Assembly: GCF_002188635.1 (NCBI RefSeq)
Contig: NZ_NINX01000035.1
Coordinates: 62,001 to 126,000, forward strand
Direction: 5' to 3'
Source of the DNA: Pigmentiphaga sp. NML030171
GTDB taxonomy: Bacteria > Pseudomonadota > Gammaproteobacteria > Burkholderiales > Burkholderiaceae_B
DNA length: 64,000 nt
Of the stretch, positions 1 through 64,000 are shown in pieces. Numbering within the stretch: the stretch's first letter is position 1; each line of letters opens with the position of its first letter. Made by a program: the position numbers and the translations under genes. The notes under the pieces were generated by a model, which searched no databases, had not been told where the DNA came from, and was given only the letters and a program-made list of their open reading frames with translations.

Positions 1-1
1 C

Positions 2-2014
2 TACCGGCTGGCGTGGTGGCGCACGGCGGCCGAGGAAATCAACTGGCGGCGCTTCTTCGAGGTCAGCGACCTGATCGGCGTGCGCGTGGAAAGGGAGGAC
101 ACGCGCGAGGCCATCCATGCGTTGCCGTTTCGCCTGTACGCCGAGGGACTGATCGATGGCGTGCGCGTGGACCACATCGACGGACTGGCCGATCCCGAGG
201 CCTATTGCCGCTACCTGCGCGAGAACCTCGCCGCGCTCGACGGCGGGCGGCCCGCCGGATGTCCGCGCGACGTGCCGTATATCGTGGTCGAGAAGATACT
301 GGCGTCCGACGAACCCCTGCCGGCGAGCTGGCGCGTGCAGGGGACCACCGGCTACGACTTCATGAACGACGTGGGCGCGCTGCTGCACCACCCCGAAGGA
401 GAGGCGCGCCTGACGGCGCAATGGGAGGCCGTGTCGGGCGAGGCGCGCGGCTTTCGCGCGCTGGTGCTGGACGTGCGGCGCCGGCTGGTCGCGCAGAGCT
501 TCGCGGGCGAGTGCGACGCGCTGGTCCGCATACTGCACCGCATCGCGCGCACCGACCTCGCTACCCGGGATTGGGGGGCGCCCGCCATCCGCCGGGTGCT
601 GACCGAACTGCTGGTGCATTTCCCCGTCTACCGCACCTACGTCGGGGGCGAGACGCCCCTGGCGGCCGATGAGGTGGCCATGGGAATCGCCTGCAAGGGC
701 GCGCGGCAGGTCCTGCGGCGTGCCGATCACGGGTTGCTGGAACTGCTGGCGCAATGGCTGGGACAGGCGCCGGACGCGCCGGCCACGCCTGCGCTGCGGG
801 CCTGGCGCCGGGAAGCCCTGCGCAGGTTCCAGCAACTGACGGCGCCGCTGGCGGCCAAGTCGGTGGAGGATACCGGGTTCTACCGCTACGGACGGCTGCT
901 GTCGCGCAACGAGGTCGGCTCCGATCCCGGCGTGTTCTCGCTGGATGCCGAAGGTTTCCACCGCAAGGTGCTGGCGCGCGCGGCCCGTTTCCCCGATGCC
1001 ATGCTGGCCACCGCCACCCATGACCACAAGCGCGGCGAGGACGCCCGGGCGCGCCTGGCCGTGCTGAGCGAGTTCGGGGACGAGTGGCTGCGGCTGGTGG
1101 GCGCATGGATGCGCCGCCACGAGGCGCTCAAGGCGCGCGAGGGGCCGCGTCCGGCGCCGGCGGACGAATACATGCTGTATCAGACCCTGTTCGGCGCCTG
1201 GCCCCTGGATCTGGCCATCGCCGACGAGGCCGGCATCGCGGCGCTGGCGGAGCGGGTAGGGGAGTGGCAGACCAAGTCCCTGCGCGAGGCCAAGCTGCGC
1301 TCCAGCTGGGTGACGCCCGCCGACGAATACGAGCAGGCCTGCGACGCCTTCCTGCGCGCCGTGCTCGATCCCCGCCGCAACGGCCGCAGCCTGCTGGAAC
1401 TGTCGGCCTTCGTGGCGCGCGCCGGCGCGGCGGGCGCCCTGAACGGCCTGGCCCAGACCTTGTTGCGGCTGTCCACGCCGGGCGTGCCCGATCTCTACCA
1501 GGGTACCGAGTTCTGGGATTTCAGCCTGGTCGATCCGGACAACCGCCGGCCGGTGGACTACGGCCGGCGCCGCGCCGCGTTGGCGTCCGATGCCGATTGC
1601 GCCTCGCTGGTGGCGAACTGGCGCGACGGGCACATCAAGTTCGAGCTGATCCGGCGCGCCCTGGCCTTGCGGCAGCGCGATCCGGACCTGTTCCGCCGCG
1701 GCGACTATCTGCCGCTTGCGGCGCATGGCGACGCCCGGGATGCGGTGCTGGCCTTCGCCCGCCGCCACGAGGACCGGTTCGCCGTGGCGATCGTGCCGCT
1801 GCACGCTTCGGCGCTGGTGCTGGCCTCCGGCCCGTCGCCGGTTCCGCACGTGCCCCCCGGGGCCTGGGGCGACACGTCCATCGACCTGTCGGGCCTCGTC
1901 AGGGACGGCGCACTGCGCAACGTCCTGGACGGCCGCTCCTGCGCCGTGGCCGGCGGGACGGTGCGCGTGGCCGACGCCCTGGCCGCCTTTCCGGTCGCCC
2001 TGATGCACGCCTGA
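2..2014 (+). CDS. treY: Malto-oligosyltrehalose synthase TreY, C-terminal part (5' end outside window)
   Basis: The enzyme converts the reducing-end maltose unit of malto-oligosaccharides into a trehalosyl unit; with TreZ it makes trehalose from glycogen-type glucans in the cytoplasm. The reading frame is open from the first bases, and the residues before the first internal Met (YRLAWWRTAAEEINWRRFF, then EVSDLIGVRVE) already match the family, so the gene starts upstream. GH13 motifs are visible: DGVRVDHIDGLADP (about nt 155-200), VEKILASDEPLP, TGYDFMNDV, TATHDHKRGED and TPGVPDLYQGTEFWDFSLVDP near the C-terminus. About 670 residues are present; the family is usually 850 or more. Partner genes treZ or glgX would be expected upstream. 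Identification is secure; only the start is missing. Confidence 0.93.
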   Translation, partial: YRLAWWRTAAEEINWRRFFEVSDLIGVRVEREDTREAIHALPFRLYAEGLIDGVRVDHIDGLADPEAYCRYLRENLAALDGGRPAGCPRDVPYIVVEKILASDEPLPASWRVQGTTGYDFMNDVGALLHHPEGEARLTAQWEAVSGEARGFRALVLDVRRRLVAQSFAGECDALVRILHRIARTDLATRDWGAPAIRRVLTELLVHFPVYRTYVGGETPLAADEVAMGIACKGARQVLRRADHGLLELLAQWLGQAPDAPATPALRAWRREALRRFQQLTAPLAAKSVEDTGFYRYGRLLSRNEVGSDPGVFSLDAEGFHRKVLARAARFPDAMLATATHDHKRGEDARARLAVLSEFGDEWLRLVGAWMRRHEALKAREGPRPAPADEYMLYQTLFGAWPLDLAIADEAGIAALAERVGEWQTKSLREAKLRSSWVTPADEYEQACDAFLRAVLDPRRNGRSLLELSAFVARAGAAGALNGLAQTLLRLSTPGVPDLYQGTEFWDFSLVDPDNRRPVDYGRRRAALASDADCASLVANWRDGHIKFELIRRALALRQRDPDLFRRGDYLPLAAHGDARDAVLAFARRHEDRFAVAIVPLHASALVLASGPSPVPHVPPGAWGDTSIDLSGLVRDGALRNVLDGRSCAVAGGTVRVADALAAFPVALMHA

Positions 2015-2113
2015 TCCCGCGTTGGCTCCCGACCACCCGCCGGGCCGGTGGAACCTCTACACTTGCGCTGCTCCATGTGGGCAAAAATCAAAACAAAGCG
2101 AGGGAGTGTATCT

Positions 2114-3412
2114 ATGGCGGGTTCATACTTTCCGGCCTGGCGCGAACAGCCGGGCAGCCTGGAGGGGGGGCGCGTCATCGCGCCCGACGAGCGTCTGCCG
2201 TGGCCGCAGATGCTGGCCATGGGGGTGCAGCACGTGGTCGCGATGTTCGGCTCGACGGTGCTCGCGCCGCTCCTGATGGGCTTCGATCCCAATCTGGCGA
2301 TCTTCATGTCGGGCATCGGCACGCTGCTGTTCTTCCTGGTGGTCGGCGGCAGGGTGCCCAGCTACCTGGGGTCCAGCTTCGCCTTCATCGGGCTGGTGAT
2401 CGCGGTCACGGGATACGGCGGGTCGGGGCTGAACGGCAACATCGCCGTGGCATTGGGCGGCATCATCGCCTGCGGCGTCGTCTACGCGCTGATCGGGCTG
2501 GTGGTGATGGCTTCCGGCGCGGGCTGGATCGAGCGTTTCATGCCTCCCGTGGTCACGGGCGCGGTGGTGGCCGTCATCGGCCTGAACCTGGCGCCCATCG
2601 CGGTCAAGGGCGTCACCGCCAATTCCTTCGACGCCTGGATGGCGCTGGCGACCGTGCTGTGCGTGGGCGTCGTCGCGGTCTTCACGCGCGGCATGCTGCA
2701 GCGCCTGCTGATCCTGGCCGGACTGCTGCTCGCCTATGTGCTCTACGCGTTGCTGACCAACGGCATGGGACTGGGCAAGCCCATCGATTTCGCGCCGGTC
2801 GCGCAGGCCGCGTGGTTCGGGCTGCCCCGCTTCACCGCCCCGGTGTTCAAGCTGGATGCGATGATCCTGATCGCGCCGGTGGCGGTGATCCTGGTGGCCG
2901 AGAACCTGGGGCACCTGAAGGCGGTGAGCGCCATGACCGGCTACAACATGGACCGCTACGTGGGCCGCGCCTTCGTCGGCGACGGCGTCGCCACCATGCT
3001 GTCGGGCAGCGTGGGCGGCACGGGCCTGACCACCTATGCCGAGAACATCGGCGTCATGGCCGTCACCCGCATCTATTCGACGCTGGTGTTCGTGATCGCC
3101 GCGCTGATCGCCGTCCTGCTCGGATTCTCGCCCAAGTTCGGCGCGGTCATCCTGACTATCCCGGGGCCGGTGCTGGGCGGCGTCTCCATCGTGGTGTTCG
3201 GGCTGATCGCCGTGGCCGGCGCGCGGATCTGGGTCGAGAACCGGGTCGATTTCTCCGACAACCGCAACCTCATCGTGGCCGCGGTCACGCTGGTACTGGG
3301 CACGGGCGATTTCACCCTGCATTTCGGCGGCTTCGCGCTGGGCGGAATCGGTACCGCCACCTTCGGCGCCATCCTGCTCAACGCCTTGCTGGCAGGGGCC
3401 GGCAAGCGCTGA
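2114..3412 (+). CDS. NCS2 family nucleobase permease (UraA/RutG-like)
   Basis: This is an inner-membrane nucleobase:cation symporter, most likely for uracil or another pyrimidine. The 432-residue product has about 12-14 hydrophobic segments and the NAT/NCS2 signature region ENLGHLKAVSAMTG around residue 270, followed by GGTGLTTYAENIGVMAVTR. The soluble N-terminus ends in LPWPQMLAMGVQHVVAMFG, typical of UraA. An upstream in-frame ATG exists at 2048, but the ATG at 2114 is preceded by GAGGGAG at good spacing and gives the normal length, so it was chosen. The gene stands alone, 99 bp after treY. The exact substrate (uracil, thymine or xanthine) cannot be read from the sequence. Confidence 0.88.
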   Translation: MAGSYFPAWREQPGSLEGGRVIAPDERLPWPQMLAMGVQHVVAMFGSTVLAPLLMGFDPNLAIFMSGIGTLLFFLVVGGRVPSYLGSSFAFIGLVIAVTGYGGSGLNGNIAVALGGIIACGVVYALIGLVVMASGAGWIERFMPPVVTGAVVAVIGLNLAPIAVKGVTANSFDAWMALATVLCVGVVAVFTRGMLQRLLILAGLLLAYVLYALLTNGMGLGKPIDFAPVAQAAWFGLPRFTAPVFKLDAMILIAPVAVILVAENLGHLKAVSAMTGYNMDRYVGRAFVGDGVATMLSGSVGGTGLTTYAENIGVMAVTRIYSTLVFVIAALIAVLLGFSPKFGAVILTIPGPVLGGVSIVVFGLIAVAGARIWVENRVDFSDNRNLIVAAVTLVLGTGDFTLHFGGFALGGIGTATFGAILLNALLAGAGKR

Positions 3413-3418
3413 ACGCAA

Positions 3419-3453
3419 GCGCGGCCGGCATGCGCAAGGCATGACGGCCGCGC
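3419..3453. terminator. Stem-loop between convergent genes
   Basis: A perfect 9-bp inverted repeat, GCGCGGCCG at 3419-3427 and CGGCCGCGC at 3445-3453, encloses a 17-nt loop between the convergent permease and small periplasmic protein genes. There is no T-run, so a role as intrinsic terminator is only plausible. Confidence 0.35.
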
Positions 3454-3475
3454 CGGCGTCCTGCCGGGCTCGACC

Positions 3476-3889
3476 TCAGGAGGCCGGCAGCCTGGCCTCC
3501 CAGCGGCCTCCCTGCTGGTAGAACTCGTAGCGGTGGGTACCCTCGCGGCGGTTGCCCTTGACGTCCGCGCTGGTCGTGACGTCGCAGGTCACGCTCTGGG
3601 AGCCCGAGGCGCTGCAGTTGTTCAGCGCCTTGACCTCCAGCGAGCGGGTCATGCTGGTCGCCGACGGGCTATCGAAGCCCTGCTGGTTGTTCATGGACTG
3701 GATTTCCCTTTGCATGGCGTTCTGCAGGGCCTGGGTGGCCTGGTCCCGCGTCGGCGCCTGCTGGGCGTATGCCACGGCGCAGCAGCCGGCAAGGCCGATG
3801 GCCAGGGCGAAGTGTTTCATCCCGGTACGGCCCAGGGAAGAAAAGCCGCCCCCATGGGGGGGCCGCGCCGCGTAGTCGGTATGCTTCAT
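3476..3889 (-). CDS. Small exported protein of unknown function
   Basis: I do not recognise a named family. The product has a signal peptide (MKHFALAIGLAGCCAVAYA, cut before QQAPTRDQ) and a soluble region of about 95 residues with two Cys (NNCSASGSQSVTCDV) that could form a disulfide, ending in a Tyr/Arg-rich YEFYQQGGRWEARLPAS. The start is unclear. ATG at 3889 has a GAGGAG box six bases upstream but adds a 23-residue leader (MKHTDYAARPPHGGG and so on) ahead of the signal peptide; ATG at 3820 gives a normal signal peptide but has no good ribosome site. The leader is encoded by GC-rich palindromic sequence resembling the dispersed repeat seen elsewhere. Convergent with the permease gene. Confidence 0.6.
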   Translation of the reverse strand: MKHTDYAARPPHGGGFSSLGRTGMKHFALAIGLAGCCAVAYAQQAPTRDQATQALQNAMQREIQSMNNQQGFDSPSATSMTRSLEVKALNNCSASGSQSVTCDVTTSADVKGNRREGTHRYEFYQQGGRWEARLPAS

Positions 3890-4000
3890 CGCGTGCTCCT
3901 CGTAGATCGAAAACACCACGCTTTTCAATCTAGACGGCTTCGCGGCCACGCTGTGTAAGGTTTTACGTGGAATCTTGTCCGTTGGTAATCGGCGCCACCT

Positions 4001-5614
4001 CTACCATGCGGCCACGGAGCCGTCGCTGCGCGGGTCCGCGCCGCCCTCGAGCGTACCGTCGGCCTGGCGCAGGATCGCACCGGCGTGGCCCATGGTCTCG
4101 TCGTAGGGGCGCAGCATCTCGACCTCGTGTCCGCGTGCCCGCAGCGCGTCGGCCGTGGCCTGGTCGAAGCGCGACTCCAGTTTCAGGGTGTCCGAGGATT
4201 GCCCCCACGTACGGCCGAGCAGCCAGCGGGGTGCGTCCACCGCCGCCTGGGGATTCATGCCGAAGTGCACGATGCGGGTGAAGACGGCGCTTTGCGACTG
4301 GGGCTGGCCGTCGCCGCCCATGTTGCCGTAGACCAGCGTGCGCCCGTCGGCCAGGTGGGCCATGGCGGGATTCAGGGTGTGGAAGGGCTTGCGGCGGGGC
4401 ATCAGCGGATTGCGCGATCGCGGGTCGAGCGAGAAGCTGCATCCCCGGTTCTGCCAGTTGACCCCCGACCCGGGCAGCACGACGCCGCTGCCGAACTCGT
4501 GATAGATGCTCTGGATGAAGCTCACCGCGACGCCCTGGGCGTCCACCGCGCCCATCCATATCGTATCGGCCGGCCCCTTGCCCTGGCCCCACGGGGCGGC
4601 CCGGTCCGCGGAGATCCTGGCGGCCATGGCGTCCAATTCCCGCGGGGCCAGCAGGGACTGGGGGTCGACATCCATGTGCGCCGGGTCGGTGATGTGGGCG
4701 TCGCGCACGCCGAAGGCCAGCTTGGTCGCCTCGACGCAAAGATGGACGTAGTCCGCGCCGGCGGGATCCAGTTCGCGGGGCAGGCGGCGGTCCAGCTGGC
4801 CCAGGATAAGCAGCGACACCAGGCCCTGGGTGGGAGGAGGGACGTTGTAGACCTTGCCGCGGCTGTGTTCCAGCACCAGCGCCGTCTTCCAGACCGGCTG
4901 GTGGGCGGCCAGGTCGGCCGCCACGAGCGGGCTGCCGGCGTCGGCAAGATCGCGGGCCATGGCTTGGGCCAGTTCGCCCCGGTAGAAGTCGTTCAGGCCG
5001 GCGCGCGCCAGATGTTCCAGGGTATCGGCCAGCCGCGGCTGGCGGAACAGGGCGCCGGCCGCGGGAGGCGCCCCGCCGGGAAGAAAGGTGTCGGCGAATC
5101 CCGGAACGCCCGAGAGTTCCTCGCGCTTGGCCTGGGTGCAGGCGGCCTGGCTGGCGGTGACCGGCATGCCGCGGCGGGCGTAGTCGACGGCGTCCGCCAG
5201 CAGGCGGGCCAGCGGCAGGCGGCCGCCGAGTTCGCGCCGGGACCATTCGTGGGCGGCATTCCAGCCCGATACCGTGCCGGCCACCGTGTTGGCGGCCAGG
5301 CCGCCCCGGAACGGGATCGCGTCCAGGCCGCGCTCCCGGTACGAGGCGATGTCGGCGGCGGCCGCCGCCGCGCCGCAGGCTTCCAGCGCCAAGGGCGGCT
5401 GGCCCGGGCGGCTGATCAGCCAGAAGCCATCCCCGCCGATGCTGTTCATGTGGGGATAGACGACCGCTATGGTGGCCGCCGCCGCGATCATCGCCTCGAC
5501 GGCATTGCCGCCTTCGCGCATGACGGCCAGCGCGCTTTGCGAGGCCAGTGCGTGCGGAGCGACGGCCATGGCGCGGCTGCCGCGTATGGGGTTGGGGCTG
5601 AACGAGAGCGGCAT
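4001..5614 (-). CDS. Gamma-glutamyltranspeptidase-family protein
   Basis: An Ntn-hydrolase of the GGT family, which as a group cleaves gamma-glutamyl or related amide bonds and matures by self-cleavage before a catalytic Thr. Family landmarks: MAVAPHALASQSALAVMREGGNAVEA at the N-terminus (residues about 15-40), HMNSIGGDGFWL (about 60), and the small-subunit start near DTIWMGAVDAQGVAVSF, where the Thr is the candidate nucleophile. The end has GNMGGDGQPQSQ and LEGGADPRSDG. The 537-residue product has no clear signal peptide at the chosen start (ATG 5614); reading further upstream adds an unlikely extension. In this subfamily the substrate is often not glutathione. It lies divergent from gshA, which makes gamma-glutamylcysteine, but a link is only suggestive. 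Confidence 0.85.
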   Translation of the reverse strand: MPLSFSPNPIRGSRAMAVAPHALASQSALAVMREGGNAVEAMIAAAATIAVVYPHMNSIGGDGFWLISRPGQPPLALEACGAAAAAADIASYRERGLDAIPFRGGLAANTVAGTVSGWNAAHEWSRRELGGRLPLARLLADAVDYARRGMPVTASQAACTQAKREELSGVPGFADTFLPGGAPPAAGALFRQPRLADTLEHLARAGLNDFYRGELAQAMARDLADAGSPLVAADLAAHQPVWKTALVLEHSRGKVYNVPPPTQGLVSLLILGQLDRRLPRELDPAGADYVHLCVEATKLAFGVRDAHITDPAHMDVDPQSLLAPRELDAMAARISADRAAPWGQGKGPADTIWMGAVDAQGVAVSFIQSIYHEFGSGVVLPGSGVNWQNRGCSFSLDPRSRNPLMPRRKPFHTLNPAMAHLADGRTLVYGNMGGDGQPQSQSAVFTRIVHFGMNPQAAVDAPRWLLGRTWGQSSDTLKLESRFDQATADALRARGHEVEMLRPYDETMGHAGAILRQADGTLEGGADPRSDGSVAAW

Positions 5615-5784
5615 CGACGCATTCCGTGGGCTGTGGAAAGCGTGATTGTGGCCCAGACCGCGGGAGCGTGGGGTATTTCCCCCGGCTCGGCGGGGGAAAG
5701 GCCGGCCGGGGTATGCTTGGCTACGGCAGCCACGAAAAGAACGCAGCCTTGTAAGGGAATTCCAGGAGCATCCGGCTCCACACC

Positions 5785-5790
5785 TATAAT
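5785..5790 (+). promoter_or_regulatory. Putative -10 box (TATAAT) upstream of gshA
   Basis: A perfect TATAAT lies about 100 bp before the gshA start. No convincing -35 box at 16-18 bp spacing is visible, so this is a tentative promoter call. Confidence 0.35.
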
Positions 5791-5888
5791 GTGCCGCCCT
5801 GCCGCGTAGGCGCGTGGGCGGCAATTGGGATATAAACACGCCCATGCCGGCCGCGGCCATGCGAGGCCGTACGAATTCAAGGACATCC

Positions 5889-7472
5889 GTGAGTGATCTG
5901 CTAGACCGCCGCCTGGCGTTGCTGGACCAGCCCGCGCATCGCGCCGTGCTGGCCCGCAGGCTTCATGGCATCGAACGAGAAAGCCTGCGCGTCGACCCCC
6001 AGGGTCACCTGACGATGACCCCGCACCCGGCCGCGCTGGGCGCTGCGCTGACGCACCCGAGCATCACCACGGACTATTCGGAAGCCCTGATCGAACTGAT
6101 CACCGGCACCCACGTCGGCCACGAGTCGCTGCTGGCCGAGCTGCGCGACATCCATCGCTTCGTCCACGGCGAACTGGGCGGCGAGCTGTTGTGGAACCAG
6201 TCCATGCCGTGCGGCCTGCCGCCCGAGAAGGACATTCCCATCGCGTGGTTCGGGACTTCCAACATCGGCATGCTCAAGCACGTGTACCGGCGCGGCCTGG
6301 CCTATCGCTACGGCAAGGCCATGCAGTGCATCGCCGGCATCCATTACAACTTCTCGTTCTCGGAAGATCTCTGGCCGCTGCTGGCCGACGCCGGCGAGCC
6401 CGCCGGGATCTCGGACAAGGATCGCCAGTCGGCCCGCTACGTCGGGTTGATACGCAACTTCAACCGCTACAGCTGGCTGCTGATGTACCTGTTCGGCGCC
6501 TCGCCGGCGCTGTCGGTCGATTTCCTGCAGGGCCGCCCGCACCAGCTCGAGCGGCTGGACGACCAGACGCTGTACCTGCCTCATGCCACCAGCCTGCGCA
6601 TGAGCGACCTGGGCTACCAGAACAAGGCCCAGGCCGGCCTGAAGCCCTGCTACAACGATCTGTCGACCTACGTCGCGCGCCTGTACGAAGCGGTCAGCAC
6701 GCCCTGGCCCGAGTACGAGAAGATAGGCACGGTGCGCGATGGGGAGTGGGTGCAGCTCAACACCAACATCCTGCAGATCGAGAACGAATACTATTCGAGC
6801 ATCCGGCCCAAGCGCGTCGCCCGAAGCGGCGAGCGGCCCTTGCGCGCGCTGGCCGAACGCGGCGTGCAGTACGTGGAAGTGCGCTGCATGGATATCGATC
6901 CCTTCCTGCCCGTGGGCATGGACGAGACCACCAGCCGCTTCCTGGATGCCTTCCTGCTGTATTGCACGCTGCAGGAAAGCCCGCTGTTCGGCGACGGCGG
7001 ACATTGCCGGCTCAGCGCCAACAACTTCCTGACCGTGGTCAAGCGGGGCCGCCAGCCCGACCTGGTCCTGAACCGCGAGGGCAGCGAGATCGGCCTGCGC
7101 GCGTGGGCCGAAGAATTGCTGGATCGCATCGCCGCCTGTGCCGACCTGCTCGACCGGGTCCACGGCGAGACCGGCTACGCGGCCTCGGTAGCCGCGCAGC
7201 GCGCCAAGGTCGAAGCGCCCGAGCTGACGCCGTCGGCCCGCGTGCTCGAAGCCCTGCGCGCCAGCGGGATGACGTTCCAGGCCTTCATGCTGGAAACCAG
7301 CCGGCAGCATGCGGAGCACTTCCGCGCCCAGCCCTGCACCGGCGAGCAACTGGCGGGCTTTCGTGCCCTGGCCGAACAGTCCCTGGCCGAACAGCGCGAA
7401 CTGGAGCGCGTGCAGACGGGCGATTTCGGCCAGTTCGTGGCGGCGTACCAGGCCGGCCTGCTGGGCAAGTAG
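5889..7472 (+). CDS. gshA: Glutamate-cysteine ligase
   Basis: Catalyses the ATP-dependent joining of glutamate and cysteine, the first step of glutathione synthesis, in the cytoplasm. The 527-residue product is of the E. coli (type 1) class: [15 protein letters not shown] near residue 25, [15 protein letters not shown] (about 60), [16 protein letters not shown] (about 150) and [16 protein letters not shown] (about 335). The GTG at 5889 was chosen because AAGGA stands six bases upstream and the protein then begins [14 protein letters not shown], the usual N-terminus; longer in-frame starts give an atypical leader. gshB is not adjacent. The gene is followed by the antiporter on the same strand after 73 bp. 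Confidence 0.95.
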
Positions 7473-7545
7473 CCGGGGAAGGTCCGGGCCCGGTCCGGTT
7501 TGGTGGTAGGCTTGACGACGGTTTTCCTCGCCAGGCCGTGTTTCC

Positions 7546-9210
7546 ATGCAAATCGTCTTCACCGTGCTGATGCTGCTGCTGGCAGTGGCGATGTCGGGAG
7601 TGGTGTCCAGGCTGTCCCCGATACGGTTGCCGCTACCCCTGTTCCAGATCGCCATCGGCGCGCTGTTGGCGGCACCGGCCTTCGGCCTGAAGGTGAGATT
7701 CGATCCCGAGCTGTTCCTGCTGCTGTTCATTCCGCCGCTGCTGTTCGTCGATGGCTGGCGCATTCCCAAGCGCCAGCTGTACCAGCTGCGCGGCCCGATT
7801 CTCGCCCTGGCGCTGGGCCTGGTGATCTTCACCGTGGTCGGCGTGGGCTACTTCATCCACTGGCTGATACCCGCCATCTCGCTGCCCGTCGCCTTCGCGC
7901 TGGGCGCGGTGCTGTCCCCCACCGACGCCGTGGCGGTATCGGCCATCGTCGGCAAGAACCGGCTTCCTCCCAAGCTGCAGCACGTGCTGGAAGGAGAGAG
8001 CCTGATGAACGACGCCTCGGGCCTGGTGGCCTTCAAGTTCGCGATCGCGGCGGTCCTGACCGGGTCGTTCTCGCTGTGGCAGGCCAGCCTGAGCTTCCTC
8101 GTCATCGCCCTGGGCGGCCTGGCCGTGGGCGGCGCCCTGGCATGGCTGCTGAGCCTGGGCCGCAGGATGGTGGCGCGCTGGACCGACGACGAGCCGGCCA
8201 TACAAGTCGTGCTGCTGATGCTGACGCCGTTCGCGGCCTACCTGGTGGCCGAGCATTTCGGCGTGTCCGGCATCCTGTCCGCCGTGGCGGCGGGCATCGC
8301 CATGACCTATACCGAATCGGGGCAGGGGTCGTCGGCCATGCGGCTGCAGAGCAACAGCGTCTGGTCCATGCTGGAATTCGTGTTCAATGGCATGACCTTC
8401 ATCCTGTTGGGCCTGCAACTGCCCAGCGTCATCGGGCTGGCGCATGCCGACGCGAGGGAGGCGGGCAACGTGCCGGTCTGGCACCTGTTCGCCTATGTGG
8501 TGGCGATCACGGTGGCGCTGATCGCGCTGCGTTTCCTGTGGGTCTGGGTCACCTACCACCTGAAGAGCTTTCGCATGCTGTTGCAGGGCTCTCCCGTGCG
8601 CAAGGTCAACACCTGGGTGATCCTGACCACGTCGCTGTCCGGGGTGCGCGGCTCGATCACGATGGCGGGCGTGCTGACGGTGCCGCTGGAGATCTCCGCC
8701 GGGGTGCCGTTTCCCGGCCGCGACCTGCTGATCTTCCTGGCGACGGGGGTGATCCTGTGCTCGCTGCTGCTGGGCAGCTCATTGCTGCCGCTGGTGCTGC
8801 CCAAGGTGCCGACGCCGGTCGAGACCATGAAGGAAAAGGAAGAGCGCGAAGCGCGGCTGCGCCTGGCGCTGGCCGCGCAGGCCGGCCTGGAGCAGGCGCA
8901 GGCCCGCATGGACAGGGAGCTGGCCGATGACGACGCGAAGGCCATGCTGGCCGACATCGCCGCCACGCTGGCCCAGATCTACCGCAACCGCATCGATGCC
9001 GAAAGCGACACGGCCGAGATCGCCCAACGGGCCAACCAGCACCGCAATTTCGAACGCGACCTGCGCATGGCCGCGATCTACGCCCAGCGCACCGAGCTGT
9101 ACCGGCTGCGCGATGCGCGCCTGATCGACGACGACGTGTTCGCCGTGCTGCTGCGCGACGTGGACCTGGCCGAGAACTGGCTGTCCGGGCCGCTGGTCAG
9201 CAAGCACTGA
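7546..9210 (+). CDS. CPA1-family Na+/H+ antiporter
   Basis: An inner-membrane monovalent cation/proton antiporter for pH and salt homeostasis. The first 420 or so residues form about 12 hydrophobic segments with the CPA1 core: FIPPLLFVDGWR (residue about 65), ALGAVLSPTDAVAVSAIVGKN (about 120) and EGESLMNDASGLVAFKFA (about 150), whose Asp residues are the ion-binding site of the family. ARGSITMAGVL-like VRGSITMAGVLTVP follows near residue 370. A hydrophilic C-terminal tail of about 130 residues with charged helices resembles YjcE/CvrA-type antiporters. ATG 7546 gives a hydrophobic N-terminus (MQIVFTVLMLLLAVAM). It converges with cls with only 12 bp between stops. Confidence 0.9.
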   Translation: MQIVFTVLMLLLAVAMSGVVSRLSPIRLPLPLFQIAIGALLAAPAFGLKVRFDPELFLLLFIPPLLFVDGWRIPKRQLYQLRGPILALALGLVIFTVVGVGYFIHWLIPAISLPVAFALGAVLSPTDAVAVSAIVGKNRLPPKLQHVLEGESLMNDASGLVAFKFAIAAVLTGSFSLWQASLSFLVIALGGLAVGGALAWLLSLGRRMVARWTDDEPAIQVVLLMLTPFAAYLVAEHFGVSGILSAVAAGIAMTYTESGQGSSAMRLQSNSVWSMLEFVFNGMTFILLGLQLPSVIGLAHADAREAGNVPVWHLFAYVVAITVALIALRFLWVWVTYHLKSFRMLLQGSPVRKVNTWVILTTSLSGVRGSITMAGVLTVPLEISAGVPFPGRDLLIFLATGVILCSLLLGSSLLPLVLPKVPTPVETMKEKEEREARLRLALAAQAGLEQAQARMDRELADDDAKAMLADIAATLAQIYRNRIDAESDTAEIAQRANQHRNFERDLRMAAIYAQRTELYRLRDARLIDDDVFAVLLRDVDLAENWLSGPLVSKH

Positions 9211-9222
9211 CGGCGGCAGGCC

Positions 9223-10662
9223 CTACAGCATCGGCGAAAACAGCCGCGCCGAGGCGTCGAACAGGCGGCGCACGAAGGGCGATTGCCTGTCCTTGGGGAC
9301 GCGGGCCGCATGGCGCAGGTCGAGCTCGAACTGCCGGCCCAGCTGGCGGGCCATGTCCTCGCCGTAGACCAGGGCCGTGACCTCGAAGTTCAGGTCGAAG
9401 CTGCGGTTGTCGAAGTTGGCCGTGCCGATGAACGAATAGGTGTCGTCCACCAGCAGCGTCTTGGAGTGCAGCATGCGGTCCCGGTACTCCCAGATCTTGA
9501 CGCCCGCCTCCAGCAGTTCGTCGAAGTACGAGCGCGAGGCCGCGGTCACCACCAGCGAGTCGCTGCGCCGGGGCACCAGCAGGCGCACGTCCACGCCTTT
9601 CAGGGCGGCGCTGGTCAGGCTCATCAATGCCGCTTCGCTGGGCACGAAATAGGCTGTCGTCAGCCACACGCGCTCGGTCGCCGCATGGATGGCCGCCACC
9701 TGGGTACGGTGGATGGACTGGCGCGGATCGTCGGGGCCGGAGACCAGGATCTGCAACTGGTGCGGGCCACCCGGCACCTCGGGCAGCAGCGTGTCGAGTT
9801 CGCAATCGTCGGTGCGCTGCCCGGTGGTGTAGGCCCAGTCCTCCAGGAACACCATCTGCAGCCAGCGCACGGCCCCGCCTTCCACGCGCAGGTGCACGTC
9901 GTGATAGGCGTCGGGACGCACGCGCTCGTCCTCGTCGTCGGTGACGTTCAGCCCGCCCGTGAAGCCTATCCTGCCGTCGCAGATCAGGATCTTGCGGTGA
10001 TTGCGGTAGTTGGTCACGGGGCGCCAGCGGCGGCCGATGCGCACGTTATGGAAAAAGCCCACCTGCGCCCCGGCCTCGCGCAGCGGTGCCAGGAAGCGCC
10101 GGCCCAGGCGGTCGGAGCCCAGGGCGTCCACCAGCAGCCGCACCGTGATTCCCTGGCGTGCCTTCTCGATCAGCAGGTCGCGGATCGCGGTGCCGATGCG
10201 GTCGGGCTTGAAGATGTAGAACTCCAGATGGACGTGGTGGCGTGCGCCGGCGATGGCCTCCATGAACGCATCGTAGGTCTGTTCGCCTCCCACCAGCAGG
10301 CGCACGTCGGTGGCCGAGGACAGCGGGATGTCGCTGGTGGTGCGGGCCAGGGCCGCCATGCGCGCCACCGGCGGCGGGGTATCGTGGTCGTGCTCGCGCA
10401 GCAGGGCGCGTTCGGTCTGGCTGGCGATCAGCAGGCGGCTGCGCAGCCTTTTCAGGCGCCGCCGCTTCAGGCGCTGGGGGCCGAAGAAATAGTAGACGGC
10501 ATAGCCGATGTAGGGCAGTTGGGCCAGCACCAATATCCACAGTACCGTCGACAGGGGCGGGCGCCTCTGGAGCACGATCCATACCGTGACGCTGGCGATG
10601 TAGAGCGCCCAGCCGACGGACCATGCATTGATCAGGTGGTGGTGCAGGTCGGCTTGGGCCAT
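9223..10662 (-). CDS. cls: Cardiolipin synthase (phospholipase D family)
   Basis: Membrane enzyme that condenses phosphatidylglycerol to cardiolipin. The 479-residue product has two N-terminal transmembrane segments (residues about 10-30 and 40-65, with the PYIGYAVYYFFG motif) and two HKD phospholipase D motifs: HRKILICDGRIGFTGG (about 225) and HSKTLLVDDTYSFIGTAN (about 405). HVHLEFYIFKPDRIG precedes the first motif as in ClsA. ATG 10662 starts MAQADLHHHLINAWSVGW. It lies 8 bp downstream of ribA on the same strand and may be cotranscribed with it; no functional link is evident. Confidence 0.93.
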   Translation of the reverse strand: MAQADLHHHLINAWSVGWALYIASVTVWIVLQRRPPLSTVLWILVLAQLPYIGYAVYYFFGPQRLKRRRLKRLRSRLLIASQTERALLREHDHDTPPPVARMAALARTTSDIPLSSATDVRLLVGGEQTYDAFMEAIAGARHHVHLEFYIFKPDRIGTAIRDLLIEKARQGITVRLLVDALGSDRLGRRFLAPLREAGAQVGFFHNVRIGRRWRPVTNYRNHRKILICDGRIGFTGGLNVTDDEDERVRPDAYHDVHLRVEGGAVRWLQMVFLEDWAYTTGQRTDDCELDTLLPEVPGGPHQLQILVSGPDDPRQSIHRTQVAAIHAATERVWLTTAYFVPSEAALMSLTSAALKGVDVRLLVPRRSDSLVVTAASRSYFDELLEAGVKIWEYRDRMLHSKTLLVDDTYSFIGTANFDNRSFDLNFEVTALVYGEDMARQLGRQFELDLRHAARVPKDRQSPFVRRLFDASARLFSPML

Positions 10663-10670
10663 GTGCCGAC

Positions 10671-11258
10671 CTACAGGGGAATGGTGTGCTGCTTGTGGCG
10701 CACCTTGGCTTCGAGGTAGCGGCGGTTGTTGGGGTTCAGGTAGACCCCGGTGGGGATGATGCTTTCGATGTCGATGCCGTGTTCCTCGAGCTGGCTGGCC
10801 TTGTCGGGATTGTTGGTCAGCAGCCGGATGCGCGCCACGCCCAGCGCCTGGAGCATCTGCGCCGCGGGCTCGAAGCTGCGGGCATCCTCGGGCAGGTTCA
10901 GGTGCCGGTTAGCCTCGAAGGTGTCCAGGCCCTTCTTTTGCAGGGCGTACGCCGAGAGCTTGGCGTACAGCCCGATGCCGCGTCCTTCCTGGCGCAGGTA
11001 CAACAGGATCCCGCCCTCGCGCGAGAAGCACGACAGCGCCTCATGTAACTGCGGGCCGCAATCGCACAACTGCGATCCGAACACATCGCCCGTCAGGCAC
11101 TCCGAATGCACGCGCACCAGCGGCGGCGTGCCGCCCGGCTTGAGCTGCGGGAACACGATGGCCACGTGCTCCTCCGTGAACCCGTTGAAAGTGATGAATT
11201 CCGGCGGAATCCCCCCCTCTTCAAGGGGAACGACAACCCGGTTCTTGATGGTCACCAT
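10671..11258 (-). CDS. ribA: GTP cyclohydrolase II
   Basis: First enzyme of riboflavin synthesis: opens GTP and releases formate and pyrophosphate. The 195-residue product is a stand-alone RibA with the zinc site [15 protein letters not shown] (residue about 55-70) and the GTP-binding [13 protein letters not shown] (about 90). The longer in-frame start at 11309 adds non-family sequence; ATG 11258 is preceded by AGGA at seven bases and gives [13 protein letters not shown] stand-alone ribB lies 34 kb away under an FMN riboswitch, while no riboswitch is seen ahead of ribA. Confidence 0.95.
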
Positions 11259-11300
11259 GCTAATTCCTGTTGAGGCCACCCCGCACGCGTCCCGGATTTT

Positions 11301-11382
11301 CCAGGGCACGGCGGATCCGGCTCCGCCGGTCCGCCCGTGCCGTCCCCTTGAGGGGGCGCGCGAAGCGCGTAGGGGGTGGTCC
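11301..11382 (+). repeat. Dispersed GC-rich palindromic repeat, copy 1
   Basis: An 82-bp unit reading from CCAGGGCACGGCGGATCC to GCGTAGGGGGTGGTCC. It contains several short inverted repeats (GGATCCGGC...GCCGGTCC type and CGCGCGAAGCGCG). It is nearly identical to 17930-18011 and related in reverse orientation to 20096-20173. It fills the gap between the start of ribA and the end of uppP. Confidence 0.8.
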
Positions 11383-11386
11383 CCCC

Positions 11387-12199
11387 TTAGATCATCATCC
11401 AGAGGATGATGACCGCTCCAAGGGCAATACGATACCAGCCGAACACCCGGTACGAATGGTTGGCGACGAAGCGCATCAGCGCCCGGACCACCACCAGCGC
11501 GGCGACGAAGGCCGCCAGGAAGCCGATGCCGATGGCGGTGACGTCATTGCTGGTCAGCGATTCATGGTTCTTCCAGGCGTCGTAGACCGAGGCTGCCAGC
11601 ATCGTGGGCATGGCCAGGAAGAACGAGAATTCGGTGGCGGTGGTGCGCTTGAGGCCGGCGGCCATGCCGCCGATGATGGTGGCGCCCGAGCGCGAGGTGC
11701 CGGGGATCATGGCCAGGCACTGGGCCAGTCCCACCATCAGCGCCTGGAAACCGGTGATCTCGCTGATGTTCTGGGTCTTGACCTCGCCCTGGGGCTTGCG
11801 CTCGACGAACAGGATGATGATGCCGCCGATGATCAGGGTCGTCGCGACCACCCCGGGGGTGAACAGCACCGTCTTGATTTCTTTCAGGAAGGTCACGCCG
11901 ACGATGGCCGCGGGCAGGAAGGCGATGATGATGTTGCGCGCGAACTTCAGCGAGAACCTGTCGCCGGTCAGGATGCCGGCCAGGATGTGGGCGACCTTCT
12001 CGCGGAAGATCCAGATGACCGCCAGGATGGCGCCGAACTGGATGACGACTTCGAATACCTTGGCATCCCCGGAGAAGAAATGGATCCAGTCCCCCACCAG
12101 GATCAGGTGTCCGGTGCTGGAAACGGGCAGGAATTCGGTCAGGCCCTCGATGATGCCGAGGAAGAAGGCTTTGATCAGGTAAAGCGTGTTTTCGGTCAT
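11387..12199 (-). CDS. uppP: Undecaprenyl-diphosphatase (BacA/UppP)
   Basis: Integral membrane phosphatase that recycles the undecaprenyl-pyrophosphate lipid carrier of peptidoglycan synthesis and gives some bacitracin resistance. The 270-residue product shows the two family active-site segments, [17 protein letters not shown] (residues about 17-33) and [15 protein letters not shown] (about 165), and eight or so hydrophobic segments. ATG 12199 ([15 protein letters not shown]) was chosen over a far upstream in-frame start because it matches the family N-terminus; the ribosome site is weak. The stop codon lies immediately next to the dispersed repeat. Confidence 0.95.
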
Positions 12200-12335
12200 G
12201 AGTGTCGGCGTCCGCGGGCGGACGAGATGGATGGGCGCGGGTGGCGGCTGGAGAGCCCGGAGCCGGTCCGGCAAGGCACCCGCGAGGCCGGTGCCATTGT
12301 AGAACCGGCGGCGGGCAGGCCTGGAGGAGGGTGTT

Positions 12336-13151
12336 TCAGCCCCTTGCTTCCTTGAGCGGTTCCAGCAGGGACAGGAGCTGGGGGAAGACCTTGGGGGTGG
12401 CGGCGACGACTTCGCCGTTCTGCATCCAGCCCTGTTCGCCATCGAAGTCGCCGATCAGGCCGCCGGCCTCGAGGATCAGCAGGCTGCCCGCGGCCAGGTC
12501 CCAGGGCTTCAGGCCGCAGCCGTAGTAGCCGTCGAGCCGGCCCGCCGCGACGTTGGCCAGGTCCAGTACCGAAGACCCCTGGCGGCGCACGCCGGAGGTG
12601 GTGGCCGAGATCTGGCCGAAGGTCTTGGTCCACAGCGCCAGCCGCTTGCCGCTGGGGTCCGGCGCGAAGCTGGTGCCGATCAGGGTCTCGGGCATGCGGG
12701 TGCGGCGCGAGACGCGGATGCGCCGGTCGTTCAGGAAGGCGCCGGCGCCGCGGGTGGCGGTGAACAGCTCGTTGCGCGACGGATCGAAGACGCAGGCCTG
12801 GGTGACCTGGCCGCGCTGCATCAGCGCGATCGAGACCGCGTAGACCGGCATGCCGTGGATGAAGTTGGTCGTGCCGTCCAGCGGATCGATGATCCAGAGG
12901 TTTTCCTGCTGGCCGTTGGCGTCGGCGGCGCCCGGGGCCTCGCCGGACTCTTCGGCTAGAATTCCGTGGTCGGGGTAGGCCGTCTTCAAAATCTCAACAA
13001 TGGCCGCTTCCGCAGCTTTGTCGACTTCGGTGACGAAATCGCCCGGTCCCTTCTGAGACACCTTGACCAGATCGAGGTCCAGGCTGGCGCGATTGATGAT
13101 GGCGCCGGCGCGCCTGGCCGCCTTGACGGCGGTGTTGAGCATGGGATGCAT
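12336..13151 (-). CDS. suhB: Inositol-1-monophosphatase family protein (SuhB)
   Basis: A Mg2+-dependent phosphatase; in enterobacteria SuhB also joins the rRNA antitermination complex. The 271-residue product has all family motifs: GILAEESGE (residue about 67), [17 protein letters not shown] (about 85) carrying the metal-binding Asp residues, and [15 protein letters not shown] (about 220). ATG 13151 ([18 protein letters not shown]) is the canonical start. It is divergent from trmJ with a 53-bp gap; a suhB-trmJ pairing is common in betaproteobacteria and fits an RNA-related role. Confidence 0.94.
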
Positions 13152-13204
13152 AAGAGAGCCGATAGGGCTGGGAATTGGTGAAACCCCTCTAGTTTAAAGG
13201 ACAC

Positions 13205-13975
13205 ATGCTTTCCCGAGTCAGTTTCGTCATGGTCGAACCCAGCCACCCCGGAAATGTGGGGTCCGCGGCACGGGCGATCAAGACCATGGGGTTCGCCCGC
13301 CTGGTGCTGGTCAACCCGCGAATTCCCGATACGCCGGCCCATCCGGAGGCGATCGCGCTGGCCAGCGGCGCCACCGACGTGCTGGCGGCCGCGCGCGTCT
13401 GCGACACCCTGGAAGAAGCCCTGGCGCCCGTGACCATGGCGTTCGCGATGACCGCCCGCCACCGCGACCTCGGCCCGCCGGCCTGCGACATGCGGCAGGC
13501 CGCCGAACTGGTGCGCGAGCACCTGGCCGGCAGCGCGGACGGGCAGGACGGGGTCCAGGCGGCGATCGTGCTGGGTACCGAGCGTTCGGGCCTGACCAAC
13601 GAACAGGTGGGAATGTGCCACCGGATCTGCCACATTCCCGCCAACCCTGAATATTCGTCGCTCAATGTCGCGCAGGCCTTGCAACTGGCCGCCTACGAGC
13701 TGCGCTACGCGCTGCTGGGGGCCGAGGCGCTGGCGGTGGCCGGCCCGCGCGCCGAGCCGGCCTCGGGCGAAGCGGTGGAAGCGCTGCTGGCCCATTGGGA
13801 GCAGGCCCTGATCGCGGTCGGCTACCTGGATCCCCGGCATCCCAAGAAGCTGATGCCGCGCATGCGCCACCTTTTCGCCCGTTCCGGCCTGAGCCGCGAG
13901 GAAACGGACCTGTTGCGGGGCGTATGTACCGCAATGATCGCGCAATCCCGAAAGATTCCCCATGGCAGTTCTTAA
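13205..13975 (+). CDS. trmJ: tRNA (cytidine/uridine-2'-O-)-methyltransferase TrmJ
   Basis: A SPOUT-class enzyme that methylates the ribose at position 32 of tRNA. The 256-residue product starts MLSRVSFVMVEPSHPGNVGSAARA, carries the knotted SAM-binding region VLGTERSGLTNEQVGMC (residue about 118) and IPANPEYSSLNVAQALQLAAYE (about 140), and ends with the TrmJ-specific extension. AAAGGA stands just before the ATG. The last 14 bases overlap the next gene, which suggests translational coupling. Confidence 0.93.
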   Translation: MLSRVSFVMVEPSHPGNVGSAARAIKTMGFARLVLVNPRIPDTPAHPEAIALASGATDVLAAARVCDTLEEALAPVTMAFAMTARHRDLGPPACDMRQAAELVREHLAGSADGQDGVQAAIVLGTERSGLTNEQVGMCHRICHIPANPEYSSLNVAQALQLAAYELRYALLGAEALAVAGPRAEPASGEAVEALLAHWEQALIAVGYLDPRHPKKLMPRMRHLFARSGLSREETDLLRGVCTAMIAQSRKIPHGSS

Positions 13976-15110
13976 GATTCCCGCCGTCTACATGCGCGGG
14001 GGAACCAGCAAGGGCGTGTTCTTCAATGCCCGGGACCTGCCCCGCGACCCCGAGCAGCGCGACCGCGTGCTGCTGCGGGTGCTGGGCAGCCCCGATCCGT
14101 ATTCCCGCCAGACCGACGGCATGGGCGGGGCCAGCCCGTCCACCAGCAAGGTGGTGGTGGTGGACGCTTCCAGCCGCGACGATTGCGACGTGGAATACCG
14201 CTGCGGGCAGGTCGCCATCGACCGTCCGGTCATCGACTGGTCCACCAACGGCGGCAGCCTGGCCGTGGCCGTGGGGCCGTACGCCATCCAGCAGGGACTG
14301 GTCCCGGCCCGCGAGGGTACGACGGTGGTACGCATCTGGCAGCCGCATCCCGGACGATGGCTGGCGGCCCACGTCGAGGTCCGCGGCGGGGAAGTGCTGG
14401 AAGACGGCGTCTTCACCGAGGACGGCGTGCCCTTTCCCGCCGCCGAGGTGCGGCTGGATTTCATCGACGATGGCGCGGCCAGCCTGCTTCCCACGGGGCG
14501 CGTGCAGGACGTGCTGGAGGTCGAGGGCATGGCCCCCTTGCCGGTCAGCCTGGTCCGGACCGACGAGGCAACGATCTTCGCGCGCGCCTCGGACCTCGGG
14601 CTCCATGGCCGCGAGAAGCCCGATACCTTCAATCGCGACGCCAAGACGCTCGCCCGGCTGGAGTCGGTGCGGATAGCGGGGGCGGTGGCCATGGGGCTGA
14701 TGTCCCGCGCGCGAGCCGAAAAACCCGGCGCCGCGCTGCCCAGGCTGGTCTGGGTGGCGCCGCCCATGTCGTACAAGGCGGCGGGGGGCGGCGACGTCTC
14801 GCGCGACAGTATCGACGTGCTCGCGCGGAGCATGGCGGAAGGGCGCATGCAGCGCGGCTTCGGCACCCGCGGCGCGATTTCGCTGGCGGTGGCCGCCGCG
14901 GTGCCCGGATCGGTGGTATCGCAGGTGGCGCGCACGCTGCCCGGCGTGGCGACCCGGATCGGCCACGCCAGCGGGGTACAGGCCGCCTGGGCGACCGTGG
15001 TCAGCAACGGGAACGGGTGGGGGCTGGAACGCGCCACGGTGTCCCGTACGGCGCGCTGCCTGATGAGCGGCTGGGTGCACGTGCCCGCCGGCCCGGGCCG
15101 CCTGTTCTGA
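13962..15110 (+). CDS. PrpF-family isomerase/tautomerase
   Basis: PrpF-fold proteins isomerise carbon-carbon double bonds in tricarboxylates, for example 2-methylaconitate or 4-oxalomesaconate. The 382-residue product starts MAVLKIPAVYMRGGTSKGVFF, the typical PrpF opening, continues with RQTDGMGGASPSTSKVVVV (residue about 48) and has MSYKAAGGGDV (about 265). Without prpBCD or galD-type neighbours the substrate cannot be assigned; here it simply follows trmJ with a 14-bp overlap. Cytoplasmic, no signal peptide. Confidence 0.85.
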   Translation: MAVLKIPAVYMRGGTSKGVFFNARDLPRDPEQRDRVLLRVLGSPDPYSRQTDGMGGASPSTSKVVVVDASSRDDCDVEYRCGQVAIDRPVIDWSTNGGSLAVAVGPYAIQQGLVPAREGTTVVRIWQPHPGRWLAAHVEVRGGEVLEDGVFTEDGVPFPAAEVRLDFIDDGAASLLPTGRVQDVLEVEGMAPLPVSLVRTDEATIFARASDLGLHGREKPDTFNRDAKTLARLESVRIAGAVAMGLMSRARAEKPGAALPRLVWVAPPMSYKAAGGGDVSRDSIDVLARSMAEGRMQRGFGTRGAISLAVAAAVPGSVVSQVARTLPGVATRIGHASGVQAAWATVVSNGNGWGLERATVSRTARCLMSGWVHVPAGPGRLF

Positions 15111-15133
15111 GGCCCGGGGGAGCGCGCGCCGGT

Positions 15134-15943
15134 TCAGTCGTCCAGCGCGATGTCGTGGTAGACGGGGCCGTCCTGGTCGATCGCCAGCCAGCCGCCGCGC
15201 GGATCGGCCGCATCGTCCAGGTCCCAGTCCTGCAGCACCCAGCGCTCGCACCGCCGGCCGTTCAGCTCGAACACCTGCCGGCCGGGCCGGTGCGTGTGGC
15301 CATGGATCATGCGGGTGACGCCGTGGGCGCGCAGCGCGCCTTCCACGGCCTGCTGGTTCACGTCCATGATGTCGGCCGCCTTGCGGCTCTTCTCGGCCAT
15401 GCTGCGCTCGCGCATCTGCCGGGCGATGGCCTGGCGGGCCGTCAGCGGCTGGGCCAGGAACTGCGCCTGCCATTGCGGATTGCGCACCATGGCGCGGAAC
15501 TGCTGGTATTCCACGTCGTCGGTACAAAGGGCATCGCCGTGCGACAGCAGGAACTCGCCGCCGTCGGTGCGCAGCACGACCGGTTCGGGCAGCAGGCGGG
15601 TGCCGGTGGCCTCGGCCAGGCGCTTGCCCATCAGGAAATCGCGGTTGCCAGGTCCGAGATGGACCGGAATCTGCGCGGACGCGGCCCGCAGTCCGTCCAG
15701 GACGGACTGCAGCCACGGCGCGGGGGCGTCGATCTCGTCATCGCCCACCCAGGCGTCGAAGATGTCGCCCGGCAGCAGCAGGGCACAGGCGCCGTCGGCC
15801 GCGGCCTGCAGGAAGGCCAGGAAGGCTTCGCGCGTGGCGGGCCCGTCGGGGCCCAGGTGCATGTCGGATGCCAGCCAGACGGGGCCGGAGAAAGTCAGGA
15901 CGGAATGGGAAGCGGATGTCCCGGGAAGAGGGGAGCCGGTCAC
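15134..15943 (-). CDS. lpxH: UDP-2,3-diacylglucosamine diphosphatase
   Basis: Cleaves UDP-2,3-diacylglucosamine to lipid X and UMP in lipid A synthesis, at the inner membrane surface. Metallophosphatase motifs occur in order: ASDMHLGPDGP (residue about 25), LLPGDIFDAWVGDDE (about 58), GPGNRDFLMG (about 98), LSHGDALCTDD (about 132) and IHGHTHRPGR (about 210). The chosen ATG at 15943 gives 269 residues, slightly longer than usual (about 240), so a later start near LASDMHLG is possible. The lpxH-ppiB order is conserved with E. coli. Confidence 0.92.
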   Translation of the reverse strand: MTGSPLPGTSASHSVLTFSGPVWLASDMHLGPDGPATREAFLAFLQAAADGACALLLPGDIFDAWVGDDEIDAPAPWLQSVLDGLRAASAQIPVHLGPGNRDFLMGKRLAEATGTRLLPEPVVLRTDGGEFLLSHGDALCTDDVEYQQFRAMVRNPQWQAQFLAQPLTARQAIARQMRERSMAEKSRKAADIMDVNQQAVEGALRAHGVTRMIHGHTHRPGRQVFELNGRRCERWVLQDWDLDDAADPRGGWLAIDQDGPVYHDIALDD

Positions 15944-16022
15944 GGAAACTCTCGATGGGGCCGGGCCGGCTGCCGGCCGGTTCGGGAAGCGGGCGCTTCG
16001 CCGCCGGCCCCGGCCCGTGGCG

Positions 16023-16526
16023 TTATTGGACGACTTCTGCCTTGGTGACGACCACGTCCTCGACGGGCACGTCCTGGTGGCCGGCGCGGCTGCCGGTCTT
16101 CACGCCCTTGATCTTGTCGACCACGTCGGCGCCCTCGACGACCTTGCCGAACACGGCGTAGCCCCAGCCCTGCGGCGTGGGCGAACTGAAGTTCAGGAAG
16201 TCGTTGTTGGCGACGTTGATGAAGAACTGCGCCGAAGCCGAGTGCGGGGCGTTGGTGCGCGCCATCGCGACGGTATAGCGGTCGTTCTTCAGGCCGTTGG
16301 CGGCCTCGTTCTCGATCGGGGCCTGGGTGGGCTTCTGCGACATGCCGGGCTCGAAGCCGCCGCCCTGGATCATGAAGCCGTTGATGACACGGTGGAAGAT
16401 CGTGTTGTCGTAGTGGCCGCTCTTGACGTAGGAGACGAAGTTCTCGACGGTCTTGGGGGCTTTCTCGCCGTCCAGTTCCAGGCCGATCAGGCCGTGGTTG
16501 GTGTGCAGGTTGACGCGGGTAGTCAT
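16023..16526 (-). CDS. ppiB: Cytoplasmic peptidyl-prolyl cis-trans isomerase B
   Basis: A cyclophilin that speeds proline isomerisation during protein folding. The 167-residue product has no signal peptide ([19 protein letters not shown]) and carries [19 protein letters not shown] (residue about 44) and [16 protein letters not shown] (about 98), with the catalytic Arg in FHRV. The start overlaps the ppiA stop as ATGA (16523-16526), so the two cyclophilins are translationally coupled. Confidence 0.95.
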
Positions 16527-17089
16527 TTGTTCAGGACCTCAGCTTTTTGGATCACGATGGGTTGTAGCGGGACGCCTTCGTTCTGGCCCCGCGTGGCGGT
16601 GGGTACGGCCTTGATCTTGTCGACCACTTCCTTGCCCTGTACCACCTTGCCGAATACCGCGTAGCCCCAGCCTCGGGTCGTGGGCTCGCGATAGTTCAGG
16701 AAGTCGTTGTCGGCAACGTTGATGAAGAACTGCGCCGAGGCCGAGTGCGGGTCGGGCGTACGGGCCATGCTCACGGTATAGGCCGTGTTTTTCAAGCCAT
16801 TTGAGGCTTCGTTACGTATGCCGGGGCGCGTGGGCTTTTCCTTCATGTCGGCGGTCATGCCGCCGCCCTGGATCATGAAGCCGTTGATGACGCGGTGGAA
16901 GATCGTGCCGTCGTAGTGGCCCTCGCGCACGTACTGCAGGAAATTGGCGACGGTGGCGGGCGCGCGCGCCTCGTCCAGTTCGAGCACGATGCGGCCCATG
17001 GAGGTCTGCAACGCGACCTGCGGCGCGGCAAGCGCGGCCGGCGAAGCCAGCGCGGCAGCCAGCGCCAGGCTGGAGAAAAGCAGTTTCAT
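16523..17089 (-). CDS. ppiA: Periplasmic peptidyl-prolyl cis-trans isomerase A
   Basis: An exported cyclophilin. The 188-residue product has a signal peptide ([19 protein letters not shown], cleavage after ALA) followed by a cyclophilin domain with [19 protein letters not shown] and [16 protein letters not shown]. It is clearly a paralogue of the downstream ppiB, so the pair probably arose by tandem duplication plus gain of a signal sequence. The in-frame sequence upstream of ATG 17089 is the shadow of the TPR gene and was excluded. Start and stop both overlap neighbours as ATGA. Confidence 0.94.
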
Positions 17090-17820
17090 CGGGGTGTCCT
17101 GGGGGGAGGTTCGGAGGACGCCGGCGGCTCCAGGAGTTTCCGGGTCTCGGTTTCCTTCTGGCTCGCGCCGGCGTCGCGCGGATTCAGCTTGGTGGCCGTG
17201 CCGTACGAGCGCGCCGCCAGCATGATATACAAATCGCCCAGGTTCTCGCGCGCGACGGCGTAGTTCGGGTCGGTGCGGATGGCCATCTCCAGGGCCACCT
17301 TGGCCTGGTCCAGCCGGCCGTCGGCCACCTCCAGCGCGGCCAGGTTGTTCCAGGGCTCGGGCAGCTCGGGGAAGCGTTCGGTCATGTCGCGATAGATGGC
17401 CTTGGCCTCGTCGCGGCGGCCCAGCAGGTTCAGCGCGCGGCCCTTCAGGAAGAGCAACTGCGCGTTGGTGGCGTCGGGCGACTTCTGCGTGTCGGCGGCC
17501 AGGTGCTGGTCGATCTCGGCCAGGGTCTGGGCGGCCTTGCCTTCGTCCAGCTGGCGCTCCAGCCGCTGCGCCAGGGCGCGGCTCGATTCGGGCAGGCGGG
17601 TGTCGACGCCGGGCTTGAGGGCCTCGAGCAGGTTGCTGAGCCAGGGGATGGCCTGATCGCCATCGGAGGACGGCGCCAGCACCGGCGGCGTGGCCGTGGT
17701 GGTCTGGGCGGGAAGCGGGGCGGGCGCCAGCGCGATGCCCAGCGCCAGGACGCCCGCCAGGGCCGCCGCGCGGCCCGCACCCCCGCGCAGGCGGAAGATA
17801 GGTACGTGGTTCGTGGTCAA
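17086..17820 (-). CDS. TPR-repeat exported protein
   Basis: Function unknown; tetratricopeptide repeats usually mediate protein contacts. The 244-residue product has a hydrophobic N-terminal segment (residues about 18-36, AALAGVLALGIALAPAPLP) consistent with a signal peptide or anchor, then TPR-like helices including LLFLKGRALNLLGRRDEAKAIY and WNNLAALEVADGRLDQAKVALE. The end is Pro-rich. It is the first gene of the operon TPR-ppiA-ppiB, joined by ATGA overlaps, so a role with the periplasmic folding factor is plausible but inferred. Confidence 0.8.
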   Translation of the reverse strand: MTTNHVPIFRLRGGAGRAAALAGVLALGIALAPAPLPAQTTTATPPVLAPSSDGDQAIPWLSNLLEALKPGVDTRLPESSRALAQRLERQLDEGKAAQTLAEIDQHLAADTQKSPDATNAQLLFLKGRALNLLGRRDEAKAIYRDMTERFPELPEPWNNLAALEVADGRLDQAKVALEMAIRTDPNYAVARENLGDLYIMLAARSYGTATKLNPRDAGASQKETETRKLLEPPASSEPPPRTPR

Positions 17821-17867
17821 ACGATTCTGCCCGCAGATGAGGAGCGGCCAGGGCCGCTCCGTCCAGT

Positions 17868-17876
17868 TGATATAAT
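17868..17876 (+). promoter_or_regulatory. Extended -10 promoter for cysS
   Basis: TGATATAAT gives a perfect -10 box with an upstream TGn extension, about 140 bp before cysS and in the divergent gap with the TPR operon. No good -35 box is present, as expected for extended -10 promoters. Confidence 0.5.
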
Positions 17877-17929
17877 CGCCATTCTAATAGCCCAAAGCGC
17901 AACGCGCGCCCCGATACCCTCTGCTCGGC

Positions 17930-18011
17930 CCAGGGCACAGCGGATCCGGCTTTGCCGGTCCGCCAGTGCCGCCCCCTCGAGGGGGCGCGCGAAGCGCGTA
18001 GGGGGTGGTCC
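17930..18011 (+). repeat. Dispersed GC-rich palindromic repeat, copy 2
   Basis: Same 82-bp unit as 11301-11382 with only a few substitutions (for example CTTTGCC for CTCCGCC, CTCGAG for CTTGAG). It ends five bases before the cysS ATG, so its GGGGGTGG tail occupies the ribosome-binding position of that gene and the whole palindrome lies in the 5' leader. Confidence 0.8.
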
Positions 18012-18016
18012 TACCC

Positions 18017-19399
18017 ATGCTCCATATCTACAATACGCTCGCTCGTGCCAAGCAACCTTTCCAACCGGTGGAACCGGGGTGCGTGCGCATGTATGTCTGC
18101 GGCATGACGGTATATGACTATTGCCACCTCGGCCATGCGCGCATGCTGATCAGCTTCGACGTGGTGCAGCGCTGGCTGCGCGCCAGCGGCTACCGGGTCA
18201 CCTACGTCCGCAATATTACCGACATCGACGACAAGATCATCCGCAAGGCGGTCGAGACCGGCAAGCGCATTTCCGAGGTTACCGGCTTCTTCATCGATGC
18301 CATGCACGAGGACGAGAAGGCGCTGGGCGTGCAGCCGCCGGACTTCGAGCCGCGCGCGACCGAGCACGTGGGCAAGATGCTGGAGATCGTGCGCCTGCTC
18401 GAGGACAAGGGCCTGGCCTACCGTGCCGACGACGGCGACGTCAACTATGCCGTGCGCCAGTTTCCCGGCTACGGCAAGCTGTCCGGCAAGTCGCTGGACG
18501 ACCTGCGGGCCGGCGAACGGGTGCAGGTGGACGCGTCCAAGCGCGATCCGCTGGATTTCGTCCTGTGGAAGGCCGCCAAGCCCACCGAACCGCCCGAGTC
18601 CCGCTGGGAGTCGGACTACGGGCCGGGACGCCCGGGTTGGCACATCGAATGCTCGGCCATGAGCCGTGAATTGCTGGGCATGCCGCTCGACATCCATGGC
18701 GGCGGGCCCGACCTGAAGTTTCCCCACCACGAGAACGAGATCGCGCAGAGCGAAGGCGCCTACGGCGGCACGCTGGCCAACGCCTGGATGCACTGCGGTC
18801 CGCTCATGGTCGATGCCGAGAAGATGTCCAAGTCGCTGGGCAACTTCTTCACCGTGCGCGACACGCTCAAGCACTACGACGCCGAGGTGGTCCGCTATTT
18901 CGTCGTCCGCAGCCACTACCGCAGTCCGCAGAACTATGCCGCGGACAACCTGGCCGATGCCCGGGCCGCGCTGACGCGGCTCTACACCGCGCTGGGCAAT
19001 GCCGAGCCCGACGCGCTGGGCGCCGACTGGGACGACCCCTCCGGGCAAGCCTTCCGGGCCGCCATGGACGACGATTTCAATACCCCGGAAGCCATCGCCG
19101 TGCTGTTCGACCTCGCAGCCGAGGTCAACAAGACGGCCTCACCCCGCGCCGCGGGCCAGCTCAAGGCCCTGGGCGGCCTGCTGGGATTGCTGCAGCAGGA
19201 GCCGCGCGCCTTCCTGCAGGGCAAGGCGGCCGACGAGGACGGCGGCGCGGCGGACATCGAGGCTCGCATCGCCCAACGGGCGCAGGCCAAGAAGGACAAG
19301 GACTTCGCGGCGGCCGACCGCATCCGCGCCGAACTGCTGGCCGACGGCATCGTCCTCGAGGACAAGCCGGGTGGCGTGACCGTCTGGCGTCGAGCCTGA
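18017..19399 (+). CDS. cysS: Cysteinyl-tRNA synthetase
   Basis: Charges tRNA-Cys with cysteine. The 460-residue product has the class I motifs [11 protein letters not shown] (HIGH box, residue about 35) and [11 protein letters not shown] (KMSKS, about 270) and the zinc-site residues in [25 protein letters not shown] and [10 protein letters not shown]. An in-frame GTG at 18005 exists, but ATG 18017 ([15 protein letters not shown]) gives the usual N-terminus. The 5' leader contains the dispersed repeat. cysS next to ppiB and lpxH is conserved synteny, here in divergent orientation. Confidence 0.96.
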
Positions 19400-19423
19400 G
19401 TGCCGCGAATCGCTGAACACCAG

Positions 19424-20095
19424 ATGTTGAACATGAAGCTCCATGCCACGGCCGAGCCGGGAGGGTCCGTGCCCGCCGTCTCTTTCGCCGGCACCGACAA
19501 GCCCCCGTACTGGGACGCCGCGGTCGCGCACCTGCTCAAGCGCGACCGTATCCTCAAGAAACTGATCCCCCTGCATCCCGAGGTCCACCTCGCGACGCAG
19601 GGCGAGCCTTTCGTGACGCTGGCGCGCGCCATCATCGGCCAGCAGATCTCGACCAAGGCCGCCGATGCCGCCTGGGAGCGCTGCCTGGCCGCCTGCGGCC
19701 GCCGCGTCACCGCCGGGGTGGTCGGCAAGCTGGGCCTGGCCGGCCTGCGCGAGGCCGGCCTGTCGCAGCGCAAGGCCGAATACCTGCTGGACCTGGCCGC
19801 CCATTTCCAGCAGCGCCTGGTGCATCCCGACCAGTGGACGGAGATGGACGACGAGGCCGTGATCGCCGAATTGACCGCGATTCGTGGCATCGGTCGCTGG
19901 ACAGCGGACATGTTCCTGATTTTTAATCTGCGGCGGCCGGATATTCTGCCGCTGGACGACCCGGGGCTGCTGCGCGCCATTTCGCTGCACTATTTCAGCG
20001 GCGAGCCCGTGTCGCGCTTCGAGGCCAGGGAAGTGGCCCAGGCCTGGAAGCCGTGGTGCACGGTGGCGACGTGGTATTTGTGGAAAAGTTTATAG
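19424..20095 (+). CDS. DNA-3-methyladenine glycosylase II (AlkA-type HhH-GPD)
   Basis: A base-excision repair glycosylase that removes alkylated purines. The 223-residue product contains the helix-hairpin-helix TAIRGIGRWTADMFLIF (residue about 148) followed by PLDDPGLLRAI, which supplies the catalytic Asp, and the earlier VTLARAIIGQQIS block typical of the family. It lacks the long N-terminal domain of E. coli AlkA and resembles the shorter Mag-like form. A GTG at 19400, directly after the cysS stop, is an alternative start; ATG 19424 was preferred. Likely cotranscribed with cysS. Confidence 0.88.
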   Translation: MLNMKLHATAEPGGSVPAVSFAGTDKPPYWDAAVAHLLKRDRILKKLIPLHPEVHLATQGEPFVTLARAIIGQQISTKAADAAWERCLAACGRRVTAGVVGKLGLAGLREAGLSQRKAEYLLDLAAHFQQRLVHPDQWTEMDDEAVIAELTAIRGIGRWTADMFLIFNLRRPDILPLDDPGLLRAISLHYFSGEPVSRFEAREVAQAWKPWCTVATWYLWKSL

Positions 20096-20173
20096 CCCCC
20101 CCTACGCGCTGACGCGCGCCCCCCGGGGGGCGATGCGGGTGGACCGGCGGAGCCGGATCCACCGCATCCTGGG
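20096..20173 (-). repeat. Dispersed GC-rich palindromic repeat, copy 3 (diverged, inverted)
   Basis: Read on the minus strand it runs CCAGGATGCGGTGGATCC, GGCTCCGCCGGTCC, CCCCCCGGGGGGCGCGCG and GCGTAGGGGGG, matching the layout of copies 1 and 2 with more changes. It lies directly after the glycosylase stop codon, where its hairpins could act as a terminator. Confidence 0.7.
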
Positions 20174-20267
20174 TCTGCACACCGGGTGGGTGGAGGGGTT
20201 GGAGTGATTGAGTTGGTGATGAACGAAGTTGGACGCCTGGGCGTCCGCTGCCCCTTGGGAGGGCCTG

Positions 20268-21236
20268 ATGCGCAACGCATTTCTTGAATTCGAACAACCG
20301 CTGGCCGAGCTCGAGGGCAAGATCGAGGAACTGCGCTTCGTGCAGGCCGATTCCGCCGTCGATATCTCCGAGGAGATCAGCCGGCTGCAGCAGAAAAGCC
20401 AGGCGCTGGCCAAGGATATCTATTCCAAGCTGACGCCGTGGCAGACCGCCCTGGTGGCGCGTCATCCGCAGCGCCCCTACACGCTGGACTACGTGCGGGA
20501 CATCTTCACCGATTTCCATGAATTGCATGGCGACCGCATGTTCGCCGACGACCGTTCCATCGTGGGCGGCATGGCGCGGTTCAACGGCATGCCGTGCATG
20601 GTCATCGGCCACCAGAAGGGGCGGGACACGAAGGAGCGCGCGGCACGCAACTTCGGCATGCCGCGGCCCGAGGGCTATCGCAAGGCCCTGAGGCTGATGC
20701 GCCTGGCCGAGAAGTTCGGCCTGCCGGTCTTCACCTTCGTCGACACCCCGGGGGCCTATCCCGGCATCGACGCCGAGGCCCGCGGACAGTCCGAGGCCAT
20801 CGGCCACAACCTGTATGCGATGGCCGAACTGCAGGTTCCCATCATCACGACCATCATCGGCGAAGGCGGTTCCGGCGGGGCGCTGGCCATCGCGGTGGCC
20901 GATTGCGTGCTGATGCTGCAATACGCCACCTACTCGGTCATCTCGCCCGAAGGCTGCGCGTCCATCCTGTGGCGCAGCCAGGAGAAGGCCTCCGAAGCCG
21001 CCGAAGTGCTGGGCATCACGGCGCATCGCCTGAAGGCGCTGGGCCTGGTCGACAAGATCGTCAGCGAACCCGTCGGCGGCGCCCATCGCGATCCCAAGCA
21101 CATGGCCCAACTGCTGCGGCGCGCCCTGTCCGACGCGCTGCGCCAGTTCCAGGGCGTCAAGGCCGGCGACCTGGTCACCACGCGTCTCGAGCGGGTCATG
21201 GCCTATGGCCGCTTCAAGGAAACCGTCCAGTCCTGA
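20268..21236 (+). CDS. accA: Acetyl-CoA carboxylase carboxyltransferase alpha subunit
   Basis: With AccD it transfers the carboxyl group from biotin to acetyl-CoA, the committed step of fatty-acid synthesis. The 322-residue product shows [18 protein letters not shown] at the N-terminus, [18 protein letters not shown] (residue about 88), [19 protein letters not shown] (about 160) and [17 protein letters not shown] (about 198). ATG 20268 is preceded by GGGAGG at five bases, deciding against the upstream ATG at 20229. tilS starts inside the last 32 bases. Confidence 0.96.
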
Positions 21237-22641
21237 CGCCGGCGCGGACGTAGCGGCCCTGCATGCGTCCGAGCTGCTGGGCCGGGCGCTGGATGCCATG
21301 CCGCCGTTGGAAGGGCGGTTCGCCGTGGCCTTGAGCGCCGGCCCCGATTCGGCCGCGCTGGCCGTGAAGGCCGCCGAATGGGCCGCGCGGCGGGGCCTGG
21401 CAATGCGGCTGTTCCACGTCCACCACGGCCTGCATCCCGACGCGGATGCCTGGGCCGGACTGGCGGCCGATCTGGCGGTTCGCCTGGGCCTGCCGCTGGA
21501 CGTGCGCCGGGTGCGGGTGGATCCCGCCGATCCAGCCGGCACCGAGGCCGCGGCGCGCGAGGCCCGCTACCGCGCCCTGGCCGCCATGGCGACCGAAACC
21601 GGCATCGACACCATCCTGCTTGCCCATCACCTGGATGACCAGGCCGAGACCGTGCTGCTGCGCCTGCTGCGCGGCGCGGGCACCGACGGCATGGGAGCGA
21701 TGGCGGGGGAAACCCGCAAGGATGGGATTCGTTACCTTCGTCCCTGGCTTGCGGTGCCCAGAAGTCGGATACTTGCGTTCATGCACGCCTATTCGGCGCG
21801 CACCGGTTTCGAGGCTGTCCGGGACCCCAGCAACCTCGATGCCCGCTACGCCCGGGGCATCCTGCGCGCGGAAATCCTGCCCGCCATCGAGCGCCACTGG
21901 CCGGGGTATCGCAATACCCTGGACCGCCACGCGCGCCGGTCCGCCGAGACGGCGGCCTTGCTGAGGGAAGTGGCGCAGTCCGACCTGGACGCGATCCAGG
22001 AACAGCGTCCCCCCTACGGCAGCGCGCTGCGCCTGTCGGGACTGAACCGGCTGGGGCCCGCGCGCAGGGCGATGGTGCTGCGGCTTTGGCTGGCCGGCCA
22101 CGACGTGGCCGCGCCGCCGGAAGCCCGCTTGCGGGAAATGGCCAGGCAATTGCAGGACGCGGCGCACGACAGGCAGTTGTTGCTGCGCCATGGCGACAGG
22201 CAGGTGCGCCGTTATCGGGATCATGTCATCGTGGAGAGCAGGGAGCGCGCGCCGCTGGCGGTACAGGCGGCCAGTGTGGAATTCAGATGGGCCGGCGAAC
22301 CCGCCATCCGGCTCGAGGCCATGGGCGGCACGCTGGTGTTCGCGGTCGAGGAGTCGGGCATCGCCCCGGACTGGCTGCGCAACACGGCCTTGACCATGCG
22401 CTGGCGCCGGGGCCGCGAACGGCTGAAGGTGACGGCGCAAAGCCCCAGCCGCAGCCTGAAGAATCTCTACCAGGAGCGGGGCATTCCCACCTGGGAACGC
22501 GAGCGACTGCCGCTCTTGTACCGCGGCGAGATCATGGCCTACGCCGCGGGGCTGGGCGCCGACGCGCGGCTGCCGCAGGCCTCGCCGGGCATCCGCCTGG
22601 AATGGGTGCCCGACCATCCCGGCGCCACCGTGACGTCCTGA
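21205..22641 (+). CDS. tilS: tRNA(Ile)-lysidine synthase
   Basis: Converts C34 of tRNA-Ile(CAU) to lysidine so that it reads AUA codons. The 478-residue product has the N-terminal PP-loop ATPase: [17 protein letters not shown] (residue about 41), [11 protein letters not shown] (about 70), [19 protein letters not shown] (about 140), [10 protein letters not shown], then the C-terminal domains with [20 protein letters not shown]. The PP-loop reads SAGPDS rather than the usual SGGxDS, a conservative Gly-to-Ala change at the pyrophosphate loop. It overlaps accA by 32 bp in another frame, so the two are coupled. Confidence 0.92.
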
Positions 22642-22813
22642 CGGCGGGCCGAGGTCCGCGCGCCCAGGGGGACGGGGTGGCAACATCCCGCCGTTTTGCG
22701 GAATTGGCGCAGCTGGGCTACCATTTATGGTTAGCCTTTTTCCTGGCCAAACCGGCTTGGCAGGCCATTCCGCGGCAGCCCAGGCACAAGCATGCGTTAA
22801 GCGACACAAGACA

Positions 22814-24073
22814 ATGGCACTAATCGTTCACAAGTATGGCGGTACGTCGATGGGCTCGGTCGAGCGCATCAAGAACGTGGCTCGGCGCGTGGCCAAATGG
22901 CACGCGGCCGGGCACCAGATCGTGGTGGTCCCCTCGGCCATGTCGGGCGAGACCAACCGGCTCATCGGCCTGGCCAAGGAAATCCAGGAACAGCCCGATC
23001 CGCGCGAGCTCGACATGATCGCCTCGACCGGCGAGCAGGTCAGCGTGGGTCTCCTGGCCATGGCGCTGAAGGCGCAGGGCGTGGACGCCCGCAGCTACGC
23101 CGGCTGGCAGGTGCCCGTGCGCACCGACTCGGCCTATACCAAGGCGCGCATCTCGTCGATCGACGATGCCCGCATCCGCGCCGACCTCGATGCCGGCCGC
23201 GTGGTCATCGTCACCGGTTTCCAGGGCGTGGACGACGCCGGTAACATCACCACCCTGGGCCGGGGCGGCTCGGACACGTCGGCCGTGGCCGTCGCGGCCG
23301 CGCTCCAGGCCGCGGAATGCCTGATCTACACCGACGTCGACGGCGTCTACACCACCGACCCGCGCGTCGTGCCCGAGGCCCGGCGCCTGAACGTCGTGTC
23401 GTTCGAGGAAATGCTGGAGATGGCCTCGCTGGGCTCCAAGGTCCTGCAGATCCGCTCGGTCGAGTTCGCGGGCAAGTACCGCGTGCCCACCCGCGTGCTG
23501 TCGTCGCTGACCGATCCGATGATTTCGCTCGACGAAGAAATGAAGTCGGGCACCCTGATTACTTTTGAGGAAGACGAGAAAATGGAAGCCGCCGTTGTAT
23601 CCGGCATCGCATTCAGCCGGGACGAAGCCAAGATCACGGTCGTGGCCGTGCCGGACAAGCCCGGCATCGCCTTCTCCATCCTTGGCCCGATCGCCGACGC
23701 CAACATCGACGTCGACATGATCGTCCAGAACCAGTCCGTCGCCGGCACCACCGACTTCTCCTTCACCGTCAACCGCGGCGAGTTCAAGAAGGCGCTGGAC
23801 GTGCTGAACGGCAAGGTGGTCCAGGCCATCGGCGCGCGCGAAGTCGTGTCCGACGACAAGGTCTGCAAGGTTTCCATCGTCGGCATCGGCATGCGTTCGC
23901 ACGCCGGCATCGCCAGCCTGATGTTCCGGACCCTGTCGGAAGAGGGCATCAACATCCAGATGATCAGCACCAGCGAGATCAAGACCTCGGTGGTCATCGA
24001 GGACAAGTACATGGAACTGGCCGTGCGCGCGCTGCACAAGGCGTTCGGCCTGGACCAGGGCGCCGCGCAGTAA
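22814..24073 (+). CDS. lysC: Aspartate kinase
   Basis: Phosphorylates aspartate, the first step to lysine, threonine, methionine and diaminopimelate. The 419-residue product begins MALIVHKYGGTSMGSVERI, has the kinase region GFQGVDDAGNITTLGRGGSD (residue about 135) and TDVDGVYTTDPR (about 175), and two C-terminal ACT domains (about 265-400; ITVVAVPDKPGIAF and VSIVGIGMRSHAGIA) for feedback control by lysine and/or threonine. The longer in-frame start at 22727 adds unrelated residues. Separated from tilS by 172 bp with no recognisable signals. Confidence 0.96.
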   Translation: MALIVHKYGGTSMGSVERIKNVARRVAKWHAAGHQIVVVPSAMSGETNRLIGLAKEIQEQPDPRELDMIASTGEQVSVGLLAMALKAQGVDARSYAGWQVPVRTDSAYTKARISSIDDARIRADLDAGRVVIVTGFQGVDDAGNITTLGRGGSDTSAVAVAAALQAAECLIYTDVDGVYTTDPRVVPEARRLNVVSFEEMLEMASLGSKVLQIRSVEFAGKYRVPTRVLSSLTDPMISLDEEMKSGTLITFEEDEKMEAAVVSGIAFSRDEAKITVVAVPDKPGIAFSILGPIADANIDVDMIVQNQSVAGTTDFSFTVNRGEFKKALDVLNGKVVQAIGAREVVSDDKVCKVSIVGIGMRSHAGIASLMFRTLSEEGINIQMISTSEIKTSVVIEDKYMELAVRALHKAFGLDQGAAQ

Positions 24074-24157
24074 AAGCGGGGCCGCGGGGCACCCGGCCGC
24101 GAGGGGAAACTGCAAATTTTTCGGCCGCCAGCGGCTGGATCCCCCCTCGGACCGTGG

Positions 24158-24163
24158 TACACT
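24158..24163 (+). promoter_or_regulatory. Putative -10 box of tRNA-Ser
   Basis: TACACT lies 13 bp before the tRNA 5' end, with a weak -35-like CTGGAT 17 bp further upstream. Placement fits a dedicated tRNA promoter. Confidence 0.4.
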
Positions 24164-24175
24164 GCCGGCTCTTTC

Positions 24176-24267
24176 GGAAGCGTGCCCGAGTGGCCGAAGG
24201 GGCTCCCCTGCTAAGGGAGTATGCGGCTAAAACTGCATCGTGGGTTCGAATCCCACCGCTTCCGCCA
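24176..24267 (+). tRNA. tRNA-Ser (anticodon GCU)
   Basis: A 92-nt class II tRNA with encoded CCA (24265-24267). The acceptor arms GGAAGCG and CGCTTCC pair fully; the anticodon stem CTCCC/GGGAG closes the loop CTGCTAA with GCT at 24210-24212; a long variable arm follows; the T-arm carries GGTTCGAATCC. It reads AGC/AGU serine codons. A P4-type integrase fragment begins 176 bp downstream, so its 3' end is the probable attachment site of an integrated element. I found no second copy of the tRNA 3' end in the window. Confidence 0.97.
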
Positions 24268-24310
24268 GTTATCGATTTTTGGTGATTCGCCAAAGTTCGT
24301 AGAAGTCCAG

Positions 24311-24345
24311 AAACCCGCATCAGCTAAGGCGATGCGGGTTTTTTC
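24311..24345 (+). terminator. Intrinsic terminator after tRNA-Ser
   Basis: AAACCCGCATC and GATGCGGGTTT form an 11-bp stem around AGCTAAGGC, followed by a T-run (TTTTTTC). A classical rho-independent terminator for the tRNA transcript. Confidence 0.85.
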
Positions 24346-24381
24346 TTGCCCGGAACGGTTCGCCAGAGTTCGCCTACAGCC

Positions 24382-24443
24382 GGGGTATTTGGGGGTATTT
24401 CTGGGGGTATCATCAAGATACCCCGTCTTCACAGATACCCCCA
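24382..24443. repeat. GGGGTAT heptamer cluster upstream of the integrase fragment
   Basis: GGGGTAT occurs three times forward (24382, 24392, 24404) and as reverse ATACCCC twice (24418-24424, 24436-24442); the third and fourth form the palindrome GGGGTATCATCAAGATACCCC. The position just before the integrase start suggests binding sites for the integrase arm domain or an autoregulator. A 21-bp near copy (18 matches) lies at 35273-35293. Confidence 0.55.
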
Positions 24444-24764
24444 ATGCCGCTCACAGATACCGCCGTGCGACAGGCGAAGCCCCAGGACAAGCCCCGGAAG
24501 ATGGCGGACGGAGGAGGGCTGTACTTGCTGGTCAACCAGGTAGGCAAGTACTGGCGCTGGAAATACCGTTACCAGGGCAAGGAAAAGGTGCTGGCGCTGG
24601 GCGTCTATCCCGACGTTTCTTTGGCTCAGGCCCGCGAGCGGCACCAAGAAGGGCGGAAGATCCTGGCTTCGGGAGCTGATCCAGTGGCGGCGCGCAAGCA
24701 GCAGGCCAGCGCGCCCGAGGCCCTGACGTTTGAGCAGGCCGCCCGGGAATGGTGGGCGCATTGA
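24444..24764 (+). pseudogene. Truncated P4-type tyrosine integrase (arm-binding domain only)
   Basis: The 106 residues (MPLTDTAVRQAKPQDKPRK and on) form the DUF4102 arm-DNA-binding domain of tRNA-targeting integrases: ADGGGLYLLV, KYWRWKYRYQGK and LGVYPDVSLAQARERHQ. The frame breaks at LTFEQAAREWWAH, where the core-binding domain should begin. The catalytic domain with R, HxxR and Tyr is entirely missing. The break coincides with the beginning of a decarboxylase-like sequence, so a deletion fused the two. Intact relatives are about 400 residues. It should be inactive as a recombinase. Confidence 0.88.
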
Positions 24765-25714
24765 GCCTGCACGCTATACGACCGGACGCTGCCCCTGGTC
24801 CTGGGGGAAGTCGACGTGCCGGGTGTCGACCTGCAGTATGTCCATGACCTGGACCCCCGCTCGATCTTCGATCGCATGGCCAACCTGGAGTTCGATGCGG
24901 GGGAAATGTCGCTGTCCGAATACGCCTGCGGCCTGGCGCGCGGCGACGACCGGTTCGTCGGCATACCGGTTTCCCGTCGCGCATGTTCCGCCATGGCTAC
25001 GTGTGCGTGAACCGCGGCGCGGGCATCGCGAGCCCGCGCGATCTGGCCGGGAAGCGGATAGGCGTGCCGCTTTACACGATGACCGCGGCGGTCTACATCC
25101 GCGGCGTGCTGCAAGAGGAATACGGCGTCGATTTTTCGAACGTCCAGTGGGTGCAGGGGGCGGTGAACGGCACCGGCAGCCACGGCGATCCGCAGGCGCC
25201 GCCCCTGCTCAAGCCGGTCGACATCGTCCGGAACGACGACGGACGGTCGCTGAGCGATTTGCTGGACGAGGGGGCCATCGACGCGTACCTCGGTTCCCGC
25301 CTGCCCGCGTCCCTGGACCGGGGCAACGTCGAGCGGCTCTTCCCGGACTTCAGGGCCGTGGAGCGCGAATACCTGTCGCGCACGGGCATTTTCCCCATCA
25401 TGCACCTGGTAGTGATTCGCAGGGACGTGCTGCAGCGCCATCCCTTCGTGGCCCGCAGCCTGTTCGACGCCTTCGAGTCGGCCAGGCGCGCGGCCTGGCG
25501 GCGGCTGGAAGATACCGGGACGCTGGCCTGCATGCTGCCGTGGATGCGGCAGGATGTGGAAGAGATGAAGCGTCTGTTTCCAGGCGGAGATCCCTGGGTC
25601 TACGGCGTCGAGCCGAACCGGCCGGCGCTGGAGACGCTGCTGCGCTACCTGTTGCGCCAGGACATGATCGCGCGGCCCATGACGGTGGAGGAGTTGTTTC
25701 CCGTACCGTTGTGA
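24765..25714 (+). pseudogene. Decarboxylase-like (4,5-dihydroxyphthalate decarboxylase / substrate-binding fold), 5'-truncated and frameshifted
   Basis: Translation in two frames gives one family-like protein. The first part (ACTLYDRTLPLVLGEVDVP, LEFDAGEMSLSEYACGL, GDDRFVGIPV) runs in one frame to about 24970; the second (MFRHGYVCVNRGAGIAS, GKRIGVPLYTMTAAVYIRG, PWVYGVEPNRPALETLLRY) continues in another to 25714. A single missing base in GGTTTCCCGTCGCGC restores continuity. The first few codons and the start are replaced by the integrase stump. The family includes Pht5-type aromatic decarboxylases and periplasmic-binding-protein-like folds; which function this ancestor had is not clear. It lies next to an aromatic-acid cluster, which fits a catabolic origin. 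Confidence 0.75.
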
Positions 25715-25765
25715 CGGTACGAGAAGAACAACAGTATCGAGGGTGAGAGTCGGGGCGTTGCGTCT

Positions 25766-26158
25766 CTACCGCTCCGAGGCCCAAGGCTGTTTCCAATTTC
25801 GGCAAAGCCAGATGCCTCCACCTTCAAGACGGATGGGGAGAAGGGAGAGTGGAGTACGGCAGGGGGGTGATATCGCAGCTCCGCTAGCGATATCGAACGC
25901 TCCTCCATGCAGCGGGCAATAAACCACGCTCCCCATTTGCGCGCCTTCGCTGAGCAATGCGTTGCCATGCGTGCAACGATCATGGGCAGCGAAGTACGCG
26001 TGCCCTACCTGGAAGATCACCAGGCGCGAAAGCCCCGGTACGGCGACCGATGCGGGGCGTCCTTCGCGCACGTCGGACATGCGGCAGAGGTAGATCTGCT
26101 TCGCGTTCGAACCGTCCCTGTCTTCCGGAACGGTTGAACAGGGCGTCGCGTGCGGCAC
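25766..26158 (-). CDS. Rieske-type ferredoxin
   Basis: A small electron carrier of the kind that feeds ring-hydroxylating oxygenases. The 130-residue product has the [2Fe-2S] ligand pattern C-x-H (DRCTHGNALLSEG, about residue 62) and C-x2-H (VVYCPLHGGAFDI, about 80), and ends in IRLEGGGIWLC. The start is GTG 26158, three bases after the stop of the upstream bug gene on the same strand, so the pair is an operon; a shorter form starting at MSDVREGRP is possible. The nearby oxygenase genes are divergent. The terephthalate system normally uses a fused ferredoxin-reductase instead, so this suggests a separate ferredoxin and a reductase encoded elsewhere. Confidence 0.85.
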   Translation of the reverse strand: MPHATPCSTVPEDRDGSNAKQIYLCRMSDVREGRPASVAVPGLSRLVIFQVGHAYFAAHDRCTHGNALLSEGAQMGSVVYCPLHGGAFDIASGAAISPPCRTPLSLLPIRLEGGGIWLCRNWKQPWASER

Positions 26159-26161
26159 GGC

Positions 26162-27130
26162 TCAGTCTGTCTTGATGTCGTTGTCCGTCACTACCTTCTG
26201 CCATTTTGCAAGTTCGCTCTTCAGATAAGAGGCGAACTCCTCCGGGCTGCCTCCCAGAGTCTGAAGTTCTCCGCCGGGAGATAGTTGCTTGACGACGGCG
26301 GGGTCTTTCAGCGCGCTGTTGACGGCACGATTGAGTGTGTCGACGATATGCTTGGGGGTGCGCGCGGGAGCCATCAAACCACTCCAGGCTGAAGACTCGA
26401 AGCCGGAGATGCCTTGTTCCGCGACTGTCGGAACGCCGCCGATGGCGGCGATCTTGGTGGAGCTGCCGACCGCCAGCGCGCGTAGCCGTCCCGCCTGGAT
26501 CTGTGGCAGAACGTCCAGGACCGAGCCAAACGACGCCTGGACTTCTCCACCGATCACCGCGACGACTGCAGGGGCGCTGCCGCGATAGGGCACCCCCACC
26601 ATTTGCATACCCGTTGCTCCCTTCAATAGCTCCATCCCCAGGTGCACGGAACTGCCGACCCCGTTATGCGCATAGTTCATAGGGGCCTTGCGTGAGGCGG
26701 CAACCAGGTCTGCAAGATTCCGCGCGCTCGAAGATGCCGGTACGACGAGTACGTTCGGTGCGGAAACGAGCAGAGAAATCGGCGAGAAGTCCGCGATAGG
26801 GTCGTACGTCAGATTGGGCGTCAACGCGGGGGAAATGGCATTGGGTCCTACGGCGGCCAGCAGCAGTGTGTAGCCGTCGGCCGGAGCTTTGGCCACTTGG
26901 GTGGCACCAATGATGCCGTTCGCCCCGACTTTGTTCTCGACGATGAAGCCTTGTTTGAGCGACGCCCGAAGCGCTTCCGCGATGACTCTCGCGACGTGAT
27001 CGTAGTACCCGCCGGCGGGATAGGGCACCACGATTTTCACGGGACGATCAGGGTAGGGGGATTGGGCATGGGCAGCACCGGCCGTGAAGGCTGCGCTGAG
27101 GGCTAGTGCTATGGCGGCTTTGCGTGGCAT
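26162..27130 (-). CDS. Bug/TctC-family periplasmic solute receptor
   Basis: Bug proteins bind small carboxylates in the periplasm and pass them to a TctAB-type permease, or act as sensors. The 322-residue product has a signal peptide ending at AHAQSPYPDRP, then the family blocks VKIVVPYPAGGYYDHVAR, VENKVGANGIIGATQVAKA, ADGYTLLLAAVGP, VGVPYRGSAPAVVAVIGGEV and VPTVAEQGISGF. No TctAB genes are in the window. Its position opposite the TphA2-like genes parallels tphC, the terephthalate receptor of Comamonas, so an aromatic acid ligand is the best guess. Confidence 0.9.
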   Translation of the reverse strand: MPRKAAIALALSAAFTAGAAHAQSPYPDRPVKIVVPYPAGGYYDHVARVIAEALRASLKQGFIVENKVGANGIIGATQVAKAPADGYTLLLAAVGPNAISPALTPNLTYDPIADFSPISLLVSAPNVLVVPASSSARNLADLVAASRKAPMNYAHNGVGSSVHLGMELLKGATGMQMVGVPYRGSAPAVVAVIGGEVQASFGSVLDVLPQIQAGRLRALAVGSSTKIAAIGGVPTVAEQGISGFESSAWSGLMAPARTPKHIVDTLNRAVNSALKDPAVVKQLSPGGELQTLGGSPEEFASYLKSELAKWQKVVTDNDIKTD

Positions 27131-27190
27131 GGAGGTCTCCTTGGCTTTATGCCGGCCACTGTATGAAGTTTCAATATTCTTGTCAATAAA

Positions 27191-27257
27191 TTCGAAATTA
27201 TTTGTCTGATTCGATTTGTGATGATAGGATGCAAAAAACTAAAGTGATTTCGAAATT
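27191..27257. promoter_or_regulatory. Paired TTCGAAATT sites in the divergent control region
   Basis: The nonamer TTCGAAATT occurs at 27191-27199 and again at 27249-27257 (the second as part of ATTTCGAAAT, a 10-bp palindrome) in the AT-rich gap between bug and the GntR gene. Two similar sites in a divergent promoter region are a reasonable operator for the neighbouring GntR regulator. No experimental consensus was available to compare. Confidence 0.4.
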
Positions 27258-27307
27258 GCTCTTGGCCGAAACCCTGAAGGGAAGCTAAGGGCGCGGAGAG
27301 GCCAAGC

Positions 27308-27973
27308 ATGGCAAGTTCTAAAACCAGCATTGCGACTACCCTCACTACCCGTCTGCGGGAAGCGATCCTGACCGGCGAGGTGCTCCCCGAGTCGCGGCTC
27401 CATCTGGAGTCGCTGGGGGAGCAGTACGGCGTCAGTCTCAGCCCTGTTCGAGAGGCGTTGCTTCGCCTGATGGCGGAGGGTTTTGTCGTTGCCGAAGACC
27501 AGCGCGGTTTTCGTGTCGTCGAAGCGTCGATCAAGAAGCTGGCCGAAGTCACGGCACTTAGGGCCCATATGGAGCCGTTTGCCTTACGCCATGCGATCGA
27601 GCTGGGCGATCTGGCCTGGGAAGAAAAGCTTGTCGCGGTTTTTCATCGCCTCACCCGGATCGAGCAACGCGACGGTTTCGTCCCGTTCCTGGACGAGTGG
27701 GAGCGGACGCACCGTGAATTCCATCTTTGCCTGGTCTCGGGCTGCGACATGCCGATGGTGACGCAGTTTTGCTCCGTGCTGCATGACCAGTCCGATCGGT
27801 TCCGGAGATTGTTCCTCAAGGAGCGGCCGCCCCAGCGGAACGTGGCTCAGGAGCATGCCGCAATCGTCGATGCCGTCCTGGCCCGGGATGCAGACCGCGC
27901 TTGCGAGTTGCTGCGCGCGCACAGCCTGCAGACGGGACAGGCTGTCCAGGCATTCATGCGCGAGTCGAGTTGA
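27308..27973 (+). CDS. GntR-family transcriptional regulator (FCD subfamily)
   Basis: A DNA-binding regulator of the FadR/VanR type whose C-terminal FCD domain senses an organic acid. The 221-residue product has an N-terminal winged helix (RLREAILTGEVLPESRL, then VSLSPVREALLRLMAEGFV at residue about 42) and a helical FCD domain (about 75-210) with RTHREFHLCLVSGCDM and EHAAIVDAVLARDAD, including the metal-ligand His residues. It lies between the divergent bug/ferredoxin pair and the oxygenase operon, 43 bp before the latter, so it probably controls both in response to the aromatic substrate. TphR in Comamonas is of the IclR type, so the regulator differs. Confidence 0.9.
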   Translation: MASSKTSIATTLTTRLREAILTGEVLPESRLHLESLGEQYGVSLSPVREALLRLMAEGFVVAEDQRGFRVVEASIKKLAEVTALRAHMEPFALRHAIELGDLAWEEKLVAVFHRLTRIEQRDGFVPFLDEWERTHREFHLCLVSGCDMPMVTQFCSVLHDQSDRFRRLFLKERPPQRNVAQEHAAIVDAVLARDADRACELLRAHSLQTGQAVQAFMRESS

Positions 27974-28016
27974 ATCCTATAACAACACACGGCAAATCAG
28001 TCATCGGAGGTGCAGC

Positions 28017-29243
28017 ATGCAGTATCGCGAGTGGACAAAAGGAGATCTGACCCGCGTTCCCTATTGGGTCTATGGAGACGATGCGATCTATCGACAGGAA
28101 CAAGAACGCATTTACCAAGGCGATACATGGAGCTTTCTCGGCCTAGAGGCAGAGTTGCCCGAGTCGGGGGACTACAAGACGACGTTTGTCGGCGACATGC
28201 CGGTGATCGTATGCCGTGATGAGGGCGGCGTCATCCGAGCGTTCGAAAACCGTTGTTCGCACCGGGGCTCGTTGCTGGCCCTGCAAAACAAGGGCAAGGC
28301 CCGCAAGTTCACGTGTGTCTACCACGCATGGACGCATGATTTGCAGGGCAATCTCAAGACGGTGGCCTTCCGCCGCGGCGTGAATGGCGCCGGCGGTATG
28401 CCGGACAGTTTCGATACGGCCGACCACGGGCCGCGAAAACTGCGTGTCGAAGTGTACTGTGGTCTGATCTTCGGAACCTTGAGTGAGAAGACTCCGCCTG
28501 TTGAAGAATATCTGGGTGACGAAGTCGCCAGCCGGGTGAAGCGGGTTCTGCACAAGCCGCTGCGAATCTACGGCCAGTACACCCAGGCGCTTCCCAACAA
28601 TTGGAAGCTCTACTTCGAGAACGCGAAAGATACGTACCACTCCAGCTTGCTGCATACCTTTTTCGCAACGTTCAAGGTCTCTCGGCTCTCGCAGGGAGGA
28701 GGGGTGATCGTGGCCGAAAGCGGCGGGCACCATGTCAGCTATTCCCTGAGCCATAGCGGGGGCCAGGACGACGAGTTCAAGAAGGAAGGGTTGCGCAGCA
28801 ATCAGGAAGAGAACTTTCTTCTTAACGACAAGAGCGTTCTCAACATCGTTGACGAATTCGGCGACGGTTGCCACGTACAGATTCTGTCGATATTTCCGGG
28901 GTTCGTGTTGCAGGCGATTCACAACAGCTTGGCCGTTCGGCAAATCGTTCCGAAGGGCCCGGACCGCACAGACCTCGTGTGGACGCTCATAGGTTTCACG
29001 GATGACGACGAGGCCCTGCAGAAGCTGCGCATGAAGCACTCCAACCTCGTGGGGCCGGCTGGTTACGTCTCGATGGAGGACGGTGCTGTGGGTGGATTCG
29101 TCCAACGAGGAATCGCTGGATCCAACGACGCCGAGTCTGTGGTTCTTATGGGGGGAGAAGGGGCCGAGTCTTCGTCTTCCCGTGCTTCCGAGACCTCTAT
29201 CCGGGGTTTCTGGAAAGAGTACCGTAACCATATGGGACTGTGA
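28017..29243 (+). CDS. Ring-hydroxylating dioxygenase alpha subunit, terephthalate dioxygenase (TphA2)-like
   Basis: Catalytic subunit that adds O2 to an aromatic acid to give a cis-dihydrodiol. In the 408-residue product the Rieske ligands are C80, H82, C100 and H103 (RCSHRG and CVYHAW); the mononuclear iron site is in NWKLYFENAKDTYHSSLLH with D205, H208 and H213. Long stretches match my recollection of Comamonas TphA2: GGMPDSF, HGPRKLRV, RVLHKPL, LPNNWKLYFEN, SGGHHVSYS, ISVFPGFVLQ-like LSIFPGFVLQAI, MEDGAVGGFVQRGIAG and TSIRGFWKEYR. ATG 28017 has GGAGG seven bases upstream. First gene of a six-gene operon. Substrate most likely a benzene-carboxylate, perhaps terephthalate. Confidence 0.88.
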   Translation: MQYREWTKGDLTRVPYWVYGDDAIYRQEQERIYQGDTWSFLGLEAELPESGDYKTTFVGDMPVIVCRDEGGVIRAFENRCSHRGSLLALQNKGKARKFTCVYHAWTHDLQGNLKTVAFRRGVNGAGGMPDSFDTADHGPRKLRVEVYCGLIFGTLSEKTPPVEEYLGDEVASRVKRVLHKPLRIYGQYTQALPNNWKLYFENAKDTYHSSLLHTFFATFKVSRLSQGGGVIVAESGGHHVSYSLSHSGGQDDEFKKEGLRSNQEENFLLNDKSVLNIVDEFGDGCHVQILSIFPGFVLQAIHNSLAVRQIVPKGPDRTDLVWTLIGFTDDDEALQKLRMKHSNLVGPAGYVSMEDGAVGGFVQRGIAGSNDAESVVLMGGEGAESSSSRASETSIRGFWKEYRNHMGL

Positions 29244-29244
29244 G

Positions 29245-29724
29245 ATGGAAGAGAACAAAGAACATCTGGTGTCCGCGCTGGCGGCTTTGATGGAAGACTA
29301 CGGCAGAGCCATAGATAGGGACGAGCTGGAGCGCTGGCCTGATTTCTTCGAAGAACAGTGCAATTACAAGATCACCTCGATCGATAACGAGCAAAGCGGC
29401 TATCCGTTTGGCGTGCTATGTGCCGACTCCAGAGGAATGCTGGCGGATCGGGTCAAGTCGCTGCGCGAGGCGAATGTCTACGAGGGGCAACGCTACCGGC
29501 ACGTCATGGGGCGTCCGGTGGTGTTGTCGGTTGACGGCCCGCTGATTCATGCCGAAACCAGCTTTCTGGTGGTGCGGACAATGCGGACCGGTGAAATGTC
29601 CATGTTCGCGGCAGGCGTCTATCGCGATGTGGTCTCGCTTAGAGCCTCCAAGCCGGCTTTCGCGGAGCGCATCGTGGTCTGTGACAGCTCGCGTATCGAC
29701 ACATTGCTGGCATTGCCTTTGTGA
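29245..29724 (+). CDS. Ring-hydroxylating dioxygenase beta subunit, TphA3-like
   Basis: Small structural subunit of the alpha3beta3 oxygenase. The 159-residue product matches the NTF2-like beta family and, from memory, TphA3: ELERWPDFFEEQCNYKI (residue about 26), SLREANVYEGQRYRHVMG (about 72), ETSFLVVRTMRTGEMSMFA (about 102) and the end ERIVVCDSSRIDTLLALPL. The ATG begins one base after the alpha subunit stop. The next gene starts at or just after its stop codon. Confidence 0.88.
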   Translation: MEENKEHLVSALAALMEDYGRAIDRDELERWPDFFEEQCNYKITSIDNEQSGYPFGVLCADSRGMLADRVKSLREANVYEGQRYRHVMGRPVVLSVDGPLIHAETSFLVVRTMRTGEMSMFAAGVYRDVVSLRASKPAFAERIVVCDSSRIDTLLALPL

Positions 29725-29732
29725 GTTTCTCA

Positions 29733-30728
29733 ATGGCGCTGAAAAGAATCGCGGTTACGTTGGGAGATCCATCGGGGATCGGACCGGAAATCGCATTGAA
29801 GGCATCCGACGACCCGCGTATCCGCAACAGCCTGAGTCTGGTTCTGTTTGGCGACAAACGGGCGTTGGACGCGCACGCGAAGCTTTGCGGACTGCGGGCC
29901 GACTACCGCCTGCTGCGGTCAATGGCGGACATTGCCAGCCTGGACCAGGGGCTGGCCCTGATGGACGTCCCGAGCTTGGACGAAAGCTTTCGAATCGGCG
30001 AGGTGTCGGCCGCGTCGGGTGCGGCAACCATCGCGGCGCTGGATGCAGCGGTCGATGCGGCGAAAGCAGGAGTGGTCGATGCAGTGGTCGGTTCGCCGAT
30101 CCATGAGACCGCCATCAAACAAGCAGGCATTGCGTTCGACGGACATCCGTCGTACCTGGCGCGCCGTACGGGGACGCCGGTCGATGAAGTCGGATTGATG
30201 CTCTGCTGGGAAAGAACCAGAGTCGCTCACGTGACCCTGCACCTCAGTGTCAGGGACGCCTTGACTGCCATTACGCAAGACCGGGTAGAGAAGGTCATTC
30301 GTACGACTGCACAGGCTCTGGGCCGGCTGGGTATCGCCCGGCCGCGGATAGGCGTATCGGGCGTCAATCCGCATGCTGGCGAGTCTGGCCTGTTCGGCCG
30401 CGAGGAGATCGAAATCATCGCGCCAGCGATTGGCAAGCTGCGTGACGATGGCATGGATCTTATCGGACCTATCGGGGCCGATACGCTCTTGCCCAGGAAG
30501 GACTGCGATGCGTTCGTCGTCATGCTGCACGACCAGGGACATGTCGCTGCAAGGGTGGCGGCGCCTAACATGGCTGCCGCGATGTCGATCGGCACCCCGG
30601 TCGTGTTTTCCTCGGTAGGACATGGAACGGCGATGGACATCGCGGGCAAGGGAGTTGCGAATCCGGAAGCCTTGGTCCAAGCATTGCTCCATGTTTCGAA
30701 TACATTTCCCACTGGAGACGGAGAATGA
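29733..30728 (+). CDS. PdxA-family cis-diol dehydrogenase, TphB-like
   Basis: PdxA-fold NAD-dependent oxidoreductases that also decarboxylate; the TphB branch converts the terephthalate dihydrodiol to protocatechuate and CO2. The product (about 331 residues) has RIAVTLGDPSGIGPEIALKA, SPIHETAIKQAGIAFDGHPS, VTLHLSVRDAL, GVNPHAGESGLFGREE, VMLHDQGHVAARVAAPN and SSVGHGTAMDIAGKGVANP; the conserved His residues in these blocks are the metal ligands of PdxA. Given the two oxygenase genes before it, a diol dehydrogenase role is more likely than pyridoxine synthesis. GTG 29721, overlapping the previous stop as GTGA, is an alternative start. Confidence 0.87.
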   Translation: MALKRIAVTLGDPSGIGPEIALKASDDPRIRNSLSLVLFGDKRALDAHAKLCGLRADYRLLRSMADIASLDQGLALMDVPSLDESFRIGEVSAASGAATIAALDAAVDAAKAGVVDAVVGSPIHETAIKQAGIAFDGHPSYLARRTGTPVDEVGLMLCWERTRVAHVTLHLSVRDALTAITQDRVEKVIRTTAQALGRLGIARPRIGVSGVNPHAGESGLFGREEIEIIAPAIGKLRDDGMDLIGPIGADTLLPRKDCDAFVVMLHDQGHVAARVAAPNMAAAMSIGTPVVFSSVGHGTAMDIAGKGVANPEALVQALLHVSNTFPTGDGE

Positions 30729-31663
30729 TAGGTCTTGGTCTGGCATCCTCCCACGCGCCGGCGATGTTCTGCCCACCTGAGCTGTGGCCGAAGGTCTATG
30801 GCGCGATTCCCGACTACATGAAGGATTCGCAGCCGCATACTGCGAAGCTCGAAACGCCGGAGGTCATTCGCAGCTACGTGAATCGGATCGATGCAGCCTT
30901 CGAGGTCCTGCGGAAACAGCTGGAAGCGTATCGACCCGACGCGGTGATTTTCGTCGGCGACGATCAGGAGGACATGTTCGACGCACGGTGCAATCCGGCG
31001 ATGTGCCTGTTTACCGGCGATGAGGTGTGGGGTTCCGAAGCGCCGTTCTATGTCGATCAACCGCCTCGAGCGTCGCGGATCCATGTGCCGGTGCACAAGG
31101 AATTGTCGAACCATTTGCTCGAAGAGCTTCTGAACGATGGTTTCGATATGGCCAGCTCCTCGGTCATGAATCCCATGGGGCCGCATTCGGAGCGGGGCAC
31201 CTCGCACATGATCGTCTATCCGGCCAAGCGCCTGCTTCCCAGGTTGGACGTGCCGATCATCCCCCTGTACCTGAATTGCTACTTTCCGCCCTTGCCAACC
31301 GCCGCCCGGTGTTGGCAGCTCGGCGAGGCGCTTGCGCGCATCCTGGCCACGCGCAAAGAACGCGTCGCCATTTATGCGTCCGGAGGGTTGTCGCATGATC
31401 CGGTCGGTCCAAGAGCCGGATGGATCGATACGCCCATGGACAAATGGATTCTTGATCGCATCGCAACCAACAGGGGCCGAGACCTCCAGCATCTCTTTAC
31501 GATGGACTCGGCCACCATGCGTGGCGGCTCCGGCGAGATCCGCGCATGGATCGTTGCCGCTGCCGCGTGCCAATGGAAAGGCGAGATAGTCGATTACATT
31601 CCCGCCCATCATGCGAAGACTGGGTTGGGGTTTGCGTATTGGCCGCAACAACCCAAGGAGTAA
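30725..31663 (+). CDS. LigB-type extradiol ring-cleavage dioxygenase
   Basis: A class III extradiol dioxygenase that opens a catechol ring next to the hydroxyls. The 312-residue product begins MIGLGLASSHAPAMF with the iron-ligand His in SSHAP, continues with FVGDDQEDMFD, GPHSERGTSHM, LYLNCYFPPLPTAARCW, ASGGLSHDPVGPRAGW (the second conserved His) and YIPAHHAKTGLGF. These resemble the beta subunit of protocatechuate 4,5-dioxygenase. No LigA-like small subunit is encoded nearby, so it may act alone like MhpB-type or DesZ-type enzymes. It overlaps the dehydrogenase stop by 4 bp (ATGA). Confidence 0.87.
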   Translation: MIGLGLASSHAPAMFCPPELWPKVYGAIPDYMKDSQPHTAKLETPEVIRSYVNRIDAAFEVLRKQLEAYRPDAVIFVGDDQEDMFDARCNPAMCLFTGDEVWGSEAPFYVDQPPRASRIHVPVHKELSNHLLEELLNDGFDMASSSVMNPMGPHSERGTSHMIVYPAKRLLPRLDVPIIPLYLNCYFPPLPTAARCWQLGEALARILATRKERVAIYASGGLSHDPVGPRAGWIDTPMDKWILDRIATNRGRDLQHLFTMDSATMRGGSGEIRAWIVAAAACQWKGEIVDYIPAHHAKTGLGFAYWPQQPKE

Positions 31664-31666
31664 GAC

Positions 31667-32113
31667 ATGTTGCCTGCACGAATCGACGTCGGGAGCGTGA
31701 GCAAGCGGATGGGCTCCTATTCCGACGAAAGCCGGAGTATTGAAAGTCGTACCAAGATATATGAAGAGTTGGTAGGTTTTCTCCCGCCCCGTATCGAAGC
31801 GCGTTTCCATGTGACCGGGGCGATCGATCCGACGATGCTGCGCTTGCAGGAAGAGGCGCGAGAGCATGGGATGTATCCGAAGTGCTTCGATGTAAAGACG
31901 GCGCAGCTCTTGTTGTTCGGGATGTTGCTCATGGATCTCAGCGATGCCGCCGTTCTGCACGGTGTCGCTGCCCGCAAGGCGGGAGCGAGCTGGGACGAAA
32001 TGCAAGCGGTCGTGAACCTGTGCTATTTGTTCCGCGGCTTGTCTGCCGCCAATCGAGGTGCGGAGATCCTCGCTCGCATCTGCGAACAGGAGGAGGGGAC
32101 TGGCCGTGACTAA
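31667..32113 (+). CDS. Carboxymuconolactone-decarboxylase-like small protein
   Basis: The 148-residue product has an AhpD/CMD-like helical segment near residues 80-140: LLLFGMLLMDLSDAAVLHGVAARKAGASWDEMQAVV and RGLSAANRGAEIL (conserved His in LHG). It lacks the CxxC pair of AhpD, so peroxidase activity is unlikely. CMD proteins often accompany aromatic pathways as lactone decarboxylases or isomerases, but a lactone is not expected after extradiol cleavage, so its job here is open. It starts three bases after the dioxygenase stop and overlaps the hydrolase start by 8 bp. Confidence 0.7.
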   Translation: MLPARIDVGSVSKRMGSYSDESRSIESRTKIYEELVGFLPPRIEARFHVTGAIDPTMLRLQEEAREHGMYPKCFDVKTAQLLLFGMLLMDLSDAAVLHGVAARKAGASWDEMQAVVNLCYLFRGLSAANRGAEILARICEQEEGTGRD

Positions 32114-32939
32114 TTCCGAGAATCCTGAAATTGGCCTGAGGTTGCGAGTTGGCCAGATCGATACGAACTACCACGACCAGGGCGAAGGCCATCCGGTACT
32201 GTTGATTCACGGTTCAGGGCCGGGCGTTACGGCCTGGGCGAATTGGCGCCTGAATATCGGTCCCCTGGCCGAGCGTGCGCGCGTCCTGGCGCCCGACATG
32301 GTAGGGTTCGGATACACCGAAGCGCCGCCGTCTGTTTCATACGATCTGGATACCTGGGTCGATCATCTGATCGGCTTCCTGGATGCCCTCTCTCTTCCCC
32401 AGGTCGACTTGGTTGGCAACTCGTTCGGCGGAGGTGTTTCACTGGCGGTTGCGAGTCGCCATCCCGACCGGGTTCGCCGCCTGGTGCTGATGGGGAGCGT
32501 GGGGACGTCGTTCCCGCTCACGCCCGGCCTTGACGCCGTGTGGGGCTATGAGCCATCGCTTCAGAATATGAAGGGATTGCTGGATGTGTTCGCCTATGAC
32601 CGCAAGTTGGTGTCCGATGAGTTGGCTGAGTTGCGCTATCGGGCGAGTATCCGTCCCGGGGTGCAGGAACGGTTCGGCCGCATGTTCTCGCCCGGCCCTC
32701 GGCAGCGTTACATAGAGGCGCTAGCGACACCAGAGGAGCAGCTGCGAACCCTGCAGCATGAGACGCTTGTCGTCCATGGGCGTGAAGATCAGGTAATTCC
32801 TCTGCAGAATTCAATCAAATTAGCGTCGCTTCTTCCGCGCGCTCAACTGCATGTGTTCCCTCATTGCGGGCACTGGACACAAATCGAATGGACGGCGACG
32901 TTCAACCGTCTTGTCGGTGATTTCCTCGCCGCTCCTTGA
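32106..32939 (+). CDS. Meta-cleavage-product alpha/beta hydrolase
   Basis: A carbon-carbon bond hydrolase of the BphD/XylF/MhpC type that splits the ring-opened product into 2-hydroxypentadienoate-type acid and a carboxylate. The 277-residue product shows VLLIHGSGPGVTAWANWR (oxyanion region, residue about 31), the nucleophile elbow GNSFGGG with Ser106, Asp228 in GREDQVIP and His256 in HCGHWTQIE. SGPG followed by W is typical of this subfamily. GTG 32106, with GGAGGAGG upstream, was chosen over a longer start inside the CMD gene. It is the last gene of the operon; hydratase and aldolase genes for the next steps are not in the window. Confidence 0.88.
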   Translation: MTNSENPEIGLRLRVGQIDTNYHDQGEGHPVLLIHGSGPGVTAWANWRLNIGPLAERARVLAPDMVGFGYTEAPPSVSYDLDTWVDHLIGFLDALSLPQVDLVGNSFGGGVSLAVASRHPDRVRRLVLMGSVGTSFPLTPGLDAVWGYEPSLQNMKGLLDVFAYDRKLVSDELAELRYRASIRPGVQERFGRMFSPGPRQRYIEALATPEEQLRTLQHETLVVHGREDQVIPLQNSIKLASLLPRAQLHVFPHCGHWTQIEWTATFNRLVGDFLAAP

Positions 32940-32987
32940 GCAGCGTATGGAAAGCCAGGCGCCTTGCTCGCTTGAACGGGACTCTTG

Positions 32988-33464
32988 CTAACGCCCGGTG
33001 ACGGCCCTGGCCAGCATGAATACGCCCAATCCCACGAAAACGATGGCGATGATGCGATTCGCCGCCACCAGGCCTGCACTTCCCGGCGCAAGCCGTCGCC
33101 CTGTGCGCGCGAGCACCGAGTAGCCCATCAGCGCCGAAAACGAGAAAGCCAGCAGTATCGAGGTAAGAGCGGCGAACTGCGGCAGCAAGGGGCGATTGGC
33201 CTGGATGAATTGCGGCAGCAGGGCCAGGAAGAACAGGATGGCCTTGGGGTTGGATAGCGCGACGAACATGCCTTGGGTGAAGAGGCTGGCGGGCGACGGC
33301 ATGCTTTCGCGGCTCGCGGTTTGCAGGGGCGCGGAGGCGGTGCGCCATTTCTTGATGCCGAGATGGACGAGGTAGGCCGCGCCGGCCAATTGCAGGGCGG
33401 CATAGCCGATGCTGGACGCGACCAGCACGCCGCCTATGCCGACCAAGGCGGCAAGGGCCAGCGT
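32988..33464 (-). pseudogene. LysE/RhtB-family exporter, N-terminus deleted
   Basis: Remaining sequence covers about 155 of the usual 205-210 residues of an amino-acid exporter: LALAALVGIGGVLVASSIGYAALQL, AAYLVHLGIKKWRTA, QGMFVALSNPKAILFFLALLPQFI and the C-terminal membrane segments. The first transmembrane helix and its GP motif are missing. The family-like sequence stops near 33464, where a gene fragment on the other strand begins, so the gene lost its 5' end in a deletion. Converges with the hydrolase gene. Confidence 0.8.
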
Positions 33465-34252
33465 GCTTCGTGGTGGAGCCCAAACCGGGCGCGGGCGGCG
33501 AGGTGGCGGCCAAACACATCATGGGAACTCCCGCCGATGGGTACAACCTGCTGGTGACCGGATCCTCGATCACGATCCGCGCGGCCTCCAATGAGAAGAA
33601 TGCGGATGGCCTGCGCGATCTGCAGCCGATCGCGCAGATCACGACGACGCCCTACGTGATCGTCGCGAAAGCGGGGAAGTTCAAGACCTTCAAGAATCTG
33701 ATCGACCAGGCCAAACCGAGCGGCAGCAAGATCGACTTCGCCTCTGCCGGCGTGGGCACGGGCATGCACTACCTGGGCGAGCTGATCAACATCAGCGCGG
33801 GTACGCACATGGTGCACGTTCCCTACAGCACGGGTTCCAGGCAGTTGCAGGCAGTGATGGCGGGAGATGTGGACATCGCCATCATTTCCCTGGTGACGGC
33901 TTGGCCGTACATCAGTGCGGGGACGATGGAAGCGCTTGCCGTGAGCTCCGCCGAACGCAGCGCCGTGGCCACCGGCGTGCCTACGCTGCATGAACTGGGG
34001 CTGCGCGACGTGCCCGCCATCGGCGCGTGGATCGCCGTGTTCGGTCCCAAGAACATGGATCCCGCGGTTACGAAGAGCCTGGCGGATGAAATCACCGCGA
34101 TCGCCAAATCTCCGGCCACCCAGGAAACGGTCAAGGGCTGGGCCGCGGAACTGCCCGATACCAGCACCGCCGCGCTGACCGACGTGGTGCGCTCGGAAAC
34201 GGAATTCTGGAAGAAACTGATCAAGGAGCGGAATCTGCCGGTGGCGGATTGA
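33465..34252 (+). pseudogene. Bug/TctC-family receptor, N-terminus deleted
   Basis: The frame begins abruptly at FVVEPKPGAGGEVAAK, which corresponds to about residue 65-70 of intact Bug proteins, and continues with ADGYNLLVTGSS, FKTFKNLIDQAK, VHVPYSTGSRQLQAVMAGDV and VPTLHELGLRDVPAIGAW to a normal C-terminus. Signal peptide and first lobe are absent. It abuts the truncated lysE head to head. A GTG at 33470 could be read as a start but the product could not fold or be exported normally. The next gene, a sulfurtransferase, follows after 37 bp. Confidence 0.85.
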
Positions 34253-34289
34253 CGTTCCGGCCGGCCTGGATGAGCGAAGGATTCGATCG

Positions 34290-35132
34290 ATGAAACACAA
34301 GTTGTCGTCCCTGTCGGGCGATATCGTGCAGCCCGAGCAATTGCTGGAACGCGCCAACGCGAACCGGCTGTTTATCGACGTCAGGCTGGGCGAGCCCGAG
34401 GACGAGTTCAGGGACTACCGCGATTGCCACATTCTCGGCGCCGTGTACGGACAGATACGCGAGGTCTTCGCGGCGCAGCCTGCGCCGGATTCCGGCAATC
34501 TGCCCTTGCCGGAGCGCGAGCAGCTCGAGCACCGGCTCAGGGCCTGGGGCGTGGATGCCGAGACCGAGGTCGTGGTGTACGGGCCGTCGGTGGCGCTGGC
34601 CGCGCGCGGCTGGTGGGTGCTGCGCTGGGCGGGGCTCAAGAACGTCAAGGTGCTCGACGGCGGCTTGAAAGCGTGGATCAATCATGGCGGGCCGGTGGCC
34701 CAGGGCGAAACCCATCGCGTCGCGACCGCCGCGTCGGAGCAGCTCAGGCTGCAGCCGGGGAACATGCCGCAGATCCTCGTCGACGAGGTGGAGCAACTGG
34801 GCTCCGGCACCTTGCTCATCGATGCGCGCGACGAGAATTCATTTCTTGCGGGCAGCATCCCCCGCGCCAGGAACCTGCCTTCCGCCGAGCAGTGGACGCC
34901 GGCGGGCGTGCTGCGCACCGTGAGCGAAATCGAGTCGCTGTACGAGGACGCCGGCGTGAAAGCCGGCCGCGATGTCGTCGTGTACTGCGGCGGCGGGGTG
35001 TTGTCGGCGCTATCCGTCTTGACGCTTAACGCGCTGGGAGTCGAGCCGCGCCTGTACGTGGGTTCGTGGTCCGAATGGAACAAGAGTCCCGAGCGCATGG
35101 CGCGCAGCGCCGCTGAAAGGGGGCAAGCATGA
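34290..35132 (+). CDS. Two-domain sulfurtransferase (rhodanese/SseA-like)
   Basis: Transfers sulfane sulfur, for example from thiosulfate or 3-mercaptopyruvate. The 280-residue product has two rhodanese domains: an N-terminal one (LFIDVRLGEPEDEF to AWINHGG, with Gly instead of Cys in VVVYGPSVAL, so inactive) and a C-terminal one (LLIDARDENSFLAGSIPRA) with the active Cys in VVVYCGGGVLSAL near residue 233. ATG 34290 (MKHKLSSLSGDIVQPEQL). The stop overlaps the start of a truncated FAD monooxygenase gene as ATGA, so it was once part of a longer operon. Confidence 0.85.
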   Translation: MKHKLSSLSGDIVQPEQLLERANANRLFIDVRLGEPEDEFRDYRDCHILGAVYGQIREVFAAQPAPDSGNLPLPEREQLEHRLRAWGVDAETEVVVYGPSVALAARGWWVLRWAGLKNVKVLDGGLKAWINHGGPVAQGETHRVATAASEQLRLQPGNMPQILVDEVEQLGSGTLLIDARDENSFLAGSIPRARNLPSAEQWTPAGVLRTVSEIESLYEDAGVKAGRDVVVYCGGGVLSALSVLTLNALGVEPRLYVGSWSEWNKSPERMARSAAERGQA

Positions 35133-35233
35133 CGCAGCATTCCAGGCACCGCGCCGTCGACCATTTCGACGTGGTGGTTTGCGGCGGCGGTCCGGTCGGG
35201 CTGTCCATGGCTTTCCCTATGAGCGGCTGCTGA
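35129..35233 (+). pseudogene. FAD-dependent monooxygenase, only the first 30 residues left
   Basis: After MTQHSRHRAVDHFD comes VVVCGGGPVGLSMA, the dinucleotide-binding start of aromatic-ring FAD hydroxylases (MhpA/PheA type). Similarity ends after about 28 residues (near 35210) and the frame stops at 35233. The start overlaps the sulfurtransferase stop by 4 bp, so the start is authentic and the remainder of the gene was deleted. Confidence 0.7.
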
Positions 35234-35593
35234 ACCCCTACCGGCTGATGGCGATTTAGCAGCGCGAGAAGGTGGGGGTATTTATGGAGGTAGTTGCCAA
35301 AAACAAAACCAGCTAGAGCAAGCATTCATGCGGATCATAGGCCATCTTTTGAATGACACCGCTCGCCAGATCAGATGTGCCAAGAAACCCCTTGAGAAAT
35401 CAAGGGGTTTTTTGTTGTCGTCTGCTTCTCCGCATGGCGTGGCCGATCGCGGCAGTTGCGCCGCCGCGGCACGTTACCTGCGCCATTCAGGACTAACCCT
35501 ATTCGCGTAAGTCTCAGTTTTATGTAAGGTATTTTTATATCAAGATACTTTATAAATATCGCCGCCATCGGCGCCAATAAGGGGGACCGCACT
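35234..35593. other. Gene-free region at the accessory-region edge
   Basis: No coding sequence is convincing here. It holds a 21-bp sequence (35273-35293) that matches the repeat upstream of the integrase stump at 24390-24410 in 18 positions, a strong terminator at 35385-35413, and an AT-rich stretch (35515-35560, with TTTATAAATATC and the imperfect inverted repeat AAGGTAT/ATACTTT) that could be the promoter of the following lipoprotein gene. Confidence 0.5.
35385..35413 (+). terminator. Intrinsic terminator
   Basis: AAACCCCTTGA and TCAAGGGGTTT form a perfect 11-bp stem with a GAAA tetraloop, followed by more T residues. No intact gene now ends immediately upstream, so it may belong to a gene that has been deleted. 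Confidence 0.85.
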
Positions 35594-37330
35594 ATGCATG
35601 CATCGGGTGGATATCTGGCTGTTGGGTGGGGCGCCGGAGGTTTGGCGGCGGTTCTGGCGGTTGCCGGCTGCGGTGGGTCGGGCGCGGTGCCTGAGCCTCA
35701 GGCGCTGACCGGAGAGGCAGCCTGCGCGGCAGTCAAGGATTTCAGCAGCGCAGAGCACAAGGGTGTCATCACCAGCGCCACCTGGGTACCGGCCGCCACG
35801 GAGAAGTCCGCTCCGACCGCGGCAACCTTCCTGCCGGCCCACTGTGTGGTCCAGGGTTCCCTGGAACCCCGGACAGGCGTGGACGGAAAGCGCTACGCGA
35901 CGAAGTTCGAACTTCGTCTGCCGCTCGAGTGGAATCGGCGCTTCTTCTTTCAAGGCGGCAGCGGGCTCGAGGGCACGCTGGCTCCCGCGTATGGACCGAC
36001 GGGCGGAGCGAAGACGGCCCTGGAGCAGGGTTTCGCGGTGGTTTCCCAGAACGGCGGCCACGACAATGCCGACCTGCCGGCGCCCGAGGCCTTCGGCTTC
36101 GATCCCCAGGCGAAGGTGGATTTCGGCTACGGGGCCATCATCAAGACGTCCAAGGCCGCCAAAAGCCTGATCGCGGACTACTATGGCGACGCGATCGAGC
36201 GCTCGTATTTCGATGGATGCTCCACCGGGGGGCGGCAGGGCATGGCTTTTGCGCAGCGTTTTCCGGACGAGTTCGATGGCATCGTCGCGGGCGCTCCGGT
36301 ATTCGACTTCGGCCGGGTCGTGGCGGCCCGGATCTGGGGTTGGCAGAAGGCCGCCGCGGTGGTGTCCCGGGATATCAATGGCATGCCGCGCTTCCACGAG
36401 GCGATGCCGCAGGCCGATCGCCAGTTGTTCCAGCGCGAGCTGCTGGCTGCCTGCGACGCGCAGGATGGCGCGGTCGACGGCATGATCAGCAATGTGGCCG
36501 CCTGCACGTTCCGCCCGAAAGCGCTGCTTTGCACCGGAGAGAAGACCCCGGAATGCCTGTCGGCCGAACAGGTGGGTATCTGGGAAGCCGTCCTGGACGG
36601 GCCGGTCGACTCCGGTGGCGCCGCGTTCAAGGTGCCGGGCTATCGAGCCCCAGGCGAGGTCCCGGTCCGCGGCTATCGCATCGACGCCGCCTGGATGACG
36701 TCTTCCGGTCAGGCTGCGCGCATCACGGGGCAGGGGCCGATTCTGGATATCCAGTGGAAACTGAATATCGACCCGACGCCGATCCTGTTCATGACCCCGC
36801 CCCAGCCGGGATTCCGGCCCCTGGATGATGTCGATTGGGATACCTGGGGCAATTCGATGACCGTCAATGCGCCGTGGCTGATGTCGGACCCGGATCTGGG
36901 GCGCTATCGCGACCGGGGAGGCAAGATGATCTTCTATCACGGCACGGGGGACAGCGGACCGAACGCCGTCGACACCATCGACTACTACGAATCCGTCGTG
37001 GCACTCAATTCGAGCCGCGAGCAAACGGGCCGGTTCGCCAGGCTTTTCCTTGTGCCGGGCATGGGCCATTGCAGGGGAGGTCCCAGCACCGACTCCTTCG
37101 ACCGGCTGGCACCCATCATGGATTGGGTCGAGCGCGGCAAGGCACCGGATGTCATCGTTGCGCAGGCAACACCGGGCAACGCCGATCTCGCCGCGGTGAC
37201 GCCCGCGATTCCGGCCAGCCGGACGCGTCCGCTTTGCCCGTATCCCGCGTACCCGCGCTACAAGGGAACCGGGTCGATAGACGACGCCGCCAGCTTCACG
37301 TGCACGCTGCCCGTAGCCGATCCGGCGTAA
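35594..37330 (+). CDS. Tannase/feruloyl-esterase family lipoprotein, MHETase-like
   Basis: A secreted serine esterase for aromatic acid esters. The 578-residue product has a lipoprotein signal with the lipobox VAGC (Cys26). Catalytic residues are visible: Ser210 in GCSTGGRQ, Asp453 in YHGTGDSGPNA and His492 in PGMGHCRGG; Cys209 and Cys493 beside Ser and His match the tannase-family disulfide. As I recall Ideonella MHETase (603 residues), the N-terminus (LPAHCVVQGSLEPRTGVDGK, EWNRRFFFQGGSG, GGHDNA), GKMIFYHG, RFARLFLVPGM and RTRPLCPYPAYPRYKGTG are closely similar, while the lid (about residues 330-420) looks shorter. Whether it acts on mono-hydroxyethyl terephthalate or on plant esters cannot be told. 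Gene stands alone after a terminator. Confidence 0.85.
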   Translation: MHASGGYLAVGWGAGGLAAVLAVAGCGGSGAVPEPQALTGEAACAAVKDFSSAEHKGVITSATWVPAATEKSAPTAATFLPAHCVVQGSLEPRTGVDGKRYATKFELRLPLEWNRRFFFQGGSGLEGTLAPAYGPTGGAKTALEQGFAVVSQNGGHDNADLPAPEAFGFDPQAKVDFGYGAIIKTSKAAKSLIADYYGDAIERSYFDGCSTGGRQGMAFAQRFPDEFDGIVAGAPVFDFGRVVAARIWGWQKAAAVVSRDINGMPRFHEAMPQADRQLFQRELLAACDAQDGAVDGMISNVAACTFRPKALLCTGEKTPECLSAEQVGIWEAVLDGPVDSGGAAFKVPGYRAPGEVPVRGYRIDAAWMTSSGQAARITGQGPILDIQWKLNIDPTPILFMTPPQPGFRPLDDVDWDTWGNSMTVNAPWLMSDPDLGRYRDRGGKMIFYHGTGDSGPNAVDTIDYYESVVALNSSREQTGRFARLFLVPGMGHCRGGPSTDSFDRLAPIMDWVERGKAPDVIVAQATPGNADLAAVTPAIPASRTRPLCPYPAYPRYKGTGSIDDAASFTCTLPVADPA

Positions 37331-37393
37331 ACCGTGCACGAGCCGGCGAGGCGGCCTTCGCGCCCGCCCCGCCGCGCCGGCCATGGTTTTTCC

Positions 37394-37813
37394 TCAGATC
37401 CCCATTTCCGCGAACACCTCCAGCATCACCCGCTGCCCGTCCAGCGCCGCGGGCACGCCGCAATAGATGGCGGCCTGCAGGAAGACCTCGTTGATCTCTT
37501 CCTTGGTCAGGCCGTTGTTGATCGCGCCGCGCACGTGCAGCCGCAGCTCGTGCGGACGGTTCAGTGCCGTGATCATGGCCAGGTTCAGGAAGCTGCGGGT
37601 GCGCCGGTCGAGTCCGGGCCGGTTCCAGACGTCGCCCCAGCAATGCTGCGTGACCAGCTGCTGCAGTTCCATGCGCAGCGGGTCCTCGGCGGCCTTGGCC
37701 AGCGAGGCGTCCACGTATTCGCGGCCGAGCACCTCGCGGCGGGTGGCCAGGCCCTGTTCGAACAAGGCTTCGTTGTAGCTGCCGCCAAGCGCGGTACGGT
37801 TGGATCGGGTCAT
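37394..37813 (-). CDS. Carboxymuconolactone decarboxylase family protein (PcaC-like)
   Basis: The 139-residue product resembles gamma-carboxymuconolactone decarboxylase: RREVLGREYVDASLAKA (residue about 25), WGDVWNRPGLDRRTRSFLNLAMITALNRPHELRLHVRGA... region (about 59-95) and EEINEVFLQAAIYCGVPAAL (about 105), including the conserved HVRGA and Glu residues. PcaC acts in protocatechuate ortho-cleavage; here no other pca genes are near, so it probably works on a related lactone or acid in the downstream catabolic operon. Last gene of the minus-strand cluster. Confidence 0.85.
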   Translation of the reverse strand: MTRSNRTALGGSYNEALFEQGLATRREVLGREYVDASLAKAAEDPLRMELQQLVTQHCWGDVWNRPGLDRRTRSFLNLAMITALNRPHELRLHVRGAINNGLTKEEINEVFLQAAIYCGVPAALDGQRVMLEVFAEMGI

Positions 37814-37855
37814 GCTCGTCTCCTGGATCGGTACTGCGCGAGCATAACCCTTCCT

Positions 37856-39559
37856 TCAACCGCGGGCCGGGATCAGGGGCATCAGCAGGTAGCTGTCCCG
37901 TTCGCCACCGGTGTGGACGGTGGTCCGGCCGTCGAAGATCCCGGCCGGTCGGTCCTGCGGATGGTCGTGGCGCAAGCGCCCCGGCGGGTCGACGATGAAG
38001 TCATGGCCCTGCAGCGTCAGCACCAGGCGCCAGCCACGCGGGAAGACCATGCTGGTGGGCCAGATCTCGATATCCAGCGGATAGGCCTGGCCCGGCTCGA
38101 GTTCCTGGATTTCATCGTGCGTATGCCAGGGCCGGTAGGGCAGGCTGCGGGCGGGATCCGTCTTCCTGCGCGAGGCGCGCAGCCAGCCCAGCGCCATGGG
38201 TACCCGTTCGTGCGCGCCGATGAAGCTGGCTTCCTTGCCCTCCGGGTCGAACACGCGCAGCACGGCGAAGATGTCCATGTCGGCGGTCGATGACGACGCC
38301 CACAGGCGCAGGCTCGCGGGGCCGGTGAATTCGACGTCCTCTTCGAACGGCGCGGTCGAGAAGTGCAAGCCTTCGCCCATCGCGTCGAACACCGCCCGGC
38401 CGCCTGCCCCGGGCGCCTGCGGCGCCAGCATCAGCGCGTCCGCGTCCAGATGCAAGCGCGTCCATCGTGTCCGGGCCAGCGGCCATTCGTGTTCCTGGCG
38501 CAGCTCGGCGGTGCCGTCGGGACGGCGGATGGCCAGCTGGACACGAGGCTCGCGGTCCCAGCCGTTGTCCGCGCCGCGCAGATAGTGGTCGAAGAAACGT
38601 TTTTGCAGGGCGACGTAGCGGGGCAGGTAGAAGCTCTCGTAGTGGGTGCCGATGTGGGCGAACAGCCATTTGTCCCGCGATCCGGCACGCAGGAAACCTT
38701 CGAAGTTGCCGCGCAGGTGCATGCCCGGTCCGCCCCAGTTCGCGGCCGACAGGATGGGTACCTGGATCGCGGACAAGTCGGCTTCGCGGGCCTGGTTCCA
38801 GGCGTCGTCCAGTGGATGCTCCAGGCGGTCGCGCGGGTGGTCCGCGCGGCTGCCCCGCAGGATGGCTTCGGGCAGGTCGGGGCCGGTGGTGCGTTCGCCG
38901 GTCAGGCGGTCGCGGTGGGTGCTGGCGCCGCTGCCGTACTGATTGGCCAGCACCTGGCGCGGCCACCAGGCCTCGGTGAAGCTGTTGCTCAGGATGCCGC
39001 CGTGATAGCTGCCGTCGCGGTACAGGTCGCTGGATCCTTCCCAAGGCACGATGGCGGCAAGGTGCGGGGGCCGCAAGGCGGCCACCTGCCACTGCTTGAT
39101 CGCGAGATAGGACACGCCGATCAGGCCTACCTTGCCATTGGACCATGGCTGGCCGCCCGCCCACTCTATCCATTCATAGAGATCGCGCGTCTCGATGGGC
39201 CCGAATGGATCGAGGTAGCCCTCGGAGCGGCCCGTGCCGCGCGAATCGACCTGGATCACGACGAAGCCGTCGGGCACCCAGCGCTCGGGGTCGACGACTT
39301 CCCAGCGCAGGTAGCGTCCGGTCGTGCCCTCGGTGTCCAGACCCGGGTAGATTTTCTTCAGGACCTGCCATTGGGGCTGGTAGGCATCCGCGAAATGGAC
39401 GTCCTTGCCGTAGGCGCCCATGGCCATGACCACCGGGTGGCGGCCGGCGGCCTCGGGCCGGAAGACATTGGCGCGCAGCACGGTGCCGTCGGACATCGCC
39501 AGCGCGACGTCGCGTTCGAAGATCATGCCGTTCTCGGTGGTGGTGCGGGTCGGGATCAT
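37856..39559 (-). CDS. CocE/NonD-family hydrolase
   Basis: An alpha/beta hydrolase of the X-Pro dipeptidyl-peptidase/cocaine-esterase type. The 567-residue product has FERDVALAMSDGTVLRANVFRPE at the N-terminus, VIQVDSRGTGRSEG (residue about 110), the nucleophile elbow GLIGVSYLAIKQW (Ser about 148) and a C-terminal jelly-roll domain (about 345-560) with GPASLRLWASSSTADMDIFAVL. No signal peptide. ATG 39559 (MIPTRTTTENGMIF) was preferred to a more distant start. Substrate unknown; ester or amide of a small acid. Located between the CMD gene and a Bug receptor in the same direction. Confidence 0.85.
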   Translation of the reverse strand: MIPTRTTTENGMIFERDVALAMSDGTVLRANVFRPEAAGRHPVVMAMGAYGKDVHFADAYQPQWQVLKKIYPGLDTEGTTGRYLRWEVVDPERWVPDGFVVIQVDSRGTGRSEGYLDPFGPIETRDLYEWIEWAGGQPWSNGKVGLIGVSYLAIKQWQVAALRPPHLAAIVPWEGSSDLYRDGSYHGGILSNSFTEAWWPRQVLANQYGSGASTHRDRLTGERTTGPDLPEAILRGSRADHPRDRLEHPLDDAWNQAREADLSAIQVPILSAANWGGPGMHLRGNFEGFLRAGSRDKWLFAHIGTHYESFYLPRYVALQKRFFDHYLRGADNGWDREPRVQLAIRRPDGTAELRQEHEWPLARTRWTRLHLDADALMLAPQAPGAGGRAVFDAMGEGLHFSTAPFEEDVEFTGPASLRLWASSSTADMDIFAVLRVFDPEGKEASFIGAHERVPMALGWLRASRRKTDPARSLPYRPWHTHDEIQELEPGQAYPLDIEIWPTSMVFPRGWRLVLTLQGHDFIVDPPGRLRHDHPQDRPAGIFDGRTTVHTGGERDSYLLMPLIPARG

Positions 39560-39575
39560 GGTGCGGGGAATCTCT

Positions 39576-40556
39576 TCATTGCATGGGTACGTGGGCAAGC
39601 TTGACGATGCGCGCGAACTTGTCCATCTCGGCCTGGAAGAAGCGGGTGAATTCCTGCGGCGACGATTGCGCGGGCGGACTGTCCCAGGCTTCCATCTTTT
39701 CCTTCACCTCGGGCACGCGCATGGCCTTGTCGATCTCGGCGTACAGGCGCTGCACGATGGGGGGCGGCGTTTTTCCGGGCGCGAAGATGCCGACCCAGCC
39801 GCCGTTGTAGTCCATGTCGGGCACACCGCTTTCCGCCATGGTCGGGACGTCGGGAAACGCGGCGATGCGCTGGCGGCTGGTGACCGCCAGCGGGCGGACC
39901 TGCCCGGCCTTGACCGCGATGATGGCCGCGGCCGTGCTCAGGAAGCATGCGCTGACGTCGCCGGCGATCACGGCGTTCAGCGCGGGCGCGCCTCCTTTGT
40001 AGGGCACGTGCAGCATGTGCGTGCCGGCCGTCGCGTTCAGCAGCTCGCCCACCAGGTGCAGCGTGTTGCCGGTGCCTGGCGAGCCGAAGGTGATGCGGCT
40101 TTCGGGCTTGCGCGCCATGTCGAGGAACTCGGCGAAGGTCTTGCCGGGGAACTTGGGATTGACCACCAGCGTCAACGCCGGGGCCACCGTCAGCAGGCTC
40201 ACCGGCGTGAAGTCCTGCACCGTGTCGTATGGAAGCTTGCTGTAGATGCTGGGGTTGATCGCCTGCGAACCGGTGGTCAGCAGCAGCGTGTAGCCGTCCG
40301 GGGCGGCATGGGCGGCTGCCTCGGCGGCGATGATGCCGTTGGCGCCGGCGCGGTTCTCGATCACCACGCTCTGGCCCGTCTGCTTGCCGACCTGGTTGCC
40401 GATCAGGCGCGCCAGCAGGTCGGGGCTGCCGCCGGCCGCGAAGGCCACCAGGAGCCTGATGGGACGCGAGGGAAAATCGCCCTGGGCGCGGGCCGGCAGC
40501 GCAGCCGCCAGTGGCAGCGCGCCCAGCAGGGCGAGGGCTTGTCTGCGATGAGGCAT
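39576..40556 (-). CDS. Bug/TctC-family periplasmic solute receptor
   Basis: A 326-residue solute-binding protein with a signal peptide (MPHRRQALALLGALPLAAAL, cut after ARA) and family blocks IRLLVAFAAGGSPDLLARL, VIENRAGANGIIAAEAAA, APDGYTLLLTTGSQAI, HVPYKGGAPALNAVIAGDV and VPTMAESGVPDMDYNGGW. It is one of two adjacent Bug genes in the operon; the two differ enough to bind different ligands. Bug genes next to hydrolases and FAH-type enzymes usually point to uptake of the pathway's own carboxylic acid. Confidence 0.9.
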   Translation of the reverse strand: MPHRRQALALLGALPLAAALPARAQGDFPSRPIRLLVAFAAGGSPDLLARLIGNQVGKQTGQSVVIENRAGANGIIAAEAAAHAAPDGYTLLLTTGSQAINPSIYSKLPYDTVQDFTPVSLLTVAPALTLVVNPKFPGKTFAEFLDMARKPESRITFGSPGTGNTLHLVGELLNATAGTHMLHVPYKGGAPALNAVIAGDVSACFLSTAAAIIAVKAGQVRPLAVTSRQRIAAFPDVPTMAESGVPDMDYNGGWVGIFAPGKTPPPIVQRLYAEIDKAMRVPEVKEKMEAWDSPPAQSSPQEFTRFFQAEMDKFARIVKLAHVPMQ

Positions 40557-40608
40557 GAGGGTCTTCTCCTGGGATCGGCGGCGGGGGCGCTGCCGGTTCG
40601 TTTGTCGG

Positions 40609-41580
40609 TCAGTTCGCCTGGGCGCCGGTTTCCTTCACGACCTTGGCCCACTTGGCCAGTTCGTCGTGCAGGTACTTCCTGGCCTGCGGCAGCGTGCCGC
40701 CCAGCGGCTCGAAGCCGGTGGCGGCCAGCCTGGCCTGGAAATCGGGGTCGCGCTGGATGCGCGCGACCTCGTCGTTCAGGCGCTGGAGCACCGCATCGGG
40801 CGTCCTGGCCGGCGCGAATACGCCCACCCAGGTCACGTCCTCGAAACCGGGGAAGCCCGACTCGGCCACGGTGGGCACCTCGGGCAGCGCCGCCGAGCGC
40901 TTGCTGCCGGTCACGACCAGGCCGCGCACCTTGCCGGCCTTGACCAGTTCCACCGCTGCGGGCAGGGCCACGCTGGCGAGCTGCGTCTGCCCGGCCGCGG
41001 CCGCCGTCAGCGCGGGGCCGGCGCCCTGGTAGGGAATGTGGGTGACGGGCGTGCGGGCCAGCACCTTGAACAGGTATTCGGCGGTCAGGTGCGGCGTGGT
41101 GCCGGCGCCGGCCGTGCCGTAGTTGTAGTCGCCGGACTTCGCCGCGGCGATGACCTCCTGCAGCGTCCTGGCCTTCAGGTTGGGCGCGGTCACGATCAGG
41201 TTGGGGCTCGAGGCCACCAGCGCCGCCAGCGTCAGGTCCTTCTCGGCATCGAAGCCCAGGTTGCGCTGCATGGCCGGATTGACGGCATAGGAACTGGTGT
41301 TGATGAGCAGGGTGTAGCCGTCGGAATCGGCGCGCGCCACGGCGGCCGAAGCCACCGAGCCGCCGGCTCCCGGCCGGTTCTCCACCACGATGCTCTGGCC
41401 CAGGGCTTCGCCCAGGCGATGTCCGAGCAGACGGGCGATGATGTCGGCCGGGCCGGCGGGCGCGAACGCGACGACGAAGCGGACAGGCTTGGCGGGCCAG
41501 GCCGGTTCGGCCAGTGCCAGGGCAGGGGATGCGAGGCCGCAGGCGGCCAGCGCCGCCGCGGCCATGCTCAGGGATTTCAT
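40609..41580 (-). CDS. Bug/TctC-family periplasmic solute receptor
   Basis: The 323-residue product has a signal peptide (MKSLSMAAAALAACGLASPA, cut after ALA) and blocks VRFVVAFAPAGPADIIARL, VENRPGAGGSVASAAVA, DGYTLLINTSSYAVNP, HIPYQGAGPALTAAAAGQT and VPTVAESGFPGFEDVTW. ATG 41580 has a strong GGAGGAG box at the right distance, ruling out the longer in-frame start. It lies 28 bp after the deacetylase gene in the same operon. Confidence 0.92.
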   Translation of the reverse strand: MKSLSMAAAALAACGLASPALALAEPAWPAKPVRFVVAFAPAGPADIIARLLGHRLGEALGQSIVVENRPGAGGSVASAAVARADSDGYTLLINTSSYAVNPAMQRNLGFDAEKDLTLAALVASSPNLIVTAPNLKARTLQEVIAAAKSGDYNYGTAGAGTTPHLTAEYLFKVLARTPVTHIPYQGAGPALTAAAAGQTQLASVALPAAVELVKAGKVRGLVVTGSKRSAALPEVPTVAESGFPGFEDVTWVGVFAPARTPDAVLQRLNDEVARIQRDPDFQARLAATGFEPLGGTLPQARKYLHDELAKWAKVVKETGAQAN

Positions 41581-41608
41581 GTTGTCTCCTCCGTGCGCGG
41601 TGCGCTGT

Positions 41609-42484
41609 TCAGATCGTGTCGAGGACGTACCGGGCCATCTCCTGTCGCGTGCCGATCCAGACGTCATCGGCCTTGGCCACGCGGCCCATGATCTCGTCGT
41701 AGACCCAGGCTCCCGAGGGACGGCCCATGACGTGCGTGTGGGCCGTGACGTCCAGCATCAGGGGCGCGGTCTCGCGTTCCCGGAAGGCGGCAAAGCAGTC
41801 CTCGAAGGTCTCGAGCATGTGCCGCGGTCCCTGGCCGTAGCGGATGCAGGTGGGCAGGTCATTGACGTCCATGGTGAGCGGGATGGCGACGATGCGGTGC
41901 TGCCCGAAGTCCATGACGTAGGGCCGGTCGTCGTCGTTCATGTCGCCGTGGTGCAGATAGCCGGCCTCGGCCAGCAGCCGCGAACTGATGAGGCTGCCCG
42001 TGCCGCGCGGGCTGATCCAGCCGGTGGGTGCCGTGCCGGAGGTGCCGGCCAGCAGGTCGTGGTTGCGGCGCAGGTTCGCGCGTTCGGCGGCCTCGTCCAG
42101 GTAGACCGGAATCACGTCCATGCCCCACGAGTGATTGACGATCTCGTGGCCGAGCTCGGCGATGCGGCGCACGGTGGCGGGGTCGCGTTCGCAGATGACG
42201 CCGTTGACCATCACGCTGGTCTTGATGCCGTGCTTTTCGGCGATGCCGATCAGGCGGTGGATGCCGCGGTTGACGCCGAACGATGCCCACGAGTGCGCAT
42301 TGGTGTCGAAGTAGCCCGGCTTGAGCACGTTGCCCATGGGGCCGATGCCCGGCGCCTGGCCATCCGACCAGGCCTCGAACGCGATGTTGAAGATCACGGC
42401 GATGCGCTTGCCGCCCGGCCAGCGGAAATCGTCGGGCAGTCGGGTAATGCGCGGGGTGGCTGCGCTTGCTGCGATGTCGGTCAT
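41609..42484 (-). CDS. Polysaccharide-deacetylase-family amidohydrolase (PuuE-like)
   Basis: NodB-fold hydrolase related to PuuE-type allantoinases and formamidases rather than to secreted chitin deacetylases, since there is no signal peptide. The 291-residue product has PGGKRIAVIFNIAFEAW (residue about 25), NRGIHRLIGIAEKHGIKTSVMVNG (about 72), ELGHEIVNHSWGMD (about 108, with the metal-ligand His residues) and WISPRGTGSLISSRLLAEAGY (about 152). It overlaps the FAH-family gene by ATGA (42481-42484). In this setting it probably hydrolyses a cyclic amide or similar C-N bond of an unidentified substrate. Confidence 0.85.
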   Translation of the reverse strand: MTDIAASAATPRITRLPDDFRWPGGKRIAVIFNIAFEAWSDGQAPGIGPMGNVLKPGYFDTNAHSWASFGVNRGIHRLIGIAEKHGIKTSVMVNGVICERDPATVRRIAELGHEIVNHSWGMDVIPVYLDEAAERANLRRNHDLLAGTSGTAPTGWISPRGTGSLISSRLLAEAGYLHHGDMNDDDRPYVMDFGQHRIVAIPLTMDVNDLPTCIRYGQGPRHMLETFEDCFAAFRERETAPLMLDVTAHTHVMGRPSGAWVYDEIMGRVAKADDVWIGTRQEMARYVLDTI

Positions 42485-43359
42485 GCTTCGTCCTTCACGG
42501 TATTGGCCAGGGTGCCCAGGCCTTCGATCTCGATCTCGATGCGGTCGCCGGGTTGCATCCATACCGGCGGCTTGCGCGCATACCCCACGCCGGCGGGCGT
42601 GCCCATCGCGATGACGTCGCCGGGCTCCAGCGTCAGCGCCTCGGTCAGCAGGCACAGGGTCTCGGCCACCGGGAACAGCATGTTCGAGGTGTTGTCGCTT
42701 TGCATGACGCGGCCGTTCAGGCGTGATTCGATCTTCAGGCCCGATGCGCCGGGGGGCAGGGCGTCGGCCGGGACCAGCCACGGTCCGAAGGCGCCCGTGC
42801 CGTCGAAGTTCTTGCCTATGGTCCATTGCGCGGTACGGCGCTGGTAGTCGCGCAGGGTCGCATCGTTGAAGCATGCGTATCCGGCGACGGCCGACAGGGC
42901 GTCGTCCGGCGACAGATGCCGCGCCCGCTTGCCGATCACCACCGCCAGTTCCGCCTCGAAGTCCAGCTTGTCCGATACCCGTGGGCGCAGCAGCGGCGCG
43001 CCGTGGGCGATGAGCGAGGTGGCGCCGCGCATGAAGAAGCTCGGATACGAGGGCTTGGCGTTGCCGCCTTCGGCGGCGTGGTCCGCGTAGTTCAGGCCCA
43101 GGCAGATGATCTTGCCGGGCTGGGGTACGGGGGGCAGCAGGCGGACCTCGGCCAGCGGGACGCGCTTGGCGCCCGCCAGGGCGCGGTCGGCGGCTGCCCG
43201 CATGGCTTGCGGGCCTTGCGAGGCCAGCGCCGCCAGCGCGCCTCCGGACTTGAACGGATGGCCGGAATCGGCGATTTCGGCGACGCTGCCGTCCGCGACC
43301 ACGCCGATGCGGACGGTGTCCTGGCTTGGGAGTGTGAAGGAAACGAAAGGATGAGCCAT
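42481..43359 (-). CDS. Fumarylacetoacetate hydrolase family enzyme
   Basis: FAH-fold enzymes hydrolyse, hydrate or decarboxylate beta-keto or enol acids in aromatic and related pathways. The 292-residue product has ICLGLNYADHAAEGG (residue about 82), DFEAELAVVIGKRARHL (about 130) with the metal-binding Glu residues, GYACFNDATLRDYQ (about 160), TIGKNFDGTGAFGPWLV and VIAMGTPAGVGYARKP. ATG 43359 (MAHPFVSFTLPSQD) is the first codon of the operon; an upstream in-frame start would run through the operator. Exact reaction unknown. Confidence 0.9.
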   Translation of the reverse strand: MAHPFVSFTLPSQDTVRIGVVADGSVAEIADSGHPFKSGGALAALASQGPQAMRAAADRALAGAKRVPLAEVRLLPPVPQPGKIICLGLNYADHAAEGGNAKPSYPSFFMRGATSLIAHGAPLLRPRVSDKLDFEAELAVVIGKRARHLSPDDALSAVAGYACFNDATLRDYQRRTAQWTIGKNFDGTGAFGPWLVPADALPPGASGLKIESRLNGRVMQSDNTSNMLFPVAETLCLLTEALTLEPGDVIAMGTPAGVGYARKPPVWMQPGDRIEIEIEGLGTLANTVKDEA

Positions 43360-43395
43360 TGTCGATAAAACTCCGTATGGAGAAAAATATCGACA
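43360..43395. promoter_or_regulatory. Palindromic operator between FAH-family gene and GntR gene
   Basis: TGTCGATA (43360-43367) and TATCGACA (43388-43395) are exact inverted repeats, and inside them CTCC (43371-43374) and GGAG (43379-43382) form a second inverted repeat around GTAT. A further half site TATCGA lies at 43402-43407. The block sits directly against the FAH-family start codon in an AT-rich gap, so binding of the divergent GntR protein would cover the promoter and leader of the operon. Confidence 0.6.
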
Positions 43396-43444
43396 AAATT
43401 CTATCGAGCTAAAATAATGTCGGTAACCTGAGGAAAACCCCCGC

Positions 43445-44110
43445 ATGTTAGATGCCGATATTGCTCCCAGCATGACCGTGCAGATCTACGAACGCCTGCG
43501 CGCCGATCTGCTCGACGGTCTGTGGCCCCCCGGGCAGAAGCTGCTAATGCATCGACTGCGGCAGCATTACGCCATAGGCGCGAGCCCGCTGCGCGAGGCG
43601 CTCAGCCGCCTCGTCGCCGAGGGCCTGGCCGTGCACAACGACCAGCGTGGATTCGCGGCCGCGTCGGTATCGGCCGACGAACTGGAGGACATCCTGCGCA
43701 ACCGTGTGGCGCTGGAGTCGCTGGCGCTCGAGCAGGGGCTGGCCCGGCGCAGTCCGCAATGGGAGGAAGCGCTGCTGCTCGCCTTCCACCGCCTGTCGCG
43801 CACGCCGCGCTCGGTGGACGAGGACAGCTATGAAGAAAACCCGGTGTGGGAACGGCAGCATCGCGCGTTCCACTTCGCCCTGTTGTCCGCGTGCGGGTCG
43901 CCCACGCTGATGGGATTCTGCGAGCAGCTCTACGACCGCGCCTACCGCTATCGGCAATTGGCGGCGCGCAAGGCCTACAAGCGGCGCAACGAACTGGACG
44001 AGCACCGGGCCATCTTCGAGGCCGTGATGGCGGGGAACCTGGAAGCGGCCAAGGAGTTGCTGGCCCGGCACTACGAGCGGACGGCCGCGTTGTCGGGCCA
44101 GCAGGGTTAG
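43445..44110 (+). CDS. GntR-family transcriptional regulator (FCD subfamily)
   Basis: The 221-residue product has a winged-helix N-terminus (VQIYERLRADLLDGLWPPGQKL, then IGASPLREALSRLVAEGLAV at residue about 40) and an FCD domain (about 75-215) with RQHRAFHFALLSACGSP and EHRAIFEAVMAGNLEAAKEL carrying the ligand-binding His residues. It is divergent from the six-gene catabolic operon and the palindromic operator lies between them, so it is probably the operon's acid-responsive repressor. It shares architecture with the regulator at 27308 but belongs to a separate cluster. Confidence 0.92.
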   Translation: MLDADIAPSMTVQIYERLRADLLDGLWPPGQKLLMHRLRQHYAIGASPLREALSRLVAEGLAVHNDQRGFAAASVSADELEDILRNRVALESLALEQGLARRSPQWEEALLLAFHRLSRTPRSVDEDSYEENPVWERQHRAFHFALLSACGSPTLMGFCEQLYDRAYRYRQLAARKAYKRRNELDEHRAIFEAVMAGNLEAAKELLARHYERTAALSGQQG

Positions 44111-44113
44111 GGC

Positions 44114-44971
44114 CTAGCCATCGGCACGGCCCTCGCGGGCCGCGTCGATGGCGCGCAGCGCTTCCAGCGCATTCAGCGGCAGGCCGATGGCCTGGGGCAG
44201 CCCGGGGACTTCCGGTTCGCGGGGATTGATGCGGATGACCGGCGCCCGCCTGTCGAAGGCCAGTTGCTGGCTGAAGTGGCGCACGGTGGGGACGGCCTGC
44301 CCGGCGCCTATCTCCACCACCACCGGCCGCGACGACAGCCGCAGCCGCGCCTCCAGGCGGCGGGCCTGGGACTGGGCACGGTCATCGATCCAGTCCGCGT
44401 CGCCGAACATCAGCACGTTAGGGCGGGCGCAGCCGCCGCAGCGCGGACAGGCGGGGGGTTCGCCGCGCAGCAGACAATGTTCCTCGTCGACGTCCGGGAT
44501 GAAGTCGGTGGCCGGCCAGATGGCTTCGCAGCAGGGGGCCAGGCATTGCAGGAAATGCAGCGAGCCGTGGCATTCGGTGATGTCGCCGTCGTCGAATCCG
44601 GCGCGCTGGAACTGGCCGTCGACGTTGCTGGTGAAGACCACGCAGCCCCGGGGCAGTTCGCGGGCCCAGTCGCGCAGCAGCGCGAAGCCCGCGTGCGGCG
44701 CGGTGGTGCGGTACAGCGCCAGCCTGTGGCCATAGAAACCCCAGGCAAGCCGCGGATCCCGCCTGAAGGCCCGCGGCGAGGCGATGCTGGTGAAATCGAG
44801 GCCGTGGCGCCCCAGGGCCGGGTAGGCCCGCCAGAAGCCGTGCTGGCCGCGGAAGTCGGGCAGGCCCGAGTCGATGCCCATGCCAGCGCCGGCGGCGACG
44901 ACGAGGCAGTCGGCCTCGTCGATGAGCCGGGCGGCCCGTTCGATATCAGGCTGGCGGATGGGGAATGGCAT
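44114..44971 (-). CDS. Sir2-family NAD-dependent protein deacylase
   Basis: A sirtuin that removes acyl groups from lysines using NAD. The 285-residue product shows all core motifs: GAGMGIDSGLPDFRG (residue about 28), FTSNVDGQFQRAGF (about 113), ECHGSLHFLQC (catalytic His, about 132), zinc Cys pairs (CLAPCCE and CPRCGGCARP) and NVLMFGDADWIDD (about 185). No nearby acetyl-CoA synthetase or acetyltransferase gives a target. Converges with the GntR gene, 3 bp apart. Confidence 0.9.
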   Translation of the reverse strand: MPFPIRQPDIERAARLIDEADCLVVAAGAGMGIDSGLPDFRGQHGFWRAYPALGRHGLDFTSIASPRAFRRDPRLAWGFYGHRLALYRTTAPHAGFALLRDWARELPRGCVVFTSNVDGQFQRAGFDDGDITECHGSLHFLQCLAPCCEAIWPATDFIPDVDEEHCLLRGEPPACPRCGGCARPNVLMFGDADWIDDRAQSQARRLEARLRLSSRPVVVEIGAGQAVPTVRHFSQQLAFDRRAPVIRINPREPEVPGLPQAIGLPLNALEALRAIDAAREGRADG

Positions 44972-44986
44972 GGGGCCGTGTCCCCC

Positions 44987-45652
44987 TCAGGCCGCGATGG
45001 CTTCCTCGGCCGGCAGGTCGGCGCGCGAACGCCACGTCACGATGTCCTCGATCGTCAGCAGCGGCCAGCCGTGTTCGCGGGCATAGGCCAGCGCCGCGTC
45101 GCCGCGCATCATGCTGCCGTCCTCGTGCATCAGTTCGCACAGCAGCGCGGCGGGGGCGAGGCCGGCCAGCGCAGCCAGGTCCACCGATCCCTCGGTGTGG
45201 CCGCGGCGGCCCAGCACGCCGCGCGGATCGGCGCGCAGCGGGAACATGTGGCCGGGGCTGACCAGGGCCGCCGGATCGCCGGTCAGCGCGGCGCGCACCG
45301 TGGTGATCCGGTCCGCCGCGGAGACGCCCGTGCTGACGCCCTCGCGGGCCTCGATGCTGACCGTGAACGCGGTGCCGTTGCGGCTGCGGTTGCGGGAGGT
45401 CATCTGCGGCAGCCCGAGCGCATCCACGCTCTCGGGCGTCAGGCACAGGCAGACGATGCCGCTGCAATCGCGGATCATGCGCGCCATGATGGGTTCGGTG
45501 ATGGATTCGGCGGCGATGATGAGGTCCGCCTCGTTCTCGCGATCCTCGTCGTCCAGCAGCACGACAGGCTGGCCGAGTTTCAGCGCGGCCAGGGCCGCGA
45601 GCAGCCGTTGTTCGGCGGTAGTGGCTTCGAAGTACTGTTGCAGGGACTGCAT
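44987..45652 (-). CDS. ribB: 3,4-dihydroxy-2-butanone 4-phosphate synthase
   Basis: Makes the four-carbon unit of riboflavin from ribulose 5-phosphate. The 221-residue product is a stand-alone RibB with [18 protein letters not shown] (residue about 33), [18 protein letters not shown] (about 88), [15 protein letters not shown] (about 108), [23 protein letters not shown] region (about 137) and [11 protein letters not shown] (about 175). ATG 45652 gives the normal E. coli-like length; an upstream in-frame start overlaps the riboswitch expression platform. Controlled by the FMN riboswitch immediately upstream. Confidence 0.94.
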
Positions 45653-45763
45653 GAAAACGCTCCGTAGGAAACAGGAAGCGTTCAGGGCATGGCGCTGGTG
45701 GGCGCCGTAGGAGGCGCGCCGCCCATGGCTGCGCGGACGCAGGCCGGGACGCGGCGCGTGTTC

Positions 45764-45910
45764 CCGTCTTCTTTCATCCGGACTATGACCGTCGGCTCCG
45801 GCATGGGACCGGATCTGCTGACCTTGCCGGAGGGCCGGCAAGCGCTCGCGGGCTCGGTGTGCGAGGACACCCTACCGCCGGTGGGGATTTCCACCCCGCC
45901 CTGAAGACGC
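45764..45910 (-). promoter_or_regulatory. FMN riboswitch (RFN element)
   Basis: On the minus strand the conserved pieces occur in order: GGGCGGGGTGGAAATCCCC then ACCGGCGGTAGGG, GAGCCCGCGAGCGC, a variable hairpin (TTGCCGGCCCTCCGGCAA), GTCAGCAGATCCGGT, GAGCCGACGGTCATAGTCC and GGATGAAAGAAGACG. This is the complete RFN pattern, in the long leader of ribB. FMN binding is expected to shut off ribB. The remaining about 110 nt to the start codon form the expression platform. Confidence 0.95.
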
Positions 45911-46021
45911 ACCGCCCAGACAGGCGGCAGGGCTATCGTAGCAGATGTGCCGCCGGGCCTTGGCGAACGCCCTCACGGCGCCTCGGGTATTCTTGCCGTT
46001 CGAGGAGACCTGTCTTTGCCC

Positions 46022-47260
46022 ATGCCCAACGATAACGATATGCGGCCGCCCCAGATCGGCGGACGGCAGTCCCTGTTGATCTTTGCCTGTTTCGCCGCCG
46101 CCTATTTCTTTTCCTACGGCCTGCGCTCGGTCAATGCCGCGCTGGCGCCGTTCATCACGCAGGACCTGTCGCTCAGCAAATCGCAGCTCGGCTGGCTGTC
46201 GTCGGCGTTCTTCGTTTCCCTGGCGGCCATGCAGGCGCCGCTGGGCGTCTGGCTGGACCGCTACGGTGCTCGGCGGGTCGAGGCCTGCCTGCTGGCCATC
46301 GCCGCCCTGGGTTCCTTCGTCATGGTCTGGGCAGGCAGCTTCGCGGTCACCTCGGCGGGCCGCATTCTCATCGGCGCCGGCGTGGCGGCCAGCCTGATGG
46401 CGCCGTTCTCGTATTTCCGGCGCTGCTATCCGGTGGAGCGGCAGGCGCAACTGGGCTTGTGGCTGCTGGTCGCCGGCACCGGCGGCGCGGTGTTCTTCAC
46501 GTCGCCCGCGGCCGCGCTGGCCGGGCATTTCGGCTGGCGCAGCGTTCATCTGTTGTCAGGCCTGTCGCTGGCGGTGGTCGCGGTCCTGCTGTGGCGCGTG
46601 GTGCCTGATCATGACGTGAGCGTGCTGGGGACCGGTCGTCCGGGCGCGGCGCAGGTCTCGCTGTGGGGGCTGCTCAGGCACCCCGAGATCCTGCGCGTGA
46701 TGCCGCTGTCGGCCATCGGGCAGGGCGGCATCATCGCCCTGCAGACGCTGTGGGCCGGACCATGGATGACGGACGTCCTGGGCATGAGCCCCGCCGGCAG
46801 CGCCTCGATGCTGCTGGTCATGATGCTGGTGATGACGCTGGGCTACGTCGTCATGGGTTTCGCCAGTCCGCCGCTGCAGCGGCGCTTCGGTCTGCTGAAC
46901 ATCGCGCTGGCGGGCTATCTGTGCTGTTTCGTCGTGATCTTCCTGCTGGCCTTCGCCGGCGGGCCGCTGGCCTGGCTGCTCTGGCTGGTGATGGCGGCGG
47001 GCGTTGCGCCCATCATGCTGATGCAGCCCTATCTGTCCACGCAGTTTCCCCGCGAGGCGGCGGGGCGGCTGGTGACGCTCTACAACATGTTCGTATTCGT
47101 CGGCGCCTTCGTGATCCAGTGGGGCATAGGCGTGGTCGTCGACGGATTGACGCAGGCCGGCCTGGGGCGGGGCGCGGCGTTCGCGGTGGCGTTCGCCGCA
47201 CTGGGGGTATTGCAGATGGCGTCGCTGGGATGGTTCGTCCGCGGGCGCAAGGCCGGCTGA
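46022..47260 (+). CDS. Major facilitator superfamily transporter
   Basis: The 412-residue inner-membrane product has 12 hydrophobic segments and the MFS loop motif GVWLDRYGARRVEA between helices 2 and 3 (residue about 75). It begins MPNDNDMRPPQIGGRQSLLIF; ATG 46022 was used, although ATG 46040 is also possible. It resembles the glycerol-3-phosphate/hexuronate-type and nitrate-like MFS groups only in general, so no substrate is proposed. A terminator follows. The gene is divergent from ribB and its riboswitch leader. Confidence 0.85.
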   Translation: MPNDNDMRPPQIGGRQSLLIFACFAAAYFFSYGLRSVNAALAPFITQDLSLSKSQLGWLSSAFFVSLAAMQAPLGVWLDRYGARRVEACLLAIAALGSFVMVWAGSFAVTSAGRILIGAGVAASLMAPFSYFRRCYPVERQAQLGLWLLVAGTGGAVFFTSPAAALAGHFGWRSVHLLSGLSLAVVAVLLWRVVPDHDVSVLGTGRPGAAQVSLWGLLRHPEILRVMPLSAIGQGGIIALQTLWAGPWMTDVLGMSPAGSASMLLVMMLVMTLGYVVMGFASPPLQRRFGLLNIALAGYLCCFVVIFLLAFAGGPLAWLLWLVMAAGVAPIMLMQPYLSTQFPREAAGRLVTLYNMFVFVGAFVIQWGIGVVVDGLTQAGLGRGAAFAVAFAALGVLQMASLGWFVRGRKAG

Positions 47261-47308
47261 GCCTCGCGGTAGAAAATGCCCCCACGCTTGCCGCTATGCG
47301 GCGACGCT

Positions 47309-47332
47309 GCCCCCCGGAGGGGGCGCTTTTTT
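47309..47332 (+). terminator. Intrinsic terminator for the MFS gene
   Basis: GCCCCC, loop CGGA, GGGGGC, then GC and six T residues on the plus strand, 49 bp after the transporter stop codon. Confidence 0.85.
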
Positions 47333-47353
47333 GCCTTGGGGCGGCCCGGCGGC

Positions 47354-47378
47354 AAAAAAATGCCCGCTTGCGCGGGCA
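47354..47378 (-). terminator. Intrinsic terminator for the marR transcript
   Basis: TGCCCGC (47361-47367) and GCGGGCA (47372-47378) form a stem with a 4-nt loop; on the minus strand it is followed by seven T residues, 28 bp after the marR stop. Confidence 0.85.
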
Positions 47379-47405
47379 GATGGAGATGTCGGTCAGGAGG
47401 GCAAA

Positions 47406-48005
47406 TCAGTTGCGCCGCTTGTCGTCCCCGGGATGGCGGCGTCCTTCCAGGTTCGGGGCGTTGCCGCCTTCTCCCAGCATGCCCAGGGCCTCGGTCTTGA
47501 GCGCATGCACGCATTGCGCCAGAAAGCCATGGACGGCGGACAACTGATCGCGCTCGTAGCGGGCGCCGATGTGCGCGACGTCCTCGGCCACCGCGCGCAT
47601 ATGGCGTTCGATCTCCGCGCACTTCTCGCGCACCGGCCGAATGACGACGATGCGCCGGTCCAACGGATGCTTGTCGCGGACCACGAAGCCGGTGGCTTCC
47701 AGTCGGTCGATCACCGCCGTCGTCCCGCCCGAGCTGATGCCTGCCAGGCAGGCCAGCTGGCCGGTCGTGATGGGCTCGAACTCGATGACGAGTTCGAGCG
47801 CCTTCACGTCGACCATGCCCAGCCCCAGTCGTTCGGCCAATGCTGTCTGGTATAGCGAGGTGTAGACCGTCAGGCGGCGGCCGAGCATCGTGACGATGCT
47901 GTTGAGCATCTCCTGGCTGTCGCTGTCCGTTTCCTCGGGTTCCCGGGGTATCGATCCGTGGACCGAATGGCTCGAGGAACTCATTACGTTCTCCCAGTGA
48001 AGCAT
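47406..48005 (-). CDS. MarR-family transcriptional regulator
   Basis: A winged-helix dimeric repressor or activator. The 199-residue product has ITTGQLACLAGISSGGTTAVIDRLEATGFV (recognition helix, residue about 88-118) and the wing DKHPLDRRIVVIRP. The N-terminus of about 35 residues is polar and Ser/Glu-rich. ATG 48005 has AAAGGAG upstream; ATG 47984 with GGGAG is an alternative. It starts 11 bp after the stop of the repetitive lipoprotein gene and is probably cotranscribed with it, so it may regulate surface-protein expression. Confidence 0.85.
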   Translation of the reverse strand: MLHWENVMSSSSHSVHGSIPREPEETDSDSQEMLNSIVTMLGRRLTVYTSLYQTALAERLGLGMVDVKALELVIEFEPITTGQLACLAGISSGGTTAVIDRLEATGFVVRDKHPLDRRIVVIRPVREKCAEIERHMRAVAEDVAHIGARYERDQLSAVHGFLAQCVHALKTEALGMLGEGGNAPNLEGRRHPGDDKRRN

Positions 48006-48016
48006 GGCCTCTCCTT

Positions 48017-50146
48017 TCAATGCTTGCCCAAGCTGCCCAGCAGCCCGCCCAGCAATCCGGTGACCGGGTTCAGCAGGCCACCGTTGCCTTCGCCACCTCC
48101 CGTGCCGCCGCCCAGGCCGGTGCCCTGGCCGACTCCAGCAGTCAGGCTGTTGACGGCGCCGGTCAGGTTGGTCAGCACATTGCCGACGGGATTGGTGTTC
48201 TCAGGTGTGGCATGGACCAGGCCGCCCACACTGGAGACGGTCTGTCCCAGGCCGTTCACCAGGCCACCCAGGCCCGTGCCGACGACGGGGACGTTGCCGC
48301 CCAGGTTGGTGCCGACGCCGCTCAGGCTGCTGCCCAGCGAGGTCAGGAGGCCGTTGACCGGTTCGCCCAGGCCGGTGGCCGCGCCCACCGTCTGCGTCGT
48401 GCCGGACACCAGGTTCGCGACCGGAGTGACGACCGGGTCGAGAGCCGTGCCGACATTGCCCAGGGTTTCCTTGGCGTTGAGCGGAACGAGGTTGTCGACC
48501 GCGCTTCCCGTATTGGCCAGCGAGGGATGGAGGATCGGCTTGGCGTCGCTGCCGATGCCGCCCAGCAGGCCGCTGGTGATCGGGGCGAGGAGTCCGTTGC
48601 TGCCGCCCAGCAGGCCTTCGAGATTGCCGGACAGGATGGGTTGCAGCAGTCCGCCGCCTTCGCCGCCCGTGCCGCCGGTCAGGCCGCCAAGCAGGCCGGT
48701 GACGGGAGCGAGCACGCCGCCTTCGCCGCCGGTGGCGCCGTTCAGCAGGTTGGTGACGGGAGCCAGTATGCCGCCTTCGCCGCCGGTGACGCCGCCAAGC
48801 AGGTTGGTGACAGGAGCCAGCACACCGCCTTCGCCGCCCGCGACGCCGCCGAGCAGGCCGGTGACGGGTGAGAGCAGGCCGCCGTCGGCGCCGGCGGCCG
48901 AGGGCGACGTGGCGCTGCCGGCCTTGTCGACCAGTCCGCCTTCGATGCTCAGGCCCAGGCCGGCGGTCAGGCTGTCCACCGATCCGGTCAGGTTGGCCAG
49001 CACGTTGCCGACGGGGTTCTTGTTGGCATCGGAAGCATGCACCACGCCGCCGGCGCTGGCGACCGTCGCTCCCAGCCCGGATACCAGGCCGCTCACGCCG
49101 GTGCCGGCAACCGGAAGCTTGCCACCCAGGCTCTCACCCAGGTTGGAGACGGCGCCGCCCACGGAGACGAGAAGATCATTCACCGGCGCGCCCAGGCCGG
49201 TCTTGTCGCCGACCTGTTGCGTGAGCTGCGTGGCGGTGCCGACGATGGGGCTGACCGCCGGATCCAGGCCGGCGCCTACTTGGCCCAGCGTCTGGCCCAG
49301 CTTCAGGTCCACCAGGTTGTCCACGGCGCTGCCCGTGTTGGTCAGGGCCGGCTGCAGCACGGGGTTCTGAACGGTGCCACCTTCGCCCAGGCCGTTGAGC
49401 AATTGCGAGACCGGGCTCAGCAGGCCATCGTCGGAGGCCAGCGTGCCGGTCAGGGTGGAGACCGTGCCGCTCAGGTTGTTGAGCACATTGCCCAGGGGGT
49501 TGGGATTGCCTTCGGTCGCGTTCACCAGGCCACCGGCGCTGGCGACCGTGTCGCCCAGGCCCGCGACCACGCCGCCCAGGCCCAGCTTGACGGGCAGGCC
49601 GGTGTCGTCCAGCGATTGGCCCAGGTCCTTCACCGAGCCGCCTACCGAGGTCAGCAGGTTGTCCACGGGGGCGCCCACGCCGGTCGCGGCTCCCACTTGT
49701 TGCGTCAGGCCCGTCACCGTGTTGCCTACGGGGGCGACCACGCCGTCGAGCTTGGTGCCGACGTTGTGCAGCGTGCCGGCCAGTCCGGTGTCGACCACGT
49801 TGTCGACCGCTTGGCCGACATTGCCCAGCGTGGGCGCCAGGACGCCCGTGACGGGCGTGCCGCCAGGATTGCCAGGATCTCCGGGGTTGCCGGGATCACC
49901 CGGGTTGCCAGGATTGCCGGGGTTGCCCGGATTGCCCGGGTCACCGGGGTTGCCGGGGTTGTTCGGATTGTTGGGGTTGTTCGGATCACCCGGATTGTTG
50001 GGGTTGTTGGGATTGGTGGGGTCGGAACCTCCTCCCAATCCGGAGGTGATCGCACCGGATCCGGAGCAACCGGCCAATGTCGAGAGTGCGAGTACCAAGG
50101 CGGCTACCAGGACGCGAGGGCCCGGCTTCGTTTGTTCTTTATGCAT
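48017..50146 (-). CDS. Large repetitive lipoprotein with collagen-like stalk
   Basis: I do not recognise a characterised relative. The 709-residue product begins with a lipoprotein signal (lipobox STLAGC, Cys about 27), followed by a Pro/Gly/Asn stalk of NPNNPG and GNPGDP triplets (residues about 42-95). Then come three homologous modules of about 130-150 residues (about 105-260, 283-430, 560-690), each with AVDNLV, a V/P-G-rich middle ([16 protein letters not shown] type), SAGGLVHAT and NPVGNVLxNLTGxVxSLTAG. Between modules 2 and 3 is a run of short repeats ([13 protein letters not shown] with TGGEGG spacers). Composition is almost only G, L, V, T, N, A, S and D. Likely outer-membrane-anchored and surface exposed. 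Upstream lies a TpsB transporter gene on the same strand. Confidence 0.85.
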
Positions 50147-50374
50147 GGTTATTCCCCTTTATCGCTGAAGCGGCGACACTGCCTGCTGCGCCTATCGAGC
50201 AAAAGCTGTGCCAATGTGCAACCGCAAGCGGACGGAGAAGCGGGGCGATCGCCTCGGAACACCCGGAAAACCTTGCAAACAGGGGATAAATCGAAAACTC
50301 AGGGAATTCGTGCGGCTGAGACGATGGGCCGAAATTCCCTGGGAAGCGGGGCGAAAAGACGGGGGAGGCGGGGG

Positions 50375-50412
50375 TTCGTTACGTAGCAGGGATCCCCCTG
50401 TTACGTAACGAA
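50375..50412. repeat. Long near-perfect inverted repeat
   Basis: TTCGTTACGTAGCAGGG (50375-50391) pairs with CCCTGTTACGTAACGAA (50396-50412), 16 of 17 positions, with only a 4-nt loop. It begins 12 bp after the tpsB stop. There is no T-run. It may be a terminator, an mRNA-stabilising hairpin, or a protein site. Confidence 0.75.
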
Positions 50413-50424
50413 GACGAGCGCGGG

Positions 50425-52119
50425 TCAGTCGAACCGCAGCGAGTAGTTGGCGTTCAGTCGCAGCGGCCGGTTGTCGCTGTTGACCGGCTTGTCGCCGACG
50501 GGCTTGGCCAGGTTCACGTCGAACGCGTAGTGGCGCTGGTCGGTGACCCGCAGGCCCAGGGCCAGCGACGTCAGCGTGTCCGTGGCCAGCGTGAAGTTCT
50601 TGTTGTTCAGGCTGACGTGGGCATAGTCGGCCAGCACGTAGGGCGTGACGCTCTGCAGGTAGGGCAGGCCCACCGCGAAGCGCCGGTTCAGCTCGATCGA
50701 GGCGCCGTAGCCCTTGTCCCCGCCCAGTTCGCCCGCGGGATAGCCGCGCCCGAAGCGCTGTCCGCCGAACGTGAGCTGTTCGGACGTGGGCAGCGAGTCG
50801 GAACTGTACTGGCCCAGCGCGGCCAGCGAGAGTCCGAACTGATGAGGCAGCGTGAAGTTCTGGTTGGCCGCCAGCGTATAGCGAGTGAAGCCCAGGTCAT
50901 AGCTGCTGTTGGCGCTTTGCTCGGCGCCCAGTCCGTCCACGCCTTTGTAGATCCCGGCCGTGATGCGCCGCGATTGCGTATCGCTGGCCTGGGCGTAGGC
51001 CAGCTCGGCGCGCAGCACGCGCAGGTGGTTGCTGAGCGTGACCTGGTTGCCGGTGATGCGGCTGCTGTACGTGTCGTTGTTGCGCGAGGCGTAGAAGCCC
51101 GCCGTTCCTGTCAGCGATTCCCGATTGGCCAGCAGGAAGGGATAGCTCACGCTGAGCCCGGCCCGCTGGTTGCGGACCCGGCGGTCGATGTTCTGCGCGT
51201 TCAGGCTGTCGTTCTCGGGGTTGGCTGCGTAGCTGTAGGCCTCCGCGCGTACGGTCATGCCGTCGCTGCCCACCGGCACGGCGACATTGGCCGCGTAGTA
51301 CTCCAGGTGATCGCTGCCGCGCGGCACCGCCGTGGTGACCTGGATCTGTTCGGCCAGCGGCGTCAGGCTGTTGGCCGTCGCGGTCAGCATGGCGTGGACG
51401 CCGGTACCCAGGTTGCCGATGCCGGTGTCCAGCCGGAACGCCTTGTAGCCGACGTTCACGACCAGTTCCGTGGAGCCGTCGGCGCGCTTGGGAAGCGAGA
51501 GTTCCGGCTTGACCGTGGCGCCGGCCACCGTGGTCATCAGGTTCAGGTAGCGCTCGAGCGTCGCTCGCGTCAGGGGCCGCTCGGCCTCGATGCGCGCGGC
51601 GTAGTCGCGGATCTTGGCCGCGGCGTTGCCGGCGTCGCCCTCGATGCGGGTGCTGCCCACATAGCCTTCGACCACGGTCACCTTGACCAGCCCGTCGCGG
51701 AAGTCCTGCGACTGGATCAAGGCGAAGGACAGCGCGTACCCGGCGTCGCGATAGAGCTGGGTGATGGCATCGGTACGCTGGATCAGCTCGGCGACGGTGA
51801 TCTCCTTGCCCGCCAGCGGCTCCAGCAGGTCGACCACCTTCTGGAAGTCGACCGCGGTGACGCCGGATACGTCGAACTGCCTGGGCACCAGCCTGTGCGC
51901 CAGCAAGGCCTGGATGGCCTCGTTCTGCGCGGGCGCCGGAACGGATACCGACGGGGCCGGCGCCGGAGCCGGGACCGACACCGGAGGCAGCGATTCCGCC
52001 GGGTTTCCCCGAAGGGGGCTATCGGCCGCCGGTGCCGCTAACGGATATATGGCAACCGCGGCCAGCAAGGCCAGATTAAGTGTGCGGAGTTCGGGTTTTC
52101 CCGATGAAAACGAGGTCAT
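50425..52119 (-). CDS. TpsB-family outer-membrane transporter (FhaC/ShlB-like)
   Basis: The transporter half of two-partner secretion: exports a large TpsA protein through a 16-strand barrel. The 564-residue product has a signal peptide (residues about 10-33, NLALLAAVAIYPLAAPAA), a Pro/Ala linker, POTRA domains (about 75-240; QFDVSGVTAVDFQKVVDLLEPLAG and GYVGSTRIEGDAG) and a C-terminal beta barrel ending in RLNANYSLRFD with a terminal aromatic-acidic pair. The conserved FGGQRFGRGYPAGELGGDKGY block (about 440) is typical of FhaC/ShlB barrels. No filamentous TpsA is in the window; the gene just downstream encodes the repetitive lipoprotein. Confidence 0.88.
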   Translation of the reverse strand: MTSFSSGKPELRTLNLALLAAVAIYPLAAPAADSPLRGNPAESLPPVSVPAPAPAPSVSVPAPAQNEAIQALLAHRLVPRQFDVSGVTAVDFQKVVDLLEPLAGKEITVAELIQRTDAITQLYRDAGYALSFALIQSQDFRDGLVKVTVVEGYVGSTRIEGDAGNAAAKIRDYAARIEAERPLTRATLERYLNLMTTVAGATVKPELSLPKRADGSTELVVNVGYKAFRLDTGIGNLGTGVHAMLTATANSLTPLAEQIQVTTAVPRGSDHLEYYAANVAVPVGSDGMTVRAEAYSYAANPENDSLNAQNIDRRVRNQRAGLSVSYPFLLANRESLTGTAGFYASRNNDTYSSRITGNQVTLSNHLRVLRAELAYAQASDTQSRRITAGIYKGVDGLGAEQSANSSYDLGFTRYTLAANQNFTLPHQFGLSLAALGQYSSDSLPTSEQLTFGGQRFGRGYPAGELGGDKGYGASIELNRRFAVGLPYLQSVTPYVLADYAHVSLNNKNFTLATDTLTSLALGLRVTDQRHYAFDVNLAKPVGDKPVNSDNRPLRLNANYSLRFD

Positions 52120-52172
52120 TGGGGAATATGAAGCAAATATGCGTAAACGATCGTCATCGCGCGAAGTGTGCC

Positions 52173-52201
52173 ATATGAATACCCCCTTAGGGTGCGTTCA
52201 A
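52173..52201 (-). promoter_or_regulatory. Putative promoter of the tpsB gene
   Basis: On the minus strand TTGAAC (52201-52196) and TCATAT (52178-52173) are spaced by 17 bp, 54 bp before the tpsB start. The spacer contains CACCCTAAGGGGGT, a near palindrome that could bind a regulator. Confidence 0.5.
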
Positions 52202-52408
52202 CAAGGGTAGGACGGTGTTTTTCATAGTGGGACGTTTGTAGGACGTTACCGGCAGATACTAAAACTCTTTTAATCGGACGTCTTTCGATCGGAATAAATA
52301 ATCGCAAGCTTGCGATTATCTGGCCATTAACGAAGATGCCGGGAAAGATTAGCGATTTCCTGGCGCTTGCCTTCATCCGATTAATAGGGATTCTTGGGAA
52401 AGCAGATA

Positions 52409-52438
52409 TTGACAAGCTCGGAACGATGCCTGTAGGGT
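52409..52438 (+). promoter_or_regulatory. Putative promoter of the MHYT gene
   Basis: A perfect -35 box TTGACA at 52409-52414 is followed 18 bp later by the weak -10 TAGGGT at 52433-52438, 32 bp before the start codon. Confidence 0.4.
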
Positions 52439-52470
52439 GTGCGTAACCGAGCGTTACATAAAGAGAATCT

Positions 52471-53268
52471 ATGCAGCCTGGGGATATTCTCTCTCTACGT
52501 TTTGACGCTAGCTTGGTCGCGCTGTCCTTTGTGATTTCGGCATTGGGCGCGTACGTGGCGTTATTGGCTGCCAGCCGTATCCGAACGCTGGATGGCGGCG
52601 TGCACGTAGGGTATGTCATCGTGGCCGGCATAGCCCTCGGCGGAGTGGGTATATGGAGCATGCATTTCATCGGCATGCTCGCCCAGGTTATTCCGCTGGG
52701 CGTGGCGTACGGACTCTGGCTCAACCTGCTCAGCCTGCTCGTCGCCGTGGTGTTTGCCGGCGCCGCGCTCTGGTACGTGGGCAGCGCGTGGTTTTCTCTG
52801 GACCGCTGCCTGACGGCCGGCATGCTGGCGGGATTCGGCGTGGCCGGCATGCATTACATCGGCATGGGCTCCATGCGCATGGACGCCTTCTTCGACTGGA
52901 ACATCGGCTTGGTGCTGCTCTCCGTGGCGATCGCCATGGCCGCCGCGACCGCGGCCATCTGGCTGGCCTTCAACCTGACCAGCGAGCTGCAGCGCGTCAT
53001 CGCCGCGGTGGTCATGGCCATGGCGGTCTGCGGCATGCATTACACGGGCGTGGCCGCCGGCACCATCATCTGTTCCACCCCGCGCACCTTCGCCGGCTGG
53101 CAGCTGGACGGCAGCGTGCTGCCCTATGCGGTATTCCTGATTTCCGTCGTGACGCTGGTCGTCATGCGCATCGAGTTGCACCGCAGTTCCGAAGAGGTGC
53201 GGTCCAATGCCGCGCACCGGGTCGACCACGTCATTTACTCGCGCCAACGCCCGGAAAATCGCAAATAA
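52471..53268 (+). CDS. MHYT-domain membrane sensor
   Basis: An inner-membrane sensor proposed to bind a diatomic gas or copper through paired Met/His motifs. The 265-residue product has seven hydrophobic segments and the repeated MHYT signatures WSMHFIGM (residue about 63), GMHYIGMG (about 128) and GMHYTG (about 190). Only a short polar tail (about 25 residues) follows, so unlike many MHYT proteins it has no GGDEF, EAL or kinase output; it must signal through a partner or act as a sensor-only subunit. It precedes the Tad locus by 137 bp on the same strand. Confidence 0.9.
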   Translation: MQPGDILSLRFDASLVALSFVISALGAYVALLAASRIRTLDGGVHVGYVIVAGIALGGVGIWSMHFIGMLAQVIPLGVAYGLWLNLLSLLVAVVFAGAALWYVGSAWFSLDRCLTAGMLAGFGVAGMHYIGMGSMRMDAFFDWNIGLVLLSVAIAMAAATAAIWLAFNLTSELQRVIAAVVMAMAVCGMHYTGVAAGTIICSTPRTFAGWQLDGSVLPYAVFLISVVTLVVMRIELHRSSEEVRSNAAHRVDHVIYSRQRPENRK

Positions 53269-53404
53269 CCGGCCATGGAGATATTCGCTTTTCTGGCATT
53301 TTCTCAGGGGAGGTGTCATCGAAAATATAGGAATGCAGTCATGAATGAATCGGCTGTTAATGCCGATGTAAATGTTTCCTTTTTTTTCAGAGATGGAGAT
53401 TAGA

Positions 53405-53587
53405 ATGAATCAAGTGATGAAGTTCCTGAAGGAAGACGATGGCGCGACCGCCATTGAATATGGCCTGATCGCGGGATTGATTGCCGTCGTGATCATCGGC
53501 GTCCTGACCCAGCTGGGCACCGGACTCAAGGAAATGTTTGGAAAAGTGGTCGCGAAGCTGCCGACCACGCCGGAAACGCCGGAGTGA
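53405..53587 (+). CDS. flp: Flp-type pilin
   Basis: Major subunit of the Tad (Flp) pilus. The 60-residue prepilin has a short leader ending in G (MNQVMKFLKEDDG) cut before ATAIEYGLIAGLIAVVIIG, with the Flp hallmark Glu-Tyr pair, and a C-terminal tail LPTTPETPE. ATG 53405 has GGAG at six bases. First gene of the Tad locus, followed 51 bp later by the prepilin peptidase. Confidence 0.95.
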   Translation: MNQVMKFLKEDDGATAIEYGLIAGLIAVVIIGVLTQLGTGLKEMFGKVVAKLPTTPETPE

Positions 53588-53638
53588 TACCGAAGGACTG
53601 AGAAATTGCCCGGACCGATCCGGTCCGGGCTAGTAATC

Positions 53639-54184
53639 ATGGTTAATAGCAGCCAGATTCTCGCGTTTTTCTTTTTTTGTGCCTTGGTAATCGGCAGCGA
53701 CCTGCTTTTCCGCCGGGTTTTCAACTGGCTGGTCCTGGCGGGATTGCTGGCCAAACTGGGGTGGCTGGCCCTGGGCGCAACGGCGCCGGAGGGTTTTACC
53801 GCCCAGTGGGCGAATGCCGGCATGGGCGTGCTGCTGGCGCTGGTCTTTCTCGTGCCGCTCTATGTGTTCAAGGCCATGGGCGCCGGGGATGTGAAGTTCT
53901 TTGCGGTACTGGGTTTCTGGCTGGAGCCGACGCCTTTGCTCGTTGCCTGGTTGCTGGGCAGCGGAATGGCGGGCATCCATGCCCTGGTTTCGGTGGTTCA
54001 CCGGAATCATCCGCTGGGCAACTGGGCGGTCCTGCAGTTGGCCGGCGTGCAGGAAAGGATATGCAGTCCTGTCGCGGTGCAGCGGATGGCGTCGTGGGTG
54101 TCGGGTGTCCGGGCTGGACGCGTTGGCATTCCCTATGCAGCGTATCTCGCGCTGGGCGCGATATGGGCCGTTCATGCGGCATAG
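53639..54184 (+). CDS. tadV: Prepilin peptidase TadV/CpaA
   Basis: Aspartic membrane protease that removes Flp and TadE leaders. The 181-residue product has about five hydrophobic segments, the first catalytic Asp in IGSDLLFRRVFNWLV (residue about 20) and the second in the A24 motif KAMGAGDVKFFAVLGFW (about 78). An in-frame TTG at 53606 is an alternative start. The next gene begins within or just after its end. Confidence 0.88.
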   Translation: MVNSSQILAFFFFCALVIGSDLLFRRVFNWLVLAGLLAKLGWLALGATAPEGFTAQWANAGMGVLLALVFLVPLYVFKAMGAGDVKFFAVLGFWLEPTPLLVAWLLGSGMAGIHALVSVVHRNHPLGNWAVLQLAGVQERICSPVAVQRMASWVSGVRAGRVGIPYAAYLALGAIWAVHAA

Positions 54185-54206
54185 AAACTGGGCGGAAATC
54201 GAAGCA

Positions 54207-54842
54207 ATGGTGGAACGCGCTGACATGAGCACGGTGGCGAAGAAGGTTCGACGGCATGGCGCCGCCTCGCAGCGGGGTGCCTATGCGACCGAATTCGCCT
54301 TGATCTTCCCCATTTTCTTCCTGGTCTTCTACGGCGTGCTGAGCTTCGGCCTGATCTTCACGACCCAGCAGTCGCTGACGCTGGCGGTCGAGGAGGGCGC
54401 GCGCGCCAGCCTGCGGTACTACATGCCTGCCACGGCGGGCGCCGGTTTCATGGCGCAGATGCAGGGGCGTCTGGAGCATGGCTGCGAAGTGGCGAAGCTG
54501 CGCGCGGCATGGCTGGGCGAGATTGGGGGCGGGGCGGTCACGCCGACGTGCACCGCCTCGATCAAGGGGCCTTGCCTGAAGGCGGACGGCACCATCGACA
54601 CGGCATCGTCGTGCTCCGCGACGCTGGGGACGCCCGCCGCCGGATCATCGGTGGCCTGCGGCTACAGGCAGGAAGAAATGTGCTTCGCGACGCTGAACGT
54701 GAGCTATGCCTATAGCGCGAACCCCCTCGTGCCGTCGCTGCCGGGCACCTTTCTCGTCATTCCCGAGGTACTGAGCGCAACGGCCAGGGTGGCGCTGGAT
54801 CCCGGCGCCTTGCAACTGGGTTCGTCCGGAGGTGGTGCATGA
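54207..54842 (+). CDS. TadE-like minor pilin (first)
   Basis: A pseudopilin of the Tad apparatus. The product (about 211 residues from ATG 54207) has a TadE-type N-terminus: RGAYATEFALIFPIFFLVFYGVLSFG, where the Glu five residues after the putative cleavage Gly marks a TadE leader, then a soluble domain with several Cys (HGCEVAK, PTCTAS, SSCSAT, VACGYRQEEMC) likely forming disulfides. Start uncertain: ATG at 54174 (overlapping tadV by 11 bp) and 54225 are also in frame. Coupled to the next gene by an ATGA overlap. Confidence 0.8.
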   Translation: MVERADMSTVAKKVRRHGAASQRGAYATEFALIFPIFFLVFYGVLSFGLIFTTQQSLTLAVEEGARASLRYYMPATAGAGFMAQMQGRLEHGCEVAKLRAAWLGEIGGGAVTPTCTASIKGPCLKADGTIDTASSCSATLGTPAAGSSVACGYRQEEMCFATLNVSYAYSANPLVPSLPGTFLVIPEVLSATARVALDPGALQLGSSGGGA

Positions 54843-55369
54843 AATGCGCCCTGTTCGAATCCGTCCGGACGACCCGGTCGCAGCGAGGCATCGCCGCGCT
54901 GGAGTTTTCGCTGGTATGCGTGCTGTTCCTGGTGGTCCTGTTCGGGATCATCAGCTATGGCTGCATCTTCGTCGCCCAGCAATCGCTGTCGCGCGCGGCC
55001 GAAGAAGGGGCGCGCGTGGCCCTGCAGTCGAGGCTGGCGGGATTGCCGGAAGGGGCGTCGCTGCAGGCCGAGGCCTGCGGGGCCGTGGCGCAGTCGGTCG
55101 ATTGGCTGACGCGGCGCCGCGCGGCGATGGGGCTGGCGCCCGTGTCCTGCGAGCTCAAGCCCTCGCAGGCATGTACCTACGCCGCGGGGCTGCGCTGCGC
55201 GTCGCTGGTCGTGACCTATGTCGACTACCGGAAATATCCGCTCATACCGGAACTGCTGCCGCTGGGCAATTGGCTGCAGTCGCTGTTCGGCGAGAACACG
55301 GCCTGGATCCCGCAGCATCTGTCGGCCGCGGCAACCGTGCAATTGGGAAGGAATACGTCGGGCTCGTGA
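54839..55369 (+). CDS. TadE-like minor pilin (second)
   Basis: The 176-residue product has SQRGIAALEFSLVCVLFLVVLFGIISYG, the processing Gly, Glu and hydrophobic helix of TadE, followed by FVAQQSLSRAAEEGARVALQ, closely similar to the TQQSLTLAVEEGARASL of the first. Soluble part with Cys pairs (EACGAV, PVSCEL, QACTYAAGLRCAS). The two genes are probably an old tandem duplication that gave two distinct minor subunits. Confidence 0.85.
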   Translation: MKCALFESVRTTRSQRGIAALEFSLVCVLFLVVLFGIISYGCIFVAQQSLSRAAEEGARVALQSRLAGLPEGASLQAEACGAVAQSVDWLTRRRAAMGLAPVSCELKPSQACTYAAGLRCASLVVTYVDYRKYPLIPELLPLGNWLQSLFGENTAWIPQHLSAAATVQLGRNTSGS

Positions 55370-55417
55370 CCGGGGCCGACGCGTGAGGTTTTTTTCGAGT
55401 ATCGAGGCGACAAGCAG

Positions 55418-56380
55418 ATGAACAACGTAACCAAGATCGTCGCGGCCATGCTGGTGTTGTTGGCCGTGCTGCTGGGGGGCTATGCCTTCGTGTTGGCCAC
55501 CAAGCCGGCACCGGTAGCCAAGCCGGCTGCTGCCCCCACGCCGCTGTCCGAAAAGCGGATTCCGGTGGTCGTGGCGGACAAGCTGCTGCCGGGCGGGGTG
55601 CCCATCGACACGGGCGCGCTCAAGGTCGTGGAGTTGCCTATCGATCCGGCCGGCGCCTACCGCGCGACCAGCGATCTGTCGGGCAAGATTCCCAAGTTCG
55701 ACATCGGTCCCGGCACGCCCGTGACCGACAGCATCCTGGTCAAGGGCCTGACGCTGCTGCTGAACGACGGCGAACGCGCGGTGGCGGTGCCGGTCGACGA
55801 GGTCGTCGGCACGGGCAACCGTGTTTCGCCGGGCGATTTCGTGGACGTGTTCTTCACGCTCCGCCAGGGGCAGGATGTCTCGCGGACCCAGGCCAGGCTG
55901 CTGTTGTCGCGCTTGCGGGTGCTGACCTATGGCAGCGCGTCGGCCGCGGGCGATGCGCCATCGGACGACGGCGCGACGATGGTGCGCGCGAACAATCCGC
56001 CTCCACCGGCACGCACCGCGGTGCTTGCGGTGCCCACCGCCGATGTGAACCGCCTGCTGCTGGCAACGCAGAACGGCAAGCTGCAACTGGTGCTGCGCAA
56101 TCCCACCGATGCCACCGCGCCCGACGCGAGCCTGTTTCCCGAGCCGCCTCCGGTGCTGGCCGGCAAGAGCGGCCTGACCAAGGAGCAGCGCGAGGCGCTC
56201 GAGCTGGCCGACAACCAGGCGTATGCCGGCCTGGAACTGACGGGCCTGTCGGGTGGGGCGACGAAGCGGCCGGCGCCGGTTGTGCAATACCGCCCGCGGC
56301 CACCCGCCCCCGCGCCCAAGGTCGAGAGCAATACGGTGGAAGTGGTGCGCGGCACCAAGCGTGAAGTCGTCGGGTTTTAA
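55418..56380 (+). CDS. cpaB: Flp pilus assembly protein CpaB/RcpC
   Basis: Periplasmic protein of the Tad secretion channel. The 320-residue product has an N-terminal membrane anchor (residues about 5-28), a SAF/CpaB domain (IPVVVADKLLPGGVPIDTGALKVVELP, residue about 48; RAVAVPVDEVVGTGNRVSPGDFVDVFF, about 127) and a Pro-rich C-terminus. It lies between the minor pilins and the secretin, the usual Tad order. ATG 55418 follows a short 48-bp gap. Confidence 0.9.
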   Translation: MNNVTKIVAAMLVLLAVLLGGYAFVLATKPAPVAKPAAAPTPLSEKRIPVVVADKLLPGGVPIDTGALKVVELPIDPAGAYRATSDLSGKIPKFDIGPGTPVTDSILVKGLTLLLNDGERAVAVPVDEVVGTGNRVSPGDFVDVFFTLRQGQDVSRTQARLLLSRLRVLTYGSASAAGDAPSDDGATMVRANNPPPPARTAVLAVPTADVNRLLLATQNGKLQLVLRNPTDATAPDASLFPEPPPVLAGKSGLTKEQREALELADNQAYAGLELTGLSGGATKRPAPVVQYRPRPPAPAPKVESNTVEVVRGTKREVVGF

Positions 56381-56394
56381 CGGGTAGAACCTCA

Positions 56395-57714
56395 ATGAAA
56401 ATCAGCAAACAGGCTTTCGTGCGGCGTCTGGCGCCCCTGGCCATGGCATTGACGCTGTCCTTCGCCGTGCCGGCGGGCGCTGCCGACGAGAGCGGTCCGC
56501 GCCAGATCTCGGTGGCGGTGCGCGATCAATATCAACTGAGCATTCCCGGCAACCTGGAGCGGGTGTCGGTGGTCGATCCCGACGTGGCCGACGTCGTGAT
56601 CCAGAAGGGCAGCGGCGGCCGCAAGGGCGGGGTACTGGTCGTGGGCAAGAAGCCCGGCACCACCATGGTGTCGGTCTGGCAGCGCGGCTCGGCGGCGCCC
56701 CAGGCCTATCTCGTCCGCGTGACGGGCGATCTCGCCACGCTGCTGGGCGAAGGCGACGGTGCCAAGGCCCAGGTCTACGGAGATGCTGCCGTGCTGAGCG
56801 GACAGTCGCCGTCGATGCTGTCGCATCGCCGCACCGTTGCGGCGGCCAACGATGCCGTGGGCGGTGAAAACGTATTCGATGCTTCCACCATCGAGACCGG
56901 TGGCGTGGTCCAGGTGGAAGTGAAGGTCGTGGAATTCAGCAAGCAGGTATTGAAAGAGGCCGGCTTCAACTTTTCCGCCTCCAACCGGCGCGGCAGCTTC
57001 AGTTTCGGCCTGGCCAGCGACCTGGCGCCCACCGGCAAGGCTTTCGACCTGACCCTGGGGCTGACTCGAGGCAATTTCCTGCTCGACACCAATCTGCGGC
57101 TGCTGGAAACCAACGGCCTGGCGCGCGTGCTGGCCGAACCCACGCTGGTCGCGCTGTCCGGCCAGAGCGCCAAGTTCCTGGCGGGAGGCGAACTGCCCGT
57201 GCCGCAGGCCGGGGGCCTGGGCACCACCACGGTCATGTACAAGCCGTTCGGTATCGGCCTGACGCTCACCCCCACGGTGCTGGCCAAGGATCGGATCGCG
57301 CTGAAGGTGGCGCCCGAGGCCAGCGATCTGGACTGGACCAACGGCATCACCCTGAACAACATCCAGATCCCGGCCATCATCACCCGCCGGGCCGACACCA
57401 CGGTCGAGCTCGGCGACGGCGAAAGCTTCGTGATCGGCGGACTGGTGTCGCGTTCCACCACCTCGAACCTGGACAAGCTGCCGTTCCTGGGCGACCTGCC
57501 CATCATCGGCACTTTCTTCCGGAACATGAAGTATTCGCAGAAGGAAAAGGAACTGCTGATCGTCGTGACGCCGCATCTGGTCAAGCCCCTGGCCAAGGGC
57601 GTCAAGCCGCCCATGCCCGGCGCGAACGAGAAGCGTGACTCGGCGGCCAATGCCTGGGGCCATTTTCTGCTGGGTGTCGCGAGCAATGATGAGTTGCCTG
57701 GTTTCTCGAAGTAG
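56395..57714 (+). CDS. cpaC: Tad secretin CpaC/RcpA
   Basis: Outer-membrane secretin through which the Flp pilus passes. The 439-residue product has a signal peptide (cut after VPAGAA), an N-terminal pilus-secretin domain (YQLSIPGNLERVSVVDPDVADV, residue about 45; VVGKKPGTTMVSVWQ, about 82) and the secretin core: VQVEVKVVEFSK (about 170), VLAEPTLVALSGQSAKFLAGGELPVP (about 245), FVIGGLVS (about 345) and LPFLGDLPIIGTFFR (about 362). Confidence 0.94.
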   Translation: MKISKQAFVRRLAPLAMALTLSFAVPAGAADESGPRQISVAVRDQYQLSIPGNLERVSVVDPDVADVVIQKGSGGRKGGVLVVGKKPGTTMVSVWQRGSAAPQAYLVRVTGDLATLLGEGDGAKAQVYGDAAVLSGQSPSMLSHRRTVAAANDAVGGENVFDASTIETGGVVQVEVKVVEFSKQVLKEAGFNFSASNRRGSFSFGLASDLAPTGKAFDLTLGLTRGNFLLDTNLRLLETNGLARVLAEPTLVALSGQSAKFLAGGELPVPQAGGLGTTTVMYKPFGIGLTLTPTVLAKDRIALKVAPEASDLDWTNGITLNNIQIPAIITRRADTTVELGDGESFVIGGLVSRSTTSNLDKLPFLGDLPIIGTFFRNMKYSQKEKELLIVVTPHLVKPLAKGVKPPMPGANEKRDSAANAWGHFLLGVASNDELPGFSK

Positions 57715-57747
57715 TCGCTTGGTGCCAGGTATCTGTAGGAGTCGTAT

Positions 57748-59031
57748 ATGAACGCCCCGAGCAAGGAGTTGGCGAGCTTGCTGGACACTCGCCGTTTCCT
57801 GTTCTTCACCGGCGACAGCTTGTCGGCACAGCGGCTGGCCGCGGTGCTGAGGCACGATGGCGTGGTCGTTCAGGAGGACGTGGTTCCCGATAGGCTGTCG
57901 GCGCGCCTGGCCGAACTCGGGCCGCAGATGGTGTTGCTGGATTTCGGCGCCGACGACAGCGAACCGGGCAAGCTGCTGCACGCCAGCGACCTGGCGCGGA
58001 CGCTGGCGCGCGTGGCGCCCGCGCTGCCGGTCGTTGCGGTCGGCAGCATGATGCGGCCGCAGGGGGCCGTGGCTGCCCTGCGGGCGGGCGTGCGCGATTT
58101 CATCGACCCGACCGACGAGGCCGAGGTGCGCGACGTCGTCCGGCGCGTGCTCCAGTCTCATGCGGGCAGCAGCGTGCCCGGTCGTGGCCAGATGGTCGTG
58201 CTGCTGGGTGTGCGCGCCGGGCTGGGCACGACCACGCTGGCGGCGCACCTGACCACGATGGCGCAACTGCACGGCGAAGCCGGGCAGGCCGCGGAAGGGC
58301 GGCCGGCCAGCAGCTTGCGTGGGCCCGCGGCACTGCTGGACCTGGGCCTGCCCGTCGCCGACGGCCAGCTCTACCTGAACGTTTCAGGCAGCTTTCATTT
58401 CGCCGAGGCGGTACGCAACCTGCGCCGCTTCGACGAAACCCTGGTCAACACCGCACTCACGCGCAGCGCCAGCGGCGTGGCCGTGATCTCGCTGCCGCGC
58501 GACCTGGCAGAGATGCGCACCGTGTCGCACGCGGATTCGCTGGGACTCCTGGACCGGCTGCGTCAGCACTTCGGCCTGCTGGTGGCTGACGTGGGCGGAT
58601 TTTCCAACCCGGATTTCGTGGCCGGCATGGTGCGAGCCGCCGACCAGGCCTGGATCGTGACGGACCAGTCGGTGGGAGCCCTGGTGTCGCTGGCCGACGT
58701 CCTGCGCGACCTGGACGGACGCGACGTGGATCGCGCCAGGATGCGGCTGGTGGTGAACCGCTACGACGAGCGCTACGGCATGACCGCCAAGCAGATCGCC
58801 CAACGGTTCGACGTACAGCTGCTGGGCACGCTGCCCGACCGCGCGCTGGCGTTGATGAACAGCACCAACCAGGGCCGGCTGCTGCACGAGGTGGCGGATC
58901 GCGATCCCTACGTGCGGGCCGTGCAGGGCCTGGTGGATTCGCTCGGGGCCTATGACCAGGCCTTGCCGCCGGGCACCAAATGGCTGTCGCGGTGGCTGCC
59001 CAACCTGCACAAGCACTTGGTGACGCGATGA
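57748..59031 (+). CDS. tadZ: Tad localisation ATPase TadZ/CpaE
   Basis: MinD/ParA-like protein that positions the Tad machine at a pole. The 427-residue product has an N-terminal receiver-like domain (FFTGDSLSAQRLAAVLRHDGV; VVAVGSMMRPQGAVAALRAGVRDFI at residue about 92) and a C-terminal ParA-type domain (about 145-400). The Walker A segment reads GVRAGLGTTTLAAH instead of KGGxGKTT, lacking the usual Lys residues, so ATP hydrolysis is doubtful; atypical Walker A motifs are known in TadZ. It ends with WLPNLHKHLVTR. Confidence 0.88.
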   Translation: MNAPSKELASLLDTRRFLFFTGDSLSAQRLAAVLRHDGVVVQEDVVPDRLSARLAELGPQMVLLDFGADDSEPGKLLHASDLARTLARVAPALPVVAVGSMMRPQGAVAALRAGVRDFIDPTDEAEVRDVVRRVLQSHAGSSVPGRGQMVVLLGVRAGLGTTTLAAHLTTMAQLHGEAGQAAEGRPASSLRGPAALLDLGLPVADGQLYLNVSGSFHFAEAVRNLRRFDETLVNTALTRSASGVAVISLPRDLAEMRTVSHADSLGLLDRLRQHFGLLVADVGGFSNPDFVAGMVRAADQAWIVTDQSVGALVSLADVLRDLDGRDVDRARMRLVVNRYDERYGMTAKQIAQRFDVQLLGTLPDRALALMNSTNQGRLLHEVADRDPYVRAVQGLVDSLGAYDQALPPGTKWLSRWLPNLHKHLVTR

Positions 59032-59080
59032 AGAAAGATTCCGGTTTGAAGCGCGCGTATACGCGGCGGAGAGTGTGATC

Positions 59081-60430
59081 ATGACGGCATCGATCGAGTT
59101 TGCCGACGATAGTCCGGCGTTTGCCAACACCCAGCGCTTCCAGGACGTCAAGGCCGCGGCGCACGAGCATCTGCTGTCGCGTATCGAGGAACTGGGCGCG
59201 GAGTTCGGCCGCTGGTCCCGGACCGCGATCCAGCAGTTCGTCGACCTGGAGGTCGACAGTTTCGTACGGCTGCGGCGGGTCCCCATCAACGAATCCGAGC
59301 TCCGGCAGGTGGCGGCCTCGTTGACGAAAGAACTGGCCGGGCTCGGCCCGCTGGAAGACCTGCTGGCGGATCCGGCGGTCGAGGACATCCTGATCAACGG
59401 CTACGACAACGTGTTCGTGTCGCGCCGTGGCGTGTTGCAGCGGGAAGTCCTGCGTTTCAGCGACAACTCGCACCTGCTGCGCATCGTGCGCCGCATCCTC
59501 GCGCCGCTGGGCCGGCGGCTGGACGAATCCAGCCCCATGGTGGATGCGCGCCTGCCGGATGGGGGCCGCCTGAACGTGGTCATCGAGCCGCTGGCGGTGG
59601 ATGGCCCCATGGTGTCCATCCGGAAGTTCCGCCAGGATCCGCTCAAGCCCGCCGACCTGCTGGCGCTGGGTACCTTCAACGAAGAGATCCACCGCCTGCT
59701 GAGCCTGGCGGTGCGGGAACGCTGCAACATCCTGGTCTCGGGCGGGACCAGCTCAGGCAAGACCTCGCTGCTCAATGCGCTGGCGTTCTTCGTGCCCGAG
59801 ACCGAGCGCGTGGTCACGGTCGAGGGTACCGCGGAGCTGTCGCTGAACCATCCCCACGTGGTCAGGCTGGAAGCCCGCCAGGGCGGCTTCGACGGCGCGG
59901 GCCAGATCACCATCCGCGACCTGATACGCAACAGCCTGCGGATGCGGCCGGACCGCGTGGTCGTCGGCGAAGTCCGGGGGCCCGAGGTCATGGACATGCT
60001 GCAGGCCATGAATACCGGCCACGAAGGGTCGATGGCGACCATACACGCGAACTCCCCGCGCGAATGCCTGTACCGGATGGAGATGCTGGCGGGATTCGCG
60101 GGTTTCCAGGGCAGCGAGGACAGCCTGCGCCGGCAGATCGCCAGCGCGCTGGACTTCATCGTGCAGATCGCCCGCCTGTCCAACGGACGACGGCGCATCG
60201 TGTCGATCTCGGAAGTCACGGGCATGGGCGATAACGTGATTTCCACGCAGGAACTCTACCGCCACGAGAGTTTCGTCGGTCCCGACGGCGAAGAGAAGGA
60301 TCGCTGGGTGTCGCTCGGCATCCATCCGCACACGCCCAAGCTGGCCAAGTACCGCGACCAGTTGCGGGTGACCATGGCGCCCGAACCGCCCCAGGGGGGC
60401 GGGGGCGGTTTCTGGTCCAGGGGACGATGA
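59081..60430 (+). CDS. tadA: Tad pilus motor ATPase TadA/CpaF
   Basis: Secretion ATPase that drives pilus extension. The 449-residue product has Walker A in LVSGGTSSGKTSLLNAL (residue about 217), the Asp box TERVVTVEGTAELSL, Walker B in MRPDRVVVGEVRGPEVMDML (about 288) and the His box GHEGSMATIHANSPRECLYR (about 313). ATG 59081 has GGAGAG upstream at 8 bases; a GTG at 59075 is a less likely start. Stop overlaps tadB as ATGA. Confidence 0.95.
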   Translation: MTASIEFADDSPAFANTQRFQDVKAAAHEHLLSRIEELGAEFGRWSRTAIQQFVDLEVDSFVRLRRVPINESELRQVAASLTKELAGLGPLEDLLADPAVEDILINGYDNVFVSRRGVLQREVLRFSDNSHLLRIVRRILAPLGRRLDESSPMVDARLPDGGRLNVVIEPLAVDGPMVSIRKFRQDPLKPADLLALGTFNEEIHRLLSLAVRERCNILVSGGTSSGKTSLLNALAFFVPETERVVTVEGTAELSLNHPHVVRLEARQGGFDGAGQITIRDLIRNSLRMRPDRVVVGEVRGPEVMDMLQAMNTGHEGSMATIHANSPRECLYRMEMLAGFAGFQGSEDSLRRQIASALDFIVQIARLSNGRRRIVSISEVTGMGDNVISTQELYRHESFVGPDGEEKDRWVSLGIHPHTPKLAKYRDQLRVTMAPEPPQGGGGGFWSRGR

Positions 60431-61368
60431 TGTCCGCCCAGCTTCTTTCGGTGTTGTGCATCGCGCTGCTGCTGGTGGCGGCAGGGTTGTGGCTGTGGCA
60501 GAGCGCGAGCGAGCGGGGTCGCCGGCAGGCGACCAGCGCCTTCGTCGAGGAACAGCTCAATCGCTCCTTCGACCCTACGCGCGCGGTCGTCGCCACGGCC
60601 CAGCAACTGTATCCGCCGGTGCGCCCCCGGGGCGTGCGCGGGCGGTTCCAGAACATGTTGCTGCGCGCCGGCATCGAGCCCGGTCCGGCTTTCTACGGCC
60701 CGTGGCTCGTGGCGCTGGTGGCATTGCCCATCGTGGCGCTGTTGTTCGGCGGCGGTCTTGCCGCCGTGGTGACGTTGGCCCTGGTGGTGCTGGCCGTCCT
60801 GTTCCAGCTGTGGTGGCAGGCCGACAAGCGCCGGCGGAAGATGGTGCGTCAATTGCCGGGATTCATCGACGCGCTGGTGCGGCTCATCACCATCGGCAAC
60901 AGCCTGGGATCGGCTTTCCAGACGGCGGTTTCGTCGGTCGATGCGCCATTGTTCGAAGTGCTGGAACGCGCCAACCAATTGAACCGGGCAGGCATGGAGC
61001 TGGATGCTTCGCTGGTGCATGCCGCGCGGCTCTATCGCTTCTATGAACTGGAGCTGGTCGCGGCGGTCATCGGCGTCGCATTGCGTTTCGGCGGTCGCAG
61101 CGACGTGGTGCTCGAACGCATGGCGGCCTTCATGCGCGACCTGCAGCAGGCGCGCGAGGAACTGCATGCGCTGTCGGCCGAAGTCAGGCTGTCGGCATGG
61201 ATCCTGGCGCTGCTGCCGGTATTCGTCGCGGGGTTCATCGTCATCTTCAACAACGCCATGTTCGTGGGCATGTGGACCGACCCGGTCGGCCAGAAGATGC
61301 TGGTGGGCGCCTTCGCTTTGCAACTGGTCGGCTCTTTCTGGCTGTACCGCATGGCCAAATCGGTTTGA
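60427..61368 (+). CDS. tadB: Tad platform protein TadB
   Basis: Inner-membrane platform of the Tad apparatus (GspF/T2SSF family). The 313-residue product has an N-terminal membrane segment (LLSVLCIALLLVAAGLWLW), a pair of helices at about 95-130, the T2SSF domain (QLPGFIDALVRLITIGNSLGSAFQTAV, residue about 142) and C-terminal membrane helices (WILALLPVFVAGFIVIF). It starts with an ATGA overlap on tadA and is followed 4 bp later by tadC. Confidence 0.92.
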   Translation: MMSAQLLSVLCIALLLVAAGLWLWQSASERGRRQATSAFVEEQLNRSFDPTRAVVATAQQLYPPVRPRGVRGRFQNMLLRAGIEPGPAFYGPWLVALVALPIVALLFGGGLAAVVTLALVVLAVLFQLWWQADKRRRKMVRQLPGFIDALVRLITIGNSLGSAFQTAVSSVDAPLFEVLERANQLNRAGMELDASLVHAARLYRFYELELVAAVIGVALRFGGRSDVVLERMAAFMRDLQQAREELHALSAEVRLSAWILALLPVFVAGFIVIFNNAMFVGMWTDPVGQKMLVGAFALQLVGSFWLYRMAKSV

Positions 61369-61372
61369 AGCT

Positions 61373-62341
61373 ATGTCTACACAATTGTTGACCGCCGTCT
61401 CCCTGGTCCTGTTCGCCGCCGCCGCGCTGCTAGTGGGTGTGGCGATCCTGGTCCGCGGCTCGCGGCAGACCCGAAGCCGGCAGGTGGTGGACAGCGCCAT
61501 CACTGCGCGGACCAATCCCGTGCTGGACGACGCCCTTGCCAGCGTGGCGTCGCCAGTCCGGCGCGGACGCGTGAGCGCGATGTTCGATGGCGCCGCGCAA
61601 CTGGGCGAGAAGTGGGAACGAGGCAAGCTGGGCAACTATCTGCTCGAGGCCGAGGATCGGCAACTGATCGACCGATGCGGCTTTGGCGATCCGGCGCGCG
61701 CGCGTTCCCTGTTCATCTTCGCGCGGGTCGTGCTGGCTGTCGTCGTGCCGCTCCTGGCCTGGATGTTCGGCGGTGGCGGCGCGCTCGGAACGATGCTGTC
61801 CCTGTTCCTGGGGTTCGCCCTGGGCTACATGGTGCCGAAGTGGGCGCTGCGCCAGGTGGCGGCCTCGCGTACCCGCAAGGCCAAGGAAGAACTGCCGCTG
61901 TTGATCGACCTGCTGCGCCTGCTGCAAGGCGTGGGCCTGTCCATCGACCAGAGCTTGCATGTGATCGTGACCGAGTTCCGCACGGTGCTGCCCGTGCTGG
62001 CCGCGGAACTGGAGATCGCCGTCAACCAGCATGCCCGCGGGCTGTCGCGCGAACAGTCGCTGCAACGGCTGGCCACCGGTTTCGGCAACGAAGACCTGGC
62101 GGCGGTGGCGCGCCTGATCGTGCAGGTCGACCGGCATGGCGGAGCGGTCCAGGAACCCCTCAAGCAGTTTTCCGAACGCGTGCGCGAACAGCGGCGGATG
62201 GAGTTGAAGGAGCGCGTCGGCAAGCTGACGGTCAAGATGACGGGCGTCATGGTGCTGACCTTGTTGCCCGCGCTCATCATCGTCACGGGCGGTGCGGGAT
62301 TCCTGGCTGTCTTCCGCGGCCTGGCGAGGATGGGAGGCTGA
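61373..62341 (+). CDS. tadC: Tad platform protein TadC
   Basis: Second T2SSF-type platform protein. The 322-residue product has membrane helices at about 5-28, 115-150 and 290-312, and the T2SSF core EELPLLIDLLRLLQGVGLSIDQSLHVI (residue about 173) and RGLSREQSLQRLATGFGNEDLAAVA (about 220). The upstream in-frame sequence overlaps tadB and was excluded. The stop is one base before the start of the tadD gene. Confidence 0.92.
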   Translation: MSTQLLTAVSLVLFAAAALLVGVAILVRGSRQTRSRQVVDSAITARTNPVLDDALASVASPVRRGRVSAMFDGAAQLGEKWERGKLGNYLLEAEDRQLIDRCGFGDPARARSLFIFARVVLAVVVPLLAWMFGGGGALGTMLSLFLGFALGYMVPKWALRQVAASRTRKAKEELPLLIDLLRLLQGVGLSIDQSLHVIVTEFRTVLPVLAAELEIAVNQHARGLSREQSLQRLATGFGNEDLAAVARLIVQVDRHGGAVQEPLKQFSERVREQRRMELKERVGKLTVKMTGVMVLTLLPALIIVTGGAGFLAVFRGLARMGG

Positions 62342-62342
62342 G

Positions 62343-63368
62343 ATGACCGGGTCGATTCATTGCCCGGCGCGCATGGCCGGGTTGTTCGGGGTCTTGCTGC
62401 TGGCGGCGGGATGCAGCTCCACCGCGCCCTCGGGCTACGGCGTATCGGCGCCCAAGTTCAACGACGAGGCCATGATGCGCCAGCAGGTCGCGAACGACGA
62501 GCCGACGGCGGACAGTCGCGGCATGTATCTCTCGCTGATCCGGGAGATGCAAGGCAAGGGGCTCTATTTCGCGTCGCTGGCCCACATCGATGCGTTCGAG
62601 CAGCGTCATGGCGCGGCACCCGACGTGGAACTGCTGCGTGCCCATGCGCTGCGTGAGGCCGGGCAGTCCGAGGAAAGCGCCGTGGTCTATCGCCGCCTGC
62701 TCAAGACGGAAGTCGGCGCGGCGGCCGCACAGGGGCTGGGGCTGCTGGCGGGCGCGCGCGGCGATTATCCGGCCGCGGTGGTGTCGCTGCGCGAGGCGGC
62801 GCGCCTCGATCCCACCAATGCGCTGATCGTCAGCGACCTTGGCTACGCCTTGCTGCGCAATGGCGAAACGTCCGCTGCCAGACTGCCCCTGGCACAGGCC
62901 GCCGAACTCGCGCCGGAAAACTCCAGGATTCTCGCCAACCTGGCCTTGCTGCTGCTGGTATCGGGTGACGCCGGGCGGGCAGGGACCGTCATGGACAAGG
63001 CGGGCCTGTCGCCCGATGCGCGCGTGGCGGTGCGCAAGCTGGCCGACGATATCGCGCGCGGCGCTTCCCGGACATCCCGTCCGGCCGCGGTCGTGAAGGC
63101 GGATCCCGTCCCGGCCGCGGCGCCGGTGGCCAGTCCGTTCCCGGTCTCGTCCCTGGCACCCGAAATGTCCCGCGTACCCATGGCTCCTCCGCCCGAGCAG
63201 GCGCCGGCGGCACGCGGAGCGGCCGTGGTCAGGGCCGCAGCGCAGGAGTCCGCATCCATGGAGCCCGTGCGCGAGCCCCCGGTGCGGCCGGTTTCCGCGC
63301 CCATCCTGCAGCCGGTGCGCGCTCCCATGCAGTCCATGCTGGACCGGTTCAACTCGACCACCCCCTGA
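62343..63368 (+). CDS. tadD: TPR lipoprotein TadD
   Basis: Outer-membrane pilotin-like lipoprotein of Tad systems. The 341-residue product has a lipobox (LLLAAGC, Cys about 25), TPR repeats over residues about 75-230 (VELLRAHALREAGQSEESAVVYRRLL; NALIVSDLGYALLRNGETSAARLPL; SRILANLALLLLVSGDAGRA) and a Pro/Ala/Val-rich disordered C-terminus of about 100 residues, longer than in many TadD proteins. ATG 62343 has GGGAGG at six bases. Two bases after the tadC stop. Confidence 0.88.
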   Translation: MTGSIHCPARMAGLFGVLLLAAGCSSTAPSGYGVSAPKFNDEAMMRQQVANDEPTADSRGMYLSLIREMQGKGLYFASLAHIDAFEQRHGAAPDVELLRAHALREAGQSEESAVVYRRLLKTEVGAAAAQGLGLLAGARGDYPAAVVSLREAARLDPTNALIVSDLGYALLRNGETSAARLPLAQAAELAPENSRILANLALLLLVSGDAGRAGTVMDKAGLSPDARVAVRKLADDIARGASRTSRPAAVVKADPVPAAAPVASPFPVSSLAPEMSRVPMAPPPEQAPAARGAAVVRAAAQESASMEPVREPPVRPVSAPILQPVRAPMQSMLDRFNSTTP

Positions 63369-63434
63369 TGCCGGCATGCCGAGGCGACCGGATCTTCTTC
63401 AACGATGACGAATACAAGTGGAATCAAGGCGATC

Positions 63435-64000
63435 ATGAAATCTACCAGCCAATGCCCGCACGGACAGTCCGCTTCCCGGCATGTCAGCCGTTATCTGGTG
63501 CTGGCCGCGCTGCTGGCGGCCCCCCTGGCGCATGCGCAGAGCAACGCGCCGGTGACCGGTTCCATGCTGCAGGAGACGCCGGAGCAGCGGGCGCGCATGG
63601 AGCAGGCAGCGCGCCAGGCCCAGGCGGAAGAGCAGGCCCGGCGCGCGGCGGCCGCGCAACAACAAGCCGCGCAGGCACAACGCGAGGCGCAACTGCGCGC
63701 GGCCCCGCAGCAGGGGGCGGCGTCGACGCCGGCCGCGTCCCGGCCCGCTTCCTCGGTCGTGCGGCAGGTGCCGGGGCCGGGCCAGGCGCCGGCCGCCTCC
63801 GCCCAACCAGCGACCACGGCGCGCCCCCAGGCCGTGCAGTCTTCCGAGCAGCGCGTAACGACGGTGGTCACTCCGCAAGCGGCGGCGCCCGCCCAGCCTG
63901 TGGCAGCTGTCGCCGCGCCCGCTGCTGCTGCGCCCGCTGCCGTACCGCGATCGGAAGCAGCCGTGGCCACGGCATCCGCCGCGCCGCAGGGCAGGAGCCG
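63435..64000 (+). CDS. Exported Ala/Gln/Pro-rich protein, incomplete (3' end outside window)
   Basis: The frame stays open from ATG 63435 to the end of the window (about 188 residues). The N-terminus MKSTSQCPHGQSASRHVSRY plus a hydrophobic stretch LVLAALLAAPLAHAQ is a signal peptide; then comes a charged helical segment rich in Gln, Glu, Arg and Ala (residues about 50-95, probably a coiled coil) and a low-complexity Ala/Pro/Val/Ser region. Position after tadD suggests a Tad accessory factor, for example the DUF3613-type gene often found there in Burkholderiales, but the diagnostic domain would lie beyond the window. Confidence 0.65.
   Translation, partial: MKSTSQCPHGQSASRHVSRYLVLAALLAAPLAHAQSNAPVTGSMLQETPEQRARMEQAARQAQAEEQARRAAAAQQQAAQAQREAQLRAAPQQGAASTPAASRPASSVVRQVPGPGQAPAASAQPATTARPQAVQSSEQRVTTVVTPQAAAPAQPVAAVAAPAAAAPAAVPRSEAAVATASAAPQGRS

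Follow-up and report, generated by a model that had tools for sequence, protein, structure and literature searches.

The window analysed here, a 64,000-nucleotide stretch of Pigmentiphaga sp. NML030171, carries a group of genes for the degradation of aromatic acids, all of them open and placed as an earlier note on this DNA had described. A Rieske [2Fe-2S] ferredoxin (25766-26158; Pfam Rieske, 55.7 bits) and a TctC-type solute-binding protein (26162-27130; PF03401, 226 bits) lie on the minus strand. On the plus strand, a GntR-FCD regulator (27308-27973; Pfam GntR and FCD) is followed by the alpha subunit of a ring-hydroxylating oxygenase from a sister clade of TphA2 (28017-29243; about 550 bits to 7vju/7q04), its beta subunit (29245-29724; PF00866, 36 bits), a PdxA-family, TphB-like cis-dihydrodiol dehydrogenase predicted to be decarboxylating (29721-30728; PF04166, 267 bits), a class III extradiol dioxygenase of the LigB superfamily with a GDDQ motif (30725-31663; PF02900, 90 bits), a 148-aa protein of the CMD superfamily (31667-32113; remote profile match, Thermus relative) and a meta-cleavage product hydrolase of the DmpD/CumD type, an alpha/beta hydrolase (32106-32939; CumD, 380 bits). 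Since the spacings from alpha to hydrolase are 1, -4, -4, 3 and -8 bases, the genes at 28017-32939 look like one operon; the ferredoxin and TctC genes are divergent from it. The ORF at 24983-25714, which at first sight resembled a relative of 4,5-dihydroxyphthalate decarboxylase, has a weak NMT1 match and plasmid relatives at 41-46% identity, two of the eight listed being annotated as ABC substrate-binding proteins, and we assign no function to it.

The order alpha-beta-pdxA-ligB-cmd-hydrolase is found again in Pigmentiphaga sp. NML080357 and Variovorax ginsengisoli, with 66-87% identity, and partial versions occur in Ottowia, Phenylobacterium, Herminiimonas and Hyphomonadaceae contigs (neighbourhood scan of 53 loci, L115 left out; alignment A4 was drawn from 32 loci, L063-L094, omitting L068 and L075 for internal stop codons and L084 and L093 by choice). 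Because this order recurs in other genomes, the arrangement is not due to chance, and searches of plasmids, genomes and papers met no established pathway with the same order. Two of seven close relatives have cmd followed by a reductase match, without the hydrolase. The flanking genes are also partly conserved. The ferredoxin, whose NCBIfam AndAb/HcaC matches are all below cut-off, has a counterpart in the same place in NML080357 (48%) and a ferredoxin match there in V. ginsengisoli, and is probably the electron donor, of the AndAb/HcaC type. The TctC protein (83% in NML080357) is possibly a part of substrate uptake, and the GntR-FCD protein, whose counterparts in two congeners (93% and 68%) adjoin this module as well, is likely the regulator of the operon. 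No TphA1-like reductase was found beside the operon with the panel reductases in a window search at E 1e-8; in V. ginsengisoli an HcaD-like reductase (under cut-off) and dmpE, dmpG and dmpF adjoin the same operon.

The likeness of the alpha subunit to TphA2 was borne out by phylogeny. In a 44-row tree it groups with TphA2 of Comamonas sp. E6 in a clade of 22 rows (support 97/95), the opposite of a placement away from TphA2-type oxygenases, and its own subclade holds six rows (100/100). It is 57% identical to E6 TphA2 and keeps the iron ligands, R309, S243, R390 and I290. The published terephthalate motif consists of R309, S243, R390 and N224 (PMC9060491), and the first three occur together in all 22 rows of the TphA2 group. 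They are not exclusive to it, since outside the group R309 is present in 22 of 22 rows, S243 in 4 and R390 in 17; R309, being arginine in all 44 alphas compared, is uninformative. In TPADO, N224 touches the second carboxyl group of the substrate (PMC9060491). All six members of the clade, the window's included, have serine there, and in the other 16 rows of the group it is asparagine in 15 and threonine in one (WDL1). The beta subunit matches NF041685 with 140 bits, under its cut-off of 230. We infer that alpha and beta form a terephthalate-type dioxygenase, one in which N224 is absent. The dehydrogenase, likened to TphB in the earlier note, may be nearer to TphB than to the biosynthetic PdxA: its best solved relative is the terephthalate cis-dihydrodiol dehydrogenase 4aty (261 bits), followed by PdxA-named entries (8zj3 and kin, 244 bits) and others at 197 bits or less; against TIGR00557 it reaches 276.3 bits, under the cut-off of 290.35.

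These assignments also bear on the idea that the operon serves another aryl acid, such as a phthalate or isophthalate isomer or a heterocycle, with the downstream module as a general dihydroxybenzoate degrader and the CMD-like protein possibly auxiliary. In P. humi the gntR-ligB-cmd-hydrolase module adjoins a BenA-like dioxygenase instead, together with a dehydrogenase of the 1,6-dihydroxycyclohexadiene-carboxylate type (358.8 bits, cut-off 322), the Herminiimonas operon has ligB and hydrolase without a CMD gene between them, and a phthalate route via 2,3-dihydroxybenzoate and 2-hydroxymuconic semialdehyde (HMS) is described in PMC6362003. However, the alpha subunit belongs to the TphA2 group and has S243 and R390, the residues for the para-carboxyl, and the TPADO of E6 shows high specificity for para-dicarboxylates (PMC9060491), which makes this explanation improbable in our estimate.

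Searched against Pfam and NCBIfam at E 0.001, the CMD-like protein matched no model, the PcaC equivalog included, and it is 22% identical over 92 aa to the PcaC-like protein of the window (37394-37813). A profile built from 16 of its relatives matches the CMD structure 3d7i (E 3e-7), and its Thermus relative passes the Pfam CMD model (28.9 bits, cut-off 23), so that, by profile comparison, it is a remote member of the CMD superfamily. Its predicted structure was not used (pLDDT 54, six close sequences). A link to a function comes from Thermus oshimai JL-2, in which, according to a report cited in PMC10815724, a CMD homologue forms catechol by decarboxylation of protocatechuate. Over 112 aa, the window protein shares 65% identity with a protein of the JL-2 plasmid pTHEOS01 (gene at 156-563), the only PF02627 match in a search of that plasmid. 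We propose that the CMD-like protein is a protocatechuate decarboxylase, possibly orthologous to the Thermus enzyme, which this plasmid protein may represent. Relatives of the protein in Thermus JL-18, G702 and Embleya adjoin catechol 2,3-dioxygenase, HMS-pathway and protocatechuate-forming genes. The TIGR03211-type dioxygenases among these reach 345.6, 317.7 and 310.7 bits, respectively, one of the three being above the cut-off of 320.2 and that of G702 just under it. In JL-18 there are also a PobA-type protein (464.5 bits against 351 for the subfamily model; 399.7, under 538.7, for the TIGR02360 equivalog) and a QuiC-like gene under cut-off, and in G702 a dehydroquinase, DmpE/F/G/H and a QuiC-like match that covers half the model, also under cut-off. 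Two further CMD relatives in the Pigmentiphaga genome have no extradiol gene near them in the panel scan.

In our first model the CMD-like protein was a PraH analogue that acted once the ring had been cut; the Thermus study of catechol formation from protocatechuate, to which PMC10815724 refers, demoted this model to a rival. There, the LigB protein would be a protocatechuate 2,3-dioxygenase, the CMD-like protein would take the PraH step on 5-carboxy-2-hydroxymuconate-6-semialdehyde, and the hydrolase would act on the product. Such a sequence accounts for the same gene set, 2,3-cleavage of protocatechuate with PraA and PraH is established (PMC12529126; PMC6362003, Table 1), and the best profile match of the LigB protein is the protocatechuate 4,5-dioxygenase beta chain. 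Nevertheless, we consider it quite unlikely, given the Thermus report, the TIGR03211-type catechol 2,3-dioxygenases beside the CMD relatives, and the fact that OpaD, and PraH by its 28% identity, belong to another family.

The model of the LigB protein (pLDDT 93) has its best Foldseek match in the fold of LigAB (1bou_B, E 1.4e-18, TM 0.71). The His, His, Glu set of iron ligands of LigB is incomplete in the window protein: His10 corresponds by its motif to the N-terminal His, the Glu242 and His195 positions align and Glu271 is present, but the second His, LigB His61, aligns with Gln81. Of the 29 LigB proteins aligned, 24 have glutamine at this position, that of the window among them, four have histidine and one has serine. 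A literature search for a glutamine ligand in LigB enzymes listed one unrelated paper, and a viral scan found no LigB relative. No LigA gene is among the families of the operon (Pfam, NCBIfam), but LigA homologues are present in the genome. The lack of LigA in the operon and the glutamine in place of His61 led us to reject an ordinary LigB chain, and the protein is proposed here as a catechol 2,3-dioxygenase.

The hydrolase predicted by the earlier note was confirmed as a hydrolase, but not as one of the BphD type: CumD entries score 377-380 bits, followed by an unnamed serine hydrolase with 200 and by the BphD, HsaD and MhpC types with 147 or less (BphD about 146), and on these bit scores BphD was set aside as its nearest kin. 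A DesC/DesD-type esterase was another type considered for it. It is 65% identical to, and groups with, the hydrolase of the dmp operon of Variovorax SRS16. Since DmpD is of the HMS hydrolase type (PMC6362003, Table 1), a CMD-like protein combined with a DmpD/CumD-type hydrolase does not require the ring-opened ketone, nor the acyl- or alkyl-substituted benzoate, that had been deduced from a carbon-carbon hydrolase. A ring-alkylated terephthalate is kept as a rival, which joins that idea to the decarboxylase: terephthalate that bears a small alkyl substituent in the ortho position to the kept carboxyl would give an alkyl-protocatechuate, then a 3-alkylcatechol through the CMD-like protein, then a 2-hydroxy-6-oxo-dienoate ketone through LigB, and finally a short acid and 2-hydroxypentadienoate. 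The serine at N224 in the whole clade speaks for it, and so does the name of CumD, the best solved relative of the hydrolase, which refers to a 6-isopropyl ketone substrate. An N224-type alpha followed by PdxA is also found in this genome, in NML080357 and in the Herminiimonas MAG, three of the four genomes that carry the operon's alpha, V. ginsengisoli being the exception, so that terephthalate may already be served. As the paralogue of this genome has its own TphA1-like reductase, an alkyl-terephthalate keeps its place among the candidate substrates. V. ginsengisoli is without an HMS dehydrogenase match at E 1e-150, as expected for a ketone intermediate, whereas four of the five genomes searched have one. 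On the other hand, R390 and S243 are unchanged, we found no natural source of alkyl-terephthalates, and the CMD relatives occur in protocatechuate contexts, so we regard an alkylated substrate as rather unlikely.

The route that we favour starts from terephthalate itself. The dioxygenase would have three components, with alpha, beta and ferredoxin encoded here and the reductase elsewhere, and would add O2 at C1-C2. The PdxA-like dehydrogenase would oxidise the resulting diol and release one of the carboxyls, yielding protocatechuate. The CMD-like protein would then remove the second carboxyl to give catechol, which the LigB-type protein would cut beside the hydroxyls. The resulting 2-hydroxymuconic semialdehyde would be split by the hydrolase into formate and 2-hydroxypenta-2,4-dienoate, and DmpE/G/F-type enzymes, whose genes are present elsewhere in the genome, may convert the latter to pyruvate and acetyl-CoA. 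In favour of this route are the TphA2 grouping of alpha, the 4aty match of the dehydrogenase, the Thermus link and gene neighbours of the CMD-like protein, the type of the hydrolase, the genes beside the V. ginsengisoli operon and the module of P. humi. Against it are the serine at N224, the N224-type paralogues and the LigA homologues, the Herminiimonas operon without cmd, the two relatives in which a reductase match follows cmd, the two CMD relatives of this genome away from extradiol genes, and the absence of a reductase match beside the operon. It is likely that the operon degrades a benzenedicarboxylate through decarboxylation, extradiol cleavage and hydrolysis, and its substrate is probably a PET building block or a close chemical relative that loses both acid groups. 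That this substrate is terephthalate, decarboxylated before ring cleavage and degraded via catechol, has in our judgement a little less than an even chance.

Known terephthalate clusters are described in the introduction of PMC6362003 as ending at protocatechuate, which then enters a protocatechuate cleavage pathway. If our reading is correct, a single operon carries the chemistry of the terephthalate oxygenases on to catechol and past the hydrolysis step, and it would hint that aryl-acid decarboxylases with the CMD fold form a family in Proteobacteria, Actinomycetota and Deinococcota. We put forward only tentatively the full combination of a natural, self-contained operon from terephthalate or an alkyl-terephthalate to catechol, a small CMD-fold decarboxylase without a CxxC motif in the role of the prenylated-flavin protocatechuate decarboxylases, and a class III iron site of His, Gln and Glu for the cleavage of catechol. 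Such an operon would be relevant to PET upcycling, where catechol or muconate could be obtained from terephthalate, the change of N224 to serine would offer a sequence rule for the substrate range of terephthalate dioxygenases, and the glutamine in the LigB iron site would be a natural test case for replacement of the histidine.

Compared with tphA2A3BA1 of Comamonas sp. E6, the operon has a related alpha subunit, with beta and PdxA-family genes ordered as in tph-like plasmid clusters, but it differs in its Rieske ferredoxin, in having no TphA1-like reductase beside it, in the serine at N224 and in its continuation with genes for an extradiol dioxygenase, a CMD protein and a hydrolase. This downstream part differs from the LigAB route, as the earlier note had remarked in suggesting that the route may be new: the LigB fold and the Glu242, His195 and N-terminal His positions are shared with LigAB, whereas LigA and His61 are not. 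The opa o-phthalate pathway of Pseudomonas sp. PTH10 likewise takes a phthalate isomer to a dihydroxybenzoate and, by one decarboxylation and meta-cleavage, to HMS (PMC6362003), but it uses a type I extradiol enzyme, a BenD-like dehydrogenase and a metallo-hydrolase-type decarboxylase that acts after cleavage. The dmp phenol/catechol operons resemble the present one in the hydrolase, and in the dmpE, dmpG and dmpF genes that adjoin it in V. ginsengisoli; the window differs in its LigB-type ring cleavage and has no HMS dehydrogenase match. In T. oshimai JL-2, where no ring-hydroxylating dioxygenase was present in the two stretches read, the CMD relative adjoins an extradiol dioxygenase and HMS-pathway genes as well, the dioxygenase there being annotated as a catechol 2,3-dioxygenase and that of the window being of the LigB type.

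Seven plus-strand genes at 27308-32939 code for a GntR-FCD regulator, dioxygenase alpha and beta subunits, a PdxA-like dehydrogenase, a LigB-type protein, a CMD-like (carboxymuconolactone-decarboxylase superfamily) protein and an alpha/beta hydrolase, and from alpha to hydrolase the genes are separated by 1-3 bases or overlap by 4-8 bases. Genes for a TctC protein and a Rieske ferredoxin diverge from this operon. The window lies within contig C23 of the 5.86-Mb source genome. When the 18-50 kb stretch is divided into 1-kb bins, the six that span 27-33 kb have a G+C content of 57-61%, versus 65-72% for 22 of the remaining 26. A tRNA-Ser gene (24176-24267) is followed by a 106-aa integrase piece with an arm-binding domain; the pair (24176-24761) is probably the remnant of an integrated element and suggests that this region was acquired. 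At 32988-34252, a minus-strand LysE-like reading frame, recognized by eye, adjoins a plus-strand TctC-type gene whose start is seemingly missing, and this abutment is possibly a deletion junction. A collagen-like repeat protein (PF15984, 142 bits) is encoded on the minus strand at 48020-50146.

The solved structures closest to the alpha subunit are the terephthalate dioxygenase chains 7vju and 7q04 (~550 bits), followed by salicylate 5-hydroxylase (283 bits). A 44-row tree places the window's alpha subunit in a six-member clade (support 100/100), itself nested in a 22-row group with E6 TphA2 (97/95). The terephthalate contacts described in the dioxygenase structure include R309, S243, R390 and N224 (PMC9060491). 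S243 is kept in 22/22 rows of the TphA2 group and 4/22 rows outside it, and R390 in 22/22 and 17/22, respectively; R309 is uninformative, since all 44 alphas have Arg there. At the N224 position all six members of the window clade have Ser; of the group's other 16 rows, 15 have Asn and one, Variovorax WDL1, has Thr. Among solved structures, the PdxA-like dehydrogenase is closest to the terephthalate cis-dihydrodiol dehydrogenase 4aty (261 bits); a PdxA-named entry comes second (244 bits). The window yielded no TphA1-like reductase, and the ferredoxin points to a three-component dioxygenase system; in V. ginsengisoli an HcaD/AndAa-like reductase, scoring below the cut-offs of the models, adjoins the operon.

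The LigB-type protein (30725-31663) matches the LigB domain at 90 bits, and its predicted model (pLDDT 93) finds LigAB chain 1bou_B as best structural match (E 1.4e-18). Profile alignment places its Gln81 at His61 of LigB, an iron ligand. Among 29 aligned LigB-type proteins, the window included, position 81 is Gln in 24, His in 4 and Ser in 1, while His10 and Glu271 are each kept in 28 and His224 in all 29. Against CumD the hydrolase reaches 380 bits, compared with ~146 bits for BphD-type entries; it carries the motifs GNSFGG, GRED and CGHW, and groups with the phenol-operon hydrolase of Variovorax SRS16 (65% identity).

Searched singly, the CMD-like protein (31667-32113) had no match at E 0.001 among Pfam and NCBIfam models; CMD structures (3d7i, E 3e-7) were reached with a profile built from 16 relatives, none of them with a CxxC motif. 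Direct comparison showed 65-67% identity over 112 aa with proteins of two Thermus plasmids, and on the three Thermus plasmids examined the cmd gene lies immediately before a catechol 2,3-dioxygenase gene, opposite an operon of the 2-hydroxymuconic semialdehyde (HMS) pathway. Its product is the sole PF02627 match on the T. oshimai JL-2 plasmid pTHEOS01, in a search that covered the plasmid only. A passage in PMC10815724, citing Chakraborty et al. 2021, describes conversion of protocatechuate to catechol in JL-2 by a 4-carboxymuconolactone decarboxylase.

The gene contexts of further CMD relatives agree with this reported role. In one other genome (G702) the CMD gene lies near DmpE, H, F, G and GntR genes, together with genes for a catechol 2,3-dioxygenase-like protein (317.7 bits, slightly below the 320.2 cut-off), a QuiC-like protein (410 bits, covering half of the model, below cut-off), a dehydroquinase and a shikimate-dehydrogenase-type protein, and in Embleya CMD occurs with a catechol 2,3-dioxygenase-like protein (310.7, below cut-off) and DmpH. 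The decarboxylase result of Chakraborty et al. 2021 in JL-2 reportedly rests on gene deletion. The source genome has two more CMD relatives, on contigs C14 (71%) and C8 (58%), both adjoining TctC and GntR genes; the panel scan found no extradiol gene near either, which counts against a strict CMD-extradiol link. The C8 relative (5836-7181 of locus L167) sits beside a GntR gene and an amidohydrolase-like protein recognized by eye. The CMD-like protein is rare, occurring in 4 of 398 Pseudomonadota genomes at E 1e-10, source genome counted. The window also codes, on the minus strand, for a PcaC-like CMD protein (37394-37813; TIGR02425, 138 bits, below the 155.7 cut-off) and an adjoining CocE/NonD hydrolase (37856-39598).

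We infer all reactions of the route proposed here, in which terephthalate would be dioxygenated at C1-C2 and the PdxA-like dehydrogenase step would yield protocatechuate. The CMD protein would then convert protocatechuate to catechol, LigB would turn catechol into HMS, and the hydrolase would release formate and 2-hydroxypentadienoate, with the final steps carried out by DmpE/G/F. The source genome has two DmpG homologues, one of them within a DmpE-F-G-H cluster. The main rival to terephthalate as operon substrate is a ring-alkylated terephthalate, which would fit the Ser at the N224 position and would explain why a C-C hydrolase is needed. Another locus of the source genome (L166) holds a second alpha, of the N224 type, accompanied by a TphA1-like reductase, beta and PdxA. 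Pigmentiphaga sp. NML080357 and a Herminiimonas MAG likewise have PdxA after an alpha of this type; V. ginsengisoli lacks one. LigA homologues (6 matches in the source genome) are available for the ordinary protocatechuate route and, like the N224-type paralogues, weigh against terephthalate itself. A tannase/feruloyl-esterase family protein (PF07519, 373 bits) is encoded on the plus strand at 35594-37330, 2.7 kb downstream of the operon; this family includes MHETase.

A pattern-limited scan of one genome per species (84,980 species) recovered 53 LigB relatives, seven of them at 80-87% identity. Among these seven, cmd follows ligB in six (the exception is Herminiimonas), pdxA precedes it in six, the hydrolase is downstream in five and alpha was found in four; two contigs start past alpha, and in P. 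humi alpha is replaced. No CMD protein was detected at E 1e-10 in the 45 remaining LigB loci scanned. In V. ginsengisoli, 13 kb hold reductase, DmpE, DmpG, DmpF, ferredoxin and TctC genes, then gntR through hydrolase; of five genomes searched for HMS dehydrogenase at a strict E of 1e-150, this is the one without a match. The P. humi gntR-ligB-cmd-hydrolase module adjoins a BenA-like oxygenase and a dehydrogenase passing the 1,6-dihydroxycyclohexadiene-carboxylate dehydrogenase model (358.8, cut-off 322), so the front end seems to be exchangeable. A Hydrogenophaga BPS33 plasmid carries a shortened cmd adjoining IS1071, as well as the hydrolase. This hydrolase shows zero distance to its Ottowia thiooxydans counterpart, and a nearby thiolase and acyl-CoA dehydrogenase give 100% matches.

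Other arrangements were also seen. Variovorax WDL1 plasmid 4 (6963-12376 of L038) consecutively encodes a TphA1-like reductase, alpha (Thr at N224), beta, PdxA, an alpha/beta hydrolase and a VOC protein, a parallel arrangement with a different extradiol class and without a convincing CMD match. A second cluster type, at Novosphingobium KA1 pCAR3 (6903-12022 of L036) and loci L079-L086 and L088, combines a dioxygenase, a hydrolase, a ferredoxin and a LigB relative (44-48%; KA1 40%); its hosts except KA1 are Actinomycetota, and five of these loci have a second LigB gene. At two loci (L073, L074), LigB relatives (58-59%) adjoin a DEAD-box helicase gene, with no further panel match nearby.

No published account uniting these parts was found in the literature searched. 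The nearest published pathway found is the opa pathway of Pseudomonas PTH10 (PMC6362003), which differs in that ring cleavage and decarboxylation are carried out by other protein families than those of the operon.
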